Below are positions 1-64,000 of a stretch of 64,000 bases of DNA, piece after piece (position 1 is the first letter of the stretch; every line of letters begins with the position of its first letter). The notes beneath the pieces were generated by a model. The model did no database searches, was not told the DNA's origin, and was given only the letters and a program-made list of their open reading frames with translations. Source of the DNA: Patiria pectinifera (lineage: Eukaryota; Echinodermata; Asteroidea; Valvatida; Asterinidae); contig CM057135.1 of assembly GCA_029964075.1 (NCBI GenBank), positions 248,001-312,000 of the forward strand, in the 5' to 3' direction. Made by a program: the position numbers and the translations under genes.

Positions 1-1785
1 AAAAACAGTGACCCTCAATTAATTTGCAGCTACCGCCCTATTTCAATATTACCATGTCTCTCCAAGGTACTTGAGAAACTAGTTGCAAATCGCCTCGAAA
101 TCATTATAACTAAGTACAATATTTTGTGTGACTCTCAGAACGGTTTCCGCGCTAATTTTTCAAATCAGATGGCCCTAATTGACCTTGTTGACAAAATCAG
201 CTAATCCAATGACAAATCAAATCACACCATAGGCTTGTGCTTAGACCTTTCTAAGGCCTTTGGCACTATTAACCATGAAATTTTACTTTTAAATCTTAAT
301 AGGTATTGTGTTAGGGGGAAGACCCTGGACTGGTTTAGAAATTATCTTTGTGACAGAAAAAAAAAAATCAACATTTAAGTCAGTTACTTGTGGCGTACCA
401 CAAGGCTCAATCTTAGGTCCACTACTCCTTCTTATACTTGTAAACGATATTTGTAACTCTTCGAAATTATCTTTTATTTTTTTTCTGGATGACACAACCG
501 TTTTCTTTAGTCACTCTAATTTAAATGAGCTTGTTTTAATTATAAACAAAGAAAAGAAAACATGTTTTACGTTATTTTCAAAAAAGTACAATGATGTTGA
601 AATTAATATTTATATTAATAAATCTGAGATAAACCAAGTAAATCATTTCAAATTTTGAGGTGTCATAATTGACTGTAACCTTTCATGGAAATTACAGTGC
701 CAAAAGGTTCACACATCAATTTCCAAGATATTGGGTGTACTGCGTAAACTTCGATATTGTAACGTGCGTAGCCAATCGGTTTCCCTAGCCCTGCCAGGTC
801 TAATGACGTCAGCACCTGCGGTTGAATGCCACAGCTCCGGGATGCTTCTTGTTGAGCCCTTCTATGCCTCAGTGGTAGTGTGGATTACTTGTGGTTTGAT
901 TGGGGGGCGGGGTGACCTAGTGGATTGGGTGGATCACTGCGGATTGGGTGGATCACTGTGGAAAGGGGGGTGGATTCGGGTGGATCACGGTTGGATTGAA
1001 TGTGGATCACTATGGACCACACCCTTTAACCAAGTATAATTAATTAGACAATCAACAATAAATTAGGCACAGGAGATTGGTTTGACTTCTTCGGCCCCAC
1101 CTGATCAAGAAGTGAGTTTTTATTTCATCAGCTCTGCCTTTTATAGGCCAACATCCCTATAATCTTGTACACGTGTACTTTACTCAATACAAAAGGATTT
1201 GACCAATCAGATTTCAGTAGGTGACTAAAGACACACCCACTAAACAGTGCTATTTGGCTCATACAGTTGAGATAAGGGAGACTAATGTAAAACATGTAGT
1301 TTGTGATTTGTCACAATATATACTACCTAAAAATGTCCTCTTTTCTTTTTATAATACACTTGCATTACCCCATCTTCAATATGGAATTCTAGCATGGGGA
1401 AATACCCATAGTACTTATTTAAATAAATTATTTATAGTACAGAAGTAGCTGAGAGAGAGTCATCACAAACCCAGGTTTCAGAGAACACTCTGCGCCCCTT
1501 TTTAGACAATATAAAACACTGAATATTTTTGAACTGTACAAATACCATCTAGGAATCCTTATGTTTAAAATTGAAGGTAAACTACTACCTAAAAATATCA
1601 GGTCCATGTTTGTGAGGAATCTAGATGTCCATCTACATAACACAAGATCAGCCAAAAAAAATCACATTGGCAAGGCTAGGACCGCATCATTCATGAAAAC
1701 AGTTAGACACCAAGACCCCCTTCTCTGGAATCAGCTTACCCCTATACCCTTTTTAGAACTGTGCATAAATTCCAAAGCTATCTAA
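1..1785 (+). mobile_element. LINE relic, CR1/Jockey-group reverse transcriptase
   Basis: A decayed non-LTR retrotransposon, cut off at the window edge. From base 1 the reading gives SYRPISILPCLSKVLEKLV, then LCLDLSKAF (RT motif A aspartate kept), then CGVPQGSILGPLL, and FFLDDTTVF in place of the usual YADD box. The C-terminal part follows at about 1311-1785 (LPHLQYGILAWGN, RSMFVRNLDVHLHNTRSAKK, LLWNQL), which is how CR1/L2-type RTs end. Breaks: in-frame stops at 202-204, 376-378 and 656-658, a frame change at the A-run near 360, another near 1446, and a foreign insert of about 0.55 kb around 759-1310. The reading therefore cannot give an active enzyme. Family group is clear; the exact clade is a guess. 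Confidence 0.85.
759..1310. other. Unidentified insert within the LINE, with short minisatellite
   Basis: LINE homology stops after the residues GVLRKLRY and resumes at ILPKNVLFSFYN, so this stretch looks inserted. It includes degenerate copies of a unit close to GGATTGGGTGGATCACTG at about 921-1015. I see no coding potential beyond shadows and could not place clean end repeats or a target-site duplication. Confidence 0.5.
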
Positions 1786-1858
1786 AAAAATCTACTTATT
1801 TCTGGTAATATAGAAGACGTGCACCCATAATTCAGATTTGTATAAGTTACATTCCATC

Positions 1859-3019
1859 CACGTATGTTTCAGCCCCATAGACCGTGCGTGCATTTAGTGT
1901 CTTCTCACGCATGCGCAATGGTTTCCTCCGCGTCGTCGGCTTGCAAACAGCGGTAGCAGACGACGCACTGAACGATTGTCTGGTTTTCATGTCTTAAAAT
2001 GTATCTTTCTTAAACGTTCTTAAAAGATGATTCAAACCAAAAATTATCAGTAGACCAAATGAACAAAGATATAAATTGTCTCTACAGTGTGGTAACGGCG
2101 CTAAAAACCTTTACAAATAGATAAAAAAAGCAATAATTATGGACAAAAAACGTACAAAATGAAAAGGAAAAACATCGTTCGCTTTTGAGTTTGGTTTACA
2201 CATTTGGACAATTTGCCGGGTTTACCTCAGATCAGCCGTAGTACCATCGGAAAGGATGATAGATTATTTTCATTTACAGGTGATTTGATGTAAGAAGGAA
2301 ACCTGTAGCTTATAAAAAAATCGTCATTTTTCGAGTAAACCCATTTTGAAAGCTTCGTGCACAAATACACTGGTCCCAGTGCCCTCTATGCATATGATCG
2401 TACTTAACTGCATTTCAGGGCCGGGAACCAGTCAGTTGTAAATCGTTTCAGTTAAATGTATACATTTCCACCGCGTCAAAAGATTACAAACGGAGCGGTG
2501 CGTGGCGCGTGGCTAGCCATATGTTTACGGGCCAGATTCTAGGGTCTGTGTACAGGTACGTGCACACTAACGTTACATTCAACGAAAAAAACTATAACGT
2601 GAGACCTTACTTTTCTCATTGAAAGGGTTCTGACTTAAATGATATTTATACATGGCACTTTCCTTGGCATCCTTTACCATTTTTTGGTGAAAACAAGTTT
2701 ACAATTACTCGGCAAAACTGAAAAATTATCCCCTAAACTGTCGCCTGTTTTGAATTTGTGACCCAATACTTTCGTACTACAAAAAAATGCATCAAATACT
2801 CTCTGTTTTTTTGCGCTAAGGTTTGCAAAAGTGACTTTGATTGCCTAAAATTCCTGTCCACGTGGAAAGAAAAATTAATCAAAGTATTTCGAGCGTGATG
2901 TTGACCGATACTTCAGTGGGTAAAACTGGGACTGCAAACATCCATGTTTGCTGATTATCAGTATTTCATATTTTGAGTGCGCATGCGCGCAAACTAAATG
3001 AGCGGCTGAAACAAACGTG
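1859..3019. mobile_element. Non-autonomous DNA element with terminal inverted repeats, copy 1
   Basis: A 1,161-bp unit starting CACGTATGTTTCAGCC and ending with the inverse of CACGTTTGTTTCAGCC. Inverted similarity continues inward for about 55 bp, through CATTTAGT and GCATGCGCA. A second copy with the same internal sequence lies at 50047-50508 plus 59593-60276, where it is flanked by TTAC on both sides. Flanks here are CATC and CTTC, so a 4-bp duplication is possible but imperfect. No transposase ORF is present. The superfamily is unknown to me. Confidence 0.75.
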
Positions 3020-4245
3020 CTTCATAATCAAATTTTCTATTGTAAAGTAGTACATGTATATTTCAATTTCCTTCAGTTTTTCTACTATTATGCCAAGTAA
3101 TTAATTAATACACTGATTTAAATTTTAGCTTGAATTGTTTATTTCATACGTTATTCACAAACGGGACCAGGATCTGTATAAGCTTAGGCTTTTTTCCTAG
3201 TTCCCCCATCTGTCACCACTTATGTTTAAATTGATCAAAGTGTTGTACATGTATTAGCATTCTAATTAAGTTTAGTTATTGTAGTAAATAAACTGTTACA
3301 TTTGCATTATATTAATTTGTGACAATGGAAATAATACAATATAATGTTGAACACTCGAGCGATGATGACTGGTCTCTGATGGGCTGATAAACAACATAAA
3401 TCCACTTTTTCTATGGTTAATCACGTCCCAATTTTCTTGCGATGTCTTGAAAGCTCATTCTCCGGTAGGCCTAATATTAAATCGATAGAGATTATGCACT
3501 GAATTTCATTTTTCCTTGTGTGGCGGAAATTTGAAAAGTATGAACGGTCCGTATGATTCGCGGTCCGTCAAACTTGTCCAAGATTTTACCAGGAAGATAG
3601 CGCTGCCACCAGGCGGAAAATTTATAGGCCCTAAACCCCCGGAGTTCCGCCTCACCGGTTTAGTATTTCTTGAACTGCGTCTTAAGTTCGTTGTCAAAAT
3701 ATATGACCCAGTGAAGAGGTTACACTGAAACACTGAAAATCAAAAAAAATATGGAAGAGTGTTACTTTGTGGTGTCGGTGACGTTATAATAACTATTTTC
3801 CCCCGTGAATCAGTACGCTAATGTTAACATTGAACCGGCTCTGTACGTGCCTATTTGCTCCGGCTCTGTACGTGCCTATTTGCTCCTTTATTAGCTCTTC
3901 TACTCCTTAGCTCCTCAACTTCTTAGAGATCAGCAGTACAAGCACAACTTGACAAACTCAGAACTAAATCACCCGAACCCCGAATTCACAAAAATCTAAA
4001 TCTGCCCTATTTATACTCTTTGGATCTCGCAAAAATTACTGTACACAACAAAGTTTTCATTAATCTGAAACATCAATAATTTATACTGTACATCCATCAC
4101 TCAAAGTATACAAATAATCCTTAAATCCTAAGCTTTCATTTACACTGGAAAGCAGAACAACAGATTTCCCCAGATTTCTCACAATAAGGCAAAAACAAAC
4201 TTGGTGACTGGTCGTCAATCCAGCGTCAACAAATTTTGTCATAAC
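3020..4245. other. No gene seen; one 25-bp tandem duplication
   Basis: AT-rich sequence with only short overlapping ORFs in opposite frames (around 3506-3733), which look like chance. A perfect direct duplication of a 25-bp unit beginning CCGGCTCTGTACGTGCC lies at 3835-3859 and 3860-3884. Nothing else is recognised. Confidence 0.5.
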
Positions 4246-4823
4246 TTTGTTTGGGATGTAATATGGAAGAGGCTCAACTATTGCTGTCCAGACAGTAAGT
4301 CATTTTCAATCAACTGGAAAATCATTCATAACTGTTAACCCACGCAAGTCTGGCTTTGCAAAAAGAAGAAGAGTGATTCAGAAAATTGCACATTTTGTCA
4401 TGATAGTATTGATTACATTGGAAACTTTTTTTGGTAGTGTAAAATGGTAAAACCCCTTTGGAACGAAATCGAAAAGATTGCTGCATCTAAGTATGGCAAA
4501 TCGATCAGTCTGTCCGTGGAAAAAATTCTTTTCGGGGTCGGGAAAACATACAATAGTTACCGGTTTCTGAATACTTTAATAATTAATATAGGTAAACAAA
4601 CGGTAAATCGTTTTAAATTTGGCCAGTATTCCAACCTTATCATCCTTTTTGAGCGGGATCACCAGCTTCGTCATGTCGAGTAAACTGTTTTATTAGAATT
4701 TTTCGTTGTGAGTAATTCAGAAGTACCTATTATAGCAGTCGATTAATTGTGCATTTACATAGATTATTGTTTTTTAATTGTTGACTGTATCTTTAAATAA
4801 AACATATTTTTTTTTTTTTTTTT
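4246..4823 (+). mobile_element. LINE 3' fragment with RT zinc-binding (zf-RVT) region
   Basis: A 5'-truncated LINE tail, as expected from incomplete target-primed reverse transcription. One frame reads VWDVIWKRLNYCC, then SINWKIIHNC, then a zinc-binding stretch ENCTFCHDSIDYIGNFFW, then KPLWNEIEKIAASKYGKSI and VEKILFGVGKTYNSYRFLN. This order matches the C-terminal region of L1/Tx1-type RT proteins. The frame is broken by stops at 4336-4338 and 4435-4437. The coding end at 4683 is followed by an A/T-rich tail with AATAAAAC and a long T run at about 4807-4823. The left boundary is approximate. Confidence 0.7.
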
Positions 4824-4937
4824 GTAGAACTTAGAAGTTTTGGAAAATCTTTGGAAAACAGCTTTATAGTACAAATGGCAACAAAGAACACCTGCAGCAT
4901 ATAATCTAAAGTAAAAACTATTTCAAAAGTTGGGTGG

Positions 4938-5144
4938 TTTTTTTTTCAACGCGAAACGTACGACGACCTGTCGAGTTTGTGTTGGCTGCCATTTTGTTTA
5001 CGTGAAGGTAGCCATACTACACGTACACATACCTGAAGTGTACAGAGCCATACTACGCATGCGTGAAGTGTACAGCGCCATCTAAACAAGATGGGGGCCA
5101 ACACTCGACAAACTTGTCGTACATTTCGTGTTAAAAAAAACAAG
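4938..5144. mobile_element. Palindromic MITE
   Basis: Left arm AACGCGAAACGTACGACGAC and right arm (reverse complement) AACACGAAATGTACGACAAG, continuing through CTGTCGAG...TGTTGGC with mismatches for about 45 bp. T/A runs flank both arms. About 0.2 kb in all, with no coding potential. Fits a small fold-back MITE; family unknown. Confidence 0.65.
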
Positions 5145-5403
5145 TTTTTAAATAATTTCAACTTGAATAGATTTGCAGAAGATGTTCTTTATTGCTTTTT
5201 CTACCATATATTATAAAGCTACTTTTAATTTTCGAAAGCATAGGCTATACAAAATGTGTTGATGCTTTTTGACAACTGTCATGCTTGTTGCCGAATTGTT
5301 TCGTAGGACCCTTTCTAGCCTAACTAGAAATTACATAAAAATAATAAAATATTGAATAATAATAAGCCTAATATTAGGCTATTTTATAAAGTATAATATT
5401 TAC

Positions 5404-5688
5404 CTGTTCTGTTCATGCCTCGGTGATACGCCCTTGCTTTACTGGTCATATCCTGCCATTTCTTTCGTATTTTCTGGTAATCTCTGGGATTGCCTCCATT
5501 CTCAACAAGTACTTTCCCTGCCTCTTTCCAATAGTGGATCTTTACTTTTTCCACGTTTGCCTTCGATTTTTTTGCCTTTGCAGTTGCTTCCGAAGAGCTC
5601 ATTCGAATGCTCGTGCACATACTGGCACCAGAACAGCGACCTCTTCATGGGTCCAGTTTTCCGACCGTTTCTTTTCCACACTTTCCAT
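5404..5688 (-). pseudogene. Myb/SANT-like DNA-binding protein of a Harbinger-type transposon, broken
   Basis: On the minus strand from an ATG at 5688 the reading starts MESVEKKRSENWTHEEVAVL, a typical start of the Myb/SANT-like proteins encoded by PIF/Harbinger transposons. It continues in other frames with EHSNELFGSNCKGKK and finally WKEAGKVLVENGGNPRDYQK, IRKKWQDMTSKARAYHR. Two frame changes separate these pieces, so the copy is dead. The exon ends with a plausible splice donor (ACAG|GTAAAT, minus strand, at 5403/5404). The gene points away from the terminal repeat ending at 6152, as a first gene of that element would. Known role of the family: binding the transposon ends to assist the transposase. 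The transposase itself is not in the window. Confidence 0.6.
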
Positions 5689-6034
5689 TGTGCTCCGTTC
5701 GTAATGACCCTGACTCTCGGTTCCTGCTGATTTCGTTAAATTTTCGCGCGACAGAATCACTACGCCGATCCAAATAAACTACCATAACAATCAATGCACT
5801 AAACTTTCCTTGAAAATTGCAGGCAGATGAGAGCAGACGACATCCAAAGATGACACTTTTGGACAGCAAATTTCTTCCAATCATTTTACGTTTTGCCGCG
5901 TTTTGCAGACGTGTTGATTCCGACGACTATTTGTGACTAAAACATTTTCAAACATAACACTGTTGTAGGTAAGACAAGAATTAGGCTCGTCCAAGAAATG
6001 TATGTCAGTAAAATTGAAAATGCAACGCATCGCT

Positions 6035-6152
6035 CTTAGGACGCGTTTAGTGAAATGGTTTGCAGAACACGTCGCAGCTACGACGTGTCGCAGGGCTGCG
6101 ACGCATCGTAAACCGTGCGACGCGTCTTAAATTAAGAAGAGTTTAGTGAAAA
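6035..6152. repeat. Terminal region of the Harbinger-like element with CGACGCGTCG-type iterons
   Basis: Dense inverted motifs (ACACGTCGCAGC, CTACGACGTGTCGCAG, TGCGACGCATCGTA, GCGACGCGTC) run into the end GTGAAAACGGGTGC at 6152. The same layout and end sequence occur at the right end of the MITE at 11237-11892, which places this stretch as one end of the same family. The matching left end was not found upstream; the copy is probably truncated. Confidence 0.6.
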
Positions 6153-6251
6153 CGGGTGCAGTGCGCGACATCGCGTAAAGCTGCAATTCAAAACATCGGA
6201 AGCGTATTTAGGACATGACCGAAAATATTTTTTAGGCCCACTACCTCGCCA

Positions 6252-6370
6252 GGGCGGATTACTATTTCGCCCGGGCGGATTACTATTTCGCCCGGGCGGA
6301 TTACTATTTCGCCTCGGCGGATTACTATTTCGCCCGAGCGGATTATTTATTTCGCCCGGGCGGATTACTG
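6252..6370. repeat. Minisatellite, about 23-bp unit, five copies
   Basis: Tandem copies of a unit close to GCGGATTACTATTTCGCCCG. The minus-strand reading NPPGRNSNPPGRNS is a by-product of this repeat, not a protein gene. Confidence 0.85.
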
Positions 6371-6465
6371 GCAAAATTGTGAAACCCGTTAGTATATAAT
6401 GTTGTGAATCATTCCGCCATTAACTGAAATGGACAGACGGACCTTAATTTCGTTGTATTTTCCCC

Positions 6466-7882
6466 TTGGACGTGGGCAGAGGGAAATATGGACTTGTCGT
6501 GATCAGCCAGAGACACCTCCGTCGACTTTTGAAATGCCAAGGTTTGCGTAGACGTGCTAGACAGTCAGATCCTCTAGAAGTAACGATGTTTATTGAAGGA
6601 CAACTTCAAACTTGTGGCCAGAATTATGGTTATTGCTGGATGCATCTAAGGTAGGCTACAAATAAGCTATATGTTAGTGGAGAGACAGTTTCTGAAAGTT
6701 GGAAGCACACTGTATCATTTTGGGTAGCCAATACTTTGGGCATTATTTCGGGATGACAACAATTATATAGGTCAGTCGATCAATGTTGTTATTTGAACTT
6801 AAATCTGGTTTCTGGGGCTGTTTAAGTCGACAGCGTCTTAATTACATCGCCTCTTTGTTATGAGGCCTCTTTTATATGTACATTTATATACTGAAAACCG
6901 TCAACAGGGATAACTATTCGTGTGGAATGTATTAGAAGGCCTATACATCATTTTAACGATTCGATCTGCTTGAAAATAATTGTACACTCGCATTTAGACT
7001 ATCGGGCTTCTCTGTCGATGTCTTATGTTTTGGGTATATGGTTGCAAGTCTTTTGTGTACTCAGGATTAAATCCGTGTCATGTACTTAAACCTACGACCA
7101 ATCATTTCAGGTGCATCCAGGAAGGATGGGTTGTAACGCAAAACACAGTTCGTGTTTTGCAACAGTTGTTGGATCCCGAGGGCGTAAATGCGCGCCGAAG
7201 ACATCTACTGATTTGTCGAAGATATTCGAGCAAAGGGCCAAACCAAACGTGGCACATGGATGGATACGACAAGATGAAACCTTTTGGAATAGCTATCAGT
7301 GGCTGTGTGGATGGTTATTTCCGCAATATCATATGGCTGGAAGCGTACACAACCAACGTTGACCCTCGGGTAATAATGGACTACTACTTGAAATCAGTGT
7401 CTGCTAGGAAAGGATGTCCTCGGAGAATAAGAACAGACATGGGGACTGAAAACGGCCTTGTTCAGCAAGCACAGACATTTTTTCGACGAAACGGCATTGA
7501 CAGCTTGGCGGGTCCACACAGCTTTCTGTATGGTAAAAGTACGGCAAACCAGAGGATCGAGTCCTGGTGGTGTATGTTGAGAAGACAGTGTGCACAGTAC
7601 TTGCTGGACATCTTGCATACCCTGAGAGAAGATGGTCATTTCAATGGTGACCTTCTGCAGAAGAATTTGATCCAATTCTGTTTCATGAAACTGGTGCAGG
7701 TGAGTTATCGTCAATCATTATCATTATGAACGAAACCAAAATTGAATTCAATTTTGTATCAGGCTAGATGCCGTATACGTGATTTTCTCACGCAAGTCAC
7801 TATCAAATGTGGACGTAAGACAAAGGAAATTCCATTGGTTTACCTAGATTCATCTGAAAATTCGTACATATTGTATGCGTAA
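6466..7882 (+). CDS. Integrase-core (DDE, rve-type) transposase-like gene, three exons
   Basis: Exons read 6466-6650, 7111-7699 and probably 7763-7882. Intron 1 is AAG|GTAGGC...TTTCAG|GTGC and joins WMHLR to CIQEGWVV in frame. Intron 2 is CAG|GTGAGT...TATCAG|GCTAG. The core shows the three acidic residues in order: D in TWHMDGYDKMKPFGIAISG, D in RIRTDMGTENG, and E in STANQRIESWW. This family of integrase-core proteins is widespread in fish and invertebrate genomes and is usually thought to derive from transposons. Exon 3 adds 39 codons to a stop but does not match what I recall of the family tail, so it may be wrong. The N-terminus probably starts further upstream, since no convincing ATG opens exon 1. 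No stop interrupts the exons as read. Confidence 0.6.
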
Positions 7883-8703
7883 TTGATCGAAAAGATTAAA
7901 AAGTAACAAGAAAGGATTAAAAACTAATACCAAATAAGACATTTGGTCTTGTTTTGTGTTCGTCTCGCCAAACATCGAGACTGAGGCACCCAGCCCGAGT
8001 CCCAGTCCAAGACGGCCATGAAGATCGATTCCAATCAATTTTGAGGTACCGCACAAACTTCACAGTGTAAATATTTTAATTTTTCGTAGCTTTTCTCGAA
8101 TCAAATAAACTGCAGTTTATTTGGAAATAAATAAAGAACATGACACCAGTGTCTAAAAAGGATAATCTGATATGAAACACTTTCATGTACAGTATCAAGC
8201 GTGGATGCTGGGGTACATGTTTCGATGAGATTTCCCAATAAATATATCGGAAACAAGCTAGCCACACGTGACACGTGCTGTATGTATTATAAATAGCTGT
8301 ATTCTTCTGCCTCACAAACCATGTTGCTTGCTCTGCAGGAGAGGATCGACTTCAAAATAAAGCGATTGCTTACCATGACGTTAGAAACAGTGTCTAAACT
8401 TAACCTAAATTTAAGCTATTAACCACAGTAATAAAGTACACAATGTATGAATTAAATAACACAAACTTCACACGAGATGCGTGTAAAAGGCAAGCAACTT
8501 TTGAACTTTAAAAAAGTATGTTAACCGGGAAAACACAGTATAACTTAATTTTATACTGCAAGTTTAGTATAAGTATAAACTGGAATAATAAATTGCAAAA
8601 CAAGTACAAACTAGGATAACAGAGTATCAAGCAAGTATAAACTTGTATAAATATTTTTTCTCCATATGGTATACCACTATACCACTATACCACTATGCAC
8701 ATA
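7883..8703. other. No gene seen
   Basis: AT-rich intergenic sequence with only short, unsupported ORFs. Loose repeats of TATAAACTTGTATAA type appear around 8540-8660, and a triple ATACCACT repeat at about 8670-8695. Confidence 0.5.
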
Positions 8704-8711
8704 TGAATTAA

Positions 8712-8869
8712 GGGAATAACAGTGTGCGGATCCGGTCTTCACTGCGTGATAATGACCGGGTGTGGGGGTGACCGCTGTTAATGGACCGATCGTCTCGGTC
8801 CATTAACATCGGTCACTCCCACACCCGGTCATTATCACGCAGTGACCGGATCCGCACACTGTTATTCCC
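8712..8869. repeat. 158-bp near-perfect palindrome
   Basis: Left arm starts GGGAATAACAGTGTGCGGAT; the right arm is its inverse and ends ATCCGCACACTGTTATTCCC. The arms meet at about 8790 around GGACCGATCGTCTCGGTCC. A stem of about 75 bp could form. No ORF. It probably represents a fold-back MITE or the end of the larger unit at 8863-9570. Confidence 0.8.
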
Positions 8870-9570
8870 ATTAATAAATACCTTTTAACGAAATAAACAG
8901 TTAAAATGCTCCAATTTTGTGACTTTCTTTCGGCGATATTTCCAGACTTTTTTGTGTTCATGTTCATGGGCAATATTTTAGCTTAACAGCTATAACGACG
9001 TTAACTCAACAGAAACTGCTGCCGTAGCGAAACAAATTACAACAATGTTTTCATATCTTTACCTGATGGAGGAAGCTGAAATCTCGTTTACACATTCCTT
9101 GTGTCCGGAATTACAAAGATGCTTGGTTTAGGAAAGGTAAATATGTCGGTGGTTGAAGTGTTCAAAGAAAATATATCGTAGATCTACGCTTTCGTCCTCA
9201 GTATATACTGCCTTAGTATATACTGCACTGCTGTACGATGTCGTTTCAAAACGTCCTTACGCGCGCGCACGCATGCATCCCTAGGATCCCAGCAACTGTG
9301 TTGCGTACGCGCGCGTCAGTCTCACGCGATGGGGGTTGAGCGCATGTGCAGTGCTCTATTGTTACAAGCTACCAAAGGACTGTTACTATATATTTTGACC
9401 AATCATTGCCTTCCATGGGGCTGAACCGGACATGATCAATGCTGGTTCAGGGGCCATTTATTCGCTTGATCTTTGAAGCCGGTCCATTATCACCGTTAAT
9501 GCCCGGCCACGTGATCGAGTCTCGACCAATCAGAAGCCATCAACTCTCCAAGGTATTTATTAATGGAATA
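8863..9570. mobile_element. Possible 0.7-kb MITE
   Basis: The sequence TATTCCCATTAATAAATACC at 8863 recurs inverted, with one base missing, ending at 9570. The interior is non-coding, with an alternating GCGCGCGCACGCATGC stretch near 9265. The left repeat overlaps the right edge of the 8712-8869 palindrome, so the true borders are uncertain. Confidence 0.45.
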
Positions 9571-10513
9571 TGAAATGTGTAAGCTAAACGGCATCCGTGC
9601 ATGAAGGCACGATCATCAAAACATGAAACGTACAGCTCAAAATTGTAGTTAATATCAGCAATAAGATAACGACGCGCACTTTGTTTACACATGTGCGCTT
9701 TCTATGAGGGCAACGGAGTTCGTCCCCTGAAGTTTTGTGAACTTTTGTACTTCTTGGAAATTTGCTTTAATTTCGTTTGTACCTGCCATGATTTTAACGT
9801 AGGTGTTGAATTGTTGATATGCACACGCACTGTAGCTTATTCGTGCCAGGAGGACACATTAATAATATTCCTCTAATACCTTAAACTTGAAATGCAACAT
9901 GCAAAGGCCGGGTTACATTATAACTTAACTCTTGAACTGACTTATTTAAAAACAAAAAAGGTAACATGGAATTTACGAGGAGGGCAGTATGAAAGGACAG
10001 GTAGCTGGAGAAAGAAAACAAAATGTTAAACGTTCAAAAAGAAAAAGATTGAGGGTATCGAAATAATAGTTAAGTTCCTTTTCTACTCCACCTGACCTCG
10101 AATAAACTCTGTATTAAGCAGCAATACTAATGAACTAACAACTTACAAAAATAAGAACTAAAATACTGGTTAATAAAACATATGTTATGAGGGAAATGAA
10201 GAAACAAATCACTACTTGCCACTAATATTTCGATCACAAAATCTCACTAGAAAAGAAGTGTGCATGGCGTGAGAGGTATCTTACAGCCACTTTAAAAAAT
10301 ATTAACGATTGTGGATTAATGTTTTGTTAAGATTGATAATGCGATCAAGAAATCTCATAGAAAGCTCTGTATTATCTGTCTCCTTTGACCCCTAATGTGC
10401 TGATTACACCGGAAAATGTACATAAAACCGTTTTGCAGGAACCACTGTTGATTTTGTCGAGTGTATGTGCCAATTAATTTTGCACGTGATACTGAGACTC
10501 TCTGGCCAATAAG
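9571..10513. other. No gene seen
   Basis: AT-rich sequence. The longest plus-strand reading (9691-9876) has no recognisable motif. Nothing to annotate. Confidence 0.5.
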
Positions 10514-10972
10514 CTAAACAATGTCCATCTTCAGATATCCCGAATCTAGAATGTTAGAAAATTCCATCCGTAGCTCATTGTATGAGGTGTAAGTTGTAGG
10601 CAGCTCAAGGGTCGGCCCACATGTGTGAGCAAGTGGGTGTCGTGCAATCCCTCTCTTAACAGTGTTGAATTCAACTGAGAGTTTTTCGACACGCATAACC
10701 TCTGCACATGTACAGTGTCGGAGAAACTTAGGAAGGGTTGCTGAATCTAAGCTACGGATGTACTGCTCGAGGAAACTCAGGGCCTTCTGCTGCTCCTGGT
10801 TTTGTGGCGTTGACTCTATCATGGCAAGTACTTTTCTCGGTGAGGGTCTCATCTTATCGTACAGTTCCTCAATCGCCTCAATAGTAGGGAGCTCTTGCAT
10901 CAACGGCAACCTTGCCGTGTGGACCATCCACCCCACTCCATAATTCGTCACCGACACCACGAACTGACACCC
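10514..10972 (-). CDS. HECT-like ubiquitin ligase C-lobe, last exon of a minus-strand gene
   Basis: About 150 residues ending at a stop. The end reads PLAHTCGPTLELPTTYTSYN then ELRMEFSNILDSGYLKMDIV. This matches the HECT C-lobe pattern in which AHTC carries the catalytic cysteine and is followed by a LP..Y.SY..L stretch. Upstream is LPKFLRHCTCAEV, in the position of the FL.F.TG segment. HECT ligases accept ubiquitin on this cysteine and pass it to substrates. A candidate acceptor (GTGTCAG, minus strand) opens the exon near 10972, so the N-lobe must lie in upstream exons that I cannot find. The next minus-strand ORF upstream (11985-12872) is of retroelement type. It could be a host gene end or cargo of a mobile element. 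Confidence 0.55.
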   Translation of the reverse strand, partial: GCQFVVSVTNYGVGWMVHTARLPLMQELPTIEAIEELYDKMRPSPRKVLAMIESTPQNQEQQKALSFLEQYIRSLDSATLPKFLRHCTCAEVMRVEKLSVEFNTVKRGIARHPLAHTCGPTLELPTTYTSYNELRMEFSNILDSGYLKMDIV

Positions 10973-11236
10973 CGTGGTCAGCGTTGCAGAAATACAAATC
11001 GGAGAAAAACGCCTTTAAAGGTTTGACACGAATTTACTCAGCAAAATATTGCATATATCTTAGAGGTTTTAGTATCACTTATTCTCAGACTGATATAAAA
11101 CACACAACACACAATTATTTTTGTTTGTATGTAATTTGCCACAGCTATTTATTCAACACAACATTGCCAGATACCATGGGCAAACTGGCAAAGAAATACA
11201 ATATAGTGGGATACACCAGATCCCCTGGGTTGACCA

Positions 11237-11892
11237 GCACCCGATTTCACGAAGCGCTGCGACGCGTCGCAACTCGAGTTACGACGTGTAACACGTCGCA
11301 ACTCGCGACGCGTCGTATCTTCCATTTCACGAAAGTTGCGATGTGTTGAACGCGTCGTAAGTTCCTTGACAACGGCTTAAAACACGTCGCAAGTTAAGAC
11401 GTGTCTATTGGTCGTCGCAAAATAAGAAGAGTCATATCTAAGCCAGTTTTATGCCACAAACATTACATTAACGAGATTATAATACCGAGGCAATGTGTGT
11501 TAAGTTGTAAATAGAAAATTCATTGAATAATTATGAATGAGACCGGAATATTAGAGTTGAAATTTCAAAGAAGCTATACAGTCCAATGAGAGCTTGTTTT
11601 TCCTTCAAAATTGCATCGCAGGGCCGCCATTTTGTTTTACGTTTAACAAATTTCGAGCTGAGATCCAACGACTCTTTGTTGAATATCAGACGACTATTTA
11701 CTGTACGCTGACTAACGACATAAAACAGTCACCGAGTTGTGCTATAAATACACCTACGACGCGTCGCACTTACGACGTGTTTAGTGAAATGGATCGCAGG
11801 ACGCGTTGCAGCTGCGACGCATCGTAGACATACGACGCGTCGCAGCGCTGCGATGCATCGTAAGTTACGAAGAGTTTGATGAAATCGGGTGC
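11237..11892. mobile_element. MITE of the Harbinger-like family with CGACGCGTCG iterons
   Basis: Starts GCACCCGATTTCACGAAG and ends with the inverse, ATGAAATCGGGTGC. Both ends carry arrays of GCGACGCGTCGCA-type inverted motifs. It lies between the HECT-like exon and the upstream ORF, so it would sit in an intron if the two belong together. Its right end matches the one at 6035-6152. I could not fix a target-site duplication. Confidence 0.7.
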
Positions 11893-11984
11893 AGACCCAG
11901 CCATGAAAAGGGCACACCAGGCCCACCAAATATAGGTCACACAAAATCCTGAAATTATGGCACACCAGGCCTATCATATATAGG

Positions 11985-12872
11985 TCACACCATACCATTG
12001 AAGCCAAAACAGAAACCCTTCTTTTGTCCCCCAGCAACAGATGCAGTGTAAGCCACTGACGAACCTGACTGTGCTGCTGCCATTACTGGTGCAGCTGCTA
12101 CAGTGATCCACAATTCGGTATCAAGGGCCCCCCAAGACCGGGAAGGATGTGCTTCTTGACTAAGACGAAATTGCTCGTCATAGCGCCGCCACCCAAAACC
12201 AGGAAATCGCATTGCTGCCAGGCGCACAGTTTCAGCATACTTAAAAAACTCCGCAAAACGTTGAGGGTGCTTCAACAGATAGATAGCCATGGATGTGTGA
12301 AACGCCGATGCCCATTTATCAATTGTGTCGATTTTTCTGGTCCGAGTTGCCGCTGCCTGGCGCACCACCATATGATTTCCCTCAACGGCTAGTGTGAGTT
12401 CAGATGCCTGATTCGACCTGGCTAGTACTGCTGCGGCACTATCTTGCAGTAGCAAAGAAAGATCAATATAGTTCCCTTGCCAATTTTTTTCCTTTAGAGC
12501 CAAGGGGACATGCCCTCCCAACGGTATATAGTCATCCACCCTAGGAATAGGCTCTGGTTGAGCAGATGTTTGTATGGCACCAGCTAGGATAGGGGCACTG
12601 AAACTAGAGGTCTGTTCCAGGATAGTGTTGGGACACAACCCACTACTGCTACTACTACTACTACAAACACTGGGCATACACACGCTACTTGTACTAGTAC
12701 TAACAGTAACATTATTATTAGGCACAGATAAGGGCAATGTTGTAGGGTTAAGCCTACCAGATCTTCTTGTCTCCACTGCTGGTGTCTCATTGGTGCTGAT
12801 CATGGGCCCAATTCCAGCCTCTGGTGCACAGCTCAATGAAGCTGTTGTGGCTTCCTTCAAGGTTGTCGTGGA
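11985..12872 (-). CDS. gag-like ORF of a tyrosine-recombinase retroelement (DIRS/Ngaro-like) type
   Basis: About 291 residues. The N-terminal half is Ser/Thr/Pro-rich and low complexity. Then comes a conserved-looking block: DDYIPLGGHVPLALKEKNWQ, GNYIDLSLLL, later TIDKWASAFHTSMAIYLLKH and AAMRFPGFGWRRYDEQFRLS. Blocks of this kind (P-L-G-x-H-V-P, then W..AF..YL..HP, then the R.YD.QFR motif) are, from memory, the first ORF of DIRS/Ngaro-like or related elements in aquatic animals. The end GFCFGFN resembles the start of a Cys-rich finger. No RT or recombinase partner is found next to it; the nearest same-strand exon is the HECT-like one at 10514. The start is unclear and I treat the element as a relic. 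Confidence 0.5.
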   Translation of the reverse strand, partial: STTTLKEATTASLSCAPEAGIGPMISTNETPAVETRRSGRLNPTTLPLSVPNNNVTVSTSTSSVCMPSVCSSSSSSSGLCPNTILEQTSSFSAPILAGAIQTSAQPEPIPRVDDYIPLGGHVPLALKEKNWQGNYIDLSLLLQDSAAAVLARSNQASELTLAVEGNHMVVRQAAATRTRKIDTIDKWASAFHTSMAIYLLKHPQRFAEFFKYAETVRLAAMRFPGFGWRRYDEQFRLSQEAHPSRSWGALDTELWITVAAAPVMAAAQSGSSVAYTASVAGGQKKGFCFGFNGMV

Positions 12873-13029
12873 ATTGTGATCTAATGTCTAAAAATTACTG
12901 TCCGGGCGATAAAGACTGGTGATATATCAAAGAAAGTTACTGCCACGGCGAACAATTGAAATATGCCCAAAGTATAGGCCTAAATGTCTAAAAGTTACAG
13001 GCCTAGGCCTACTCCAACAATACTGAACA
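12873..13029. other. No gene seen
   Basis: Short AT-rich spacer between the minus-strand ORF and the palindrome at 13030. No feature recognised. Confidence 0.4.
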
Positions 13030-13256
13030 TAACCGAGCGCGCGCGATGCATAGATTATGATAATGAGTAGACTGGATCACGTTTGTAAACACATGTGCAT
13101 TTCAAACGATAATAGGGATTCGGGAACTAGCGCAGCTTTTATGGCGGGTACCAGTTCAAGCTGGTTCCCGATTCCCTTTTACAGTTCGAAATGCACATGT
13201 ATGTGTTTACAAACGTGACTCATTAATATAATCGATGCATCGCGCGCGCTCGGTAA
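13030..13256. mobile_element. Fold-back MITE, 227 bp
   Basis: Arms begin TAACCGAGCGCGCGCGATGC and end with the inverse at 13256. Inside are mirrored copies of CACGTTTGTAAACACATGTG-like sequence and of GGGAATCGGGAACCAGC. The centre is near 13145. Non-coding. Confidence 0.75.
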
Positions 13257-13651
13257 CGGAATCGCACTCGGGATACGGGGACCATCGAATGTACGCTGGG
13301 CATGTAGAAGAAATCGCGTCGTTCAAACATTAAACACGATCGGAAATTTAACGTGTTCAAGATCGCGAGGGGAGCTCTCCGAAATGAACGGAAAATTTCA
13401 CTTTTTTCCGGATCGTAAGTAAACTTCAGTACAACCATTATTATCGATGTCTACTTGTACCTCAGGTGGCATATCTAGTAATTTGGAGGCCGTTTTGAAG
13501 GTGAAATCTGATGTTTTTTGTTGGAAAATGTTGGTTTTTGGGACTGTGTTGTCTAGGTCGCGGTATTAGCTTGGACCTTACTATCGCCAGACCATGTCCA
13601 AATGTTAAAAAAGGCGATAAGTTGGGTCCAAGTTACTCGGACTAAGTGGTC

Positions 13652-14951
13652 CCTAGTTTCATCCGTCAGGGAGTACAGTTAAGGAGTGTGCGTAGAACAT
13701 TCTTGACATCCGGATTATCTCGATAGAACACATGCTATGGATTTAAATATTTATTCCTAAAGATCTTCCGGCACTTCTGAAGACGATGAATGGTCTCGTC
13801 GTGAAAAAGAAAACGGACTTAACTGCAGTGCCCTCGAAGACTAGGCCTACATCAAATGTCCATGATTCGGCTGAATCATCGGAAGAGGTACGTGGTGGTG
13901 GGTTCAGTTTCTCTATAAAGTGATACCTTGCTTGTCAGGATAGAGATTTACCATCTGTCCCTAAAGTAAAATTTACAATATAGTAGTTTCATTCTTGTGA
14001 ATCTTCACAAACCATCTCATTCATCAGAAGAGGTGTGTGGTAAAATATTAATGCAGCTGCATATAAGTTATTGCATACTTAGGATTAAAAGTGCCCTTGC
14101 CTGTGAAAAGCATGATACAAAGCTGTGAAAAGGGTACTGCCTTACAAATGTCAGCAAAGCATCCTTTCAAATCCTTTTGTCACTGATTGGGGCGTTGAAA
14201 CATGCTCCATCCTTAATGTTACTTTGACCTGGTTGTCTTTGGGGTTTTGAGATGCCTCCGTGGTTTTATGTTGTGTTGTTTTAGACGATCGCACAGTCCT
14301 AAACGAACTGGACAGGGCGTATGTGCCGCCAGGTCCCCAAAGGGCTACGGAACGTAAAAAAAAAAGTAAATCAAAAAATCCGGGAAAAAGACGAAGACGT
14401 CAGTGGAAAAAAAAAAACAAAGGTAGGACCAAAATTAACTTTTACAAAAACCCACCATTTTCCCCTTTTAGGTTGGTGTTCTATTTTGTATGTTGAGTTG
14501 GAGTTTTTTCGTTGGTTCTTTCCTTCCTGCTACTCATCAGTCACCACATATTTGCCCCACAGTCATGAATAAACAATTTCACTGAGATTTGCGTCCTAAA
14601 GTCGCCTCACTGCTCCCTTCCCGCAAAAAAATTTACAGTTCAAAGATCAAAGTCAGTCAGAACCAAAATGTGCCAACATATATTTCTGAATTCCAACCTG
14701 AATTCTTCACAAAGGATCTCTGGTTTCTTGTTCATTTGTGTATTTGCACCGGAAACCCTTCAAAATTTAGTGAAAATAATTTGGCTCCAAAGCGGGTACA
14801 TGTCGTCGCAGAGCTGACATACCGATGAAACGACCATTTTGGCGATTTCAAGATTTTGTTATTTTTAGGGTTTGTAAAGGTTACTCTTTCAAGTATTTAT
14901 GCCAAAATTCTTAATTTTTGTCTGGATTTTGAGATTCAGAGCCCCCCTTGT
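13652..14951 (+). repeat. 1.3-kb direct repeat, copy A, with exon-like pieces of an unrecognised gene
   Basis: Matches 18543-19893 almost base for base, from CCCTAGTTTCATCCGTCAGG to the end GAGATTCAGAGCCCCC. Two stretches look like exons. The first, at about 13786-13888, reads MNGLVVKKKTDLTAVPSKTR and ends in GAAGAG|GTACGT. The second, at about 14285-14424, opens after TTTTAG and reads DDRTVLNELDRAYVPPGPQR, then turns Lys/Arg-rich. The protein is not recognised. This copy lacks the upstream coiled-coil exon that precedes copy B, so it looks like a 5'-truncated duplicate. Confidence 0.6.
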
Positions 14952-15337
14952 TATTACAAAGATTATTCGTCAGTTTGTCGGATTGCAACAAACTGACGAA
15001 TAGCATACAAACAGTGTGAAGATCAACAGCTATTGGAGATTAATGTAATTTTACAAATTGACGAATACGTTTACGATCAAATAAAATCATATCGCACAAC
15101 TTCTCTGATTAAATAAGTGACCTGATGGATACTCGGTTTCCTATTTTATTCCGAATATATTATACAAAGGTTTTTATCGAAACAATAAGGGTACAAAACG
15201 GCACCTACTTTAAACGTGTATTACTCGAAACAAGGTTTTCGCTTAGTCGTCGGTATGTCAGCTCTGCGACGATGTGTTCCCTTCTTCTGTCTTTACTATT
15301 TTCAAGTTGTCGGCAGAATGTGCATAATTACACAAGG

Positions 15338-15476
15338 GGCAAGTCGGTCAGGGGGCATGTTGACCAATGGGTAAGTTTGTAAAGGCCGAGTTGGCCAAGG
15401 GGCGAGTTGGTAAGGGGCGAGTTGGTAAGGGACAAGTCGGTAAGGACCCGATCGGCCACGGGGCGAGTTGACCTGA
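15338..15476. repeat. Minisatellite, about 17-bp unit
   Basis: Degenerate copies of GGGGCGAGTTGGTAA. The Pro/Leu-rich minus-strand readings over it are by-products of the repeat. Confidence 0.75.
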
Positions 15477-17239
15477 CACCAAACAGCTGAAGTTTTTTCT
15501 TCTTTTTTTGATTCAATTTCTAACAAAGAACAAAAAGTTCAGTTTTCCCAAATGTTTACCAAGTAAATAACACCTAACATACCATTAATAGATAGCTGTT
15601 CGGGGCTTACAATTCTCCAAACACTTCGCTGCTGATTATCACTCTTTCCAACACAACAGGATAGCTTCCACCTGAAAACACGCTCCAAAGAACTATTGGA
15701 TTATTTACTACGTTGCTCAACACTTTTGGCCATGATGATCTTTCGAGTAAAGTTAACAAACACCATGCTATAGGTTTTCCCAGCGAATTTCCGAATTTTT
15801 CTAATCAGTTTTCATTATCAGCCATTCAATTTCGCGCGAGTTTTGCACACGTGGTCCAATTGGGGTTTCTTTTTCATTTGGGGTTCATTCAATTTCATTT
15901 TTAGGCAGCCAAGATTTTGCTGTGAATGTTCGTTTTCGTTTTGGGGCAGCCTATTTCGTTTTTGTGCATTCAAGACTTAACTTGTAGCAGTCTTAAATAA
16001 AGTCTTTGCATCCTTTTGACGGTTGACGCATTCAAATTAGCGAACATCTGTGCGCTTACAACGTATAACCATGCTTTTCGTTTCTTATTTGTTTATGGGC
16101 AATCGCTTTCATCGTTTGGTCATTTAAATTAATAAGAATTTTTAATCGATATTTTTTCCTATTTTTCTCCGAGGTTCATTTCCCCTCCAAAAAACAATCT
16201 TGATGACTAAAATTTACAATGTTACAAATCCACTGATATGAGGGAAACAAGATGCAACGTAATAATGAATTGAAAGGGACTAAGATAATTTCTTTTTCAC
16301 TGTTGATCTTTTCTACCAGTTGAAACGTTTGATCAAGGGGCTTTGTTACGTTGACGATTTCTTGACGTGCAAGACATCGGAACTTGTAATATGTTTGGAA
16401 ATGGTTATACCGTCGGGAACACTTCTCTTGCGTTATTTATTGAATGTTTTCTTGCGTATGTCTGACCGAACACTAACCATATTCATAGGGCCCATGCAAA
16501 GTTTTCAATGTTACACGGCATACACGGCTATTTCAGCAAAACAAGTTGCTAGAGTTTTGGATATTTTGCTGTCATAAATTTCTTTTATTTGGTGATTATT
16601 TCGTCACCGTCACCACGAAGTGACACTAACCCCAATTTTCGGTGTTTTTCAGATTTTTTTTTTTTTACATATTGGTGATGAACTATCCATTATCTGTCAT
16701 CACACAAAGTAACAACGCTCAAAATTAATTTGTTTTGTAAATAAATTAATTAGCATTGTGAACGTAAATATGTAAACACCCAATTTGCGATTCCACGAAT
16801 TATCGCTAACCTTTGCTTCAGTTCGTGGAAATCCACTATTAGATTTTACCGCGTACATGAGTTTTCACGAAGTAACACATACTTTAGAGTGACTACGTAA
16901 AAACGCGATGTGCTGAACCAAATGGAAAGAAAAGTTTCACGAACTAGCGCAGAGGAGTTATTTACCTCTTTCTCAGGGGTGGAAGCACAGAGCGCGCACG
17001 TAGGCCAGGGCTATACGCACAGTGTATACATTTGGGCCTGACCTGACACGCTTTGCTTATCACAGGGGTGACGCGTATTGCACATGTACAACATCGTACT
17101 TTTCATACATAATCAACATGGTGTCCTAGCTTGCATGCAAAGCCGGTAAGTGACATTTTCGAGTTGGAGTGTTCAGTGACTGTCCTTGCTAAAATAATTG
17201 TACACTACTGACAATTCCTTACATAATACTGTAGAGTAA

Positions 17240-17395
17240 TTTGACATGAAAAACTGGACGAAAACGTTGCGCAGCTACGCCAAGTTTCGTGAAATCGATC
17301 GTAAGTTTATTGCGTAGCTGCGCATTAAATTTGTTGCGCAAGTCCTACGCATGGCGTAAGTTACGCACTGTTTTGTGAAATCGGCTGCAGAAACT
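17240..17395. repeat. Harbinger-like terminal fragment
   Basis: Inverted motifs around GCGTAGCTGCGC, with GTTTCGTGAAATCGATCG and the end GTGAAATCGGCTGC. The layout parallels the ends at 6152 and 11892 but with a different iteron (CTACGC rather than CGACGCG). Probably a sister MITE family. Confidence 0.45.
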
Positions 17396-17552
17396 AAAAG
17401 TGAAGACGACAAAACATTATGAGGCCTTGAAACAAATTATTAAAAAGTTATGCTTTTTTTAAGAAAGCAGACTTTGTATACACCTTTGATTTAAAGAGGA
17501 CATAAATATAAACATGTACATACAGGACAGCTACAGGCCGGTACAAAAAAGG

Positions 17553-18283
17553 ATGCGCCACTCGAAGGAAAAAGACGGAAGTGCCAACAGTGGTGACAAG
17601 GTAGGTTCATGCTAAGGCCAAAAAAAAAGTCTCCGGTTTCTGGTATGCGCGCGCGTCGCCGTAGCCATTCGCGTCGGCAAAATGATTTTTTTTTTTTCAA
17701 TACAAGATGATGTTTCAAAACCGCCAAACTCACTGGTTTGACTGGAATTCTGCTGCTGCACAAGTTTAACGTGTTTTTAGAAGGGGTTATGATCGAGAAT
17801 AAGATTTATGTGGCCTCTCTGGACTCCCATATATTTGCACTAAGTTTAGTCGGGCACCATTTGCAGTCATCAGCCGACATTTGAAGACCCCCCCCCAAAA
17901 AAAAACAGGTAAAAAAAAAAAAGCCGGGTCGCCGCACCACTTTTGGGGCAAGCTCCATACCAGAAACCGGAGACTTTTCTTTTTTGGCCTAATGGTTGAA
18001 CGAAGTCCCTTCATTACTCATCGTGCCACGTCATAAGTTCATTCGAGCTTTACAAGTCAGGTAATTGTAAATGACAACCACACATCGCTAGATATATACA
18101 CTTCACACGTTCGGATGGGTGGGAGAAGGGAGCAAAGAGAGAAAAAAAGGTGCCTAAATATACGATTCTTGTTTCATTTCCAGCTTCAAGAATTGGAAAA
18201 AGAGGTCCATGCGTTGAGAGCCAAGAATATGACATTGGAGAGAAAGGTGGAAAGGCTCACAGATGCTTTGACCTGTTTGGAAA
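17553..18283 (+). pseudogene. Unrecognised spliced coiled-coil gene, first two exons
   Basis: Exon 1 (17553-17600) reads MRHSKEKDGSANSGDK and ends AAG|GTAGGT. Exon 2 (18184-18283) opens after a pyrimidine-rich TTTCATTTCCAG and reads LQELEKEVHALRAKNMTLER then KVERLTDALTCLE, ending GAAA|GTGAGT. Phase is kept across the junction. Exon 2 has clear heptad spacing of Leu and is a short coiled coil. Further exon-like pieces follow inside repeat copy B (18666-19306), where the exon after the acceptor TTCAG at 18665 meets an early stop in the expected phase. The gene is therefore probably broken, or the downstream exon choice is wrong. Function unknown. Confidence 0.45.
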
Positions 18284-18542
18284 GTGAGTTATTTAATATT
18301 CGTAGTATGGTGTGCTCGTAACTAACTTCCCCTCTCATTCTACACAGTTGGCACGGTGGATATCTTCTGTCATCATTCTGCAGATGATAGTATATTCATG
18401 TTAAGTTTCAATTACGTTAAAGTGAAATAAATATACAAAACGTCGTGGGTTTGAATTCTCTAATGCACGTCTTATTCCCGAAGGTTAGAAATTAACTCTT
18501 TCAAGAAAAAAGTTACTCTCCCTGAATGATGAAACTATAGTG

Positions 18543-19893
18543 GACCCTAGTTTCATCCGTCAGGGGGTACAGTTAAGGAGTGTGCGTAGAACATTCTTGA
18601 CATCCGGATTATCTCGATAGAACACATGCTATGGATTTAAATATTTTATTCCCAAAGATCTTCAGGCACTTCTGAAGACGATGAATGATCTCGTCGTGAA
18701 AAAGAAAACGGACTAAACTGCAGTGCCCTCGAAGACTATCAAATGTCCATGATTCGGCTGAATCATCGGAAGAGGTACGTGGGGGTGGGTTCAGTTTCTC
18801 TATAAAGTGATACCTTGCTTGTCAGGATAGAGATTTACCATGTCCCTAAAGTAAAATGTACAATATAGTAGTTTCATTCTTGTGAATCTTCACATACCAT
18901 CTCATTCATCAGAAGAGGTGTGTGGTAAAATATTAATGCAGCTGCATATTAGTTATTGCATACTTAGGATTAAAAGTTCCCTTGCCTGTGAAAAGCATGA
19001 TACAAAGCTATGAAAAGGGTACTGCCTTACAAATGTCAGCAAAGCATCCTTCCAAATCCTTTTGTCACTGATTGGGGCGTTGAAACATGCTCCATCCTTA
19101 ATGTTACTTTGACCTGGTTGTCCTTGGGGTTTTGAGATGCCTCCGTGGTTTTATGTTGTGTTGTTTTAGACGATCGCACAGTCCTAAACGAACTGGACAG
19201 GGCGTATGTGCTGCCAGGTCCCCAAAGGGCTACGGAACGTAAAAAAAACGTAAAACAAAAAATCAGGAAAAAGACGAAGACGTCGGTGGAAAAAAACAAA
19301 AAAAGGTAAGGACCAAATAATGTTGAGTTCAAAATTAACTTTTACAAAAACCCACCATTTTCCCCTTTTAGGTTGGTGTTCTATTTTGTATGTTGAGTTG
19401 GAGTTTTTTCGTTGGTTCTTTCCTTCCTGCTACTCATCAGTCACCACATATTTTGCCCCATAGTCATGACTAAACAATTTCACCGAGATTTGCGTCCTAA
19501 AGTCGCCTCACTGCTCCCTTCCCGCAAAAAAAATTACAGTTCAAAGATGTCATTCAGAACCAAAATGTGCCAACATATATTTCTGAATTCCAACCTTAGA
19601 GCTGTATAATTCTTTATTATACAGCTCTATGATTCCAACCTAAATTCTTCACAAAGGATTTCTGGTTTTGTGTTCATTTGTGTATTTGCACCAGAAACCC
19701 TTCAAAATTTAGTGAAAATAATTTGGCTCCAAAGCGGTTCATGTCGTCGCAGAGCTGACATACCGATGAAACGACCATTTTGGCGATTTCAAGATTTTGT
19801 TATTTTTAGGGTTTATAAAGGTTGCTCTTTCAAGTATTTATGCCAAAATTCTTAATTTTTGTCTGGATTTTGAGATTCAGAGCCCCCTTTGTG
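18543..19893 (+). repeat. 1.3-kb direct repeat, copy B
   Basis: Near-identical partner of 13652-14951, in the same orientation, with 3.6 kb between them. It carries exon-like pieces at about 18666-18773 and 19170-19306 (after TTTTAG; DDRTVLNELDRAYVLPGPQR, then a Lys-rich stretch, donor AAAAAAG|GTAAGG). It differs from copy A by a few small insertions and deletions and by a 35-bp hairpin insertion at 19597. The pair could be a segmental duplication or two copies of one element; no TG...CA ends or primer site support an LTR reading. Confidence 0.65.
19597..19631. mobile_element. 35-bp hairpin insertion with 10-bp duplication
   Basis: The inserted TAGAGCTGTATAAT...ATTATACAGCTCTA forms a 14-15 bp stem. 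ATTCCAACCT occurs directly before it (19587-19596) and after it (19632-19641). Copy A of the surrounding repeat, near 14693, shows the empty site with a single ATTCCAACCT. Confidence 0.75.
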
Positions 19894-19936
19894 GCGAATC
19901 ACTCACAAAAACTTATCCATAATTTGACATAGTATA

Positions 19937-20098
19937 CAAATATTGACTGCTTTGAGTGGTATAGTAAAACTAGCCTCCCTCGGTGATCCATGGAGCGTTC
20001 TATTTTCCCTCGGCTTTGCCTCGGGAAAATAGAATGCTCCATGGATCACCTCGGGAGGCTAGTTTTACTATACCGCGAAATAAAGCAGTCAATATTTG
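19937..20098. mobile_element. 162-bp fold-back MITE
   Basis: Left arm CAAATATTGACTGCTTT...GGTATAGTAAAACTAGCCTC, right arm its inverse; centre near 20019. Mirrored GGTGATCCATGGAGC segments make a near-perfect stem of about 75 bp. Non-coding. Confidence 0.8.
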
Positions 20099-20666
20099 TT
20101 TTATAACACCTCACTCACAGATTCTGCACAATTTAAGCTTCCTGAAAGTATCTATAGTAATGACAAAAAATTTCCGATTTCAGTGATCGAACTGAACCTG
20201 AATTTAATTCATTTCAAACCCTCCACTGGAACACATTTCACTACACAATGCATTTTACATGCAGTTCTTATAATTATTCGGTACCAATGTCTAATCCAAT
20301 CCAAGTACTTTTTGCAAGTTTCAGCAACAATCTGGTATAGCAGCTGGGTGAATGTCTCAAATCTAGGCTTGAATTTTCATGCCTAAAACAGTTTTGAACT
20401 ACTAAACTTCACTTTAACTTTTCAAATCTCAAAAGTGAATTGAAAACAATCCGCCCCTCGTAGTGGAATTAGTAGCTGTGTGAATGTCTTAAATAGGCTC
20501 GAATTTCACGACTGAAATATGAAACAGTGTTTAAGTTGAACTAAAAGTATTATTACTAAACCTCAACTAAACTTTTAATCTGAAAACAGTGAACAGTGAA
20601 TTCAAAACAATCTACTCCTTGTTTTCATTGAAACAACTGACTGCAAAACTGATTAGCAGGGCTATT
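20099..20666. other. No gene seen
   Basis: AT-rich sequence downstream of the Crypton gene. It has two loosely similar blocks (GTGAATGTCTCAAATCTAGG at about 20348 and a variant at 20470), suggesting an old local duplication. Otherwise nothing. Confidence 0.45.
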
Positions 20667-22103
20667 TCACCTGTAAAAATTTACTATGCATCCATGAAAA
20701 TTAAAAGTTCGGTTGTTTGTCGCATCGGCATTAATGTTCACATTTGTAGCCACTGGTGATGAGGTGATGTTGCCTAGGTGAACTGGTGAATTGACCACAT
20801 CTCTCAGAATAAGGGACTCTTGAGATTCCGTCAACAATGGGGAAGACTGACCCTGCTGGTGTGTTTGATCGGGTGTGAGTCCTGCTGGTTCTGTATGAGA
20901 TGATGATGGTCCGGCTGGTTCTGAAAGAGATGATGATGGCCCGGCAGCAAGCTGATCCTGCTCACCTGCTTGCTCTGTATGAGATGGTGATGGTGTGGCT
21001 GCGGCAGCAGACAGTTTAGAGTTCACAGCAGCTGCTAAAACAGCACTCATGTCCCGTTTCCTGCTTTCACTTTCACGGCTGTAATTTTTTATGCTCGTTT
21101 CGGAGTGATGTCCAGAAACGGTCATGATGTCTCTGGACTCGAACCCAGCATTGTCCAGAATTGTGACACTTGTAGCTCTGAAACAGTGGTTTGTATAAAT
21201 CTTACCACATCTGGCTGCTGTAGAAATTTCCTTCAGTTTATTGGAAAGAGTGTTTTTTTCCCAGCGGCGAATTACAATACCATGTTGTGTCTGAGCTCGT
21301 GCAAGTGTTGTCTTTTGGTCGTTGCCAAACATATTCACAGTTAGGATGGAGCTTCTGCATGTACAGGAGAAGAGATTTCACAGGACAGCGGGGGTTGCCT
21401 GGCGCTTCGTACATCACACCTGCTTGGCTCTTGTCACTGCTATTTTCCCTGTTATTTTTGGTAAGTTGATCACGTTTCGTGATGTACCGCAGCCCGTTGG
21501 AATCAGTGTTTATTTTGAAGTCAGTTTTTTTTTATGTCTCGAACATTTTCCCTGCCTCGATTACAGAAGTATATCATAGTGTCTATGTACACCTTGTTCT
21601 GAAGACCAGCTGGTGTGGACAAGTCTGTAACTGGCGAAGCGTTTATTTTGTCCATGTCTTCTGGAGTAATTGGGTTTTTATGCTCCACGTATCCCTTTCC
21701 AATTTTCTTCAAGTGAACAAGCATGGCTTTGAAGCACCTATTCGATCTCTCGAATGCGTGGTCATTCACAATATCTACCGGATTGTTTTCTCTATCTTTA
21801 AAATGTTTCTGCAAACCGTATCTGATGGACTGCATACTCTTTTTGCTGTACTTCTTACCGTCGAGTTGATGCACTTCCGTGTAGAACCTGCGTAAAAAGT
21901 TATCGAGGTCCGTGTGGATCATTAGTTCAAGCGCGGACAATGTCGTGTTTCTGACTTTGCAGTAGCTGTCCAGAATTTTCATGGCGTATCTCACACTTTT
22001 TTGGGTGTTTTCTGAAGCAGAAGGTTTTCTGAAGCAGAAGAATCAAGGAATTCTGTCAGTTCGTCGTCCGTAAGAAGAGCAAATCGAGGTTCTTTAGTAG
22101 TAC
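20667..22103 (-). pseudogene. Crypton transposon, tyrosine recombinase gene, broken
   Basis: The minus-strand reading begins LLTDDELTEFLDSSASEN and continues through KILDSYCKVRNTTLSALEL, YSKKSMQSIRYGLQKHF and KVYIDTMIYFCNRGRENVRD. The catalytic end reads KIYTNHCFRATSVTILDNAG (HxxR box) and SGHHSETSIKNYSRE (final Tyr). These are the marks of the Crypton recombinase, which cuts and rejoins circular DNA through the tyrosine. The tail is Ser/Pro/Gln-rich and ends NFHGCIVNFYR. Breaks: a frame change near 22000 just before RYAMK, and another near 21260 between WYCNSPLGKK and TLSNKLKEIS. The 5' end is cut off at 22103 by the LTR element. About 480 residues are represented, close to the family's length. 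Confidence 0.8.
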
Positions 22104-23860
22104 TGTTACGAACCCAGAATGCTTGATTATGGAAATCTAGCGCCCTCTGAATTCACTCTGTCCATGAAGTACACAATCTTCTTGTTGTCTTTTATAGTTC
22201 CTGTATTTTCCCCATTTATCGTAAATTGCCAACTTGCACTTTTATTCCCAGGGTCTCTTACCAAGCACGGCGCATGATGCAATACCACGTGCGCTACTGT
22301 ATGCATTATTCATGTAGCGATGAACATGTGCGCGACTGACCACACCTCCCTTCGCCCCAGCGAGCTAAGTTCCTTTCCCCATAGCATGCGTGCTTTGGCG
22401 TTCTCCAAGAGACTGCTCAGCGGCACGGGGCATTTCTCTCCCCCGTGTGTTACCCATGAACATTAACCGGAGTTCACGGTCCAGTTTTCCAGTCCCGTAC
22501 TTAGCTCAAGGGAATGGAATGTTACCCTTGCGTGGTTGCGTAGCTGGGCGTGGTAAGACATCCTGTGGTGTCAATAACCTGTGACACAGTAACCGTTTAG
22601 CTTGTAACTCACTCCGTCAAGGTTGCTCGAGATGTTGCGTAAACACTTTTGCACTCTGATCTAACTATTTGCACACATCTCTCTCTGTATTTGCACACTT
22701 CTCTCTCCATGTTTTCCATTATGTAAATGCACACGTTTCTAGTCTCTTGCACGAGGCACTCTTAGTAAATCATGTGACTAGTCATGTGATTCTTAGACAT
22801 GGAAGATTACTATTGGTTAATTCCTAAATCAGTGCTCATGCATTATTTAATCCCGAGACTTCTACTGCCTATAAATACCGGAGGTTTTCCTCACTTTCGG
22901 CAGTGCGGCGAACCACGCAATGAATGTAGTGCGAACGAACCCTAAACCCAAAGTTGTGCGGCGAACTTATATGTTGTGCGGTCAATCGTATGATGTGCGA
23001 CGAACTCGACTCTGACAGACCGATTGTTGTGCGACTTTTGTCACTACGAAGCATCGGCCTCCCTTGGTGGTTGAGGCGCGGTGAAGTAATAGTGCAATCA
23101 CTAGTACTAGTGTTATTATGAAGCATCCTTCTCCTAGATCCCTCGAGGAGTTTGTAGAAGCTGGTGAAATAGTAATACACTAGTCCCAATGGTGCTGTGC
23201 GGTTTCAAATGGCCATTGGCCTGCTAGTCTTAGCTTGAACATGTTGTGCGGTTGTCTTTTGTTCTAGCCCAAGCCAGAGCTAGTTCATCCCCGTCACCAC
23301 AGCGGACCGCTCCCGCTGTGGCCAGCCGGCTCCCCGTAGCCATCCCCCCGTAGTTGAGCTATGCTAGCCCGGTCTTGTCATAAACACTATCCTTGGTGCA
23401 TAGTGCCTTGATTGACCTTGGATACCCGATACGCCACATGCACACTTTGGTTCGAACTGTAGTGCGGCCTGGTACACTTGCTGGCCCCGTCCAGTTACCG
23501 TTGCCTCCCCGGTCACCGTAGCAGACCGATCCCATGCCCACTCAGTTCGTATTGGTTGACATGGTTTTGCCATAGTACATAGTACATGTATAGCCTTTGT
23601 AGACACCAACCTGTTATCTCTATAATGCTACCAAAGATTACCAAAAGGAGAAACCCTATAGGTTGATGAAATCTAACTAAGTTATGTGAAGTGAAGAGAT
23701 GAATAAATCAGTGTATTGACATGTGTGACGGTCACCCCAAAGCTCTGTTTCCCTCCAACTTAATGAATTATTGTTAACTCTAATAAATGTTTCATGAACT
23801 GCTATCCGGTCACAGCAACACTGGCGGCAGCGGTGGGAACTGCTATTAGGGAACGCAACA
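22104..23860 (+). repeat. Left LTR of the deleted LTR element
   Basis: 1,757 bp, beginning TGTTACG and ending GCAACA. It matches the three right-LTR pieces along its whole length. Near its 3' edge it contains CTGGCGGCAGCGGTGGGA (23821), a primer-site-like sequence, followed 39 bp later by the real edge and a second primer-like site. Confidence 0.85.
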
Positions 23861-25751
23861 CTGGTGGCTAGCGGTGGGATACAGACTTATACACTCCGCC
23901 GATTTATGAAAAATCGTCTATCTGATTTATTTTTCAAACCTTTGAACACTGAACTCTAAGTTACACCTTTAGTAACTTCGACTCAGCCAGCCATTACAGC
24001 TCGACCGAGGTTATACACGTTATCTTCGTGGTGCCATACCCCTGTATACACCATGCCAAAAAAAATTCGTAAGTCGCGTAGGCTTAATGCCTCTGCAGAA
24101 GCAGATGACCTTGAGCTGTCATTCGGCTCCGTATCATTGCGGCCTGATGAAGCAGACCAGCTGGACACTCTGAAACGAGAACTTAAGAAGGCAGAAAAGC
24201 GTGCTGTTGAGGCAGAGCAACGGGCAGCGTCACTGCTTAAGGCAAGCACGCCCTCTATGCCATCGCCAGGAACACCCCAGTCGTCAACCGGCGTGTCACC
24301 AAGGAGTACGTACCGACCATAGTGCTCTACGGCGGACCATGTCCTTCCGAGCCGACAACGTCATCCCCTTATCAACCCGAACCATCAAAACTGACTATGC
24401 TGAAGTTCAAACCCCTCCGACCAGGCCGACTGACGTCCCGCCCCCGTGCAGTGACGTCATCTCCGACACGGTCAAGCCCGTATCCTTTGCGACAGTCCTC
24501 GTGCTGATGGCAACGATGGTAACCCTCCTACTGGTTCCTGTGTGCAGCTTAGTAAACTCAGTTGGCGCTCGTGCAGTGAGTTTACCGGCGACTTTGACGA
24601 TGGACAGTTCAATAGTCGTTTTGTGCACACAACCATCCCTATTGGAGAAACTCCCGGACACCCCACGTCCGCCGCCATTCGGGCAACACGACCAAAACGT
24701 GCTAAAAACTCCCCTGACTCAGTGAGAAAAGAAAAGAACTGCGACTCGCCCTGTGTCCCCGATAAAGATGCAGAATCCGGTTCAAGTGCCGGATCGCAAA
24801 GTGCAGAACTATCTAATCTTACTGACGAGCCTAACGACCAAGAAAGTGATGGTTCAAGTGATCGTGCCCCCATGGTCGCTAACACCGGTTCCAGTGCTTG
24901 ACATCACTCATCTTGGGTTAACGGTTACACATCAGAGGAGATTGCTGCAATGCAACGAACAGACCCCGGACTGAAAGTTGTACTTGATTGGTTAGACCAA
25001 TCACCCCAACGACCACCATGACCGACTGAAACAATACCACAGCGATGATGTTCCAAAATGGATGACAGATTTGCAAAAGACTTTGCGCCTAAACTGTCCT
25101 CCGCCTGAGACAACGTCCATTCCTTCGACAGCACAGAACAGCATCCCAGAACTACCTGTTGCAGTCAACGCTCCCCCCACAAAAACTGCAGCGAACACTC
25201 CCCCTATCCGCCGAAGTTCTCGCACTAAGCGTACACCAGCGAGATTCGTAGATCTCGACTAGCCCCCTACAAGTCCGTTGTCTGTTGACCCCGCTAAGGT
25301 CAGGAATGCGGAAGTAAACGATGCAGTGACCGTCCATTCATAAATCCGGACGCAACAGCTGTGTTTGCGATCACAGTGTGTCTAACCAAGAACATTGTCG
25401 CCGACACTCGAAGAACTTGAACAGTGTACTCTTGTTTTGTTTATGTTATTTTCCTTCTTGTAATTTCCAAATTAGTAGTTTTTAGTCTCCGTCGAATTTA
25501 GTTCTATTACAAGTAGATTAGATACAAAACATCAAAAAGTGACAGTCACCACGAATTCTAGAAGCACTCTAGACTTTGCTCAATGAATTATGCTGTGCCT
25601 TGCGTAATTCGTGTTTTTTGTGTTCACTATTCTACCTCGATCTGAACTCATGAACTGGAGTTTCTACGGGCCAACTTCAAATAACTGTATTTACTCTAAT
25701 GTTTTCCTCTTGGTTACACAGAGGACGTTGTAAAAACTTGAGGGGGAACAG
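23861..25751 (+). other. Interior of the deleted LTR element: gag-start and pol-end remnants
   Basis: The opening site TGGTGGCTAGCGGTGGGA resembles the complement of a tRNA-Leu 3' end. A short gag-like ORF follows at 24053. Towards the right, a frame with SEEIAAMQRTDPGLKVVLDW has the look of the segment before an integrase zinc finger. PPIRRSSRTKRTPARFVDLD (25203-25262) resembles the basic tail that ends many gypsy pol proteins. Protease, RT and most of integrase are absent. The remnant is broken in many places. Confidence 0.6.
24053..24322 (+). CDS. Short gag-like coiled-coil ORF of the deleted LTR element
   Basis: Eighty-nine residues starting MPKKIRKSRRLNASAEADDL. A basic start is followed by a heptad-rich stretch (TLKRELKKAEKRAVEAEQRA) and a Ser/Pro tail. 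It sits about 190 bp after the primer site, where gag begins. Likely only the amino end of a gag protein; fossil. Confidence 0.45.
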   Translation: MPKKIRKSRRLNASAEADDLELSFGSVSLRPDEADQLDTLKRELKKAEKRAVEAEQRAASLLKASTPSMPSPGTPQSSTGVSPRSTYRP

Positions 25752-25830
25752 TGTTACGAACCCAGAATGCTTGATTATGGAAATCTAGCGCCCTCTGGAT
25801 TCACTCTGTCCATGAAGTACACAATCTTAT
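25752..25830 (+). repeat. Right LTR of the deleted element, part 1 of 3
   Basis: Matches 22104-22182. It ends at the TTAT duplication that marks the insertion of the gypsy element at 25831-35459; the LTR resumes at 35464 after the second TTAT. Confidence 0.85.
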
Positions 25831-26835
25831 TGAAGTGAAGCGACGCGTGTGCGTCGGTTCGGGTTGTACGTGAGCAGTCAGCCCACGTGGTTTGAGGTTT
25901 GATGCCTCGGTAAGGAAGACTGTACAAAATGTTGATGTTCACTGAGCTTTTATTCCAGTTCCAGTAAATAATCCCAGCAAGATAATCCTGGCGAATTAGT
26001 TCCAGCAAATTAATCCCAGCAAATTAAAAACCTAGATGAAAATGATAGTGTTTACAATTGTAAATACATGTTATTACAATACACACAATGTTTTGAATTC
26101 ACTTGACAATAAAGTTATTATATCAACATGAATGTGTATACAGTTACATGTAGTCTCACTCTGCGATAAGCCACGGAGCTATAAAACTTACCCAGCACCT
26201 CGTCTATGTGCAGTTATTAATGCAAACCTCAGGTGCAGGAGGCTACAGAGCTTCTGTAATACAATGTTAAAATTATACAATATAAATGACATATAAGGGG
26301 ATGATTTGATATTAAATAACCCACAAATTACATTTGAATAAGTACCCAAATGATTATTGCTATTGTTTTGTGAGCCCCTTAGATATACATGTAACGTGAG
26401 AATCATATGTACGCGCGCCACAGAAATAAGCTGGGGTCAAGGGGTCATGCAAAACGAAACCGTGCAATGCAGTATGTATGCAACTTACGTGTAGACGTGC
26501 ATGTGCATGCCCTGTGGCGCTACGTGTACAGTGCACAGACAAACGTATCACGCGGAGAAAGTTTTCAGACTTTGTCCACGGACAAGACCATCAGAAAATT
26601 CCCTTTGTGTCTGAAATAAGTATGACATAACATAAAAATTGAATATGAACATACCCAGTAGTTAATTATTGTTTGCCTGGTATGTGTCAGCTGTCCGGCT
26701 TGATTCTGGGCGCTTGTAAAAATGAGAGTTTTCGGCAATAAATCTCAAACGGCAGCTCACGAAAACGCATTCAGACAGAGAGAGAGAGAAAAGTGGGCGG
26801 AGCGTCAGAAGACGCTTATCAATATTGATGATTGA
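25831..26835 (-). repeat. 3' LTR of gypsy A
   Basis: Shares with 34656-35459 the start TGAAGTGAAGCGACGCG and the stretch ending GAGCGTCAGAAGACGCTTAT. It holds about 200 bp of extra sequence between roughly 25980 and 26190. The inner edge is approximate. Confidence 0.8.
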
Positions 26836-27695
26836 GTTTGAATATCAAACTTTCAATTACAATTTCAAAGATGTCCAAATTATTCACCCATATATCAACA
26901 TTATTCCTTGTTTAATACATTTGTACACAATAAAAGTGGTTGCGGAACACTATTGAGAGAATCAATACCTGGCATGGTACATGCAGAATGAAAGTGAACT
27001 TGTCAGAACATCAAATGGTCAAACTAGCAAATTAGCAGTTATAAAACTTCTTAACTTTATGAAATGACTTAATAGTGTTTTTTTTTACGCTGATTAGGTT
27101 CCTTTAAACGTATAAGACAATAGCCTTACCAAACAATGTGGAATTTGGGATGCTTGAGGTTTAACCCTCAAAATGGAAGCAACAACTCACCATCCACACA
27201 GCTTTGTTATTACTTTATAGTGAATCAGAGCTGCAGATACTTAATGTGTTATTATACAGCATAAACAGGTTTACTCACAAGAATGAGAATTAATCATTTA
27301 AAACTAGAGACGAGTTGTGGAAAATGAAATAGTCCACAAAACAACTTGCAAAAAGCGTTTGATGATTTCAGATCAACGGTTATGCCAGTGGTCAGCATTT
27401 ATATAAAACAATGCCTAAAATATCAATTTCTTTTGTTCTACATATGTGCTAAGAGACTTTTTTTTTTTTTACTGCAAAATGTCAAGATTTGGATTACAAA
27501 AGGGAATCCTTTAAAATAGACAAAATCAGGACAATACTGATTTAAAACTGTTGAATGTTATTACTGTTACCACCACAACATCAGGCATAAGAGACTTCGG
27601 GCTATCTAGCAATAAAGGCACATTTCTTCCTTTTACATCACCCGTGGGTCCTTTGAGCCAAGAATACAACCAATAAGCTTAGATTTTACATTTAC
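26836..27695. other. Untranslated interior of gypsy A between the SGNH-like ORF and the 3' LTR
   Basis: AT-rich, with no ORF above chance and no recognised motif. Its position matches a 3' untranslated region of the element. Confidence 0.5.
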
Positions 27696-28253
27696 CTAAC
27701 GAAGAGCTACCTCCTTAATGCTTCTACGGTACTTGGTCATGCCATCAGAGGTCAGATGGCAACCATCCACTAGGTATCGAGGATAGTTTACTCGTCTTTG
27801 CTGGTACACGTGTACTCTTGGGTACGCACGCATCCTGCGAGGCAAGAGCGAGTTAAAACGTCTCACTTTATGATTGAACGTTGTGAGTGCGACCTGACCA
27901 GATCGGGACAGCCTGGACCTTTGAATGACCGAAAACATAACAATGCATCGAGGAGCAATTCCATGAAGGTTGAGTGTATCCAGGAACTGAATGGTTTTAT
28001 CAACAAGAACTAGTGGAGTTATGTCTTGTTGGCAAAGATCATTTGTGCCCATATGTATGCACAAAATGTCAATTGGCCTTGAACTCATTTTCTGACAATA
28101 GTGTCCACTGTTTGCGAAAAATCTGTCATACGTCAGGCCCGGGTGCCCTTCAACGAACAAGTCGCATTTGTTACTTAGCCCTACATAATCAACAACGCAC
28201 TGATGGCTACTACGAGACTCTCGTAGGAGTCTCGCCGGAAAAAGAATGGCCAA
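27696..28253 (-). CDS. SGNH/GDSL hydrolase-like ORF downstream of pol in gypsy A
   Basis: 185 residues on the element's coding strand, in the position where other gypsy elements carry an env or accessory gene. Two SGNH family signatures are visible: CIHMGTNDLCQQD, which fits block III (GxND) at about residues 66-78, and VDGCHLTSDGMTKY, which fits block V (DxxH) near residue 165. SGNH hydrolases use Ser, Gly, Asn and His for ester cleavage. The block I Ser/Gly segment is not evident inside the ORF as read. Esterase domains of this type are known from ORF1 of some CR1 LINEs; I am not sure of a precedent in gypsy elements. Fossil; activity cannot be judged. Confidence 0.55.
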   Translation of the reverse strand: MAILFPARLLRESRSSHQCVVDYVGLSNKCDLFVEGHPGLTYDRFFANSGHYCQKMSSRPIDILCIHMGTNDLCQQDITPLVLVDKTIQFLDTLNLHGIAPRCIVMFSVIQRSRLSRSGQVALTTFNHKVRRFNSLLPRRMRAYPRVHVYQQRRVNYPRYLVDGCHLTSDGMTKYRRSIKEVALR

Positions 28254-28982
28254 ACAAATACACTAGTGCCTGATCTGACATTATTGTCTAGGAATATGTG
28301 GTTTACAAAAGTCCACCAAAACAGTCCTAATTTTGAGTTATATATATATAAATTGTATCTGAGACATCAACCAGTCCAAAAAATCGGACAGGTGAAAGAT
28401 GAAAGAGGCGGCCGAACACCGTATCCTGCAATGCAGGTAACCCTAATTTACTCAAAAATATCTTACTACAAGAGATATCAATCTCTGAACAAACGAGAAC
28501 AATATAGTTAAACTTCGGATCACCTCCAAACAATCAATACTTATTGCATCATTTTGCATTTAAAGCTCACTGAAGGACAAACTTTAGTCTTCAAATCATG
28601 TACACGTACAAAACATATGTACACAATAATCTGCGGTTATCGACTGCAGAAAGCATGCCTATAAAAGGAATGTATGTAGAAGTAATGATTGTAGAGGCGG
28701 ATTTCTCTATGTCCCGTTAACTTCACGGGCTACCTCCCTCTCGCATATGCATTCTTGCAATGCGGCTGGGGTATCATACACTTAAGTAACTGCGCTCGGC
28801 CACTTGCCTGTCTGCCGTTTTTCCTGCAGGCGTTTTGACCTACGTGGGTGTATGTCTTGACTGGCTGGGCATTCTGGATGGGCAATGTCCGAAGGGACCT
28901 CCCTACCGCTACTTCCCCCTGCGGTATGATCCTGAGGTGGTCCACTTTCTTCCTCTGGATGAAAGAGCTGTGGGGGAATTGA
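28254..28982. other. Spacer between pol and the SGNH-like ORF of gypsy A
   Basis: A minus-strand reading (28730-29104) overlaps the end of pol in another frame. It has Lys/Arg-rich segments but no domain I recognise. The rest is AT-rich. Confidence 0.4.
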
Positions 28983-31811
28983 CTAGACAAAGTCATCATC
29001 ATCATCCGACTTATTGTTAGAGCTGTTACCGTCATCAACGGATGGCAGACATTGCAATGGGTCCCCACCCACCGGCATATCCGGCTCTCTACGCGGATCC
29101 ACAATGAGTAGTTTACGGTTCACCCATCTGCTGTCACCACCAGCAACTGGCCTAATTAGAAAGAGACTATTTTCCCCATCACAATCTACTATGACGTACG
29201 GACGCTCGTCGAAGGTGTTCGCAAGCTTGTGGCGACCTGTATGCGCAAACTGTCTCAACAAGACCCTAGTACCAACCGCCAGATGGCTTGCATTGGCCTT
29301 TCTGTCATACCGGCGCTTGTTCAACTCTGCGGCTCTGGTCAGCCGGTCTTTAACAACCTTGTAAGTGTGTTTGATGATTTGAGCCTGCTTCTGTATACTA
29401 TTTTCATTCCAGTTGTTTCGTGTGTTGCTGAGCAACTGATCCAAGGGGACAACAGACTGTCTCCCAAACATTAAGGTGTATGGTGCATACCCTGTCACAG
29501 AGTGGGGTGTAGTGTTGTAGATGTAGACCAAATGGGGGAGCAACTCGGGCCAACGATGACGACTTGCACTGTCTAGAGACTTGATGAGACCACACAGGGT
29601 ACGGTTAAACCTTTCGGTCTGACCGTTACCCTGCGGGTGATAAGGTGTCGTCCTTGTTTTCTTAATGTTGTACAGCTTGCATGATTCCTGAATTAACCCA
29701 CTTTCAAAATTACGCCCCTGGTCTGAGTGTATTTGGATTGGAATCCCATAGTGGACGAACCAGTGATCGCGCAACACACGGCCTACTGTTGGTGCCGTTT
29801 GGTCCCTACATGGTACTGCAACAGAAAACTTTGTAAAAGAATCAGTGAGGACCAGTACATCCTCAATGTTCCCCAGGCCGCGATCTAGCTTCACGAAATC
29901 AATCGCAAGCCGCTCCAACGGCTGAAAAGCCAAGAGATGGCGCATCGGCGACCGAACAGTGGGAGAGGGGGCTTTGGATACTCTGCACTGGAAGCAATCC
30001 CTAATATGGTTATGCACATGAGTAGAAACACCAGGCCAAAAACAACGCTGTTTGATGAAGGACAAGGTTCTTGCAACCCCTTGGTGCCCCCAATGGTCAT
30101 GGGCTCCTTCGATAATCGTCCTCCTGAGCCTTCGTGGAACAAGAAGCTGGAACACCTCTCCTCGGCCCGCATCATGCAGACATCTGTACAAAACACCACC
30201 TTTCTCCTTTATGCGTGGCCACTCCTTAATCCAACTTCGGGCTTCTTTGGAAAGTTGTTCTCCAACTGGTAAGTCTTGCCCAGGCTCCCAACGACTGCGC
30301 CAACGCTCCCAAACTATTTTGAGGTCGTCATCCTCTTGCTGCAGAGACGCAAGTTCGGCAGGTGAATAAGAGGGTAGAACTGAAGGTGCTGAACCTGAAA
30401 GATCCACTGGTCTCTTCACACCCTGCTCCTCACAATTAGCAGATCGCACAGCAATGGGTATCGAGACACCTTCGTCAAACTCGCTGTGGTGGGCACACTG
30501 AAGAACATTGACCTTGACCTCCTGCTGAGCACCAGGGTAGCAGCTTAGGGCATCCGCACATTTATTGGACTTCCCTGATCTGTACCGAATTTCAAGGTCG
30601 AACGGTGCGAGCTGAGCGGCCCACCTCTGCTCAACAGTACCAAGTTTAGCTGTCTGAAGGTGCGCTAAGGGATTGTTGTCAGTATATACGACCGTGTGAC
30701 GTCCAAGTAAGTAGTCTCTGAATTTTTCAGAGACGGCCCACTTGAGGGCCAAAAACTCTAACTTAAAGCAAGAGAGATCTGAATATCCCTTTTCAGCACC
30801 TCGGAGACTCCTGCTGGCAAAAGCCACGGGATGAAGCTTTCCCAAGTCATCTAACTGGCAGAGACAAGCTCCCAAACCGATTAACGAGGCATCAACCTCT
30901 AGAACAAAGTCACGGTTGAAGTCGGGATACCACAAGACGGGTGCAGTACAGAGAGCCTGCTTCAAACTCCTGAAGGCCTGATCAGCCTCCTCTGACCAAC
31001 AGAACACCGAACGGGTGTTCCCTGCTTTTTCCTCTTCCTTACGGGTCAAGGCATGCAAGGGCTCAGCCACCTTTGAGAATCCCGAAACAAATCGCCTGTA
31101 ATAAGAGGCTAAGCCGAGAAATGATCTCAGCTGCTGTACGGTTGCTGGGATGGGCCAATCCCGAATGCGTGCAGTTTTATCCGGATCTACTGATACTCCA
31201 TCGCTACTGACGATGTGACCCAGATGTCGAACAGAAGTCTGGAAAACCTGACACTTCTTCCCATTTAGCTTGAGACCATAGCGTTCAAGCCGTTCAAAGA
31301 CTTTGGCTAGACGCCCCAAGTGTTCCTCATATGTGCTAGAAAAGACTAACAAGTCATCGAGGTACATGACCAACTCCGAAAGGTTGAGATTGCCAAAGAT
31401 CAACTCTACAATGCGTTGAAAAGTGCTGGGCGCATTTGTCAATCCTTGAGGAAGCCTGAGGAACTCGTAGAGGCCCCACGGTACGCGGAACGCCGTTTTC
31501 CCAACCGAATCCTCATGCATGGCTACCTGGAAGTAGCCATGCGCCATATCAAGTGACGAGAAGAGCTTAGCCCCAGTGAGCGACTCCAAAGTCTCCTCTA
31601 TCCTTGGTAAAGGAAACGCATCTTTGGTGGTCTTTGCATTGAGAAGTCTATAATCAATACACAGCCTCAGCTGTCCGCTTTTCTTTCGCACCAGAACTAT
31701 CGGACTAGCGTACGGGCTGGCTGATCTGCGAATGATTTGGCGATCAAGCAAATCTTGAAGGAGCTGTTTAACTTCTTCGACAAGACAAGGTACAATCCTA
31801 CGGTGCGGCAA
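28983..31811 (-). CDS. gypsy A pol: reverse transcriptase, RNase H, integrase
   Basis: About 942 residues. RT: LRLCIDYRLLNAKTTKDAFP, then LPQGLTNAPSTFQR and the catalytic VMYLDDLLVF. RNase H: DFVLEVDASLIGLGACLCQL and later VVYTDNNPLAHLQ. Integrase: zinc-finger H and C residues in HDHWGHQGV and CFQCRVSK, then the DDE core with LAIDFVKLD, IQIHSDQGRNFESG and GNGQTERFNRTLCG. The order RT-RNase H-integrase is that of Ty3/gypsy. The enzymes copy the element's RNA into DNA and insert it. The tail is Asp-rich. This ORF reads through as it stands. Confidence 0.9.
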   Translation of the reverse strand: MPHRRIVPCLVEEVKQLLQDLLDRQIIRRSASPYASPIVLVRKKSGQLRLCIDYRLLNAKTTKDAFPLPRIEETLESLTGAKLFSSLDMAHGYFQVAMHEDSVGKTAFRVPWGLYEFLRLPQGLTNAPSTFQRIVELIFGNLNLSELVMYLDDLLVFSSTYEEHLGRLAKVFERLERYGLKLNGKKCQVFQTSVRHLGHIVSSDGVSVDPDKTARIRDWPIPATVQQLRSFLGLASYYRRFVSGFSKVAEPLHALTRKEEEKAGNTRSVFCWSEEADQAFRSLKQALCTAPVLWYPDFNRDFVLEVDASLIGLGACLCQLDDLGKLHPVAFASRSLRGAEKGYSDLSCFKLEFLALKWAVSEKFRDYLLGRHTVVYTDNNPLAHLQTAKLGTVEQRWAAQLAPFDLEIRYRSGKSNKCADALSCYPGAQQEVKVNVLQCAHHSEFDEGVSIPIAVRSANCEEQGVKRPVDLSGSAPSVLPSYSPAELASLQQEDDDLKIVWERWRSRWEPGQDLPVGEQLSKEARSWIKEWPRIKEKGGVLYRCLHDAGRGEVFQLLVPRRLRRTIIEGAHDHWGHQGVARTLSFIKQRCFWPGVSTHVHNHIRDCFQCRVSKAPSPTVRSPMRHLLAFQPLERLAIDFVKLDRGLGNIEDVLVLTDSFTKFSVAVPCRDQTAPTVGRVLRDHWFVHYGIPIQIHSDQGRNFESGLIQESCKLYNIKKTRTTPYHPQGNGQTERFNRTLCGLIKSLDSASRHRWPELLPHLVYIYNTTPHSVTGYAPYTLMFGRQSVVPLDQLLSNTRNNWNENSIQKQAQIIKHTYKVVKDRLTRAAELNKRRYDRKANASHLAVGTRVLLRQFAHTGRHKLANTFDERPYVIVDCDGENSLFLIRPVAGGDSRWVNRKLLIVDPRREPDMPVGGDPLQCLPSVDDGNSSNNKSDDDDDFV

Positions 31812-31881
31812 GTTGACTGGTTTGTCATCCCCAAGCTTGATCTGGTGAGAAATTAAATTACAAAAACCCAGATCAAATGGG

Positions 31882-33114
31882 CTACAATGAAAAAGCGCCT
31901 GTGTGCTTCTTGATCAATTCTGCTGCAAGGACAGCCTCTGTCGGCCCAAGGTGACTCAGACTAATTCCTGGGGGTAAAAGAAAATCTGACCCATCAGGAA
32001 ACACAAACCGTTCACGATCAGACCGGGATTCACTCTCTTTCGCGTCATCAGACACATGCTCATTGGAATTTTTACTCTCAAAACAATCAGACTCGATGTC
32101 CGAAAAATCTGTTCCGTCAGAAACAACACGGTGCATAAAAACGCTAAACCCACCCTCTGTTGGCTCGATAAAAAGGTGTTCGGTTGGAACAACCTCAAAA
32201 GCTACAGCCACCTTAGTGTGTGGAGGAATAACAACGGGCTCCGCACTGGCGTTAGCCACAAAAACATCAACTGATGCACCCTTAAACTGGTCGATACCTT
32301 CCAGTACCTGACACAACACTGACGGATCAGGAACACTGCATGACTGGACTTCCTTAAGGCCTCCGTTATTTGACAAACATAAGGGAGAAGCCTGAACAAG
32401 GAACTCTTTGTCACTTGGTACAAGAGTGTTCACACCCAACTCGCAACGAATACGACTGACCATCCCAGTAGGAATGACCTCTCGCTTACACGAACATATG
32501 TCCAACACTAATGGTTCACAAGGGGTATTATCACCACAGCCACTGTTATCATCGACCGTGGAGGTTGTCCGTACCCAACGGAGTGCTAAATCCCAGTCGG
32601 GGTCAAACAGAGCTGAACCCATGACCTTAACGTTGGATGCTATTTGCCGCAAAATATTGCATCCTAATATCACAGGACACTGATCTCTACGAGAACTTGC
32701 CGAAGCTTCAGTCTCCTTTGAAACCAGAAAACTAGCCTTAAACTTCTGGCCAAATACTTCTAGAGAAGTCTCAAGATAGCCTTGGACAGGAATTTCTAAG
32801 TCATTGGCGCCCATCAACTTAATGAGCGTACCCACTGGCTCCAGTTTCCCAAGAGTGCTTGCCATATGTTTACTATAAAATTTAGCAGACATTAAGGAGG
32901 TTTCAGCTCCAGTGTCAAGCAAACACCTAGTAGGAATACCATTAATGATAACAGAAGCTGTAGGAGATCTAGCCAGAAGTCTACGACGGACTTCAGCAGC
33001 TGTAAGTTGCACATCTGCTGCAACGTTGTCATCCCCCACTTTATCACAATTCACCTGGTCGCTATCAATGGATAATTGAGCCATGGGCACTACACAAGAC
33101 CTATCCTCCGTCAC
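31882..33114 (-). CDS. gypsy A aspartic protease region
   Basis: A 410-residue reading with RCLLDTGAETSLMSAKFYSK at about residues 63-82, the DTGA active site of retroviral-type aspartic proteases. It then has a flap-like stretch and CPVILGCNILRQIA, matching the ILG motif near the protease C-terminus. The remaining 200 residues are acidic and unrecognised. It lies between the gag zinc knuckle and pol, as usual. The enzyme would cut the polyprotein. Confidence 0.8.
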   Translation of the reverse strand: MTEDRSCVVPMAQLSIDSDQVNCDKVGDDNVAADVQLTAAEVRRRLLARSPTASVIINGIPTRCLLDTGAETSLMSAKFYSKHMASTLGKLEPVGTLIKLMGANDLEIPVQGYLETSLEVFGQKFKASFLVSKETEASASSRRDQCPVILGCNILRQIASNVKVMGSALFDPDWDLALRWVRTTSTVDDNSGCGDNTPCEPLVLDICSCKREVIPTGMVSRIRCELGVNTLVPSDKEFLVQASPLCLSNNGGLKEVQSCSVPDPSVLCQVLEGIDQFKGASVDVFVANASAEPVVIPPHTKVAVAFEVVPTEHLFIEPTEGGFSVFMHRVVSDGTDFSDIESDCFESKNSNEHVSDDAKESESRSDRERFVFPDGSDFLLPPGISLSHLGPTEAVLAAELIKKHTGAFSL

Positions 33115-33122
33115 ACTGCCCT

Positions 33123-34169
33123 CTATGGCAGAGGCTGACCGTTTCCCGAACTGACTGGCTGTTTGTCTACAGCTCTTGCTTCTGACTTGTTGCCCTCAAT
33201 TCGCTTGCGCTTAAAGCAGTTCTCTTTGACATGGCCTGGTTTCTGGCAGTACGAGCACTTTAAGGGACTCCTATTTCTTTGGCCCCTGTTAGCCCGCTGC
33301 TCTACTACAAGGCTTGCAATGTTGTCAGACATGGTATGCAACTGAGCACTCATGTCTGATTGTTGGTCAACTAATTTCTGAACTGACGTCACGAGTTGCT
33401 TTTGGCTTTCAACTAGCTGCGCTAATTTATCATCATTGGCCACGATTGGTTTAGTGGAACGCGCGGCGTTAACAGACTGTAAAGCGTCAACTTCACTCTC
33501 GGCCCTTAACGTACCTTCCGCATTGGGATAAAGCCCCAGAGCCAACTCACGAAAACTGAAAAAGGTACGTCCGCATGGTCAAAGGACAACTTACGAAGCT
33601 CTCTCCGTAAGGCGGGATCACCAATGCCGCTTATGAATTGTTCCCTGAGAGTACCTTCTCTTAACTGAGTAAGAGCTGCTTTGCTTTGCTCTGTATCGGC
33701 CGCAGACTCCATCCTATAGTACATCCGAATTAGAGAGCCACTGTAGTCGGCAAGACTCTCGTCTGGGAGCTGACTACGGGCATATAGGGAGCTAGTTAAC
33801 GACTGCACAGTTTCTGGTGCGCCAAAATCTACGGCAAAGCAACGATTCAAGCTTTGCCCAAGTATCCCTCTGTTGTTGAGGGGTACACAATATCTCATCT
33901 CTCGCGACACCCCCCAAATAATCAAACGCAGTGTTAACTTTCTCCTGTTCGGAGAGACCGAGTTGGCGAGAGTACGTGTTCAAGTCATGCTGCCATTCAG
34001 AAATGGTCTGGTCCCCTGACTTCTTGGGGAGGCCATTAAATTTGTTCAATTTAATCGTCGAGGCTCTCTGGTACCTAAGGTTTTGAAATGCACCATCCAA
34101 CGTGTTGGCTAGAGCTTGATTTGACTGCAAAATTGCATCGGCTACATTTTCTTGGAGTGCCATGATCAC
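33123..34169 (-). CDS. gypsy A gag region
   Basis: Overlapping minus-strand readings give an N-terminal capsid-type part (LNKFNGLPKKSGDQTISEWQ, then QLGLSEQEKVNTAFDYLGGV) and a nucleocapsid with one CCHC knuckle, CSYCQKPGHVKENC. The region is broken in a few places. Gag would package the element's RNA. It starts about 0.5 kb inside the 5' LTR. Confidence 0.75.
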
Positions 34170-34634
34170 AGAGTCTATGCCTAATACTGTGGTGAAATAC
34201 AGTTGTATAACTGACCAACAAATAAGCTTGCTTCACATAATAAGCAAAAAGCAAAACTGTATAAATGCAAATACTATTCCCTACATAGAAAATCTACAAG
34301 AGGGACGCAAATGAAGCACAGAGCTGAAACAACTCTAATAATGACCCAAAGTTCAAAATGACAGAAAGAATAGAAACATTTCTTTGCTGCAGAACGAATG
34401 AAAATTACACAGAAACCCCTGGAAATCCAAACAATTGATCAACAAACAGCTACATGTACATATGCTTGAAAAAGCACATAAATTTACTGACAAGGTGCTG
34501 GGATTATGTTTGTGTATGTCTTATTGGAAAACAGGAGTAATTAAATATAGATATCTCTACTCCAATCAAGGTTTAATTAAAATAATAATTTATACGACGA
34601 TTACAACGACGATTAAATGATGATCAGTCTTCAG

Positions 34635-34652
34635 ATCCTGTCTACGACGCCA
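34635..34652 (-). other. Primer binding site of gypsy A
   Basis: The plus strand reads ATCCTGTCTACGACGCCA, the pattern of a tRNA 3' end: half T-arm, seven acceptor bases, a discriminator and CCA. It stands two to three bases from the 5' LTR. The tRNA is probably of Arg or Ser type, but I cannot say which. Confidence 0.65.
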
Positions 34653-34655
34653 AGT

Positions 34656-35459
34656 TGAAGTGAAGCGACGCGTGTGCGTCGGTTCGGGTTGTACGTGAGC
34701 AGTCAGCCCACGTGGTTTGAGGTTGGATGCCTCGGTAAGGAAGACTGTACAAAATGTTGATGTTCACTGAGCTTTTATTCCAGTTCCATTAAATAATCCC
34801 AGCAAATTAAAAACCCAGCACCTCGTCTATGTGCAGTTATTAATGCAAACCTCAGGTGCAGGAGGCTACAGAGCTTTTGTAGTACAATGTTAAAATTATA
34901 CAATATAAATGACATATAAGGGGATGATATGATATTAAATAACCCACAAATTACATTTGAATAAGTACCCAAATGATTATTGCTATTGTTTTGTGAGCCC
35001 CTAAGATATACATGTAACGTGAGAATCATATGTGCGCGCGCCACAGAAATAAGCTGGGGTCAAGGGTCATGCAAAACGAAACGGTGCAATGCAGTATGTA
35101 TGCAACTTACGTGTACACGTACATGTACATGCCCTGTGGCGCTACGTGTACAGTGCACAGAGAAACGTATCACGCGGAGAAAGTTTTCAGACTTTGTCCG
35201 CGGACAAGACCATCAGAACATTCCCATTTGTGTCTGAAATAAGTATGACATAACATAAAAATGAATATGAACATACCCAGTAGTTAATTATTGTTTGCCT
35301 GGTATGTGTCCGCTGTCCGGCTTGATTCTGGGCGCTTGTAAAAATGAGAGTTTTCGGCAATAAATCTCAAACGGCAGCTCACGAAAACGCATTCAGACAG
35401 AGAGAGAGAAAAGTGGGCGGAGCGTCAGAAGACGCTTATCAATATTCATGATCCCTACA
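34656..35459 (-). repeat. 5' LTR of gypsy A
   Basis: 804 bp, TGAAGTG...CCTACA on the plus strand. The short plus-strand ORFs inside it are not genes. It is followed directly by the second TTAT duplication. Confidence 0.85.
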
Positions 35460-35463
35460 TTAT

Positions 35464-36849
35464 TGTTGTCTTTTATAGTTCCTGTATTTTACCCATTTAT
35501 CGTAAATTGCCAACTTGCACTTTTATTCCCAGGGTCTCTTACCAAGCACGGCGCATGATGCAATACCACGCGCGCTACTGTATGCATTATTCATGTAGCG
35601 ATGTACATGTGCGCAACTGACCACACCTCCCTTCGCCCCAGCGAGCTAAGTTCCTTTCCCCATAGCAGGCGTGCTTTGGCGTTCTCCGAGAGACTGCTCA
35701 GCGGCACGGAGCGTTTCTCTCCCCCGTGTGTTACCCATGAACACTAACTGGAGTTCTCGGTCCAGTTTTCCGGTCCCGTACTTAGCTCGAGGGAATGGAA
35801 TGTTACCCTTGCGTGGTTGCGTAGCTGGGCGTGGTAAGACATCCTGTGGTGTCAATAACCTGTGACACAGTTAACTTTTAGCTTGTCACTCACTCCATCA
35901 AGGTTGCTCGAGATGTTGTGTAAACACTTTTGCACTCTGATCTAACTATTTGCACACATCTCTCTCTGTATTTGCACACTTCTCTCTCCATGTTTTCCCT
36001 TATGTAAATGCACACGTTTCTAGTCTCTTGCACGAGGCACTCTTAGTAAATCATGTGACTAGTCATGTGATTCTTTGACATGGAAGATTACTATTGGTTA
36101 ATTCCTAAATCAGTGCTCATGTATTATTTAATCCCGAGACTTCTACTGCCTATAAATACCGGAGGTTTTCCTCACTTTCGGCAGTGCGGCGAACCACGAA
36201 ACCAATGTAGTGCGAACGAACCCTAAACCCAAAGTTGTGCGGCGAACTTATATGTTGTGCGGTCAATTGTATGATGTGCGACGAACTCGACTCTGACAGA
36301 CCGATTGTTGTGTGACTTTTGTCACTACGAAGCATCGGCCTCCCTTGGTGGTTGAGGCGCGGTGAAGTAATAGTGCAATCACTAGTACTAGTGTTATTAT
36401 GAAGCATCCTTCTCCTAGATCCCTCGAGGAGTGTGTAGAAGCTGGTGAAATAGTAATACACTAGTCCCAATGGTGCTGTGCGGTTTCGAATGGCCATTGG
36501 ACTGCTAGTCTTAGCTTGAACATGGTTGTGCGGTTGTCTGGTGTTCTAGCCCAGCCACAGCTAGTTCATCCCCGTCACCACAGCGGACCGCTCCCGCTGT
36601 GGCCAGCCGGCTCCCCGTAGCCATCCCCCCGTAGTTCAGCTATGCTGGCCCGGTCTTGTCATAAACACTATCCTTGGTGCATAGTGCCTTGATTGACCTT
36701 GGATACCCGATACGCCACATGCACACTTTGGTTCGAACTGTAGTGCGGCCTGGTACACTTGCTGGCCCCGTCCAGTTACCGTTGCCTCCCCGGTCACCGT
36801 AGCAGACCGCTCCCGCTTTGGTCTGACCGTCGATAACCCGTACCGTGCC
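35464..36849 (+). repeat. Right LTR of the deleted element, part 2 of 3
   Basis: Continues the LTR after gypsy A and matches 22187 to about 23530. It ends with CGTGCC, the 6-bp duplication of the palindromic element. Confidence 0.85.
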
Positions 36850-36958
36850 AGTAGTGTAGTCTAAGCATTTGACCCCGTTTTCTCAAGGAGGATCATGATC
36901 CTCATCGAGGATCATATCGGTAACCCTGACGAGGATCATAAAACGGGGTGTGTCTATG
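36850..36958. repeat. Left terminus of the palindromic element with GAGGATCAT iterons
   Basis: After the AGTAGTG end come CCCCGTTTT and its inverse AAAACGGGG, about 80 bp apart, enclosing four GAGGATCAT or AGGATCATGATCCT motifs. The mirror copy is at 45278-45386. Clustered iterons next to an end are typical of transposase or integrase binding sites; that role is inferred. Confidence 0.6.
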
Positions 36959-38102
36959 GCGAGGTGACGTCATGGATCGATGGACAAATCGATCGTGGGG
37001 ATTAGCGTTGAATAAGTATTATTGCTTGAAGATAATAGTACAACCAAAGGGGAAAAAGGCAAACGACGATGCAGACAACGCCAGCGTAAGTGAATAATTT
37101 TCTATATACATATTTATTTATTTAGTATTTTTTTTTTTTAAGTAACTTGAAGCGTCAGTAAAAAAACACACAATAGATTCATCCAAATTGTTGATGAAGG
37201 TGGTTATCGATGCCTAATAATGGGTACTCTCGTAAAAAAAACCTGTGTTTTCTTTTAGTTATTAATGTTATAATTCACCAGAACTCACCAGAACATTCCT
37301 TGAGTGGTCAACGGGCGATATATAGTTTTCAAGTATTTTATTCATAACCACATCAAACATACAACATAAAATTAAAAGTAAGCTAAACATACAATGTACA
37401 TATTATTAAACAAAATAATACATGTAATAATAAATAAGTATTATGTAAAAATAAAATAATTGAACACACAATGCACTCGCCTTGGCAGATTAATTCGGTT
37501 TACAGTTCGCAGTATAACACATGATGAAAGATTTATTATTCAGTCTGCTCTCAGAAATTTACTTTTTTCGTATATGAACGAACGAAGATATTTTATACAA
37601 ATGTAACAAAAATACCCCCCCCCCAAAAAAAAGGTACTTTACCGTCCTGCCTGAACACAATTCAATGACTCGCATAAAAAGAATTATTTACAATTTGTAT
37701 TTTGACTTCCCACATCCGATTTATAGTTTCGTATTTTAACAATTCATTACAATTACATGTACATGTATTGTAATTACGCGGTCCTCCGTCCGTATTTTAA
37801 CAATTTCAAGAAAATAATCATTCAAAAATTGTTTGAAAATGCGCACAAGCGCATGATCATAATTTACAATGTTTTATTTTTTTAGCAACACAAGTTCCAG
37901 TTAACTTATTGTAATAAAAGACAGGTAGCCTAAATGTATACACTTCCGGCATCACTTCAATTAGACGTTTCGTAATTATTGAGCGTTTTAGAAGAGTTTA
38001 TCTTGAAAAATGGGACGCTTATACAATACTCATAGCTCGTGACTAACAAAACTATAAGATTAACCAAGCTTGCGATAATTCCTACAATCAATTAATATTG
38101 TT
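36959..38102. other. Outer non-coding part of the left arm
   Basis: AT-rich, mirrored at about 43890-45277. No ORF of note. It contains TGTACATGTACATGTA-type alternating sequence near 37755 and a C/A homopolymer junction near 37617. Confidence 0.55.
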
Positions 38103-38608
38103 TCAACCGTTCAGTTCGACTAATACATTTATTATTGCGCAACATAACGTTTCTATGTCGTTTGGCAAATAATACTGTCCACCAAACGTCCAGCCGTCGT
38201 TCCTGGTAGATTGTGTTGGCCTAAACCTCAATTGCGTCCAAGTAAGAAGTAAGACCGTACGAATATTTGTTTGTGTGTTAAAACACAAAATAAGGATTTC
38301 TGTCCCTTCGTGAGTGCAGAATCTTGGTTACCCGGTCACTGAAATTTTGGGAAAATCAAACGCTTGTTATTTTGCGGAAGCTGTGACAACAAGCACGAAC
38401 TAAACGCGTATTTGCTCATCAAATCTTGCGAATGAATCGTACTCTGTTGTTTGTTCATTACATTACTTTCAAATACAAAATAGGCTATCTTGGTTCTTAT
38501 AGATCTTCCGTGTAAGTTAGGACCATAACAAATATATGGAGACGAAATAATACCGTCAAAATTTAAGTTGCCGACTTGCCGTCGTATTCGCGCATCATCC
38601 ACCCACAA
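38103..38608 (-). CDS. Hypothetical small ORFs of the left arm
   Basis: Two minus-strand readings, 38336-38608 (90 residues, with NLNFDGIISSPYICYGPNLH) and 38103-38288 (61 residues, with GWTFGGQYYLPNDIETLCCA). Both face outward, the same way as the zinc-finger gene, and recur in the right arm at 43383-43655 and 43703-43888. They are in different frames and could be exons of one gene. No family is recognised. Mirror conservation alone does not prove coding. Confidence 0.3.
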
Positions 38609-38649
38609 AACGGGTCTGAGCTAGTATCACAATGGCCTTTGTATTTGGA

Positions 38650-38885
38650 AGGGGAATCCCTATGACGTCACAGTGATGAGTCATCGATGGGCGGCAAACA
38701 GAATGACCAGTCCAGACTTGTCCGGTCGTCAAGTCCGAATGCGCGGTGTTTTAAATATCTCCATCGGCGATACACAGCTGCCAGTGCCAGTGACGTCATT
38801 GTGATGATTCAGAGATGAACGACAAACAGGCTGACCAGTCCAAACGTGTCCAGTCGTCAAGTCCGAATTCGCTGAATTTTTAAAT
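38650..38885. promoter_or_regulatory. Tandem 105-bp repeat with two CRE-like sites, left arm
   Basis: Two diverged copies of a unit holding TTCGGACTTGACGAC (in inverse here), GACTGGTCA and TGACGTCA, the palindromic CRE/ATF site. Each unit borders a TTTAAATAT. It lies between the zinc-finger gene and the small ORFs, so it could drive the latter. Mirror copy at 43105-43345. Regulatory role is inferred. Confidence 0.4.
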
Positions 38886-39392
38886 ATATGTATATGTACA
38901 TGTATTTCCATGCACACACGATCAGCGGTGTGAACCATTTCAACGTTAGGTAAACGTTTGGTGTGCATCGGCAAGGTGAATGAATGCAGTTAATATATGC
39001 AGTTGGTTTTGAATTCATCACGACGATCGAATTAATCCCCTACACAAATTCAAGGTAAGTTTATGTCTCGAGATAAAATTATTATCATCAACATTAGTTT
39101 TTCTCTTTTGGGGGGGGGGGGCAGTCCTTTGTTAATGATTTTGCAAAGTCGGCGTGATACATTGCACATGATAACATTTTGTTGGAATCGTTTGGGTGAT
39201 AATTGTCCAAAACAAATTTATTTTTTCTTTCATTACCTCAGGGTCGGCCTAATCCTCTCGATGCAGTTTTACAAGGTACGAACCGTACTGATTTCTTTTC
39301 TACCAAAGGCGCTACAGTAGACTTTTATTTTAAAAATTACAATAGTCTTTCTTAAACTACTAGTCTTCAGTCATCACTGTCTTTAATCAACG

Positions 39393-40361
39393 CTAGTCTT
39401 CCTCAAGATCTTGGAACAGTCCGTCAAATTTGGGTTGGTGTTTAGGCATTATCCTGTTGAGGGCTGTATTTACTTCTGTGCCTTTATTTATTTTTTCTTC
39501 CAGATCTTCAACAATTTCTTGATGGGTATCGTTATCTTTCAAATGTAGGTAACTTGACAAAAAATCCTTGTAGTTGTTGAAAAAGCATCGCTTGACTGCC
39601 CAGAGTGTCTTCCTATTTGCTTTCTCATTGGCTTGATCTTCACCCATACGCCCGTTGACGTACTTTTCATATTTCTCACTCCACATCTCTTCGGTGGCGT
39701 CTTTGGCGTCTTCCAACCAGTCTTGATATGCGACATTGTCTTCCAATTCAGAACTAGACTCATCTTCATCCGATAATTCGCCTTCTTCTACCTCCGTTTC
39801 GGATTCCGAATAACCTTCCTCGAAATCTTCGCGTTCGTTCTGCGAAGATTTGGCTTCATAGTTTTCTATTTCTGAATCTTCAAATGACTCATCTTCATCC
39901 GAACATTCGTCTCCTTCTACCTCCGTTTCGGACTCCGAATAACCTTCCTCGAAATCTTCGTCGTCATTCTTCAAAGATTCAGCTTCGCAGTTTTCTATTT
40001 CCGAATCTTCAAATAACTCATCTTCATCCGATAATTTGTCATCTTTTACCTCCGTTTCGGATTTTGAATAATCTTCATCGAAATCTTCGTCTTCATCCTG
40101 CGTAGATTCAGTTCTACAGTTTTCTATTTCCGAATCTTCAAATCTACGCTTTTTAAAATCAGGTTCAGAATTATCCACATCAAGGTCCTCCACTTTAATT
40201 TCCTCCTCAGCATGTACATTTTCTATATGCCTCCGCAGGTTATATCTCCGCCCAAAGCTCTTGTCGCACTTGTGACAAACATTGGATTTGACTGCAGAAA
40301 TAGCATTCATGTTGAGTCTTTGAAGGCAAATCTCCGAATGGCAAGAAACGGATGAAAACAT
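39393..40361 (-). CDS. C2H2 zinc-finger protein with acidic repeats, left-arm copy
   Basis: 322 residues, transcribed outward from the axis. One C2H2 finger lies at residues 29-50 (C29, C32, H45, H50; KSFGRRYNLRRHIENVH). It is followed by about three tandem copies of a 44-residue acidic unit (FEDSEIENC, then DEDFEEGYSESETEVE, then SDEDE) and a C-terminal 110-residue part with AYQDWLEDAKDATEEMWSEK and TLWAVKRCFFNNYKDFLSSY. ATG at codon 1 or 18 could start it. A single finger plus an acidic stretch suggests a DNA-binding regulator or end-binding protein; the C-terminal part is not recognised. The frame is open, as in the right-arm copy, with only a handful of replacements between them. Confidence 0.75.
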   Translation of the reverse strand: MFSSVSCHSEICLQRLNMNAISAVKSNVCHKCDKSFGRRYNLRRHIENVHAEEEIKVEDLDVDNSEPDFKKRRFEDSEIENCRTESTQDEDEDFDEDYSKSETEVKDDKLSDEDELFEDSEIENCEAESLKNDDEDFEEGYSESETEVEGDECSDEDESFEDSEIENYEAKSSQNEREDFEEGYSESETEVEEGELSDEDESSSELEDNVAYQDWLEDAKDATEEMWSEKYEKYVNGRMGEDQANEKANRKTLWAVKRCFFNNYKDFLSSYLHLKDNDTHQEIVEDLEEKINKGTEVNTALNRIMPKHQPKFDGLFQDLEED

Positions 40362-40386
40362 TTGATATGTAGCTACTCATTTCAGC

Positions 40387-41600
40387 TGCTCGTGCTCTTT
40401 TGCTCACCCCCTGCTCTTTTATTGCTCTTTTCTTGCTCTTTTCTTGCTCTTTTCTTGCTCTTTTTTTGCTCTTTTTTTGCTCTTTTCTTGCTCTTTTCTT
40501 GCTCTTTTCTTGCTCTTTTATTGCTCTGTTTTTGCTCTTTTTTTGCTCTTTTGCTGCTCTTTTCTTGCTCTTTTCTTGCTCTTTTCTTGCTCTTTTATTG
40601 CTCTTTTTTTGCTCTTTTCTGGCTCTTTTCTGGCTCTTTTTTGGCTCTTTTGCTCTTTTCTTGCTCTTTTCTTGCTCTTTTTTGGCTCTTTTTTCTCTTT
40701 TCTTGCTCTTTTATTGCTCTTTTGCTCTTTTGCTCTTTTCTTGCTCTTTTGCTCTTTTCTTGCTCTTTTGCTCTTTTGATCTTTCCTTGCTCCTGTCTTG
40801 CTCTTTTCTTGCTGAGCAAGAAAGGAGCAAAAGAGCAAGACAGAAGCAAGGAAAGAGCAAGAAAAGAGCAAAAAGAGCAAGAAAAGAGCAAAAGAGCAAG
40901 AAAAGAGCAAAAGAGCAAGAAAAGAGCAAAAAAGAGCAAGAAAAGAGCAAGAAAAGAGCAAGAAAAGAGCAATAAAAGAGCAAGAAAAGAGCAAGAAAAG
41001 AGCAAGAAAAGAGCAAAAGAGCCAAAAAAGAGCAAGAAAAGAGCAAGAAAAGAGCAAAAGAGCAATAAAAGAGCAATAAAAGAGCAATAAAAGAGCAATA
41101 AAAGAGCAAGAAAAGAGCAAGAAAAGAGCCAAAAAAGAGCAAGAAAAGAGCAAGAAAAGAGCAAGAAAAGAGCAAAAGAGCAAAAAAAAGAGCAATAAGA
41201 GCAAGAAAAGAGCAAAAGAGCCAAAAAAGAGCAAGAAAAGAGCAAGAAAAGAGCAAGAAAAGAGCAAAAGAGCCAAAAAAGAGCAAGAAAAGAGCAAGAA
41301 AAGAGCAAAAGAGCAATAAAAGAGCAATAAAAGAGCAATAAAAGAGCAATAAAAGAGCAAGAAAAGAGCAAGAAAAGAGCAAAAGAGCAAAAAAAAAGAG
41401 CAATAAAAGCAAGAAAAGAGCAAGAAAAGAGCAAGAAAAGAGCAAAAGAGCAAAAAAAGAGCAAGAAAAGAGCAAGAAAAGAGCAAAAGAGCAAAAGAGC
41501 AAAAAAAGAGCAATAAAAGAGCAATAAAAGAGCAAGAAAAGAGCAAAAAAGAGCAAGAAAAGAGCAATAAAAGAGCAAGGGGTGAGCAAAAGAGCACGAG
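40387..41600. repeat. Strand-switching simple repeat at the palindrome axis
   Basis: From 40387 to about 40813 the plus strand reads as tandem TTGCTCTTTTC with variants. From about 40817 to 41600 it reads as the inverse, GAAAAGAGCAA, with variants GCAATAAAAGA and GCCAAAAAAGA. The strand switch is at CTTGCTGAGCAAG near 40814. The axis of the unique arms falls at about 40994, so the right-hand repeat is longer by some 360 bp. The long Leu/Phe/Ser-rich and Lys-rich ORFs here are by-products. Confidence 0.9.
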
Positions 41601-41627
41601 CAGCTGAAATGAGTAGCTACATATCAA

Positions 41628-42596
41628 ATGTTTTCATCCGTTTCTTGCCATTCGGAGATTTGCCTTCAAAGACTCAACATGAATGCTATTTCTGCAGTCA
41701 AATCCAATGTTTGTCACAAGTGCGACAAGAGCTTTGGGCGGAGATATAACCTGCGGAGGCATATAGAAAATGTACATGCTGAGGAGGAAATTAAAGTGGA
41801 GGACCTTGATGTGGATAATTCTGAACCTGATTTTAAAACGCGTAAATTTGAAGATTCGGAAATAGAAAACTGTAGAACTGAATCTACGCAGGATGAAGAC
41901 GAAGATTTCGATGAAGATTATTCAAAATCCGAAACGGAGGTAAAAGATGACAAATTATCGGATGAAGATGAGTTATTTGAAGATTCGGAAATAGAAAACT
42001 GCGAAGCTGAATCTTTGAAGAATGACGACGAAGATTTCGAGGAAGGTTATTCGGAGTCCGAAACGGAGGCAGAAGGAGACGAATTTTCGGATAAAGATGA
42101 GTCATTTGAAGATTCAGAAATAGACAACTATGAAGCCGAATCTTCGCAGAACGAACGCGAAGATTTCGAGGAAGGTTATTCGGAATCCGAAACGGAGGTA
42201 CAAGAAGACGAATTATCGGATGAAGATGAGTCTAGTTCCGAATTGGAAGACAATGTCGCCTATCAAGACTGGTTGGAAGACGCCAAAGACGCCACCGAAG
42301 AGATGTGGAGTGAGAAATATGAAAAGTACGTCAACGGGCGTATGGGTGAAGATCAAGCCAAGGAAAAAGCAATTAGGAAGACACTCTGGGCAGTCAAGCG
42401 ATGCTTTTTCAACAACTACAAGGATTTTTTGTCAAGTTACCTACATTTGAAAGATAACGATACCCATCAAGAAATTGTTGAAGATCTGGAAGAAAAAATA
42501 AATAAAGGCACAGAAGTAAATACAGCCCTCAACAGGATAATGCCTAAACACCAACCCAAATTTGACGGACTGTTCCAAGATCTTGAGGAAGACTAG
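41628..42596 (+). CDS. C2H2 zinc-finger protein with acidic repeats, right-arm copy
   Basis: Mirror partner of the gene at 39393-40361, with the same length, start and stop. Replacements relative to it include KKRR to KTRK after the finger and a few changes inside the acidic units; the finger itself is identical. Both copies remaining open after divergence, with substitutions and no frame loss, hints at selection on the protein or at gene conversion between arms. The ATG lies only about 30 bp from the simple repeat, so any promoter must overlap the repeat or sit in the ACGAGCAGCTGAAATGAG spacer. Confidence 0.75.
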   Translation: MFSSVSCHSEICLQRLNMNAISAVKSNVCHKCDKSFGRRYNLRRHIENVHAEEEIKVEDLDVDNSEPDFKTRKFEDSEIENCRTESTQDEDEDFDEDYSKSETEVKDDKLSDEDELFEDSEIENCEAESLKNDDEDFEEGYSESETEAEGDEFSDKDESFEDSEIDNYEAESSQNEREDFEEGYSESETEVQEDELSDEDESSSELEDNVAYQDWLEDAKDATEEMWSEKYEKYVNGRMGEDQAKEKAIRKTLWAVKRCFFNNYKDFLSSYLHLKDNDTHQEIVEDLEEKINKGTEVNTALNRIMPKHQPKFDGLFQDLEED

Positions 42597-43104
42597 CGTT
42601 GATTAAAGACAGTGATGACTGAAGACTAGTAGTTTAAGAAAGACTATTGTAATTTTTAAAATAAAAGTCTACTGTAGCGCCTTTGGTAGAAAAGAAAACA
42701 GTACGGTTCGTACCTTGTAAAACTGCATCGAGAGGATTAGGCCGACCCTGAGGTAATGAAAGAAAAAATAAATTTGTTTTGGACAATTATCACCCAAACG
42801 ATTCCAACAAAATGTTATCATGTGCAATGTATCACGCCGACTTTGCAAAATCATTAACAAAGGACTGCCCCCCCCCCAAAAAAAGAGAAAAACTAATGTT
42901 GATGATAATAATTTTATCTCGAGACATAAACTTACCTTGAATTTGTGTAGGGGATTAATTCGATCGTCGTGATGAATTCAAAACCAACTGCATATATTAA
43001 CTGCATTCATTCACCTTGCCGATGCACACCAAACGTTTACCTAACGTTGAAATGGTTCACACCGCTGATCGTGTGTGCATGGAAATACATGTACATATAC
43101 ATAT
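42597..43104. other. Right-arm spacer between the zinc-finger gene and the CRE-like repeats
   Basis: Mirrors 38886-39392. It contains a C-run next to AAAAAGAG at about 42870 (G-run at 39110 on the left) and short ORFs on both strands that mirror each other. No gene recognised. Confidence 0.5.
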
Positions 43105-43345
43105 ATTTAAAAATTCAGCGAATTCGGACTTGACGACTGGACACGTTTGGACTGGTCAGCCTGTTTGTCGTTCATCTCTGAATCATCACAATGACGTCAC
43201 TGGCACTGGCAGCTGTGTATCGCCGATGGAGATATTTAAAAACACCGCGCATTCGGACTTGACGACCGGACAAGTCTGGACTGGTCATTCTGTTTGCCGC
43301 CCATCGATGACTCATCACTGTGACGTCATAGGGATTCCCCTTCCA
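43105..43345. promoter_or_regulatory. Tandem 105-bp repeat with two CRE-like sites, right arm
   Basis: Plus-strand order: ATTCGGACTTGACGACTGGA, ACTGGTCAGCCTGTTTG, AATGACGTCACTGG, then the second unit with GTGACGTCATAGGG. Mirror of 38650-38885. An ORF reads through both units, which gives the false look of a protein repeat (SDLTTGHVWTGQPVCR, SDLTTGQVWTGHSVCR). Confidence 0.4.
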
Positions 43346-43382
43346 AATACAAAGGCCATTGTGATACTAGCTCAGACCCGTT

Positions 43383-43888
43383 TTGTGGGTGGATGATGCG
43401 CGAATACGACGGCAAGTCGGCAACTTAAATTTTGACGGTATTATTTCGTCTCCATATATTTGCTATGGTCCTAACTTACACGGAAGATCTATAAGAACCA
43501 AGATAGCCTATTTTGTATTTGAAAGTAATGTAATGAACAAACAACAGAGTACGATTCATTCGCAAGATTTGATGAGCAAATACGCGTTTAGTTCGTGCTG
43601 GTTGTCACAGCTTCCGCAAAATAACAAGCGTTTGATTTTCCCAAAATTTCATTGACCGGGTAACCAAGATTCTGCACTCACGAAGGGACAGAAATCCTTA
43701 TTTTGTGTTTTAACACACAAACAAATATTCGTACGGTCTTACTTCTTACTTGGACGCAATTGAGGTTTAGGCCAACACAATCTACCAGGAACGACGGCTG
43801 GACGTTTGGTGGACAGTATTATTTGCCAAACGACATAGAAACGTTATGTTGCGCAATAATAAATGTATTAGTCGAACTGAACGGTTGA
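43383..43888 (+). CDS. Hypothetical small ORFs of the right arm
   Basis: Mirror of 38103-38608: ORFs 43383-43655 and 43703-43888, near-identical to the left copies. They follow the CRE-like repeats by about 40 bp. No recognised domain; coding status doubtful. Confidence 0.3.
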
Positions 43889-45277
43889 AACAATATTAAT
43901 TGATTGTAGGAATTATCGCAAGTTTGGTTAATCTTATAGTTTTGTTAGTCACGAGCTATGAGTATTGTATAAGCGTCCCATTTTTCAAGATAAACTCTTC
44001 TAAAACGCTCAATAATTACGAAACGTCTAATTGAAGTGATGCCGGAAGTGTATACATTTAGGCTACCTGTCTTTTATTACAATAAGTTAACTGGAACTTG
44101 TGTTGCTAAAAATAAAACATTGTAAATTATGATCATGACCTTGCGCGCATTTTCAAACAATTTTTGAATGATTATTTTCTTGAAATTGTTAAAATACGGA
44201 CGGAGGACCGCGTAATTACAATACATGTACATGTAATTGTAATGAATTGTTAAAATACGAAACTATAAATCGGATGTGGGAAGTCAAAATACAAATTGTA
44301 AATAATTCTTTTTATGCGAGTCATTGAATTGTGGTCAGGCAGGACGGTAAAGTACCTTTTTTTGGGGGGGGGGTATTTTTGTTACATTTGTATAAAATAT
44401 CTTCGTTCGTTCATATACGAAAAAAGTAAATTTCTGAGAGCAGACTGAATAATAAATCTTTCATCATGTGTTATACTGCGAACTGTAAACCGAATTAATC
44501 TGCCAAGGCGAGTGCATTGTGTGTTCAATTATTTTATTTTTACATAATACTTATTTATTATTACATGTATTATTTTGTTTAATAATATGTACATTGTATG
44601 TTTAGCTTACTTTTAATTTTATGTTGTATGTTTGATGTGGTTATGAATAAAATACTTGAAAACTATATATCGCCCGTTGACCACTCAAGGAATGTTCTGG
44701 TGAGTTCCGGTTGGTTTTAGGCACCCCGAGTCGTCTTTTATTAAGTTGTGTGTGTTTTTATTGTTTAAGGATATAATGTTAATGCACTTGGCTTTTAATA
44801 TTTTGTTTCAGTCCTTTTGTGTTTGCAGTTGGGTGATTGTTAAGTAAGGTTCTGACTTACCATGTTTTTGTTGTGTTTTGCCAAAAAAAAAATATATATA
44901 AATATTTATGTATTTGGTCCCATCAACATCTGGTTACGTGTCGCGTGCTTAATTAAAAAAATTATAACATTAATAACTAAAAGAAAACACAGGGGTTTTT
45001 TTTACGAGAGTACCCATTATTAGGCATCGATAACCACCTTCATCAACAATTTGGATGAATCTATTGTGTGTTTTTTTACTGACGCTTCAAGTTACTTAAA
45101 AAAAAAAATACTAAATAAATAAATATGTATATAGAAAATTATTCACTTACGCTGGCGTTGTCTGCATCGTCGTTTGCCTTTTTCCCCTTTGGTTGTACTA
45201 TTATCTTCAAGCAATAATACTTATTCAACGCTAATCCCCACGATCGATTTGTCCATCGATCCATGACGTCACCTCGC
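43889..45277. other. Outer non-coding part of the right arm
   Basis: Mirrors 36959-38102 apart from about 0.25 kb at 44706-44960 (starting TTCCGGTTGGTTTTAGG) that has no counterpart on the left. No ORF of note. Confidence 0.55.
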
Positions 45278-45386
45278 CATAGACACACCCCGTTTTATGA
45301 TCCTCGTCAGGGTTACCGATATGATCCTCGATGAGGATCATGATCCTCCTTGAGAAAACGGGGTCAAATGCTTAGACTACACTACT
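45278..45386. repeat. Right terminus of the palindromic element
   Basis: Inverse of 36850-36958, with the same GAGGATCAT iterons, ending ACTACACTACT at 45386, followed by CGTGCC. Confidence 0.65.
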
Positions 45387-45392
45387 CGTGCC

Positions 45393-45720
45393 GATGCCCA
45401 CTCAGTTCGTATTGGTTGACATGGTTTTGCCATAGTACATAGTACATGTATAGACTTTGTAGACACCAACCTGTTATCTCTATAATGCTACCAAAGACTA
45501 CCAAAAGGAGAAACCCTATAGGTTGATGAAATCTAACAAAGTTATGTAAAGTGAAGAGATGAATAAATCAGTGTATTGACATGTGTGACTGTCACCCCAA
45601 AGCTCTGTTTCCCTCCAACTTAATGAATTATTGTTGACTCTAATAAATGTTTCATGAACTGCTATCCGGTCACAGCAACACTGGTGGCAGCGGTGGGAAC
45701 TGCTATTAGGGAACGCAACA
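45393..45720 (+). repeat. Right LTR of the deleted element, part 3 of 3
   Basis: Matches about 23535-23860. Its last 40 bp repeat the primer-like CTGGTGGCAGCGGTGGGA and end GCAACA at 45720. Confidence 0.85.
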
Positions 45721-46330
45721 ATATTCAATGATCCGCATGAAGGGGAATGTAGTGATGGTGCTTGACTTCTCTGAAAACTACACGTGTATGGAACAACATA
45801 AAGTGCAGTCCAGCCATTGTTGACATGAACAAGTAACATATATATATCCAGTTTTTGAATCTTAAAACTGCCCAAGGTGCACAGGAGAGAATGCCAATAC
45901 AATCTACACTCCCTGGAGTTCATCTCAGATGACAGATATCAGGACCAAAATGTTGTTCACCACTTTTACACTAAGACTCTAGAGTTCCTGAACGAAAGCA
46001 TAAAACCTCAGAGATTATCCACTTCTCTGATTGATGTTCCTCACAGTATTAGTCAAAGGGCCTTTTTCAAGATGTGTCAAATAATGCATTGGAGCTTGAG
46101 CATCATTACTTTGGATCGAGGCACGGCAAAGGCCCTTCGGACGGAGTAAGTGCAGTTATAAAACGACAAGCAGGTGGAGTAGCGTGTATCTATGATGCAC
46201 ATTCCCTATATGGTCGTCCCCTTCTTGATCGTGCTCTTCTTTGGCTTCCTCTTGCTCTCCGTTATTTGTCTTCATCCTAGCGAACCAAAGTCCAATACCA
46301 TTTGAGTGTGCGATTAATGCTTGGTATGCC
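45721..46330 (+). pseudogene. Transposase-like gene with DFSENY and RHGKGPSDG motifs, decayed
   Basis: The readings VVMVLDFSENYTCMEQHKVQ (about 45748), FISDDRYQDQNVVHHFYTKT (about 45925) and HHYFGSRHGKGPSDGVSAVI (about 46094) occur in this order on the plus strand. From memory, a widespread family of transposon-derived proteins in fish and invertebrates has MDFAENYTC, then ISDDL.HD..AVH.F, then HFFGSRHGKGPSD. The fit is good, but the frames are interrupted by a stop at 45805-45807 (where Trp is usual) and by at least one frame change before 46090. The 5' part is missing because the LTR element ends immediately to the left. Superfamily not settled. Confidence 0.55.
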
Positions 46331-47489
46331 TGCGCATTCATTCCCATAGGTTTTGTAAATTTTGGCATTATGTTCTATTTCATCTTTTGGGGATGAGGCA
46401 AGAAAGTGATCTGCTTGAATTTAAACTCAAAATATTGTGGCGAAACAGGGGTACAGGTATATGCAGACTTGTGTAGGAGTCTAGGTCATAGGAATAATTT
46501 ATGCGCGTGATCTAGGACATTTGGTGCGTGCTTATAATGCCGAAGTGTGCGTGGATTAATCAGCAATAAATTGTGCTGCGTGATCAGGAGATTAATAATT
46601 CATGGTGTGCAGTGACCAATCAGCACCGCGTATTGGGAAGACTGTGCGCGAATTAGCATGCTTTAGCGTGGGGTCCTGAGATCATCTCGTTAGTTCGCAA
46701 GATGGCGTCAACGCAGTAGGAACGCGTTCTGGTGCTGTTGCCAAGTCGCAAGAAGCCAAACTTTGGGGTTCAGGGACGAGTCAAGTCGCGGTGCCGTTGC
46801 TGGGGTCTTCGTTGCTGTTGCGTACTCCCCGTACGGGAGTAGGAGCTCATCTCTGACGGTGGACGCTCTGGTGCGGCTGGGTTCGGGAGTTGAAGCTCTG
46901 GGTTTAGCTAGCAGTAAGGTAAGTGTTGTCTAAAATATATCGAATGAAGTTGTAGCTCAAGGTCTGTTATTCAGTGTCGATTATCTAAGATAATTGGGGA
47001 TTATTTAAGATAATTTGGGACAGTAATACATATTCAAATATTCTTTGCGCGTTTTTTCCAACCTGCAATATGTGTGCCACCAATGACCATTCATGAAACT
47101 TCACTGGACAATTTACATTATTTTTTTTACAGATGCCTGGACTTCGATAGTTGTATTTGTTTTGTCTCCTAGAGGTGGAATGTAAATTATAGAAGCATTG
47201 GCCTGCTTATTGAGCAAGTTATTTTGTTCCTCACCAGCCCCTTGGCGCAAATTGTATATATATTTCTTTCATCTCCTTTGGTAATGCATTCTTTGCATTT
47301 CACCTTTTGCTTTCCACATATAGTTATCAGCAGCTTTAGAATTTACATTGGCAGACATTACGCAATTAACATCAATTGTTACACATTCCTTTTCCTCCAA
47401 ATGTACTGGGTATATTGGGTTACATTTTAGAAAGGTATAAAAGGTGGCATCAACTTTGTTCATTCCTATATTGTTGATACTGCTATACC
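46331..47489 (+). promoter_or_regulatory. Upstream region of the DD33E transposase gene, possible leader exon and intron
   Basis: GC-richer block at about 46690-46918 with CAAGATGGCGTCAACGCAG and a short hairpin ACTCCCCGTACGGGAGT, ending AGCAGTAAG|GTAAGT at 46918/46919. A matching acceptor TTTTTTTTACAG ends at 47132. If spliced, this would be a non-coding leader for the gene at 47490. The ATGGCGTCAACGCAG reading meets a stop after five codons. Inference only; no promoter motif is certain. Confidence 0.35.
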
Positions 47490-48575
47490 ATGGCGCACGT
47501 AAGATACAACCGCATCCGTAATGAAGACAGGGCAAGGTTGATCGAGACCTTCGAAGCTGGCAGTGATTATCTGGAGATGGCTGATACGCTTGGCATCAAG
47601 CATTCAACTGCACGATCAATTATCATGACCTTCACAACAACAGGTAAAACGGAGAAGCTACCAACAGGAGGGGCTAGAAAAAGGAAGATGGACGAGGAAA
47701 TGAAGAACAGACTAGAGAGGTCTCTTCAAGATAACCCCATGATGACTCTTGAAGAGATGCAGCAAGACCTGCGACAAAACATGCCCCAAAAGCCACCAGT
47801 GAGCACATCAACTATCGCCAGAACACTTGATGGTATGATGTTCTCAATGAAGATGCTCGAAGACGTACCAGACGTCCGCAATTCTCCCCGTGTGCTGCAG
47901 CAACGAGAGCAGTACGCAAACTGGTTCATGCAGACAGGTGTTGTGTCGCATTGCGTCTTCGTGGACGAAACGGGGTACAATGTCTGGACCCGTCGGTCGC
48001 GTGGAAGAGCACCTCGTGGTGAACCCGCCCGTCGAGTTGTCCATGGGCAGCGTGGAAAAAACTGCAATGTCACGTTTGCTGTATCGGATGAGATCGGTCT
48101 GGTCAACCACACAATAGCCTGCGCAACCGTCACAAGAGATACTTTCGAGCAGTTCCTCCTGGTCACCGCTCGTCAATGCTAGCAGATATTCCCACCAGGC
48201 GAACCAGTGTACATCATCTATGACAACGCTCGCCCCCATGTAAGAGCACAGTTGCCAGATGGTATGCATCCGAGAATCAACCTGAAACTGCTTTCCCCCT
48301 ACAGCCCATTTCTGAATCCAACTGAAATGGCGCACAGTGCTTTCAAGGCTGCTGTGAAACGGGATTTAGGTCGTCCGGAGATGCGGCAACGTCTAAATGA
48401 CAGGGAGGCTGCACGTGAGGCTGGAGACAACCTCCAGCAATGGAGATGCAGGCAGCTTACAACAGTTGCTCAACGGAACATCGACGCCATCACGCAAGAA
48501 AAGTGTGGGAATTGGTACCGGCACTCCCAGCGTTACATGCCCCGCTGTCTGGCCCGTGAAATAATCAATGGCTGA
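47490..48575 (+). pseudogene. IS630/Tc1/mariner-type transposase, DD33E, one in-frame stop
   Basis: One frame of about 361 codons from MAHVRYNRIRNEDRARLIET to AREIING, interrupted only by TAG at 48180-48182. N-terminal helix-turn-helix: ETFEAGSDYLEMADTLGIKH, STARSIIMTF, then a basic GGARKRK linker. Catalytic residues: D in VFVDETGYNVWTRRSRG, D in VYIIYDNARPH and E in LLSPYSPFLNPTEMAH. The gap between the second D and E is 33 residues, near but not equal to the DD34E of Tc1. The enzyme would excise and insert its transposon. The single stop suggests a recent loss. Terminal inverted repeats were not found. Confidence 0.85.
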
Positions 48576-49204
48576 AAAAATTACTGAGTTTTGAGCTTTG
48601 AACTTTAACATGTAAATTTCCTATCAAAGATCAGTAAAATACAACCATCTGCAGTTGCGATATCATATTAGGTATATACATTTAGTTATAATTATGTTTT
48701 AAAAAAAGAATATAAAAGGTTCAACAAAGAATTATTATAAGGGAAGAAAACCGTAATCAATGTCTTAAGCTGTGATGAAAGATTGTTTTAAACGATTAAA
48801 GTCATATAAAAACAGATGCAAGATATAAAAATACAAAAAGTACATATATATTTACAATATGAAAGAAGAACATCATGATATTGTAAACATGCTTTGATTT
48901 ATGTCTCTAGTCAATGCATATAATTAAAGAGATGGTGCAAATGACCACAAGAAAATATACATTATGAAAGAAAATTTACAAAGATTAAACAAAAACATAT
49001 GAATTAACAGAGGGAAATGTAAAAACATTTTCCTCTGTTAATTCATATGCCTTTTGGCCATCCGATAAATATGATTTGTATTCGGCTATTTAATATAGAC
49101 AAAGCAAGCTCATAAAGTGGAAGAAGATAAAAACATGAGAAAGCTAAAAAAAAAAATAAAAAAAAAAAAGAATTTTTTTTACATTTGCTAAATTGGATGA
49201 ACAA
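48576..49204. other. AT-rich DNA with one strong hairpin
   Basis: No gene. At 48996-49049 ACATATGAATTAACAGAGG is mirrored by CCTCTGTTAATTCATATG around an A-rich loop, a stem of about 24 bp with one mismatch. A/T homopolymers follow near 49145-49180. Confidence 0.6.
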
Positions 49205-49540
49205 ATTTTATAATTGGATGCCCTTTGGCGAAATAGAATGCTCCAACTTAGCCCGAGGGGGTTTCAAGGGCGAACTTGGTTGCACTATGTACGAATTCGT
49301 ATGCCGATTGGCGAATTTGGTTGCCCTAAAGCGATTATGAATGCCACTTGGCCATTTTGGCTGCCCTTTAGCGAATTTGAATGCCGATTGGCCATTTCGG
49401 CTGCCCTTGAATGCCGATTGGTGATTTTGGCTGCCCTATCCGCGAAATTGAATGACCTATTTATACTTTCTCATGCACTATGTGCGAAATTGAATGACCT
49501 ATCTTTACTTTTGCATGCACTAAGTGCGAAATTGGACGGG
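49205..49540. repeat. Degenerate minisatellite, GCGAATTTGAATGCC / GGCTGCCCT motifs
   Basis: Repeated mix of GCGAATTTGAATGCCGATTG, GGCCATTTTGGCTGCCCT and GCGAAATTGAATGACC. The 118-residue ORF across it reflects the repeat. A related, inverted patch occurs at 15800-15970. Confidence 0.65.
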
Positions 49541-50046
49541 AAAACCTATACTAGAGATAAATATACTTGAGCTTTGAGTTTGGGTCAAATGTAAAATTTA
49601 AAGATCGTTTTCACAGTTTCTCAGTGAAGTTGCTGTTAACATGTTTGTTATCTTTAATATGTGTTCACAACTAGGGGAGTTGTCCAAATATGGTATTATT
49701 TTAATATGGAACATATTCAGTAAAACATATGTAAACTAAATTTGAAAATGTAAAGGTTGTAGTATGATGTTTTTCAAAGAGTATTTATTGTTGGTACCAT
49801 GCACAGAAATGAATAAAAAAAAACTGACACCGTCAATGAAAACAGATTGTTGGATGTATATTTTGTGTAATATATTTGTTTAATTTACTTATAAACTTTA
49901 TTAGCTAAATCATCCAACAACACTTCGTATGCATCATGTCCAGTGAATCAACAGCCCTTTTCTAAAACTGCCCCGGTAAGTGCTGTAGCATGGAGGTAAC
50001 ATAATACAGTACATTGCCTTATAAACACGTCAACATGTTTACTTAC
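49541..50046. other. No gene seen
   Basis: AT-rich spacer up to the second copy of the 1.16-kb element. No ORF or repeat recognised. Confidence 0.5.
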
Positions 50047-50508
50047 CACGTATGTTTCAGCCCATATAGACCGTTTTAGTTCGTCTTCTTACGCATGCGC
50101 AATAGCTTCCTCCGCGTCGTCGGCATGCAAACAGCGCTAGAAGACGACGCACTGAACGATTTTCTGGTTTTCGTGTCTTAAAATGTATCCTTCTAAAACG
50201 TACTACAAAGATGATTCAAACTAAAAATATTCAGTAGAACAAGTAAAAAAAGATATATATATTGTCTCTACGGTGTGGTAACGGCGCTAAAAACTGTTTT
50301 CAAATATATAAACAAAAATACGTTTTTATGGACAAAACCTTACAAAATGAAACAGAAAAACATCGTTCGTTTTTGAGTTTGGTTTACACATTTGGACAAT
50401 CTGCCGGGTTTACCTCGGATCAGCCGTAGTACCATCGGGAAGGATGATATATTATCTTCATTTCACAGGTGATTTAATGTAAGAAGGAAACCTGTAGCTT
50501 ATAAATAT

Positions 50509-51184
50509 TGTGGCGGCCTGTGTCGACGTAGCCTGGGATTGCCCTCTGCCGACCCGACGAGCGGTTGTAGGGAAGGCCAGGGGAACAGGTCCGTTTTGGG
50601 GCAGTCTACCGCCAGGCGCTCGCAGCTGCTTCCTTCCACGCACCGGGGTTGGATTAGACACTATAGTTGTACTTGAGCGGACACAGGGGAATGGGATGGG
50701 ACTGGGGTCTGATGTTTCTACAAAACAGCACTCAAACTCGATGTGTAATTGGAATAATGATTTATTGAAACAAAGATCACCTTGGTAGGATTACTATAGT
50801 GGCGCCTATGATCACCTAAACAGGGTTACACACTGAGGGAGAGCTTAAATATCTGCGGTGACTCGGTCTATTTACTCCAAAAAAGGGTGCACTGGACTAC
50901 ACTGAACTACTCACAAGGCTAACAGTAAACTGGACGTGACTCTAACTGGACTTCAACGGACGTGACTCTGTGCGGACTCTGCAGTAACTACGACGGACGG
51001 GACAATGACGGACGAAACGGAACTACTCACAGGACTTTGACTGCCTCGAACTGTTCCCGCCACAGAGTGACTTTCCCGCCACCGCGCACTGCTTATATAG
51101 CCGCGCGGTATGCATGCGTCACGGCATTCATGAATAAACTAACTAAAAGAGGGCGTCCTAACTTCGGACCATAATTTCGCTACA
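50509..51184 (-). repeat. 3' LTR of gypsy B
   Basis: 676 bp, TG...CA. Plus-strand ORFs inside it are mirrored in the other LTR and are not genes. Confidence 0.95.
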
Positions 51185-51731
51185 TTGCCATGACCCAAGA
51201 TTGGTCAGTCCCTTGACCTAAACATCTGAAAAACTAAAAGCGAAATTATGTTCTGCATTTAACTCCTATATAGGTCAATATTTCTCTTTAATACAATTCT
51301 AAGTCTAGGCGCCACTTTTTCCATAACTTTCGAAAACTTTTGCCTTAGCAGGAACAACTTACTATAAACCTTAGGCCACAACTCTTTATAATCGAAAAAC
51401 TAGCAATAACAAAATACTAAAACAAAGTCTGAGTCCATCTGCACTCAGTAGGTTTACTCCTCAACAGGTTAATTTAACGCGAAAGTGAATTCTATCACAT
51501 TAACTTATACACTCATAATATGTCTCAAGTACACACTTATACCCTCGTAAGGTGACTCTTCATGAACTAAACCCTAACACAGAGCAACATTTCTTTTCAC
51601 TCCTAGAAATGTAACATTATTCAAAACTAAAACTTGTAAAAGTCAGAACACTTGAAGAAAACTTTACTTTAAACAACATGCGATCAGGGCACTACTTTGG
51701 CGATCGAGAACAACAAAACTTATACGAAAAC
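51185..51731. other. 3' untranslated interior of gypsy B
   Basis: AT-rich, no ORF of note, between the accessory coding region and the 3' LTR. Confidence 0.55.
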
Positions 51732-53260
51732 TTAATCTTTGTCGATCACACCGGCTGTGAATTTCACATCGAAGACACGGGTAGTTTTATCCTTGGTGAT
51801 CTTGCGGCCTTCCTGGAACACACACCTCGAGGACGTTTCCCGGACTTGCGTAACGTTGCCCACCATCGCTCTCTCAAGATCCTGCTTTCCCATAGGTGCT
51901 CCTACGACAACCTCCCCGGTGTTCTCGCAACGGACGAGGCGACGGAGCTGACTGCTGTTCTGCGGATCAGAAGACTCGCTGGCCCTCTTAGCAGGTAGGT
52001 TCTTGAGATATACGATGTCGAATTCCCTCTGGACTTCCCCGCAGATAGTGCGTCCCTCTTTGGCATACAGGTAGGTCTCTCGGGTTTCCTTCACACGAAC
52101 CATTTGTCCAGGTAGGAGCCTCTCTGGCAACAGGGGTTGAGGCCAGAATGGCTGAGGCGAATCTTCCTTCTTATGGTCGTTCTCCTCGGTAGGCACATCT
52201 TTCTCAGCCGATGTTTCGCGTAGCATTGCCAACATCGCGAGCGGCTTACCCCCAGTTGGGGCTGAAGTTAGGCCTTCGATGAGCTCTTCCTCCTGATCCC
52301 AAAGCATTGGCGTGGGAGACAGTGCTATCTCTACCAGCTCCCCTGAAGATCCTTGCCATGGCTGTTCGGTATCACCTATCTCCACCTCCCCGTCTGCCTC
52401 TGGTACGTCAGGGACAGTATCCGAAGGTGCGTGGTCTTCAAAGGCAGGGGCTGCATCTTTCAAGTCCTTAGGCAAGTCAGCCGCCTTTTCTCGCCTTTCC
52501 TGTCCAGGTGTCACAGTCATTTCCTTCTCCTTCCGGTTTGGTACTCGTCCTCTCGCCGTCGAAAGGTCTAGTGGGTCGTCATCTGGTGGTCGAGAAACCG
52601 TGCATGGTGCTGGCACTTTACCCTTCTGTTTCTTGTCCTTTGGTCGCTCATCCTTGTCATGGTCACGCTTCCTCTTGAAATCCTTCTCCTGCTTGTTATG
52701 CTGGCTATCCCTAGTCTCCTTCCTAGGACAGCTCTTGTTTGCTTCTCGGTCGTCCCTCCCAGTAGACATATCTGCGCAGGGGCTTCTCTGTTTTTCCTGT
52801 ACTCCCTTTTGAGACTGCTCTGCCTTGGCATCTCCCCGGTTTCTCTTCTTGGTGGTCTCTTGCCTGTCCTTGCTTGATTTAGGCTCCTTTGGCTCCTTCT
52901 GCTTGGTTGGTGTTCTGCTTCTCCTACTGCTCCTTTCCGGCAAATTAGGCATCTCCAAACCCCTTCTTCGAGCATCGCCTTCACCGCTGCGCCTATTGCG
53001 CTCACGCACCTCATAAGTCTCACCTTCGATCCTATCGACTTCGTGGATCTTCTCTGGGTGGCAGTCTCGGTAATGTGCTCGGAGGTTGTCCCTGCGGTTG
53101 TTCTTGTGCGAACACCGAAGACACCAGAAGAACAGTCGGGGCCATGTTCTACCATCAAATGCCGTTCAAGGCTCCTCTTGTGCATCCACATGTGGCATTT
53201 GGGGCACTCCACTGTCCCCTTTTCTGCTGCGTCACAATTTCTCTCCTCCTGCTTCCCCAT
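51732..53260 (-). CDS. Accessory region of gypsy B after pol: C2H2 finger ORF and basic ORF
   Basis: Two overlapping minus-strand readings. 52568-53260 (230 residues) holds a C2H2 finger near its start: VECPKCHMWMHKRSLERHL followed by MVEH. 51732-53009 (425 residues) opens very Lys/Arg/Glu-rich. It ends with two related segments, VRVKETRETYLYAKEGRTI and TQVRETSSRCVFQEGRKI, each followed by an FD(I/V) motif. That is an internal duplication of about 35 residues around RRLVRCENTGEVVVG. The position is that of env in other gypsy elements, but no signal peptide or membrane anchor is seen. Function unknown. Confidence 0.5.
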
Positions 53261-56200
53261 CCTTCACTTGTCTTCTCGGCCTCTGAAAGACACAACAGAG
53301 AAACGGTTGAGTTACATTACTGCTACTGAAAATTCCTACTCCAGTACAATCTGCAAAGTACATAGTAGGCTCTTGGCATCCTCGGTAGGCGCCATTCTTT
53401 GTTATTTCTACAAATAACAAGAAATGCCTTGCTGGATTTCTTCTCTGCGGTTGTTGCGTCTCAACGCAGCTAGGCTCCGGTATCGTACTCGGGATATCTG
53501 CCTGGGGTAGCTCGTCTGCTTGCGGTTGGTCGCTCACATCATCAACCTGTCTCGTCTGGTGCTCTACTTGCTGCTCTACAGACCTTGAAGCTGGAGACCC
53601 AACGCAATCGTTCTCCTCATTCTGGATCACCAACCCATCTCCGGCCGGGTCACTGTGGTCTGTCACTGGCGTGTCTGGTCTCATGTCATCCGCAGGCGTA
53701 ACCTTCGTAGGCTCTCCTACTTTCCATGGTTCCATTGGCTCACCAATGTACGGCTTAAGGCGATCATAGTGAATCACCTTCAGCCTTGCACGAGGCGACC
53801 TTTGAATTCTGTAGGTCACATCGGATAGTTTCCGGACAATGAGATAAGGTCCTTCCCATTTACGTTGGAGCTTTGGTGACTTTCCCTTTGTCTTGGCAGG
53901 ATTGTATAGCCATACGAACTGCCCTTCAGCTAGTCTGTCTCCTGCGGCTCTTAGGTCGTAATTCTTCTTCTGGCGCCTAGCACTTTGTTTCAGGCAAAAC
54001 ATTGCTCTATCGTGGGCGGCCCTCATGTTGTCTCTCAACTCCAATGCATAGTCACTTGCCACCGCTTCTGATCCGTGGTCCACCTTAGCAGGCATTCCGC
54101 TCATCAAGTCGATTGGTAGGAAAACCTCTCTGCCTAACATAAGCATGTTAGGGCTTTCACCTGTCGACTCTTGTGGGGTAGCTCTGTAGGCAAATGTGGC
54201 AAATGGAAGTTTGGTGTCCCAATCCCGTTGATGTTTATGTGGTTCGATCATCATTGAAATCATCGTCAGCAGCGTGCGATTAAATCTTTCAATCATCCCA
54301 TCTGATTTTGGATTGTAGGGCGTTGTGCGCGTCTTCTCGATCCCAAGGACTGTGCACATTTCAGAGAACACCTGGGACTCGAAATTCCTTCCCTGATCAG
54401 AATGCAAACTGACAGGGACACCGAAGCGACAGACGTACTCACTCACTAGCTTCTCTGCTACCGTTGTCGCCCTCTCGTCCGGAACGGGGTAGGCCTCGAC
54501 CCACTTGCTAAAGTAGTCACCTACCACAAGGATATACCTGTTTCCCCTTTCCGTCAGTGGGAGTGGTCCTACTATGTCCAAGGCGATTCGTTCCATAGGT
54601 GCGCCTACTGCCAGATGTTGGAGTGGTGCCCTTCTACGTCTCGCCGGTGACTTCTTGCTGGCGCAAACGTTGCACTGCCTTACCGCGGATCTCACGTCCG
54701 CACCCATTCCTGCCCAGTAGAATCGTTGACGCACCTTCATCATTGTCTTCTTAAGCCCGAGATGACCGCTGGACTTTCCTCCATGAAGCTCCTGAATCAT
54801 CGCCTTCCGGTAGGAGATCGGAAGTACAAGCTTCCAACTTACTCGGCGACCATCGTCTGACTCCCATCGCCTATACAGGATGTCATCCCTCATCTCGAGT
54901 TGGTCCCATAGTAGCCAATAGGACTTTACCACACCTGAATAAGGCGTAAGGTCGTTCCAACCAGGTCTACTCGCTGACTTCTTCATTTCTTGTATCACCC
55001 ATCGAATCGATGCGTCCTCCATCTGGGCATCTCGCCATTGTTCGTGTGTAATTGTTGGCTCTATGGTGACGACTCTTACCCCTGGCTTCTCGCCGGGTTC
55101 TTGTCTCGTAGGTTCTGTTACGCCCGGCTCGTCCAAAGGCGCCTCTGCTCTCCCACACTGTGTGCAAGGCTTCCTGGAAAGGCCGTCAGCGTTTCCATGT
55201 GATCGGCCCGCTCGATGAACAATAGTGAAGTCGTGTTCACTAATCACCTGAAGCCATCTGGCCATCTGTCCTTCGGGATCACGAAAATTCGTGAGCCACC
55301 TTAGCGCCCCGTGGTCTGTTCTGATGGTAATTCGCCTACCGTAGACATACTGCCGGAACTGCTTAAGAAACACCACGACCGCCAGAAGTTCCCTACGGGT
55401 CACGCAGTAGTTGCGTTCAGGCTTGCTTAATGCCCTACTGGCATAAGCCACCACTCTCTCTTGTCCATCTATTGACTGCGACAGCACGGCACCTATGCCC
55501 ACCCCGCTGGCATCTGTGTCTAGAATGTAATCTGCTGTTGGGTCTGGGTAAGTCAAAATAGGTGCTTCTTGCAACCGTTGCTTTAGCTCTTGAAAGGCGC
55601 CCTCGGTCTCGTCGGTCCATTCAAATTCACGTGCCTTCTCCGTCAGGCGATGAAGCGGTCGCGCCACATCGGCGAAACCCTTAATAAATCGCCTATAGTA
55701 AGATACTAGACCAAGGAAGCTTTGGACCTCCCTCACCGTCTTAGGCGTAGGCCACTCACGCACAGATCTAACCTTGTCAGGATCCGTGGTTATCCCATCT
55801 CCGGATACTACATGCCCTAGGTAAAGGACACTTTCCTTGAACAGCTCACACTTCTTGGGCTTAAGTTTAAGCCCTGCCCCACGCAGGCGCTGGAACACTG
55901 TCTCTAGGCGCAAAAGCTCCTCTTCAACTGTCCCTGCGAAGACTATAACGTCATCGAGGTAGACCAGCAATGTTTCCCAGTGGAGACCTGCCAACACCCG
56001 CTCCATAAGCCGTTCGAAGGTGGAGGGGGCGTTGCAAAGCCCGAAAGGCATCACCCGCCAGGAATACAGTCCCCCTCTCACCACGAAGGCAGATTTCTGC
56101 TTGGCCTCCTCTTCCAACTCCACCTGCCAATACCCCGATGCCAGGTCTAAAGTGGAGAACCACTTAGACCCAGCGAGGGAATCCAGCGAGTCGTCAATAC

Positions 56201-56696
56201 GAGGAATCGGATAGGAGTCTTTGATAGTCATGGCGTTCAAGCGACGATAATCAACGCAGAACCTCTTCGTCCCGTCTTTCTTTCTGACCAAAACCACGTT
56301 CGATGCCCAAGGGCTATCGCTGCGTTCGATGATGCCATTTTGCAGCATTGCCTGCACCTGGTGATGAATTTCCTGTTGCTCCTGTGTAGGATACCGTCGT
56401 GGACGTTCTCGTATTGGTGGGGAATTGCCGGTGTTGATCCTGTGACGTACTAGGTTTGTGCGGCCAATATCGGTATCCCCAGTGGAAAATACATCTTGAA
56501 AATCTTGGAGCAGTTTTCCTATCTTGTTGTGGTACTTCTGGTCAACGCTTCTCTTGCTCCTGTCGTACAAATCAGCAAGGTGTTCTGGCACTCCTATGCC
56601 ATCCCCAGGTTCTGGTGAAGTGTCTTGAGTCTCCTCGATGTCATCTGCTCCTACCGAGGTGAGCATTCCAGCTGTCGTCCTCTCCTTACCACACAT
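53261..56696 (-). CDS. gypsy B pol: reverse transcriptase, RNase H, integrase
   Basis: A long open reading of about 1,150 residues. RT: KRFCVDYRRLNAMTIKDSYP, MPFGLCNAPSTFERLMERVL, TLLVYLDDVIVFAG. RNase H: YILDTDASGVGIGAVLSQSI and ITIRTDHGALRWL. Integrase: HLGLKKTMMKVRQRFYWAGM and CNVCASKK form the zinc finger, then the DDE core with IALDIVGPLPLTERGNRYIL, VSLHSDQGRNFES and SDGMIERFNRTLLTM. A GPY/F-type module follows (KWEGPYLIVRKLSDVTYRI, LKVIHYDRLKPYIG). The order is that of Ty3/gypsy, similar in style to the 412/mdg1 group. This ORF reads through as it stands; its last residues overlap the accessory region. Confidence 0.95.
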
Positions 56697-57517
56697 TGTC
56701 TCTTACCAGGGTTAAACACCCTTATCGGCACCACTTCTTCATCCAATGTCACTAGCAGGCGTGCCATGACAATGCCCTTTGCCGTCATTTCGCTCCTGTC
56801 GGCAGGCTCCATGATGCCAAGACCAGTCGCCTGCGTCTTTCCTGCTAGACGCCCTGGAACTATCGCCTCATGCCCCGGCGGGATTCTTGTTGTCCGCTCC
56901 ACCACCACTCTTGCGCAGAAGTTGCTTCCCCGGGTGTCTGTACACTTCACCTTTTCGCCATTGAGGGTCAACTCCAAGGTCTTGAAATTCAGGCTTCCCT
57001 GTGTGGCAAGCAGAAAATCCATCCCAAGGATCCCTACTAACTCCCCAATGTTTCCAAACACAACATTCACTGCATGAGTGCTCTTCCCGACCTGCACGTC
57101 CACACAGGCACAGCCCAACGTCTGTAGGAGACTTCCATCGGCCGTCCTGACGCTGGCTCCTGCACCCGTTAACTCTGGCCTTTTTTCTTTCGAAATCTCG
57201 TAAAAGAGCGTAGATGACAGTAGTGTGTCGGTTGCGCCAGTGTCCACCAGTAAATTTACCAGTCTGCCCCGTATTGTCGCTGGCACAAACAAACCACTTC
57301 TCGCCCCGGCTATCCTTGGAGAAATCAGTGAACGCTTCCCACCGGTAGACTCTGTTAGTTTTTCTCTTGGTACACTGATGCTTGGCCCTTGGACTCCTTC
57401 AGCCGTCCCTCGGGCCCCTGGGCCGGCTGCTGCTCGTTTCCCGAGGTCTGCCTCTTCTTTGCAGGCGGTCTTTCGCAGTTCCGAGCGTAATGTCCCTTTC
57501 GCTGGCAGTTGTAGCAA
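56651..57517 (-). CDS. gypsy B aspartic protease region
   Basis: 288 residues with GRLVNLLVDTGATDTLLSST (DTGA active site) and GILGMDFLLATQGSLNFKTL (ILG motif), the pattern of retropepsins. It sits between the gag zinc knuckle and RT and overlaps both neighbouring readings by a few tens of bases, so frameshifting or similar read-through, as this group uses, would join gag, protease and pol. Confidence 0.85.
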   Translation of the reverse strand: MLQLPAKGTLRSELRKTACKEEADLGKRAAAGPGARGTAEGVQGPSISVPREKLTESTGGKRSLISPRIAGARSGLFVPATIRGRLVNLLVDTGATDTLLSSTLFYEISKEKRPELTGAGASVRTADGSLLQTLGCACVDVQVGKSTHAVNVVFGNIGELVGILGMDFLLATQGSLNFKTLELTLNGEKVKCTDTRGSNFCARVVVERTTRIPPGHEAIVPGRLAGKTQATGLGIMEPADRSEMTAKGIVMARLLVTLDEEVVPIRVFNPGKRQCVVRRGRQLECSPR

Positions 57518-58803
57518 ACCACATCAGCAAAATTGATCTCCTTCCTTCCTTCACCTGAGTAGGCGCCCCTAGGTCCGCTCCCTTTTTCCATCCAAGATTT
57601 TATTTCTTCCTGCCTCTTGAGGCCATCACTCTCTACACGCCGGTAATTCTCCTGCATTTCCTTTCTCAGCCCCTCCAAAGCTGCCTCGACGTCGCCCCCC
57701 AAGACTCTTGCAAATTTTGGAAATTTGCTCCCTCGCTGTTCTTCTATTCTGTGAAAACTTTCGGTGGCAAGGGCAGCCCTCACAGCTTCGTCCAAGGTGG
57801 TGGGCCTGGCGCGGAAAATGCCTTCTCGATTACCCTGATTTTCGATAGCGTCAGAAAAATGTCCCCTTGCTAGGCGATCGCGCCCTTCTTCCGATAGCTC
57901 AGGATACGCCAGGGCCGACAGCTCCCTTATGGCCTGTCCTAACTCTTGGAGAGTCTCCTTGGGGCCCTGACGCCTATGACGTAGCTCCATCAGATGATTT
58001 TCCGACATTCTTCCTGGTCCAAACCTCTTCTCTAGTCTGTCAATCAGGTCAGCGTAAGTCGGATTTGATCCAGCACCTGTGGCATTACCCAGCACCTTCA
58101 ATGCGGCTCCTTGGAGACTAGCCGCCAAGAATACTTCGGCCTGCTTCTCCGTCCATCCATTTGCAGACCTGCACGCCTCGAAGTGTTGTTTGTAGTCTCT
58201 CCATGGGCTTTTGCCAGTGTACCTGTCCGGGATTATATTTGGTCGTCTTGACATCACGCTTGGGTGACTACTTTTCGCCTGTACCTTGGTTTCACCCCCT
58301 GGTAGGGACTTGCTCTCGTCTTTACTCGCCTGTGCAGAATCATTCACCCCGCTACGCTGCTGACTGGATGCAGTCGAACTTCGTTGCCCGGACACTTGAA
58401 GGCTGGGGTCCTCCTGTTCATTGTGGGTTATTTTACTCTGCTCTGTGGTTGCAGGCGTTGTTGGTTGTAGACGGACTAATGTGCTGTGAAGCTTGGTGCG
58501 TGGTTTTGGAGTCGGCCTCACACGGGATGGGGGAATAGGCGTAAGTAACTCCCGAGTGCAGCCATTACAAAAATGAGTTGTCAACGACGTGCGCGCTGAC
58601 CCTCCAAAGCCCGAGTCCTCCTTCCGGTTTCTGCTTTGCTGGCGTAGCCTAAGAAGACGCAGCTCTGCCTCCAGCAGCTCAATTTTCTCTTCCATCTCAA
58701 GATCAGATGTACTTGTGGACGGTAGTCCGTCTTCTTCCCCCTGTCTGGCTGGTCGTGGGGTTACGATCTCTTCTTCAAAATCAATCAATAAATTCTTCGC
58801 CAT
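57355..58803 (-). CDS. gypsy B gag
   Basis: 482 residues starting MAKNLLIDFEEEIVTPRPAR. A charged coiled-coil start (MEEKIELLEAELRLLRLRQQ) precedes a capsid-type domain: PDRYTGKSPWRDYKQHFEAC, SLQGAALKVLGN, LEKRFGPGRMSENHLMELRH. One CCHC nucleocapsid knuckle, VCYNCQRKGHYARNCERP, follows near residue 440. The start codon lies about 110 bp from the 5' LTR. Gag proteins assemble the particle that carries the element's RNA. Confidence 0.9.
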   Translation of the reverse strand: MAKNLLIDFEEEIVTPRPARQGEEDGLPSTSTSDLEMEEKIELLEAELRLLRLRQQSRNRKEDSGFGGSARTSLTTHFCNGCTRELLTPIPPSRVRPTPKPRTKLHSTLVRLQPTTPATTEQSKITHNEQEDPSLQVSGQRSSTASSQQRSGVNDSAQASKDESKSLPGGETKVQAKSSHPSVMSRRPNIIPDRYTGKSPWRDYKQHFEACRSANGWTEKQAEVFLAASLQGAALKVLGNATGAGSNPTYADLIDRLEKRFGPGRMSENHLMELRHRRQGPKETLQELGQAIRELSALAYPELSEEGRDRLARGHFSDAIENQGNREGIFRARPTTLDEAVRAALATESFHRIEEQRGSKFPKFARVLGGDVEAALEGLRKEMQENYRRVESDGLKRQEEIKSWMEKGSGPRGAYSGEGRKEINFADVVCYNCQRKGHYARNCERPPAKKRQTSGNEQQPAQGPEGRLKESKGQASVYQEKN

Positions 58804-58897
58804 CTTGCCTTGGTAGGTGATGTTCCTAGGTAGGTGATTCCCTAGGTAGGTGATTCCCTAGTGTGGTAGTGTGTCAAGAAGTTTACTGCAGCGCCTA

Positions 58898-58914
58898 TCC
58901 CACTTCTGACACCA
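58898..58914 (-). other. Primer binding site of gypsy B, tRNA-Leu
   Basis: The plus strand reads TCCCACTTCTGACACCA, which is the 3' end of a eukaryotic tRNA-Leu including CCA (the human tRNA-Leu-CAG end differs at one base). Two bases separate it from the 5' LTR. Confidence 0.85.
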
Positions 58915-58916
58915 TT

Positions 58917-59592
58917 TGTGGCGGCCTGTGTCGACGTAGCCTGGGATTGCCCTCTGCCGACCCGACGAGCGGTTGTAGGGAAGGCCAGGGGAACAGGTCC
59001 GTTTTGGGGCAGTCTACCGCCAGGCGCTCGCAGCTGCTTCCTTCCACGCACCGGGGTTGGATTAGACACTATAGTTGTACTTGAGCGGACACAGGGGAAT
59101 GGGATGGGACTGGGGTCTGATGTTTCTACAAAACAGCACTCAAACTCGATGAGTAATTGGAATAATGATTTATTGAAACAAAGATCACCTTGGTAGGATT
59201 ACTATAGTGGCGCCTATGATCACCTAAACAGGGTTACACACTGAGGGAGAGCTTAAATATCTGCGGTGACTCGGTCTATTTACTCCAAAAAAGGGTGCAC
59301 TGGACTACACTGAACTACTCACAAGGCTAACAGTAAACGGGACGTGACTCTAACGGGACTTCCACGGACGTGACTCTGTGCGGACTCTGCAGTAACTACG
59401 ACGGACGGGACAATGACGGACGGAACGGAACTACTCACAGGACTTTGACTGCCTCGAACTGTTCCCGCCACAGAGTGACTTTCCCGCCACCGCGCACTGC
59501 TTATATAGCCGCGCGGTATACATGCGTCACGGCATTCATGAATAAACTAACTAAAAGAGGGCGTCCTAACTTCGGACCATAATTTCGCTACA
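58917..59592 (-). repeat. 5' LTR of gypsy B
   Basis: 676 bp, same ends as 50509-51184. The minus-strand sequence contains the promoter of the element by family rule; CTGCTTATATAGCCGCG at about 59500 includes a TATA-like box in inverse orientation. Confidence 0.9.
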
Positions 59593-60829
59593 ATATCGTC
59601 ATTTTTCGAGTAAACCCCTTTTGAAACCTTCGTGCACAAATAGACTGGTCTCCAGTGCCCTCTATGATCGTACTTAACTGCATTTCAGGGGCGGGAACTA
59701 GTCAGTTGTAAATCGTTTAAGCTATGCATACATTTCCAACGCGTCGAAAGTACAGTCCAGAGATTACAAACAGAGACCCAGGGTCCGTGTACAGTGACGC
59801 CGTGCACAAAAACGTTACATTCAACATAAAAACGTATAACGTGAGACCTTGCTTTTCCCATTGAAACGGTTTCCGACTTAAATGATATTTATACATCACA
59901 CTTTCCGTGGCATCCTTTATCATTTGTCAGTGAAGACAAGTTTACAGCTACTCGGCAAAACTGAAAATTATCCCCTAAACTGTCGCCTGTTTTGAATGTG
60001 TGACCCAATACTTTTGTGCTACACGACACGGACAAACACAAATTTGGCAGCAAATGCTCTCTGCTTTTTACGCAAAGGTTTGCAAAACTGACATTGATTG
60101 CCTTAAATTCCTGTCCATGTGGAACGAAAAAAATATCAAAGTTATTCGAGCGTGATGTTGACCGATACTTCAGTGGGTCAAACTGCGACTGCAAGCATCC
60201 ATGTTTGCTAATTATCAGTATTTCATACTTTCAGTACGCATGCGCGCATGCTAAATGAGCGGCTGAAACATACATGTTACACGCTTTATATTTTTGAACA
60301 CAATGTACCTGTAAACGCGTTAAAGCGTTTAGATTATATACCTTTTGGCGTGTTTAAAGCCTGTAACACTATATAAACGCGTTGACGCGTTTATAATAAT
60401 AGTTTTGATGTTTCAGAACTAAACACTATCTTAAATCACAAGAACGTTTTTGAAGTTTACTTTTTAAATCCATACAAGCAGAATTGGCATACACAGCCAC
60501 TGTGTTTTCTTTTTGCACATCAAACAAGGTACATTTTTTGTTTTTCTTTTTACAATCTGTTATGTGTGGACACACCAAACTAAAAGTTCAGTATGTCACA
60601 CACGGCAGAAAATGCAAATTAAATGGCAAGAATAAACAATTGGCCAAAACAAAAGGGATATGTGTTGAACAACAAGCAATTAACAAGGCGGGCAAACAAT
60701 GATGTCAATTCATAGAAATTAAGGTGTACGACTTTAATTATCCAAAGTCAATCCAAATCAGAATGAGATCAATTAAATGAATAAATTAATATAACACAAA
60801 GTAGGGGGGAGGCGGGTACCAGACTTTAC

Positions 60830-60982
60830 CCTCCCAATATATATCTCCTTTCTCCCAATATATCCCCCCTCTCTCCAAATATATCTCCCTCCTCTCCCAA
60901 TATATCTCTCTGTCTCCCAATATATCTCCTCTCTACCAATATATCTCCTCTCTCTCTCCCAATATATCTCTCAATATCTCAG
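60830..60982. repeat. Minisatellite, CTCTCCCAATATATCTC unit
   Basis: About eight degenerate copies of a 17-20 bp pyrimidine-rich unit with AATATATCTC. Confidence 0.85.
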
Positions 60983-61470
60983 TCTCGGAACCAGACCAAA
61001 ATTGAAGATCTCTCTCACTGGCCGATGTGTCTAATTGCTTATAAATCCAAAAGTCTGACCTCTTAAAAAAAATTAAAACAAATTATATTGATATATACAG
61101 GTTTCACAAGTCCTAAGTTCCCCCCAACATTATTCTTAATTAATGAAATAGAAATGCACGATTTCAACAACATCCCAAATGCAAATGATAGAGGGCACTC
61201 TTCTGCCCATCTTGTGAGAAAATGATAGAAATCCAATCACGCATACCAACACGAAGCTCATTTGAATGAAAAAAGTGCCAATAAAAAAGTTGCAGTAAAT
61301 TGCATTGCTCCAATGTACTGGTTGAGTGATCCTGCAAGGCAGGGTAGACTTTCATTAATTAATAACTTTACCTTACAAAGGTTTCCTTGTTTATTAGGAT
61401 GTTTAACTAAAACAAGACGCAATCTTGGTAATCTAACAGATAATTGCAGACCTTTTAATGTAAGGATGAC

Positions 61471-61595
61471 AAAGAAAATGCAAATTAAATGTAACATTTT
61501 TGATATTTCTCATGTAAAAACAAGAGCCTCTACTTGAAAGAGGATGAACAAGAAAACCAATTTCAAAAATGTTACATTTAATTTGCATTTTCTTT
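61471..61595. repeat. Perfect 33-bp inverted repeat with 59-bp spacer
   Basis: AAAGAAAATGCAAATTAAAT (then GTAACATTTTTGA) at 61471-61503 is mirrored exactly at 61563-61595. It lies just beyond the end of the minus-strand integrase region. It may act as a terminator between converging genes of the Polinton, or be a small fold-back insertion. Confidence 0.7.
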
Positions 61596-61604
61596 TTTCA
61601 TTTA

Positions 61605-62393
61605 TCACTTTTTTCCGTAATATAAATATCTAACCATAGCGTCTTGCGGTAAATTCTGCTCTTTTGTTTTAACGGGATTAGCCGGCGATTGCCGGGCTCG
61701 GGGTAGTTTAACAGCCTGTAACGGTGCTTTAGCTATTAATCTTGTCCTTTTGTCGTTTATAGCCTGGATCACGCTGGTTAATCGGTCAACCCATTTTGTG
61801 TTTCTACTCTCGGGATTTAACATTTCTTAAGCGTACCGATGACCAAACAGTCTCTCGGTTAGTGTTCGATTACATCTTTCTACGGTACCCTCCGATCGGT
61901 GGTTTACGGGTTCGCCGACGATAATCTCGACGTTTTTTGTGGTCATGAATTGTTTAAAAGAGCCTTTAAATTCGGAACTGGCATCTACTCTCAGGGTTTT
62001 AGGGTAACTCAAAGGAGATCTCGCGTAAGTCTTGACGATAGCATCTCGCGTGGATTCGCCGTTTTAGAAACCAAAGGTTCTGCTTCGTGGTATCAACTCG
62101 CAACATCGAAAACCGTCAAAGTGTATTATAAGTCTTGCGTTTTACTTTATCCCGGGTAGGTATAGCACATCCATTTAGTGAAAGTCGTTTGGTGTTTCAA
62201 ACTCTCGCAAAGTACTCGTAGGCCTGGGTACATACGCAGGACCCGGTAGATAAATTTGCCAGATTGCTTGTTTTTTAAGCCAATCTCTGATTACCTCTTT
62301 ATCGATTTTGGTTTTATCGTGTAAATGGTCGACGGCGCTTTCACCTTTCCAATAACCGCTTGGGCTATAATACAGTTTAGACAATGTTTTCAT
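61605..62393 (-). pseudogene. Polinton integrase, fossil
   Basis: Minus-strand pieces show LYYSPSGYWKGESAVDHLHD and WLKKQAIWQIYLPGPAYVPR at the amino end, then RVDASSEFKGSFKQFMTTKN with EPVNHRSEGTVERCNRTLTE (core D and E residues). Near the carboxyl end is NTKWVDRLTSVIQAINDKRT. This layout is that of Polinton integrases, which insert the element and leave 6-bp duplications. Broken. Confidence 0.75.
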
Positions 62394-62426
62394 ATATTAT
62401 TTAATATAAAAGACGTTTATAACAAT

Positions 62427-62826
62427 ATGGCTAGCGTTGCTATGATGATAGGAGGCGCGATCGTCAACGCCTTAGCTTTTACTGGTTCAAACTTTTTTTT
62501 TTCAAATTTAAAAGTCGACGAGGAGCGATATAACAACTCGCAGCCGCCAAAGATCGGTGGCAACGAGAACGAACGAAATATCTAGATTTTTTCAACGAAC
62601 GTATCAAAAACAAAATGCCTCTAAAGAAACATTTTCCGACGTAGACCTAGCGTTGCGTTACTACAACAATGTGAGTGAAGAATCTACCGAACTACCCGTA
62701 GGACTGCAACGCCAACCCAAACTCGAAAATTTTTACGAGCCTAGCGACCAACAAATAGAAAGAGAACTCGCATTTATCGCGGGAGGAACGCTATTGGTGG
62801 GCTTCTTGGCTTACAGATACCTTTAA
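62427..62826 (+). pseudogene. Polinton PX-like small membrane-type protein, fossil
   Basis: Starts MASVAMMIGGAIVNALAFTG, a hydrophobic amino end I know from the small Polinton protein often called PX. It ends ELAFIAGGTLLVGFLAYRYL, a membrane-segment-like tail, after YEPSDQQIER. The middle has FSDVDLALRYYNNV. Broken; function in the family is uncertain. Confidence 0.55.
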
Positions 62827-62849
62827 ATTTAAAACTTTTTATAAATAAA

Positions 62850-63993
62850 ATGAATACGTATGGAAAAAAGCTCAATCCCAGCAGGCTATTAACCCCCCCC
62901 CCCCGATCTATCAAGGTTGAGAGAAAAGAGATGGTCATTACCCACAATCCTAGTAGTATATCGGCGGGGCAAATGCGGAGGGTCAAGTTTCCTCAATTGG
63001 GCGTATACGATGTGATCTTACTCGACACTTGTTAACTAGCTTTCTCCTTAGAACTCGACGGTGTAAACGACAAAAGAAACCATTTTTGGCAATTTAGCCA
63101 GAAATTTAGTCAGCGAAATCAGCGTCAGGCTTCACGGTAACGAAATCTTGAGTTATCGCCACGCTGACGTGTATCACAACTTTAAAGACAATTGGCTCAA
63201 CAGCTCAACGACTCGAAACATGGCGTACTCTGGCATAGAAAAAGAAAACGTGTCTAAACTAAGAACGGGGGCAAATGATGCTAACGCGGGCGCCAACACC
63301 GGTAAAGATCAAGCTATCGCGGATGCCTATGGTAACAGATATTGTATTCCCCTAGATATTGACAAACTGACTTCGCATCACCCTTTTTACCCCAGCGGTT
63401 TAAAACAACCTCTGACGTACGAGATAAAGTTTAACGATCAAGAAAAATTCGTCAACAGTACAGATACGTCGGCGATGTATTCTATCTCAGACTTGACTCT
63501 CGAATACGAAGTGGTGACCAACGGAGACCTAGCTATCACCATCAGAAATAAACACCAGGGTTAAATGCAATACCTGTTTGATAAAATCCACTCGCTAGAA
63601 GTTAGATCCTTTAACAAATCGGACACGCTTTGGAACGTCAGCGTCGATCAACCCATCAGGAGTCTCAAGGGTATTTTGTTTTTGTTTCAAGATCTCACGG
63701 ACAAAAATCCGCAGCGATTTTATGATCCAAAAATAACGAAAACATCGGTGACCGTAGAAGGTAAACCCAATCAACTTTACAGTCTATGCAAGTACGGTCT
63801 GTGGCTTGATTTTAGAAGTAACGACGACAATTCCGCTCACGGATCCGGTAGGAAACTTGAAGACGGAGGAGGCATCAACGTTCAATTTATCAGAGAAGCC
63901 GAAAGTCAAGGTGACCTCACGATGTACGTCTTTTTGGTGATGAATGCTCAATTGAACTTGGAAGATGGGAATTTTAAATCTCTGTTAAGTTAA
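62850..63993 (+). pseudogene. Polinton capsid-like region, fossil
   Basis: Readings in order: MNTYGKKLNPSRLLTPPPRS, RRVKFPQLGVYDVILL, RHADVYHNFKDNWLNSSTTR, KDQAIADAYGNRYCIPLDID, YEIKFNDQEKFVNSTDTSAM and SDLTLEYEVVTNGDLAITIR. The remaining 140 residues are rich in beta-type alternation. This set matches my memory of the Polinton PY protein, recognised by others as a double-jelly-roll major capsid protein. Broken. Confidence 0.65.
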
Positions 63994-64000
63994 AATGACA

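What the first reader, a model, noticed from the sequence alone, without database searches (positions are those of the whole stretch)
36850..45386. An 8.5-kb element that is a palindrome from end to end, with a gene set in each arm
Both arms, about 4 kb each, match over their whole length in inverse order, with exact mirrored ends and a clean 6-bp duplication CGTGCC. Ordinary fold-back elements are non-coding. Here each arm carries the same open zinc-finger gene and the same small ORFs, and there is no single-copy interior apart from a strand-switching repeat. I know of no named family with this plan.
Basis: partly seen in the sequence, partly recalled or inferred. Interest (0 to 1): 0.9.

Follow-up and report, generated by a model that had tools for sequence, protein, structure and literature searches.

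The report
Palindromic Polinton satellites with paired genes
A stretch of animal DNA that reads as a mirror image from end to end turns out to be one of many such elements, apparently hitch-hikers on virus-like Polinton transposons, whose two halves seem to be kept alike by copying one from the other.

Summary
The palindrome is real: 36850-45386, exact mirrored ends, 6-bp duplication CGTGCC, the same open 322-aa gene in each arm; outside the array the arms differ at 27 of 3,544 bases. It is no one-off: in its own genome the listed gene copies form 24 head-to-head pairs and 0 tail-to-tail; 10 of 11 pairs read as DNA are near-complete palindromes. The ends (AGTAGT...ACTACT, 6-bp duplications) are those of Polintons/Mavericks, and two Polinton-type elements in the same genome share them. 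Six of six relatives tested carry right-end Polinton sequence at both termini, as in snap-back defective viral genomes. Related palindromes share a centre by descent, yet arms are usually far more alike within an element than between elements, and one pair of lineages differs by exchange of both outer ends. The central arrays are built of GAG sites, the triplet predicted (from recall) for the encoded zinc finger. Best reading: Polinton satellites with a heritable palindromic genome, homogenised through a hairpin. Ends, recurrence and homogenisation are shown; helper dependence, hairpin replication and finger-array binding are inferred; arm-to-arm gene conversion is not excluded. Ten searches of the held library showed no such family.

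The parts
36844..36849 (.). target-site duplication CGTGCC, left
36850..37275 (+). left outer end, AGTAGTGTAGTC..., mirrored exactly on the right; first 193 bp about 88% like Polinton termini
37277..39392 (+). left arm core; outer part is Polinton right-end sequence
39393..40361 (-). zinc-finger gene, left copy, 322 aa
40412..40813 (-). GAG array (TGCTCTTTTCT)n, left half
40814..41579 (+). GAG array (GAGCAAGAAAA)n, right half; strand switches at the centre 40813/40814
41628..42596 (+). zinc-finger gene, right copy, 322 aa
42597..44711 (-). right arm core; outer part is Polinton right-end sequence
44712..44959 (-). about 248 bp kept only in the right arm
44960..45386 (-). right outer end, mirror of 36850-37275
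45387..45392 (.). target-site duplication CGTGCC, right

Best explanation
One copy of a family of non-autonomous Polinton (Maverick) derivatives, in effect Polinton satellites, whose genome is a palindrome: end - core - zinc-finger gene - GAG array - centre - array' - gene' - core' - end'. (1) It carries Polinton ends and a Polinton-type 6-bp duplication (shown), so it was presumably replicated and integrated by the polymerase and integrase of a Polinton with similar ends (inferred). (2) Both termini of this element and of its close relatives contain sequence of the same, right, Polinton end (shown), so the plan probably began as a copy-back event: synthesis began at the right end, switched strands in mid-molecule and ran back (inferred). 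(3) The palindromic form is then inherited: relatives share the centre (shown for two groups). (4) Arms are re-equalised within lineages (shown), most simply because a displaced single strand folds on itself and one arm templates the other (inferred). (5) The protein, with one C2H2 finger, an acidic linker and a helical C-terminal domain, is under purifying selection between elements (shown) and probably binds the GAG array between the two gene starts to control expression or replication (inferred). (6) Some single-gene copies are palindromes that lost the inner part of one arm (shown for two of five read).
For: Recurrence: 24 divergent, 0 convergent, 3 tandem neighbour pairs among 121 listed gene copies; 10 of 11 divergent pairs read are near-complete palindromes. 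Polinton ends: perfect 6-bp duplications in the six palindromes read across both ends and in both Polinton-type elements; end motif as in PMC8097293; protease, integrase and ATPase in the C8 element, family-B polymerase in C18. Right end at both termini in 6 of 6 relatives. Shared centres. Arms alike within, different between: L034-L037, L043, L045 against C12. Both ends exchanged together, L034 against L035. dN/dS 0.09-0.43 between elements. GAGYA 12-72 times per array on the sense strand, 0 on the other in 15 of 16 arrays.
Against: No replication, excision or binding was observed. In the window element itself the gene copies are no nearer to each other (14 differences) than to L027 (12 and 13), so its arms are not sisters in the gene tree, although they are in the rest of the arm. 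C12 and L044 are too close to resolve, and L044's arms differ more (14 of 2,239) than its right arm does from C12 (7-8). The tip is mosaic: of four Polinton ends compared, right-arm positions 194-488 are matched only by the C18 left end (75% over 1-488). Helpers for the other end types were not found, because the searches did not complete. The C19 palindrome folds elsewhere, so the form also arose more than once. The finger-GAG match was noticed after the arrays had been seen, and the recognition code is recalled. Gene conversion between arms could also homogenise them.
Confidence: 0.6

Rival explanations
1. The palindromic form is inherited, but arms are kept alike by ordinary gene conversion between them in the chromosome after insertion, not by a hairpin replication intermediate.
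For: Close, nearly perfect inverted arms are good substrates for conversion (recalled); low divergence within elements fits; shared variants in the 129-bp repeats of the window element show local exchange.
Against: Both outer ends of L034 and L035 differ as a pair, right up to the insertion boundary. In the window arms new differences are split evenly, 12 left, 12 right, 3 unclear, as expected of independent mutation since insertion. Neither point is decisive.
Confidence: 0.27
2. Each palindrome is made afresh by inverted duplication of a single-gene element when it moves.
For: Single-gene copies exist; the C19 palindrome has its own fold point; the window centre lacks the spacer of L043 and L027.
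Against: L034-L037 share one palindromic spacer; L027 and L043 share their central sequence; single-gene L027 and L040 still carry remnants of the palindrome centre.
Confidence: 0.1
3. A fold-back (FB, TU, Galileo type) transposon that happens to carry a gene.
For: Long inverted arms and internal tandem repeats.
Against: 6-bp duplications and AGTAGT ends shared with Polintons; fold-back families have other duplication lengths and ends (recalled).
Confidence: 0.02
4. Assembly artefact.
For: Palindromes are hard to assemble; reads were not available here.
Against: Exact 6-bp duplications in different flanks, private mutations in each arm, ten other palindromic loci of several subfamilies.
Confidence: 0.01

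Closest known systems
Polinton/Maverick elements
   Same: AGTAGT...ACTACT ends, 6-bp duplications, terminal and subterminal sequence shared with Polinton-type elements of the same genome.
   Different: No polymerase, integrase, protease, ATPase or capsid gene in the element; one gene in two mirrored copies; the right end at both termini.
Snap-back (copy-back) defective genomes of linear DNA viruses, e.g. AAV (PMC8235507, passages); adenovirus (recalled)
   Same: One genome end at both termini, symmetric and asymmetric forms, head-to-head genes.
   Different: Here a chromosomal family with shared centres, its own conserved gene and subfamilies, not a fresh by-product of a helper.
Fold-back transposons (FB, TU, Galileo; recalled)
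   Same: Long inverted arms, tandem repeats inside.
   Different: Other ends and duplication lengths, arms without genes (recalled).
Virophages and other satellites of DNA viruses (recalled)
   Same: Would depend on another element's replication machinery, if the inference is right.
   Different: No capsid or replication gene; palindromic genome.

Membership tests
Polinton/Maverick (autonomous) | (AGT)2//(ACT)2 or (AG)3//(CT)3 ends | tested here: met
   AGTAGT...ACTACT; motif from passages of PMC8097293
Polinton/Maverick (autonomous) | 6-bp target-site duplication | tested here: met
   CGTGCC on both sides
Polinton/Maverick (autonomous) | protein-primed polymerase, integrase and further Polinton genes | tested here: not met
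   Longest non-array ORF in the element is the 322-aa zinc-finger gene, which has only zinc-finger Pfam matches
Non-autonomous Polinton derivative | termini shared with a Polinton of the same genome | tested here: met
   Right end of the C8 and C18 elements, 86-87% over up to 1 kb beyond the tip
Non-autonomous Polinton derivative | mobilised by Polinton proteins in trans | not testable with these tools
   Needs an experiment
Snap-back defective viral genome | same genome end at both termini, inverted duplication of one side | tested here: met
   6 of 6 relatives tested have right-end sequence at both termini; tip of this element mosaic
Snap-back defective viral genome | arms derived wholly from the helper genome | tested here: inconclusive
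   Zinc-finger gene not among listed matches inside the C8 or C18 elements, but the list is partial
Fold-back transposon | family-specific ends and duplications of other lengths, arms without genes (recalled) | tested here: not met
   6-bp duplication, Polinton ends, a conserved gene in each arm

The most novel reading that the evidence does not exclude
A lineage of genetic parasites of virus-like Polintons whose heritable genome is a self-complementary palindrome: in each cycle a folded single strand lets one arm template the other, so that the two gene copies and both ends evolve as one, the ends can be exchanged as a pair to match other helpers, and the element's own zinc-finger protein acts on a GAG array at the hinge between the two genes.
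Probability: 0.45. Interest if true: 0.92.

Novelty: new variant of a known kind. Interest (0 to 1): 0.82.

Why it matters
Snap-back genomes are known as by-products of linear DNA viruses. Here such a form seems to have become a stable, diversified chromosomal family with a conserved gene. It offers a natural record of how protein-primed elements replicate in animals (which end starts synthesis, whether displaced strands fold), a direct test of whether one arm is copied from the other, and a possible animal counterpart to satellite systems such as virophages. It also shows that long gene-bearing palindromes can persist and spread as mobile DNA.

Tried and rejected
Loop orientation: the central loop of L036 is reversed relative to L034, L035 and L037. 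I first took this for flip-flop of a hairpin, but in a symmetric element it only tells which way round the copy was inserted, so it carries no weight.

Viral contigs: two scans of IMG/VR with the zinc-finger protein and with its alignment found no relative. Fold searches of the predicted structure (mean pLDDT 65.5) gave no match with E below 0.001; the best PDB rows are single zinc fingers. Rfam found nothing in the window. PHROGs gave only weak matches for the zinc-finger protein, best E 0.011.

The window ORFs at 63148-63993 looked to me like Polinton capsid genes. Neither Pfam nor a comparison with ORFs of L028 and L025 supports that, so I make no claim. The two candidate capsid ORFs of the C8 element also have no Pfam match.

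Not achieved: a census of Polinton genes against the zinc-finger genes, a count of this end type, and a search for helpers of the other end types. The genome search answered only.

Literature: ten searches showed no palindromic Polinton family. I saw listings, plus passages of PMC8235507, PMC6431247, PMC8097293 and PMC2518115. Most subscription papers are not in that library.
Full report
What is there. The palindrome is real at 36850-45386. CGTGCC flanks it on both sides, its outer 427 bp match without a mismatch (2 gaps), and outside the central array the arms differ at 27 of 3,544 aligned bases: 12 new on the right, 12 new on the left and 3 unclear when L027 is the outside reference. About 248 bp at 44712-44959 survive only on the right and the array halves differ in length. 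Each arm holds an open 322-codon gene that starts beside the centre and is read outward. The protein has one C2H2 finger (PF00096, 25.6 bits against a cut-off of 25.2), acidic repeats of 43 residues (129-bp tandem repeats) and a helical C-terminal region (AlphaFold2, mean pLDDT 65.5, above 90 in most of both folded parts).

It is a family. In its own genome (G000, 613.5 Mb) the terminus has 40 matches (40 of 102 candidates scored) and the gene 210 matches (124 of 570 candidates scored), so counts are lower bounds. I copied 150 rows of the printed list; they merge into 121 gene copies, and among neighbours closer than 12 kb there are 24 divergent pairs, 0 convergent and 3 tandem. I read 11 of the 24 divergent pairs as DNA. 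Ten are near-complete palindromes: the window element, L034, L035, the C12 element (L038+L033+L039), L036 and L037 (inner parts only), L043, and L044, L045 and L046 (outer ends not all reached). The other, L048, is rearranged, with 2.1-kb inverted arms of 95.8%. One more palindrome, C19:3811591-3816436, shows no zinc-finger ORF of 80 aa or more and folds within the 3' part of that gene. A search for the L034 end type gave 32 sites, control 0, of which 28 form 14 facing pairs 3.8-6.0 kb apart; I read four of these: L034 is a palindrome, and L040, L041 and L042 keep one full gene copy.

Single-gene copies. I read five: L027, L040, L041, L042 and L047. L027 has a stretch of inverted array and a central sequence shared with L043; L040 keeps the central spacer and then jumps into the outer core of the lost arm. 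These two are palindromes that lost the inner part of one arm. In L041, L042 and L047 I saw no such remnant.

Its ends are Polinton ends. Passages of PMC8097293 give (AGT)2//(ACT)2 ends and perfect 6-bp duplications for vertebrate Mavericks. The six palindromes read across both ends have AGTAGT ends and a perfect 6-bp duplication: CGTGCC (window), CATATC (L034), AATGCT (C12), AAGCTA (L035), GAAATA (L043), GGCGGA (C19) (all but the first two read by eye). One search also found perfect duplications in L027, L009, L016, L040, L041, L042 and in both Polinton-type elements, and 5 of 6 bases in L019. By eye L047 is perfect, L012 has 5 of 6, and L014 has none. The C8 element with a similar terminus has an adenovirus-type protease (PF00770), an integrase with chromodomain, and an ATPase matching Adeno_IVa2 and Pox_A32, a 603-bp terminal repeat of 99.3% and the duplication TCAATC. 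The C18 element has a family-B polymerase (PF03175) and the duplication CACGGT. No printed zinc-finger match lies inside either element; that list is partial.

Right end at both termini. In the stretches compared (4 kb left, 1.2 kb right), the left and right ends of the C8 element are alike only over its 603-bp repeat. The window element, L027, L043, L046, L047 and L048 all match the right end beyond that repeat at both termini: six of six tested, at about 72-95% identity. One complication: of the four Polinton ends compared, right-arm positions 194-488 of the window element are matched only by the C18 left end (75% over 1-488), so its tip is mosaic. Two copies of one end and none of the other is what copy-back genomes show; such snap-back forms are described for AAV (PMC8235507, passages) and, from recall, for adenovirus. 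Adenovirus vectors with internal inverted repeats also rearrange during replication (PMC2518115, passages).

The palindrome is inherited and its arms are homogenised. L034, L035, L036 and L037 share one central spacer, itself a dyad of 74-88 bp with a loop of about 23 nt; yet their arms are 99.3-99.7% alike within an element and 94.8-98.9% between elements. L043's arms differ from each other at 23 of 2,722 bases and its left arm from the window's left arm at 318 of 2,370. In the 245-residue type the arms of C12 and of L045 differ at 4 of 2,246 and 2 of 2,239 bases within an element, and by about 19-20% between the two elements. L034 and L035 have unrelated outermost ends (about 120 and 180 bp), and in each element both termini carry the same version. 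In the gene tree the two copies of a palindrome are sisters in 7 of 8 palindromes; L043, for which no single open frame was found, and L046, fetched later, were not in it. Against this: in the window element the gene copies differ by 14 bases from each other and by 12 and 13 from L027, so they are not sisters there; 7 of the 27 differing sites lie in the 129-bp repeats. C12 and L044 are too close to resolve, and L044's arms differ at 14 sites while its right arm differs from C12 at 7-8.

The gene is maintained. Between different elements dN/dS is 0.09-0.43 within the 206-residue type and 0.24-0.38 across types; window against L027 gives 0.49 and 0.66, and the two copies of the window element 0.82 (3 synonymous, 11 non-synonymous), which looks like near-neutral change after insertion (L037, L043-L046 not included). 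Relatives are 62 proteins in a first and 68 in a second search, mostly on unnamed contigs; the two with a species name are from Patiria miniata and Amphiura filiformis, both echinoderms (the grouping is general knowledge). From the near identity, by eye, of the Patiria protein and the C12 protein I infer that the genome is a sea star close to Patiria.

The hinge. In every palindrome with the gene whose centre I examined, the array lies between the two gene starts. The units differ between types (11, about 20 and 21 bp). Of all trinucleotides only GAG, GAA and AAA are dense in one array of each type, and GAG recurs every 10.7-11.7 bp, about one helical turn. GAG followed by C or T and A occurs 12-72 times per array on the gene-sense strand against 0.8-3.0 in base shuffles, and not once on the other strand in 15 of 16 arrays; the exception, L027 with 4, contains the remnant of the lost arm. 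By the C2H2 recognition code (recalled) R at -1, N at 3 and R at 6 read GAG; the window protein has these residues, as do 36 of the 63 homologues with a readable finger (of 97 held), with R at 6 in 63 and R at -1 in 59. I noticed the match after seeing the arrays; it is a prediction to test.

How it most likely works. A Polinton with similar ends supplies polymerase, terminal protein and integrase. The satellite is copied from its ends; the displaced strand is self-complementary and folds, so that one arm serves as template for the other; the double-stranded palindrome is integrated with a 6-bp duplication. The zinc-finger protein binds the hinge and acts on the divergent genes or on replication. 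Shown: ends, duplications, recurrence, right-end sequence at both termini, shared centres, arm homogenisation in most cases, selection, array composition. Inferred: helper, hairpin, binding. Conversion between arms in the chromosome is the main rival and is not excluded.

Compared with the known. By its ends it is a non-autonomous relative of Polintons; it fails the gene-content test of an autonomous Polinton; it works like a snap-back genome without being a fresh product of a helper; it does not fit fold-back transposons (their features recalled). Ten searches of the held library listed no such family.

Noticed in passing
window 63148-63993 (+): Two adjoining ORFs (138 and 142 aa) at the window edge without a Pfam match and without a match to ORFs of L028 or L025; they looked virus-like to me.
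   Followed up: partly
window 28983-34169 (-) and 51732-58803 (-): Long ORFs that look like LTR-retrotransposon polyproteins, by eye; the one at 53235-56702 matches the C8 integrase ORF at 31% over 96 aa.
   Followed up: no
window 7025-7729 (+) and 47490-48575 (+): An integrase-core ORF (PF24764) and a Tc1/mariner-like ORF (PF13358) (the second ORF at 48207-48575 is by eye).
   Followed up: no
L025 4538-9120 (C18): A family-B polymerase split over two frames, whose first part begins with C2H2 fingers.
   Followed up: no
L016, L017, L018 (C13, 16.76-16.86 Mb): Three very similar 3-kb elements with Polinton ends and AATCTC duplications, in both orientations within 100 kb.
   Followed up: no
C19:3811591-3816436 (L029, L021, L030): A palindrome with Polinton ends, duplication GGCGGA, but no zinc-finger ORF of 80 aa or more; it folds within the 3' part of that gene, so palindromes arose at more than one fold point.
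   Followed up: partly
L027 against the window arms, gene region: L027 is about 1-1.5% from the window element in the gene but mostly further, up to about 10%, in aligned parts of the arm outside it, which points to exchange of the gene between elements.
   Followed up: no
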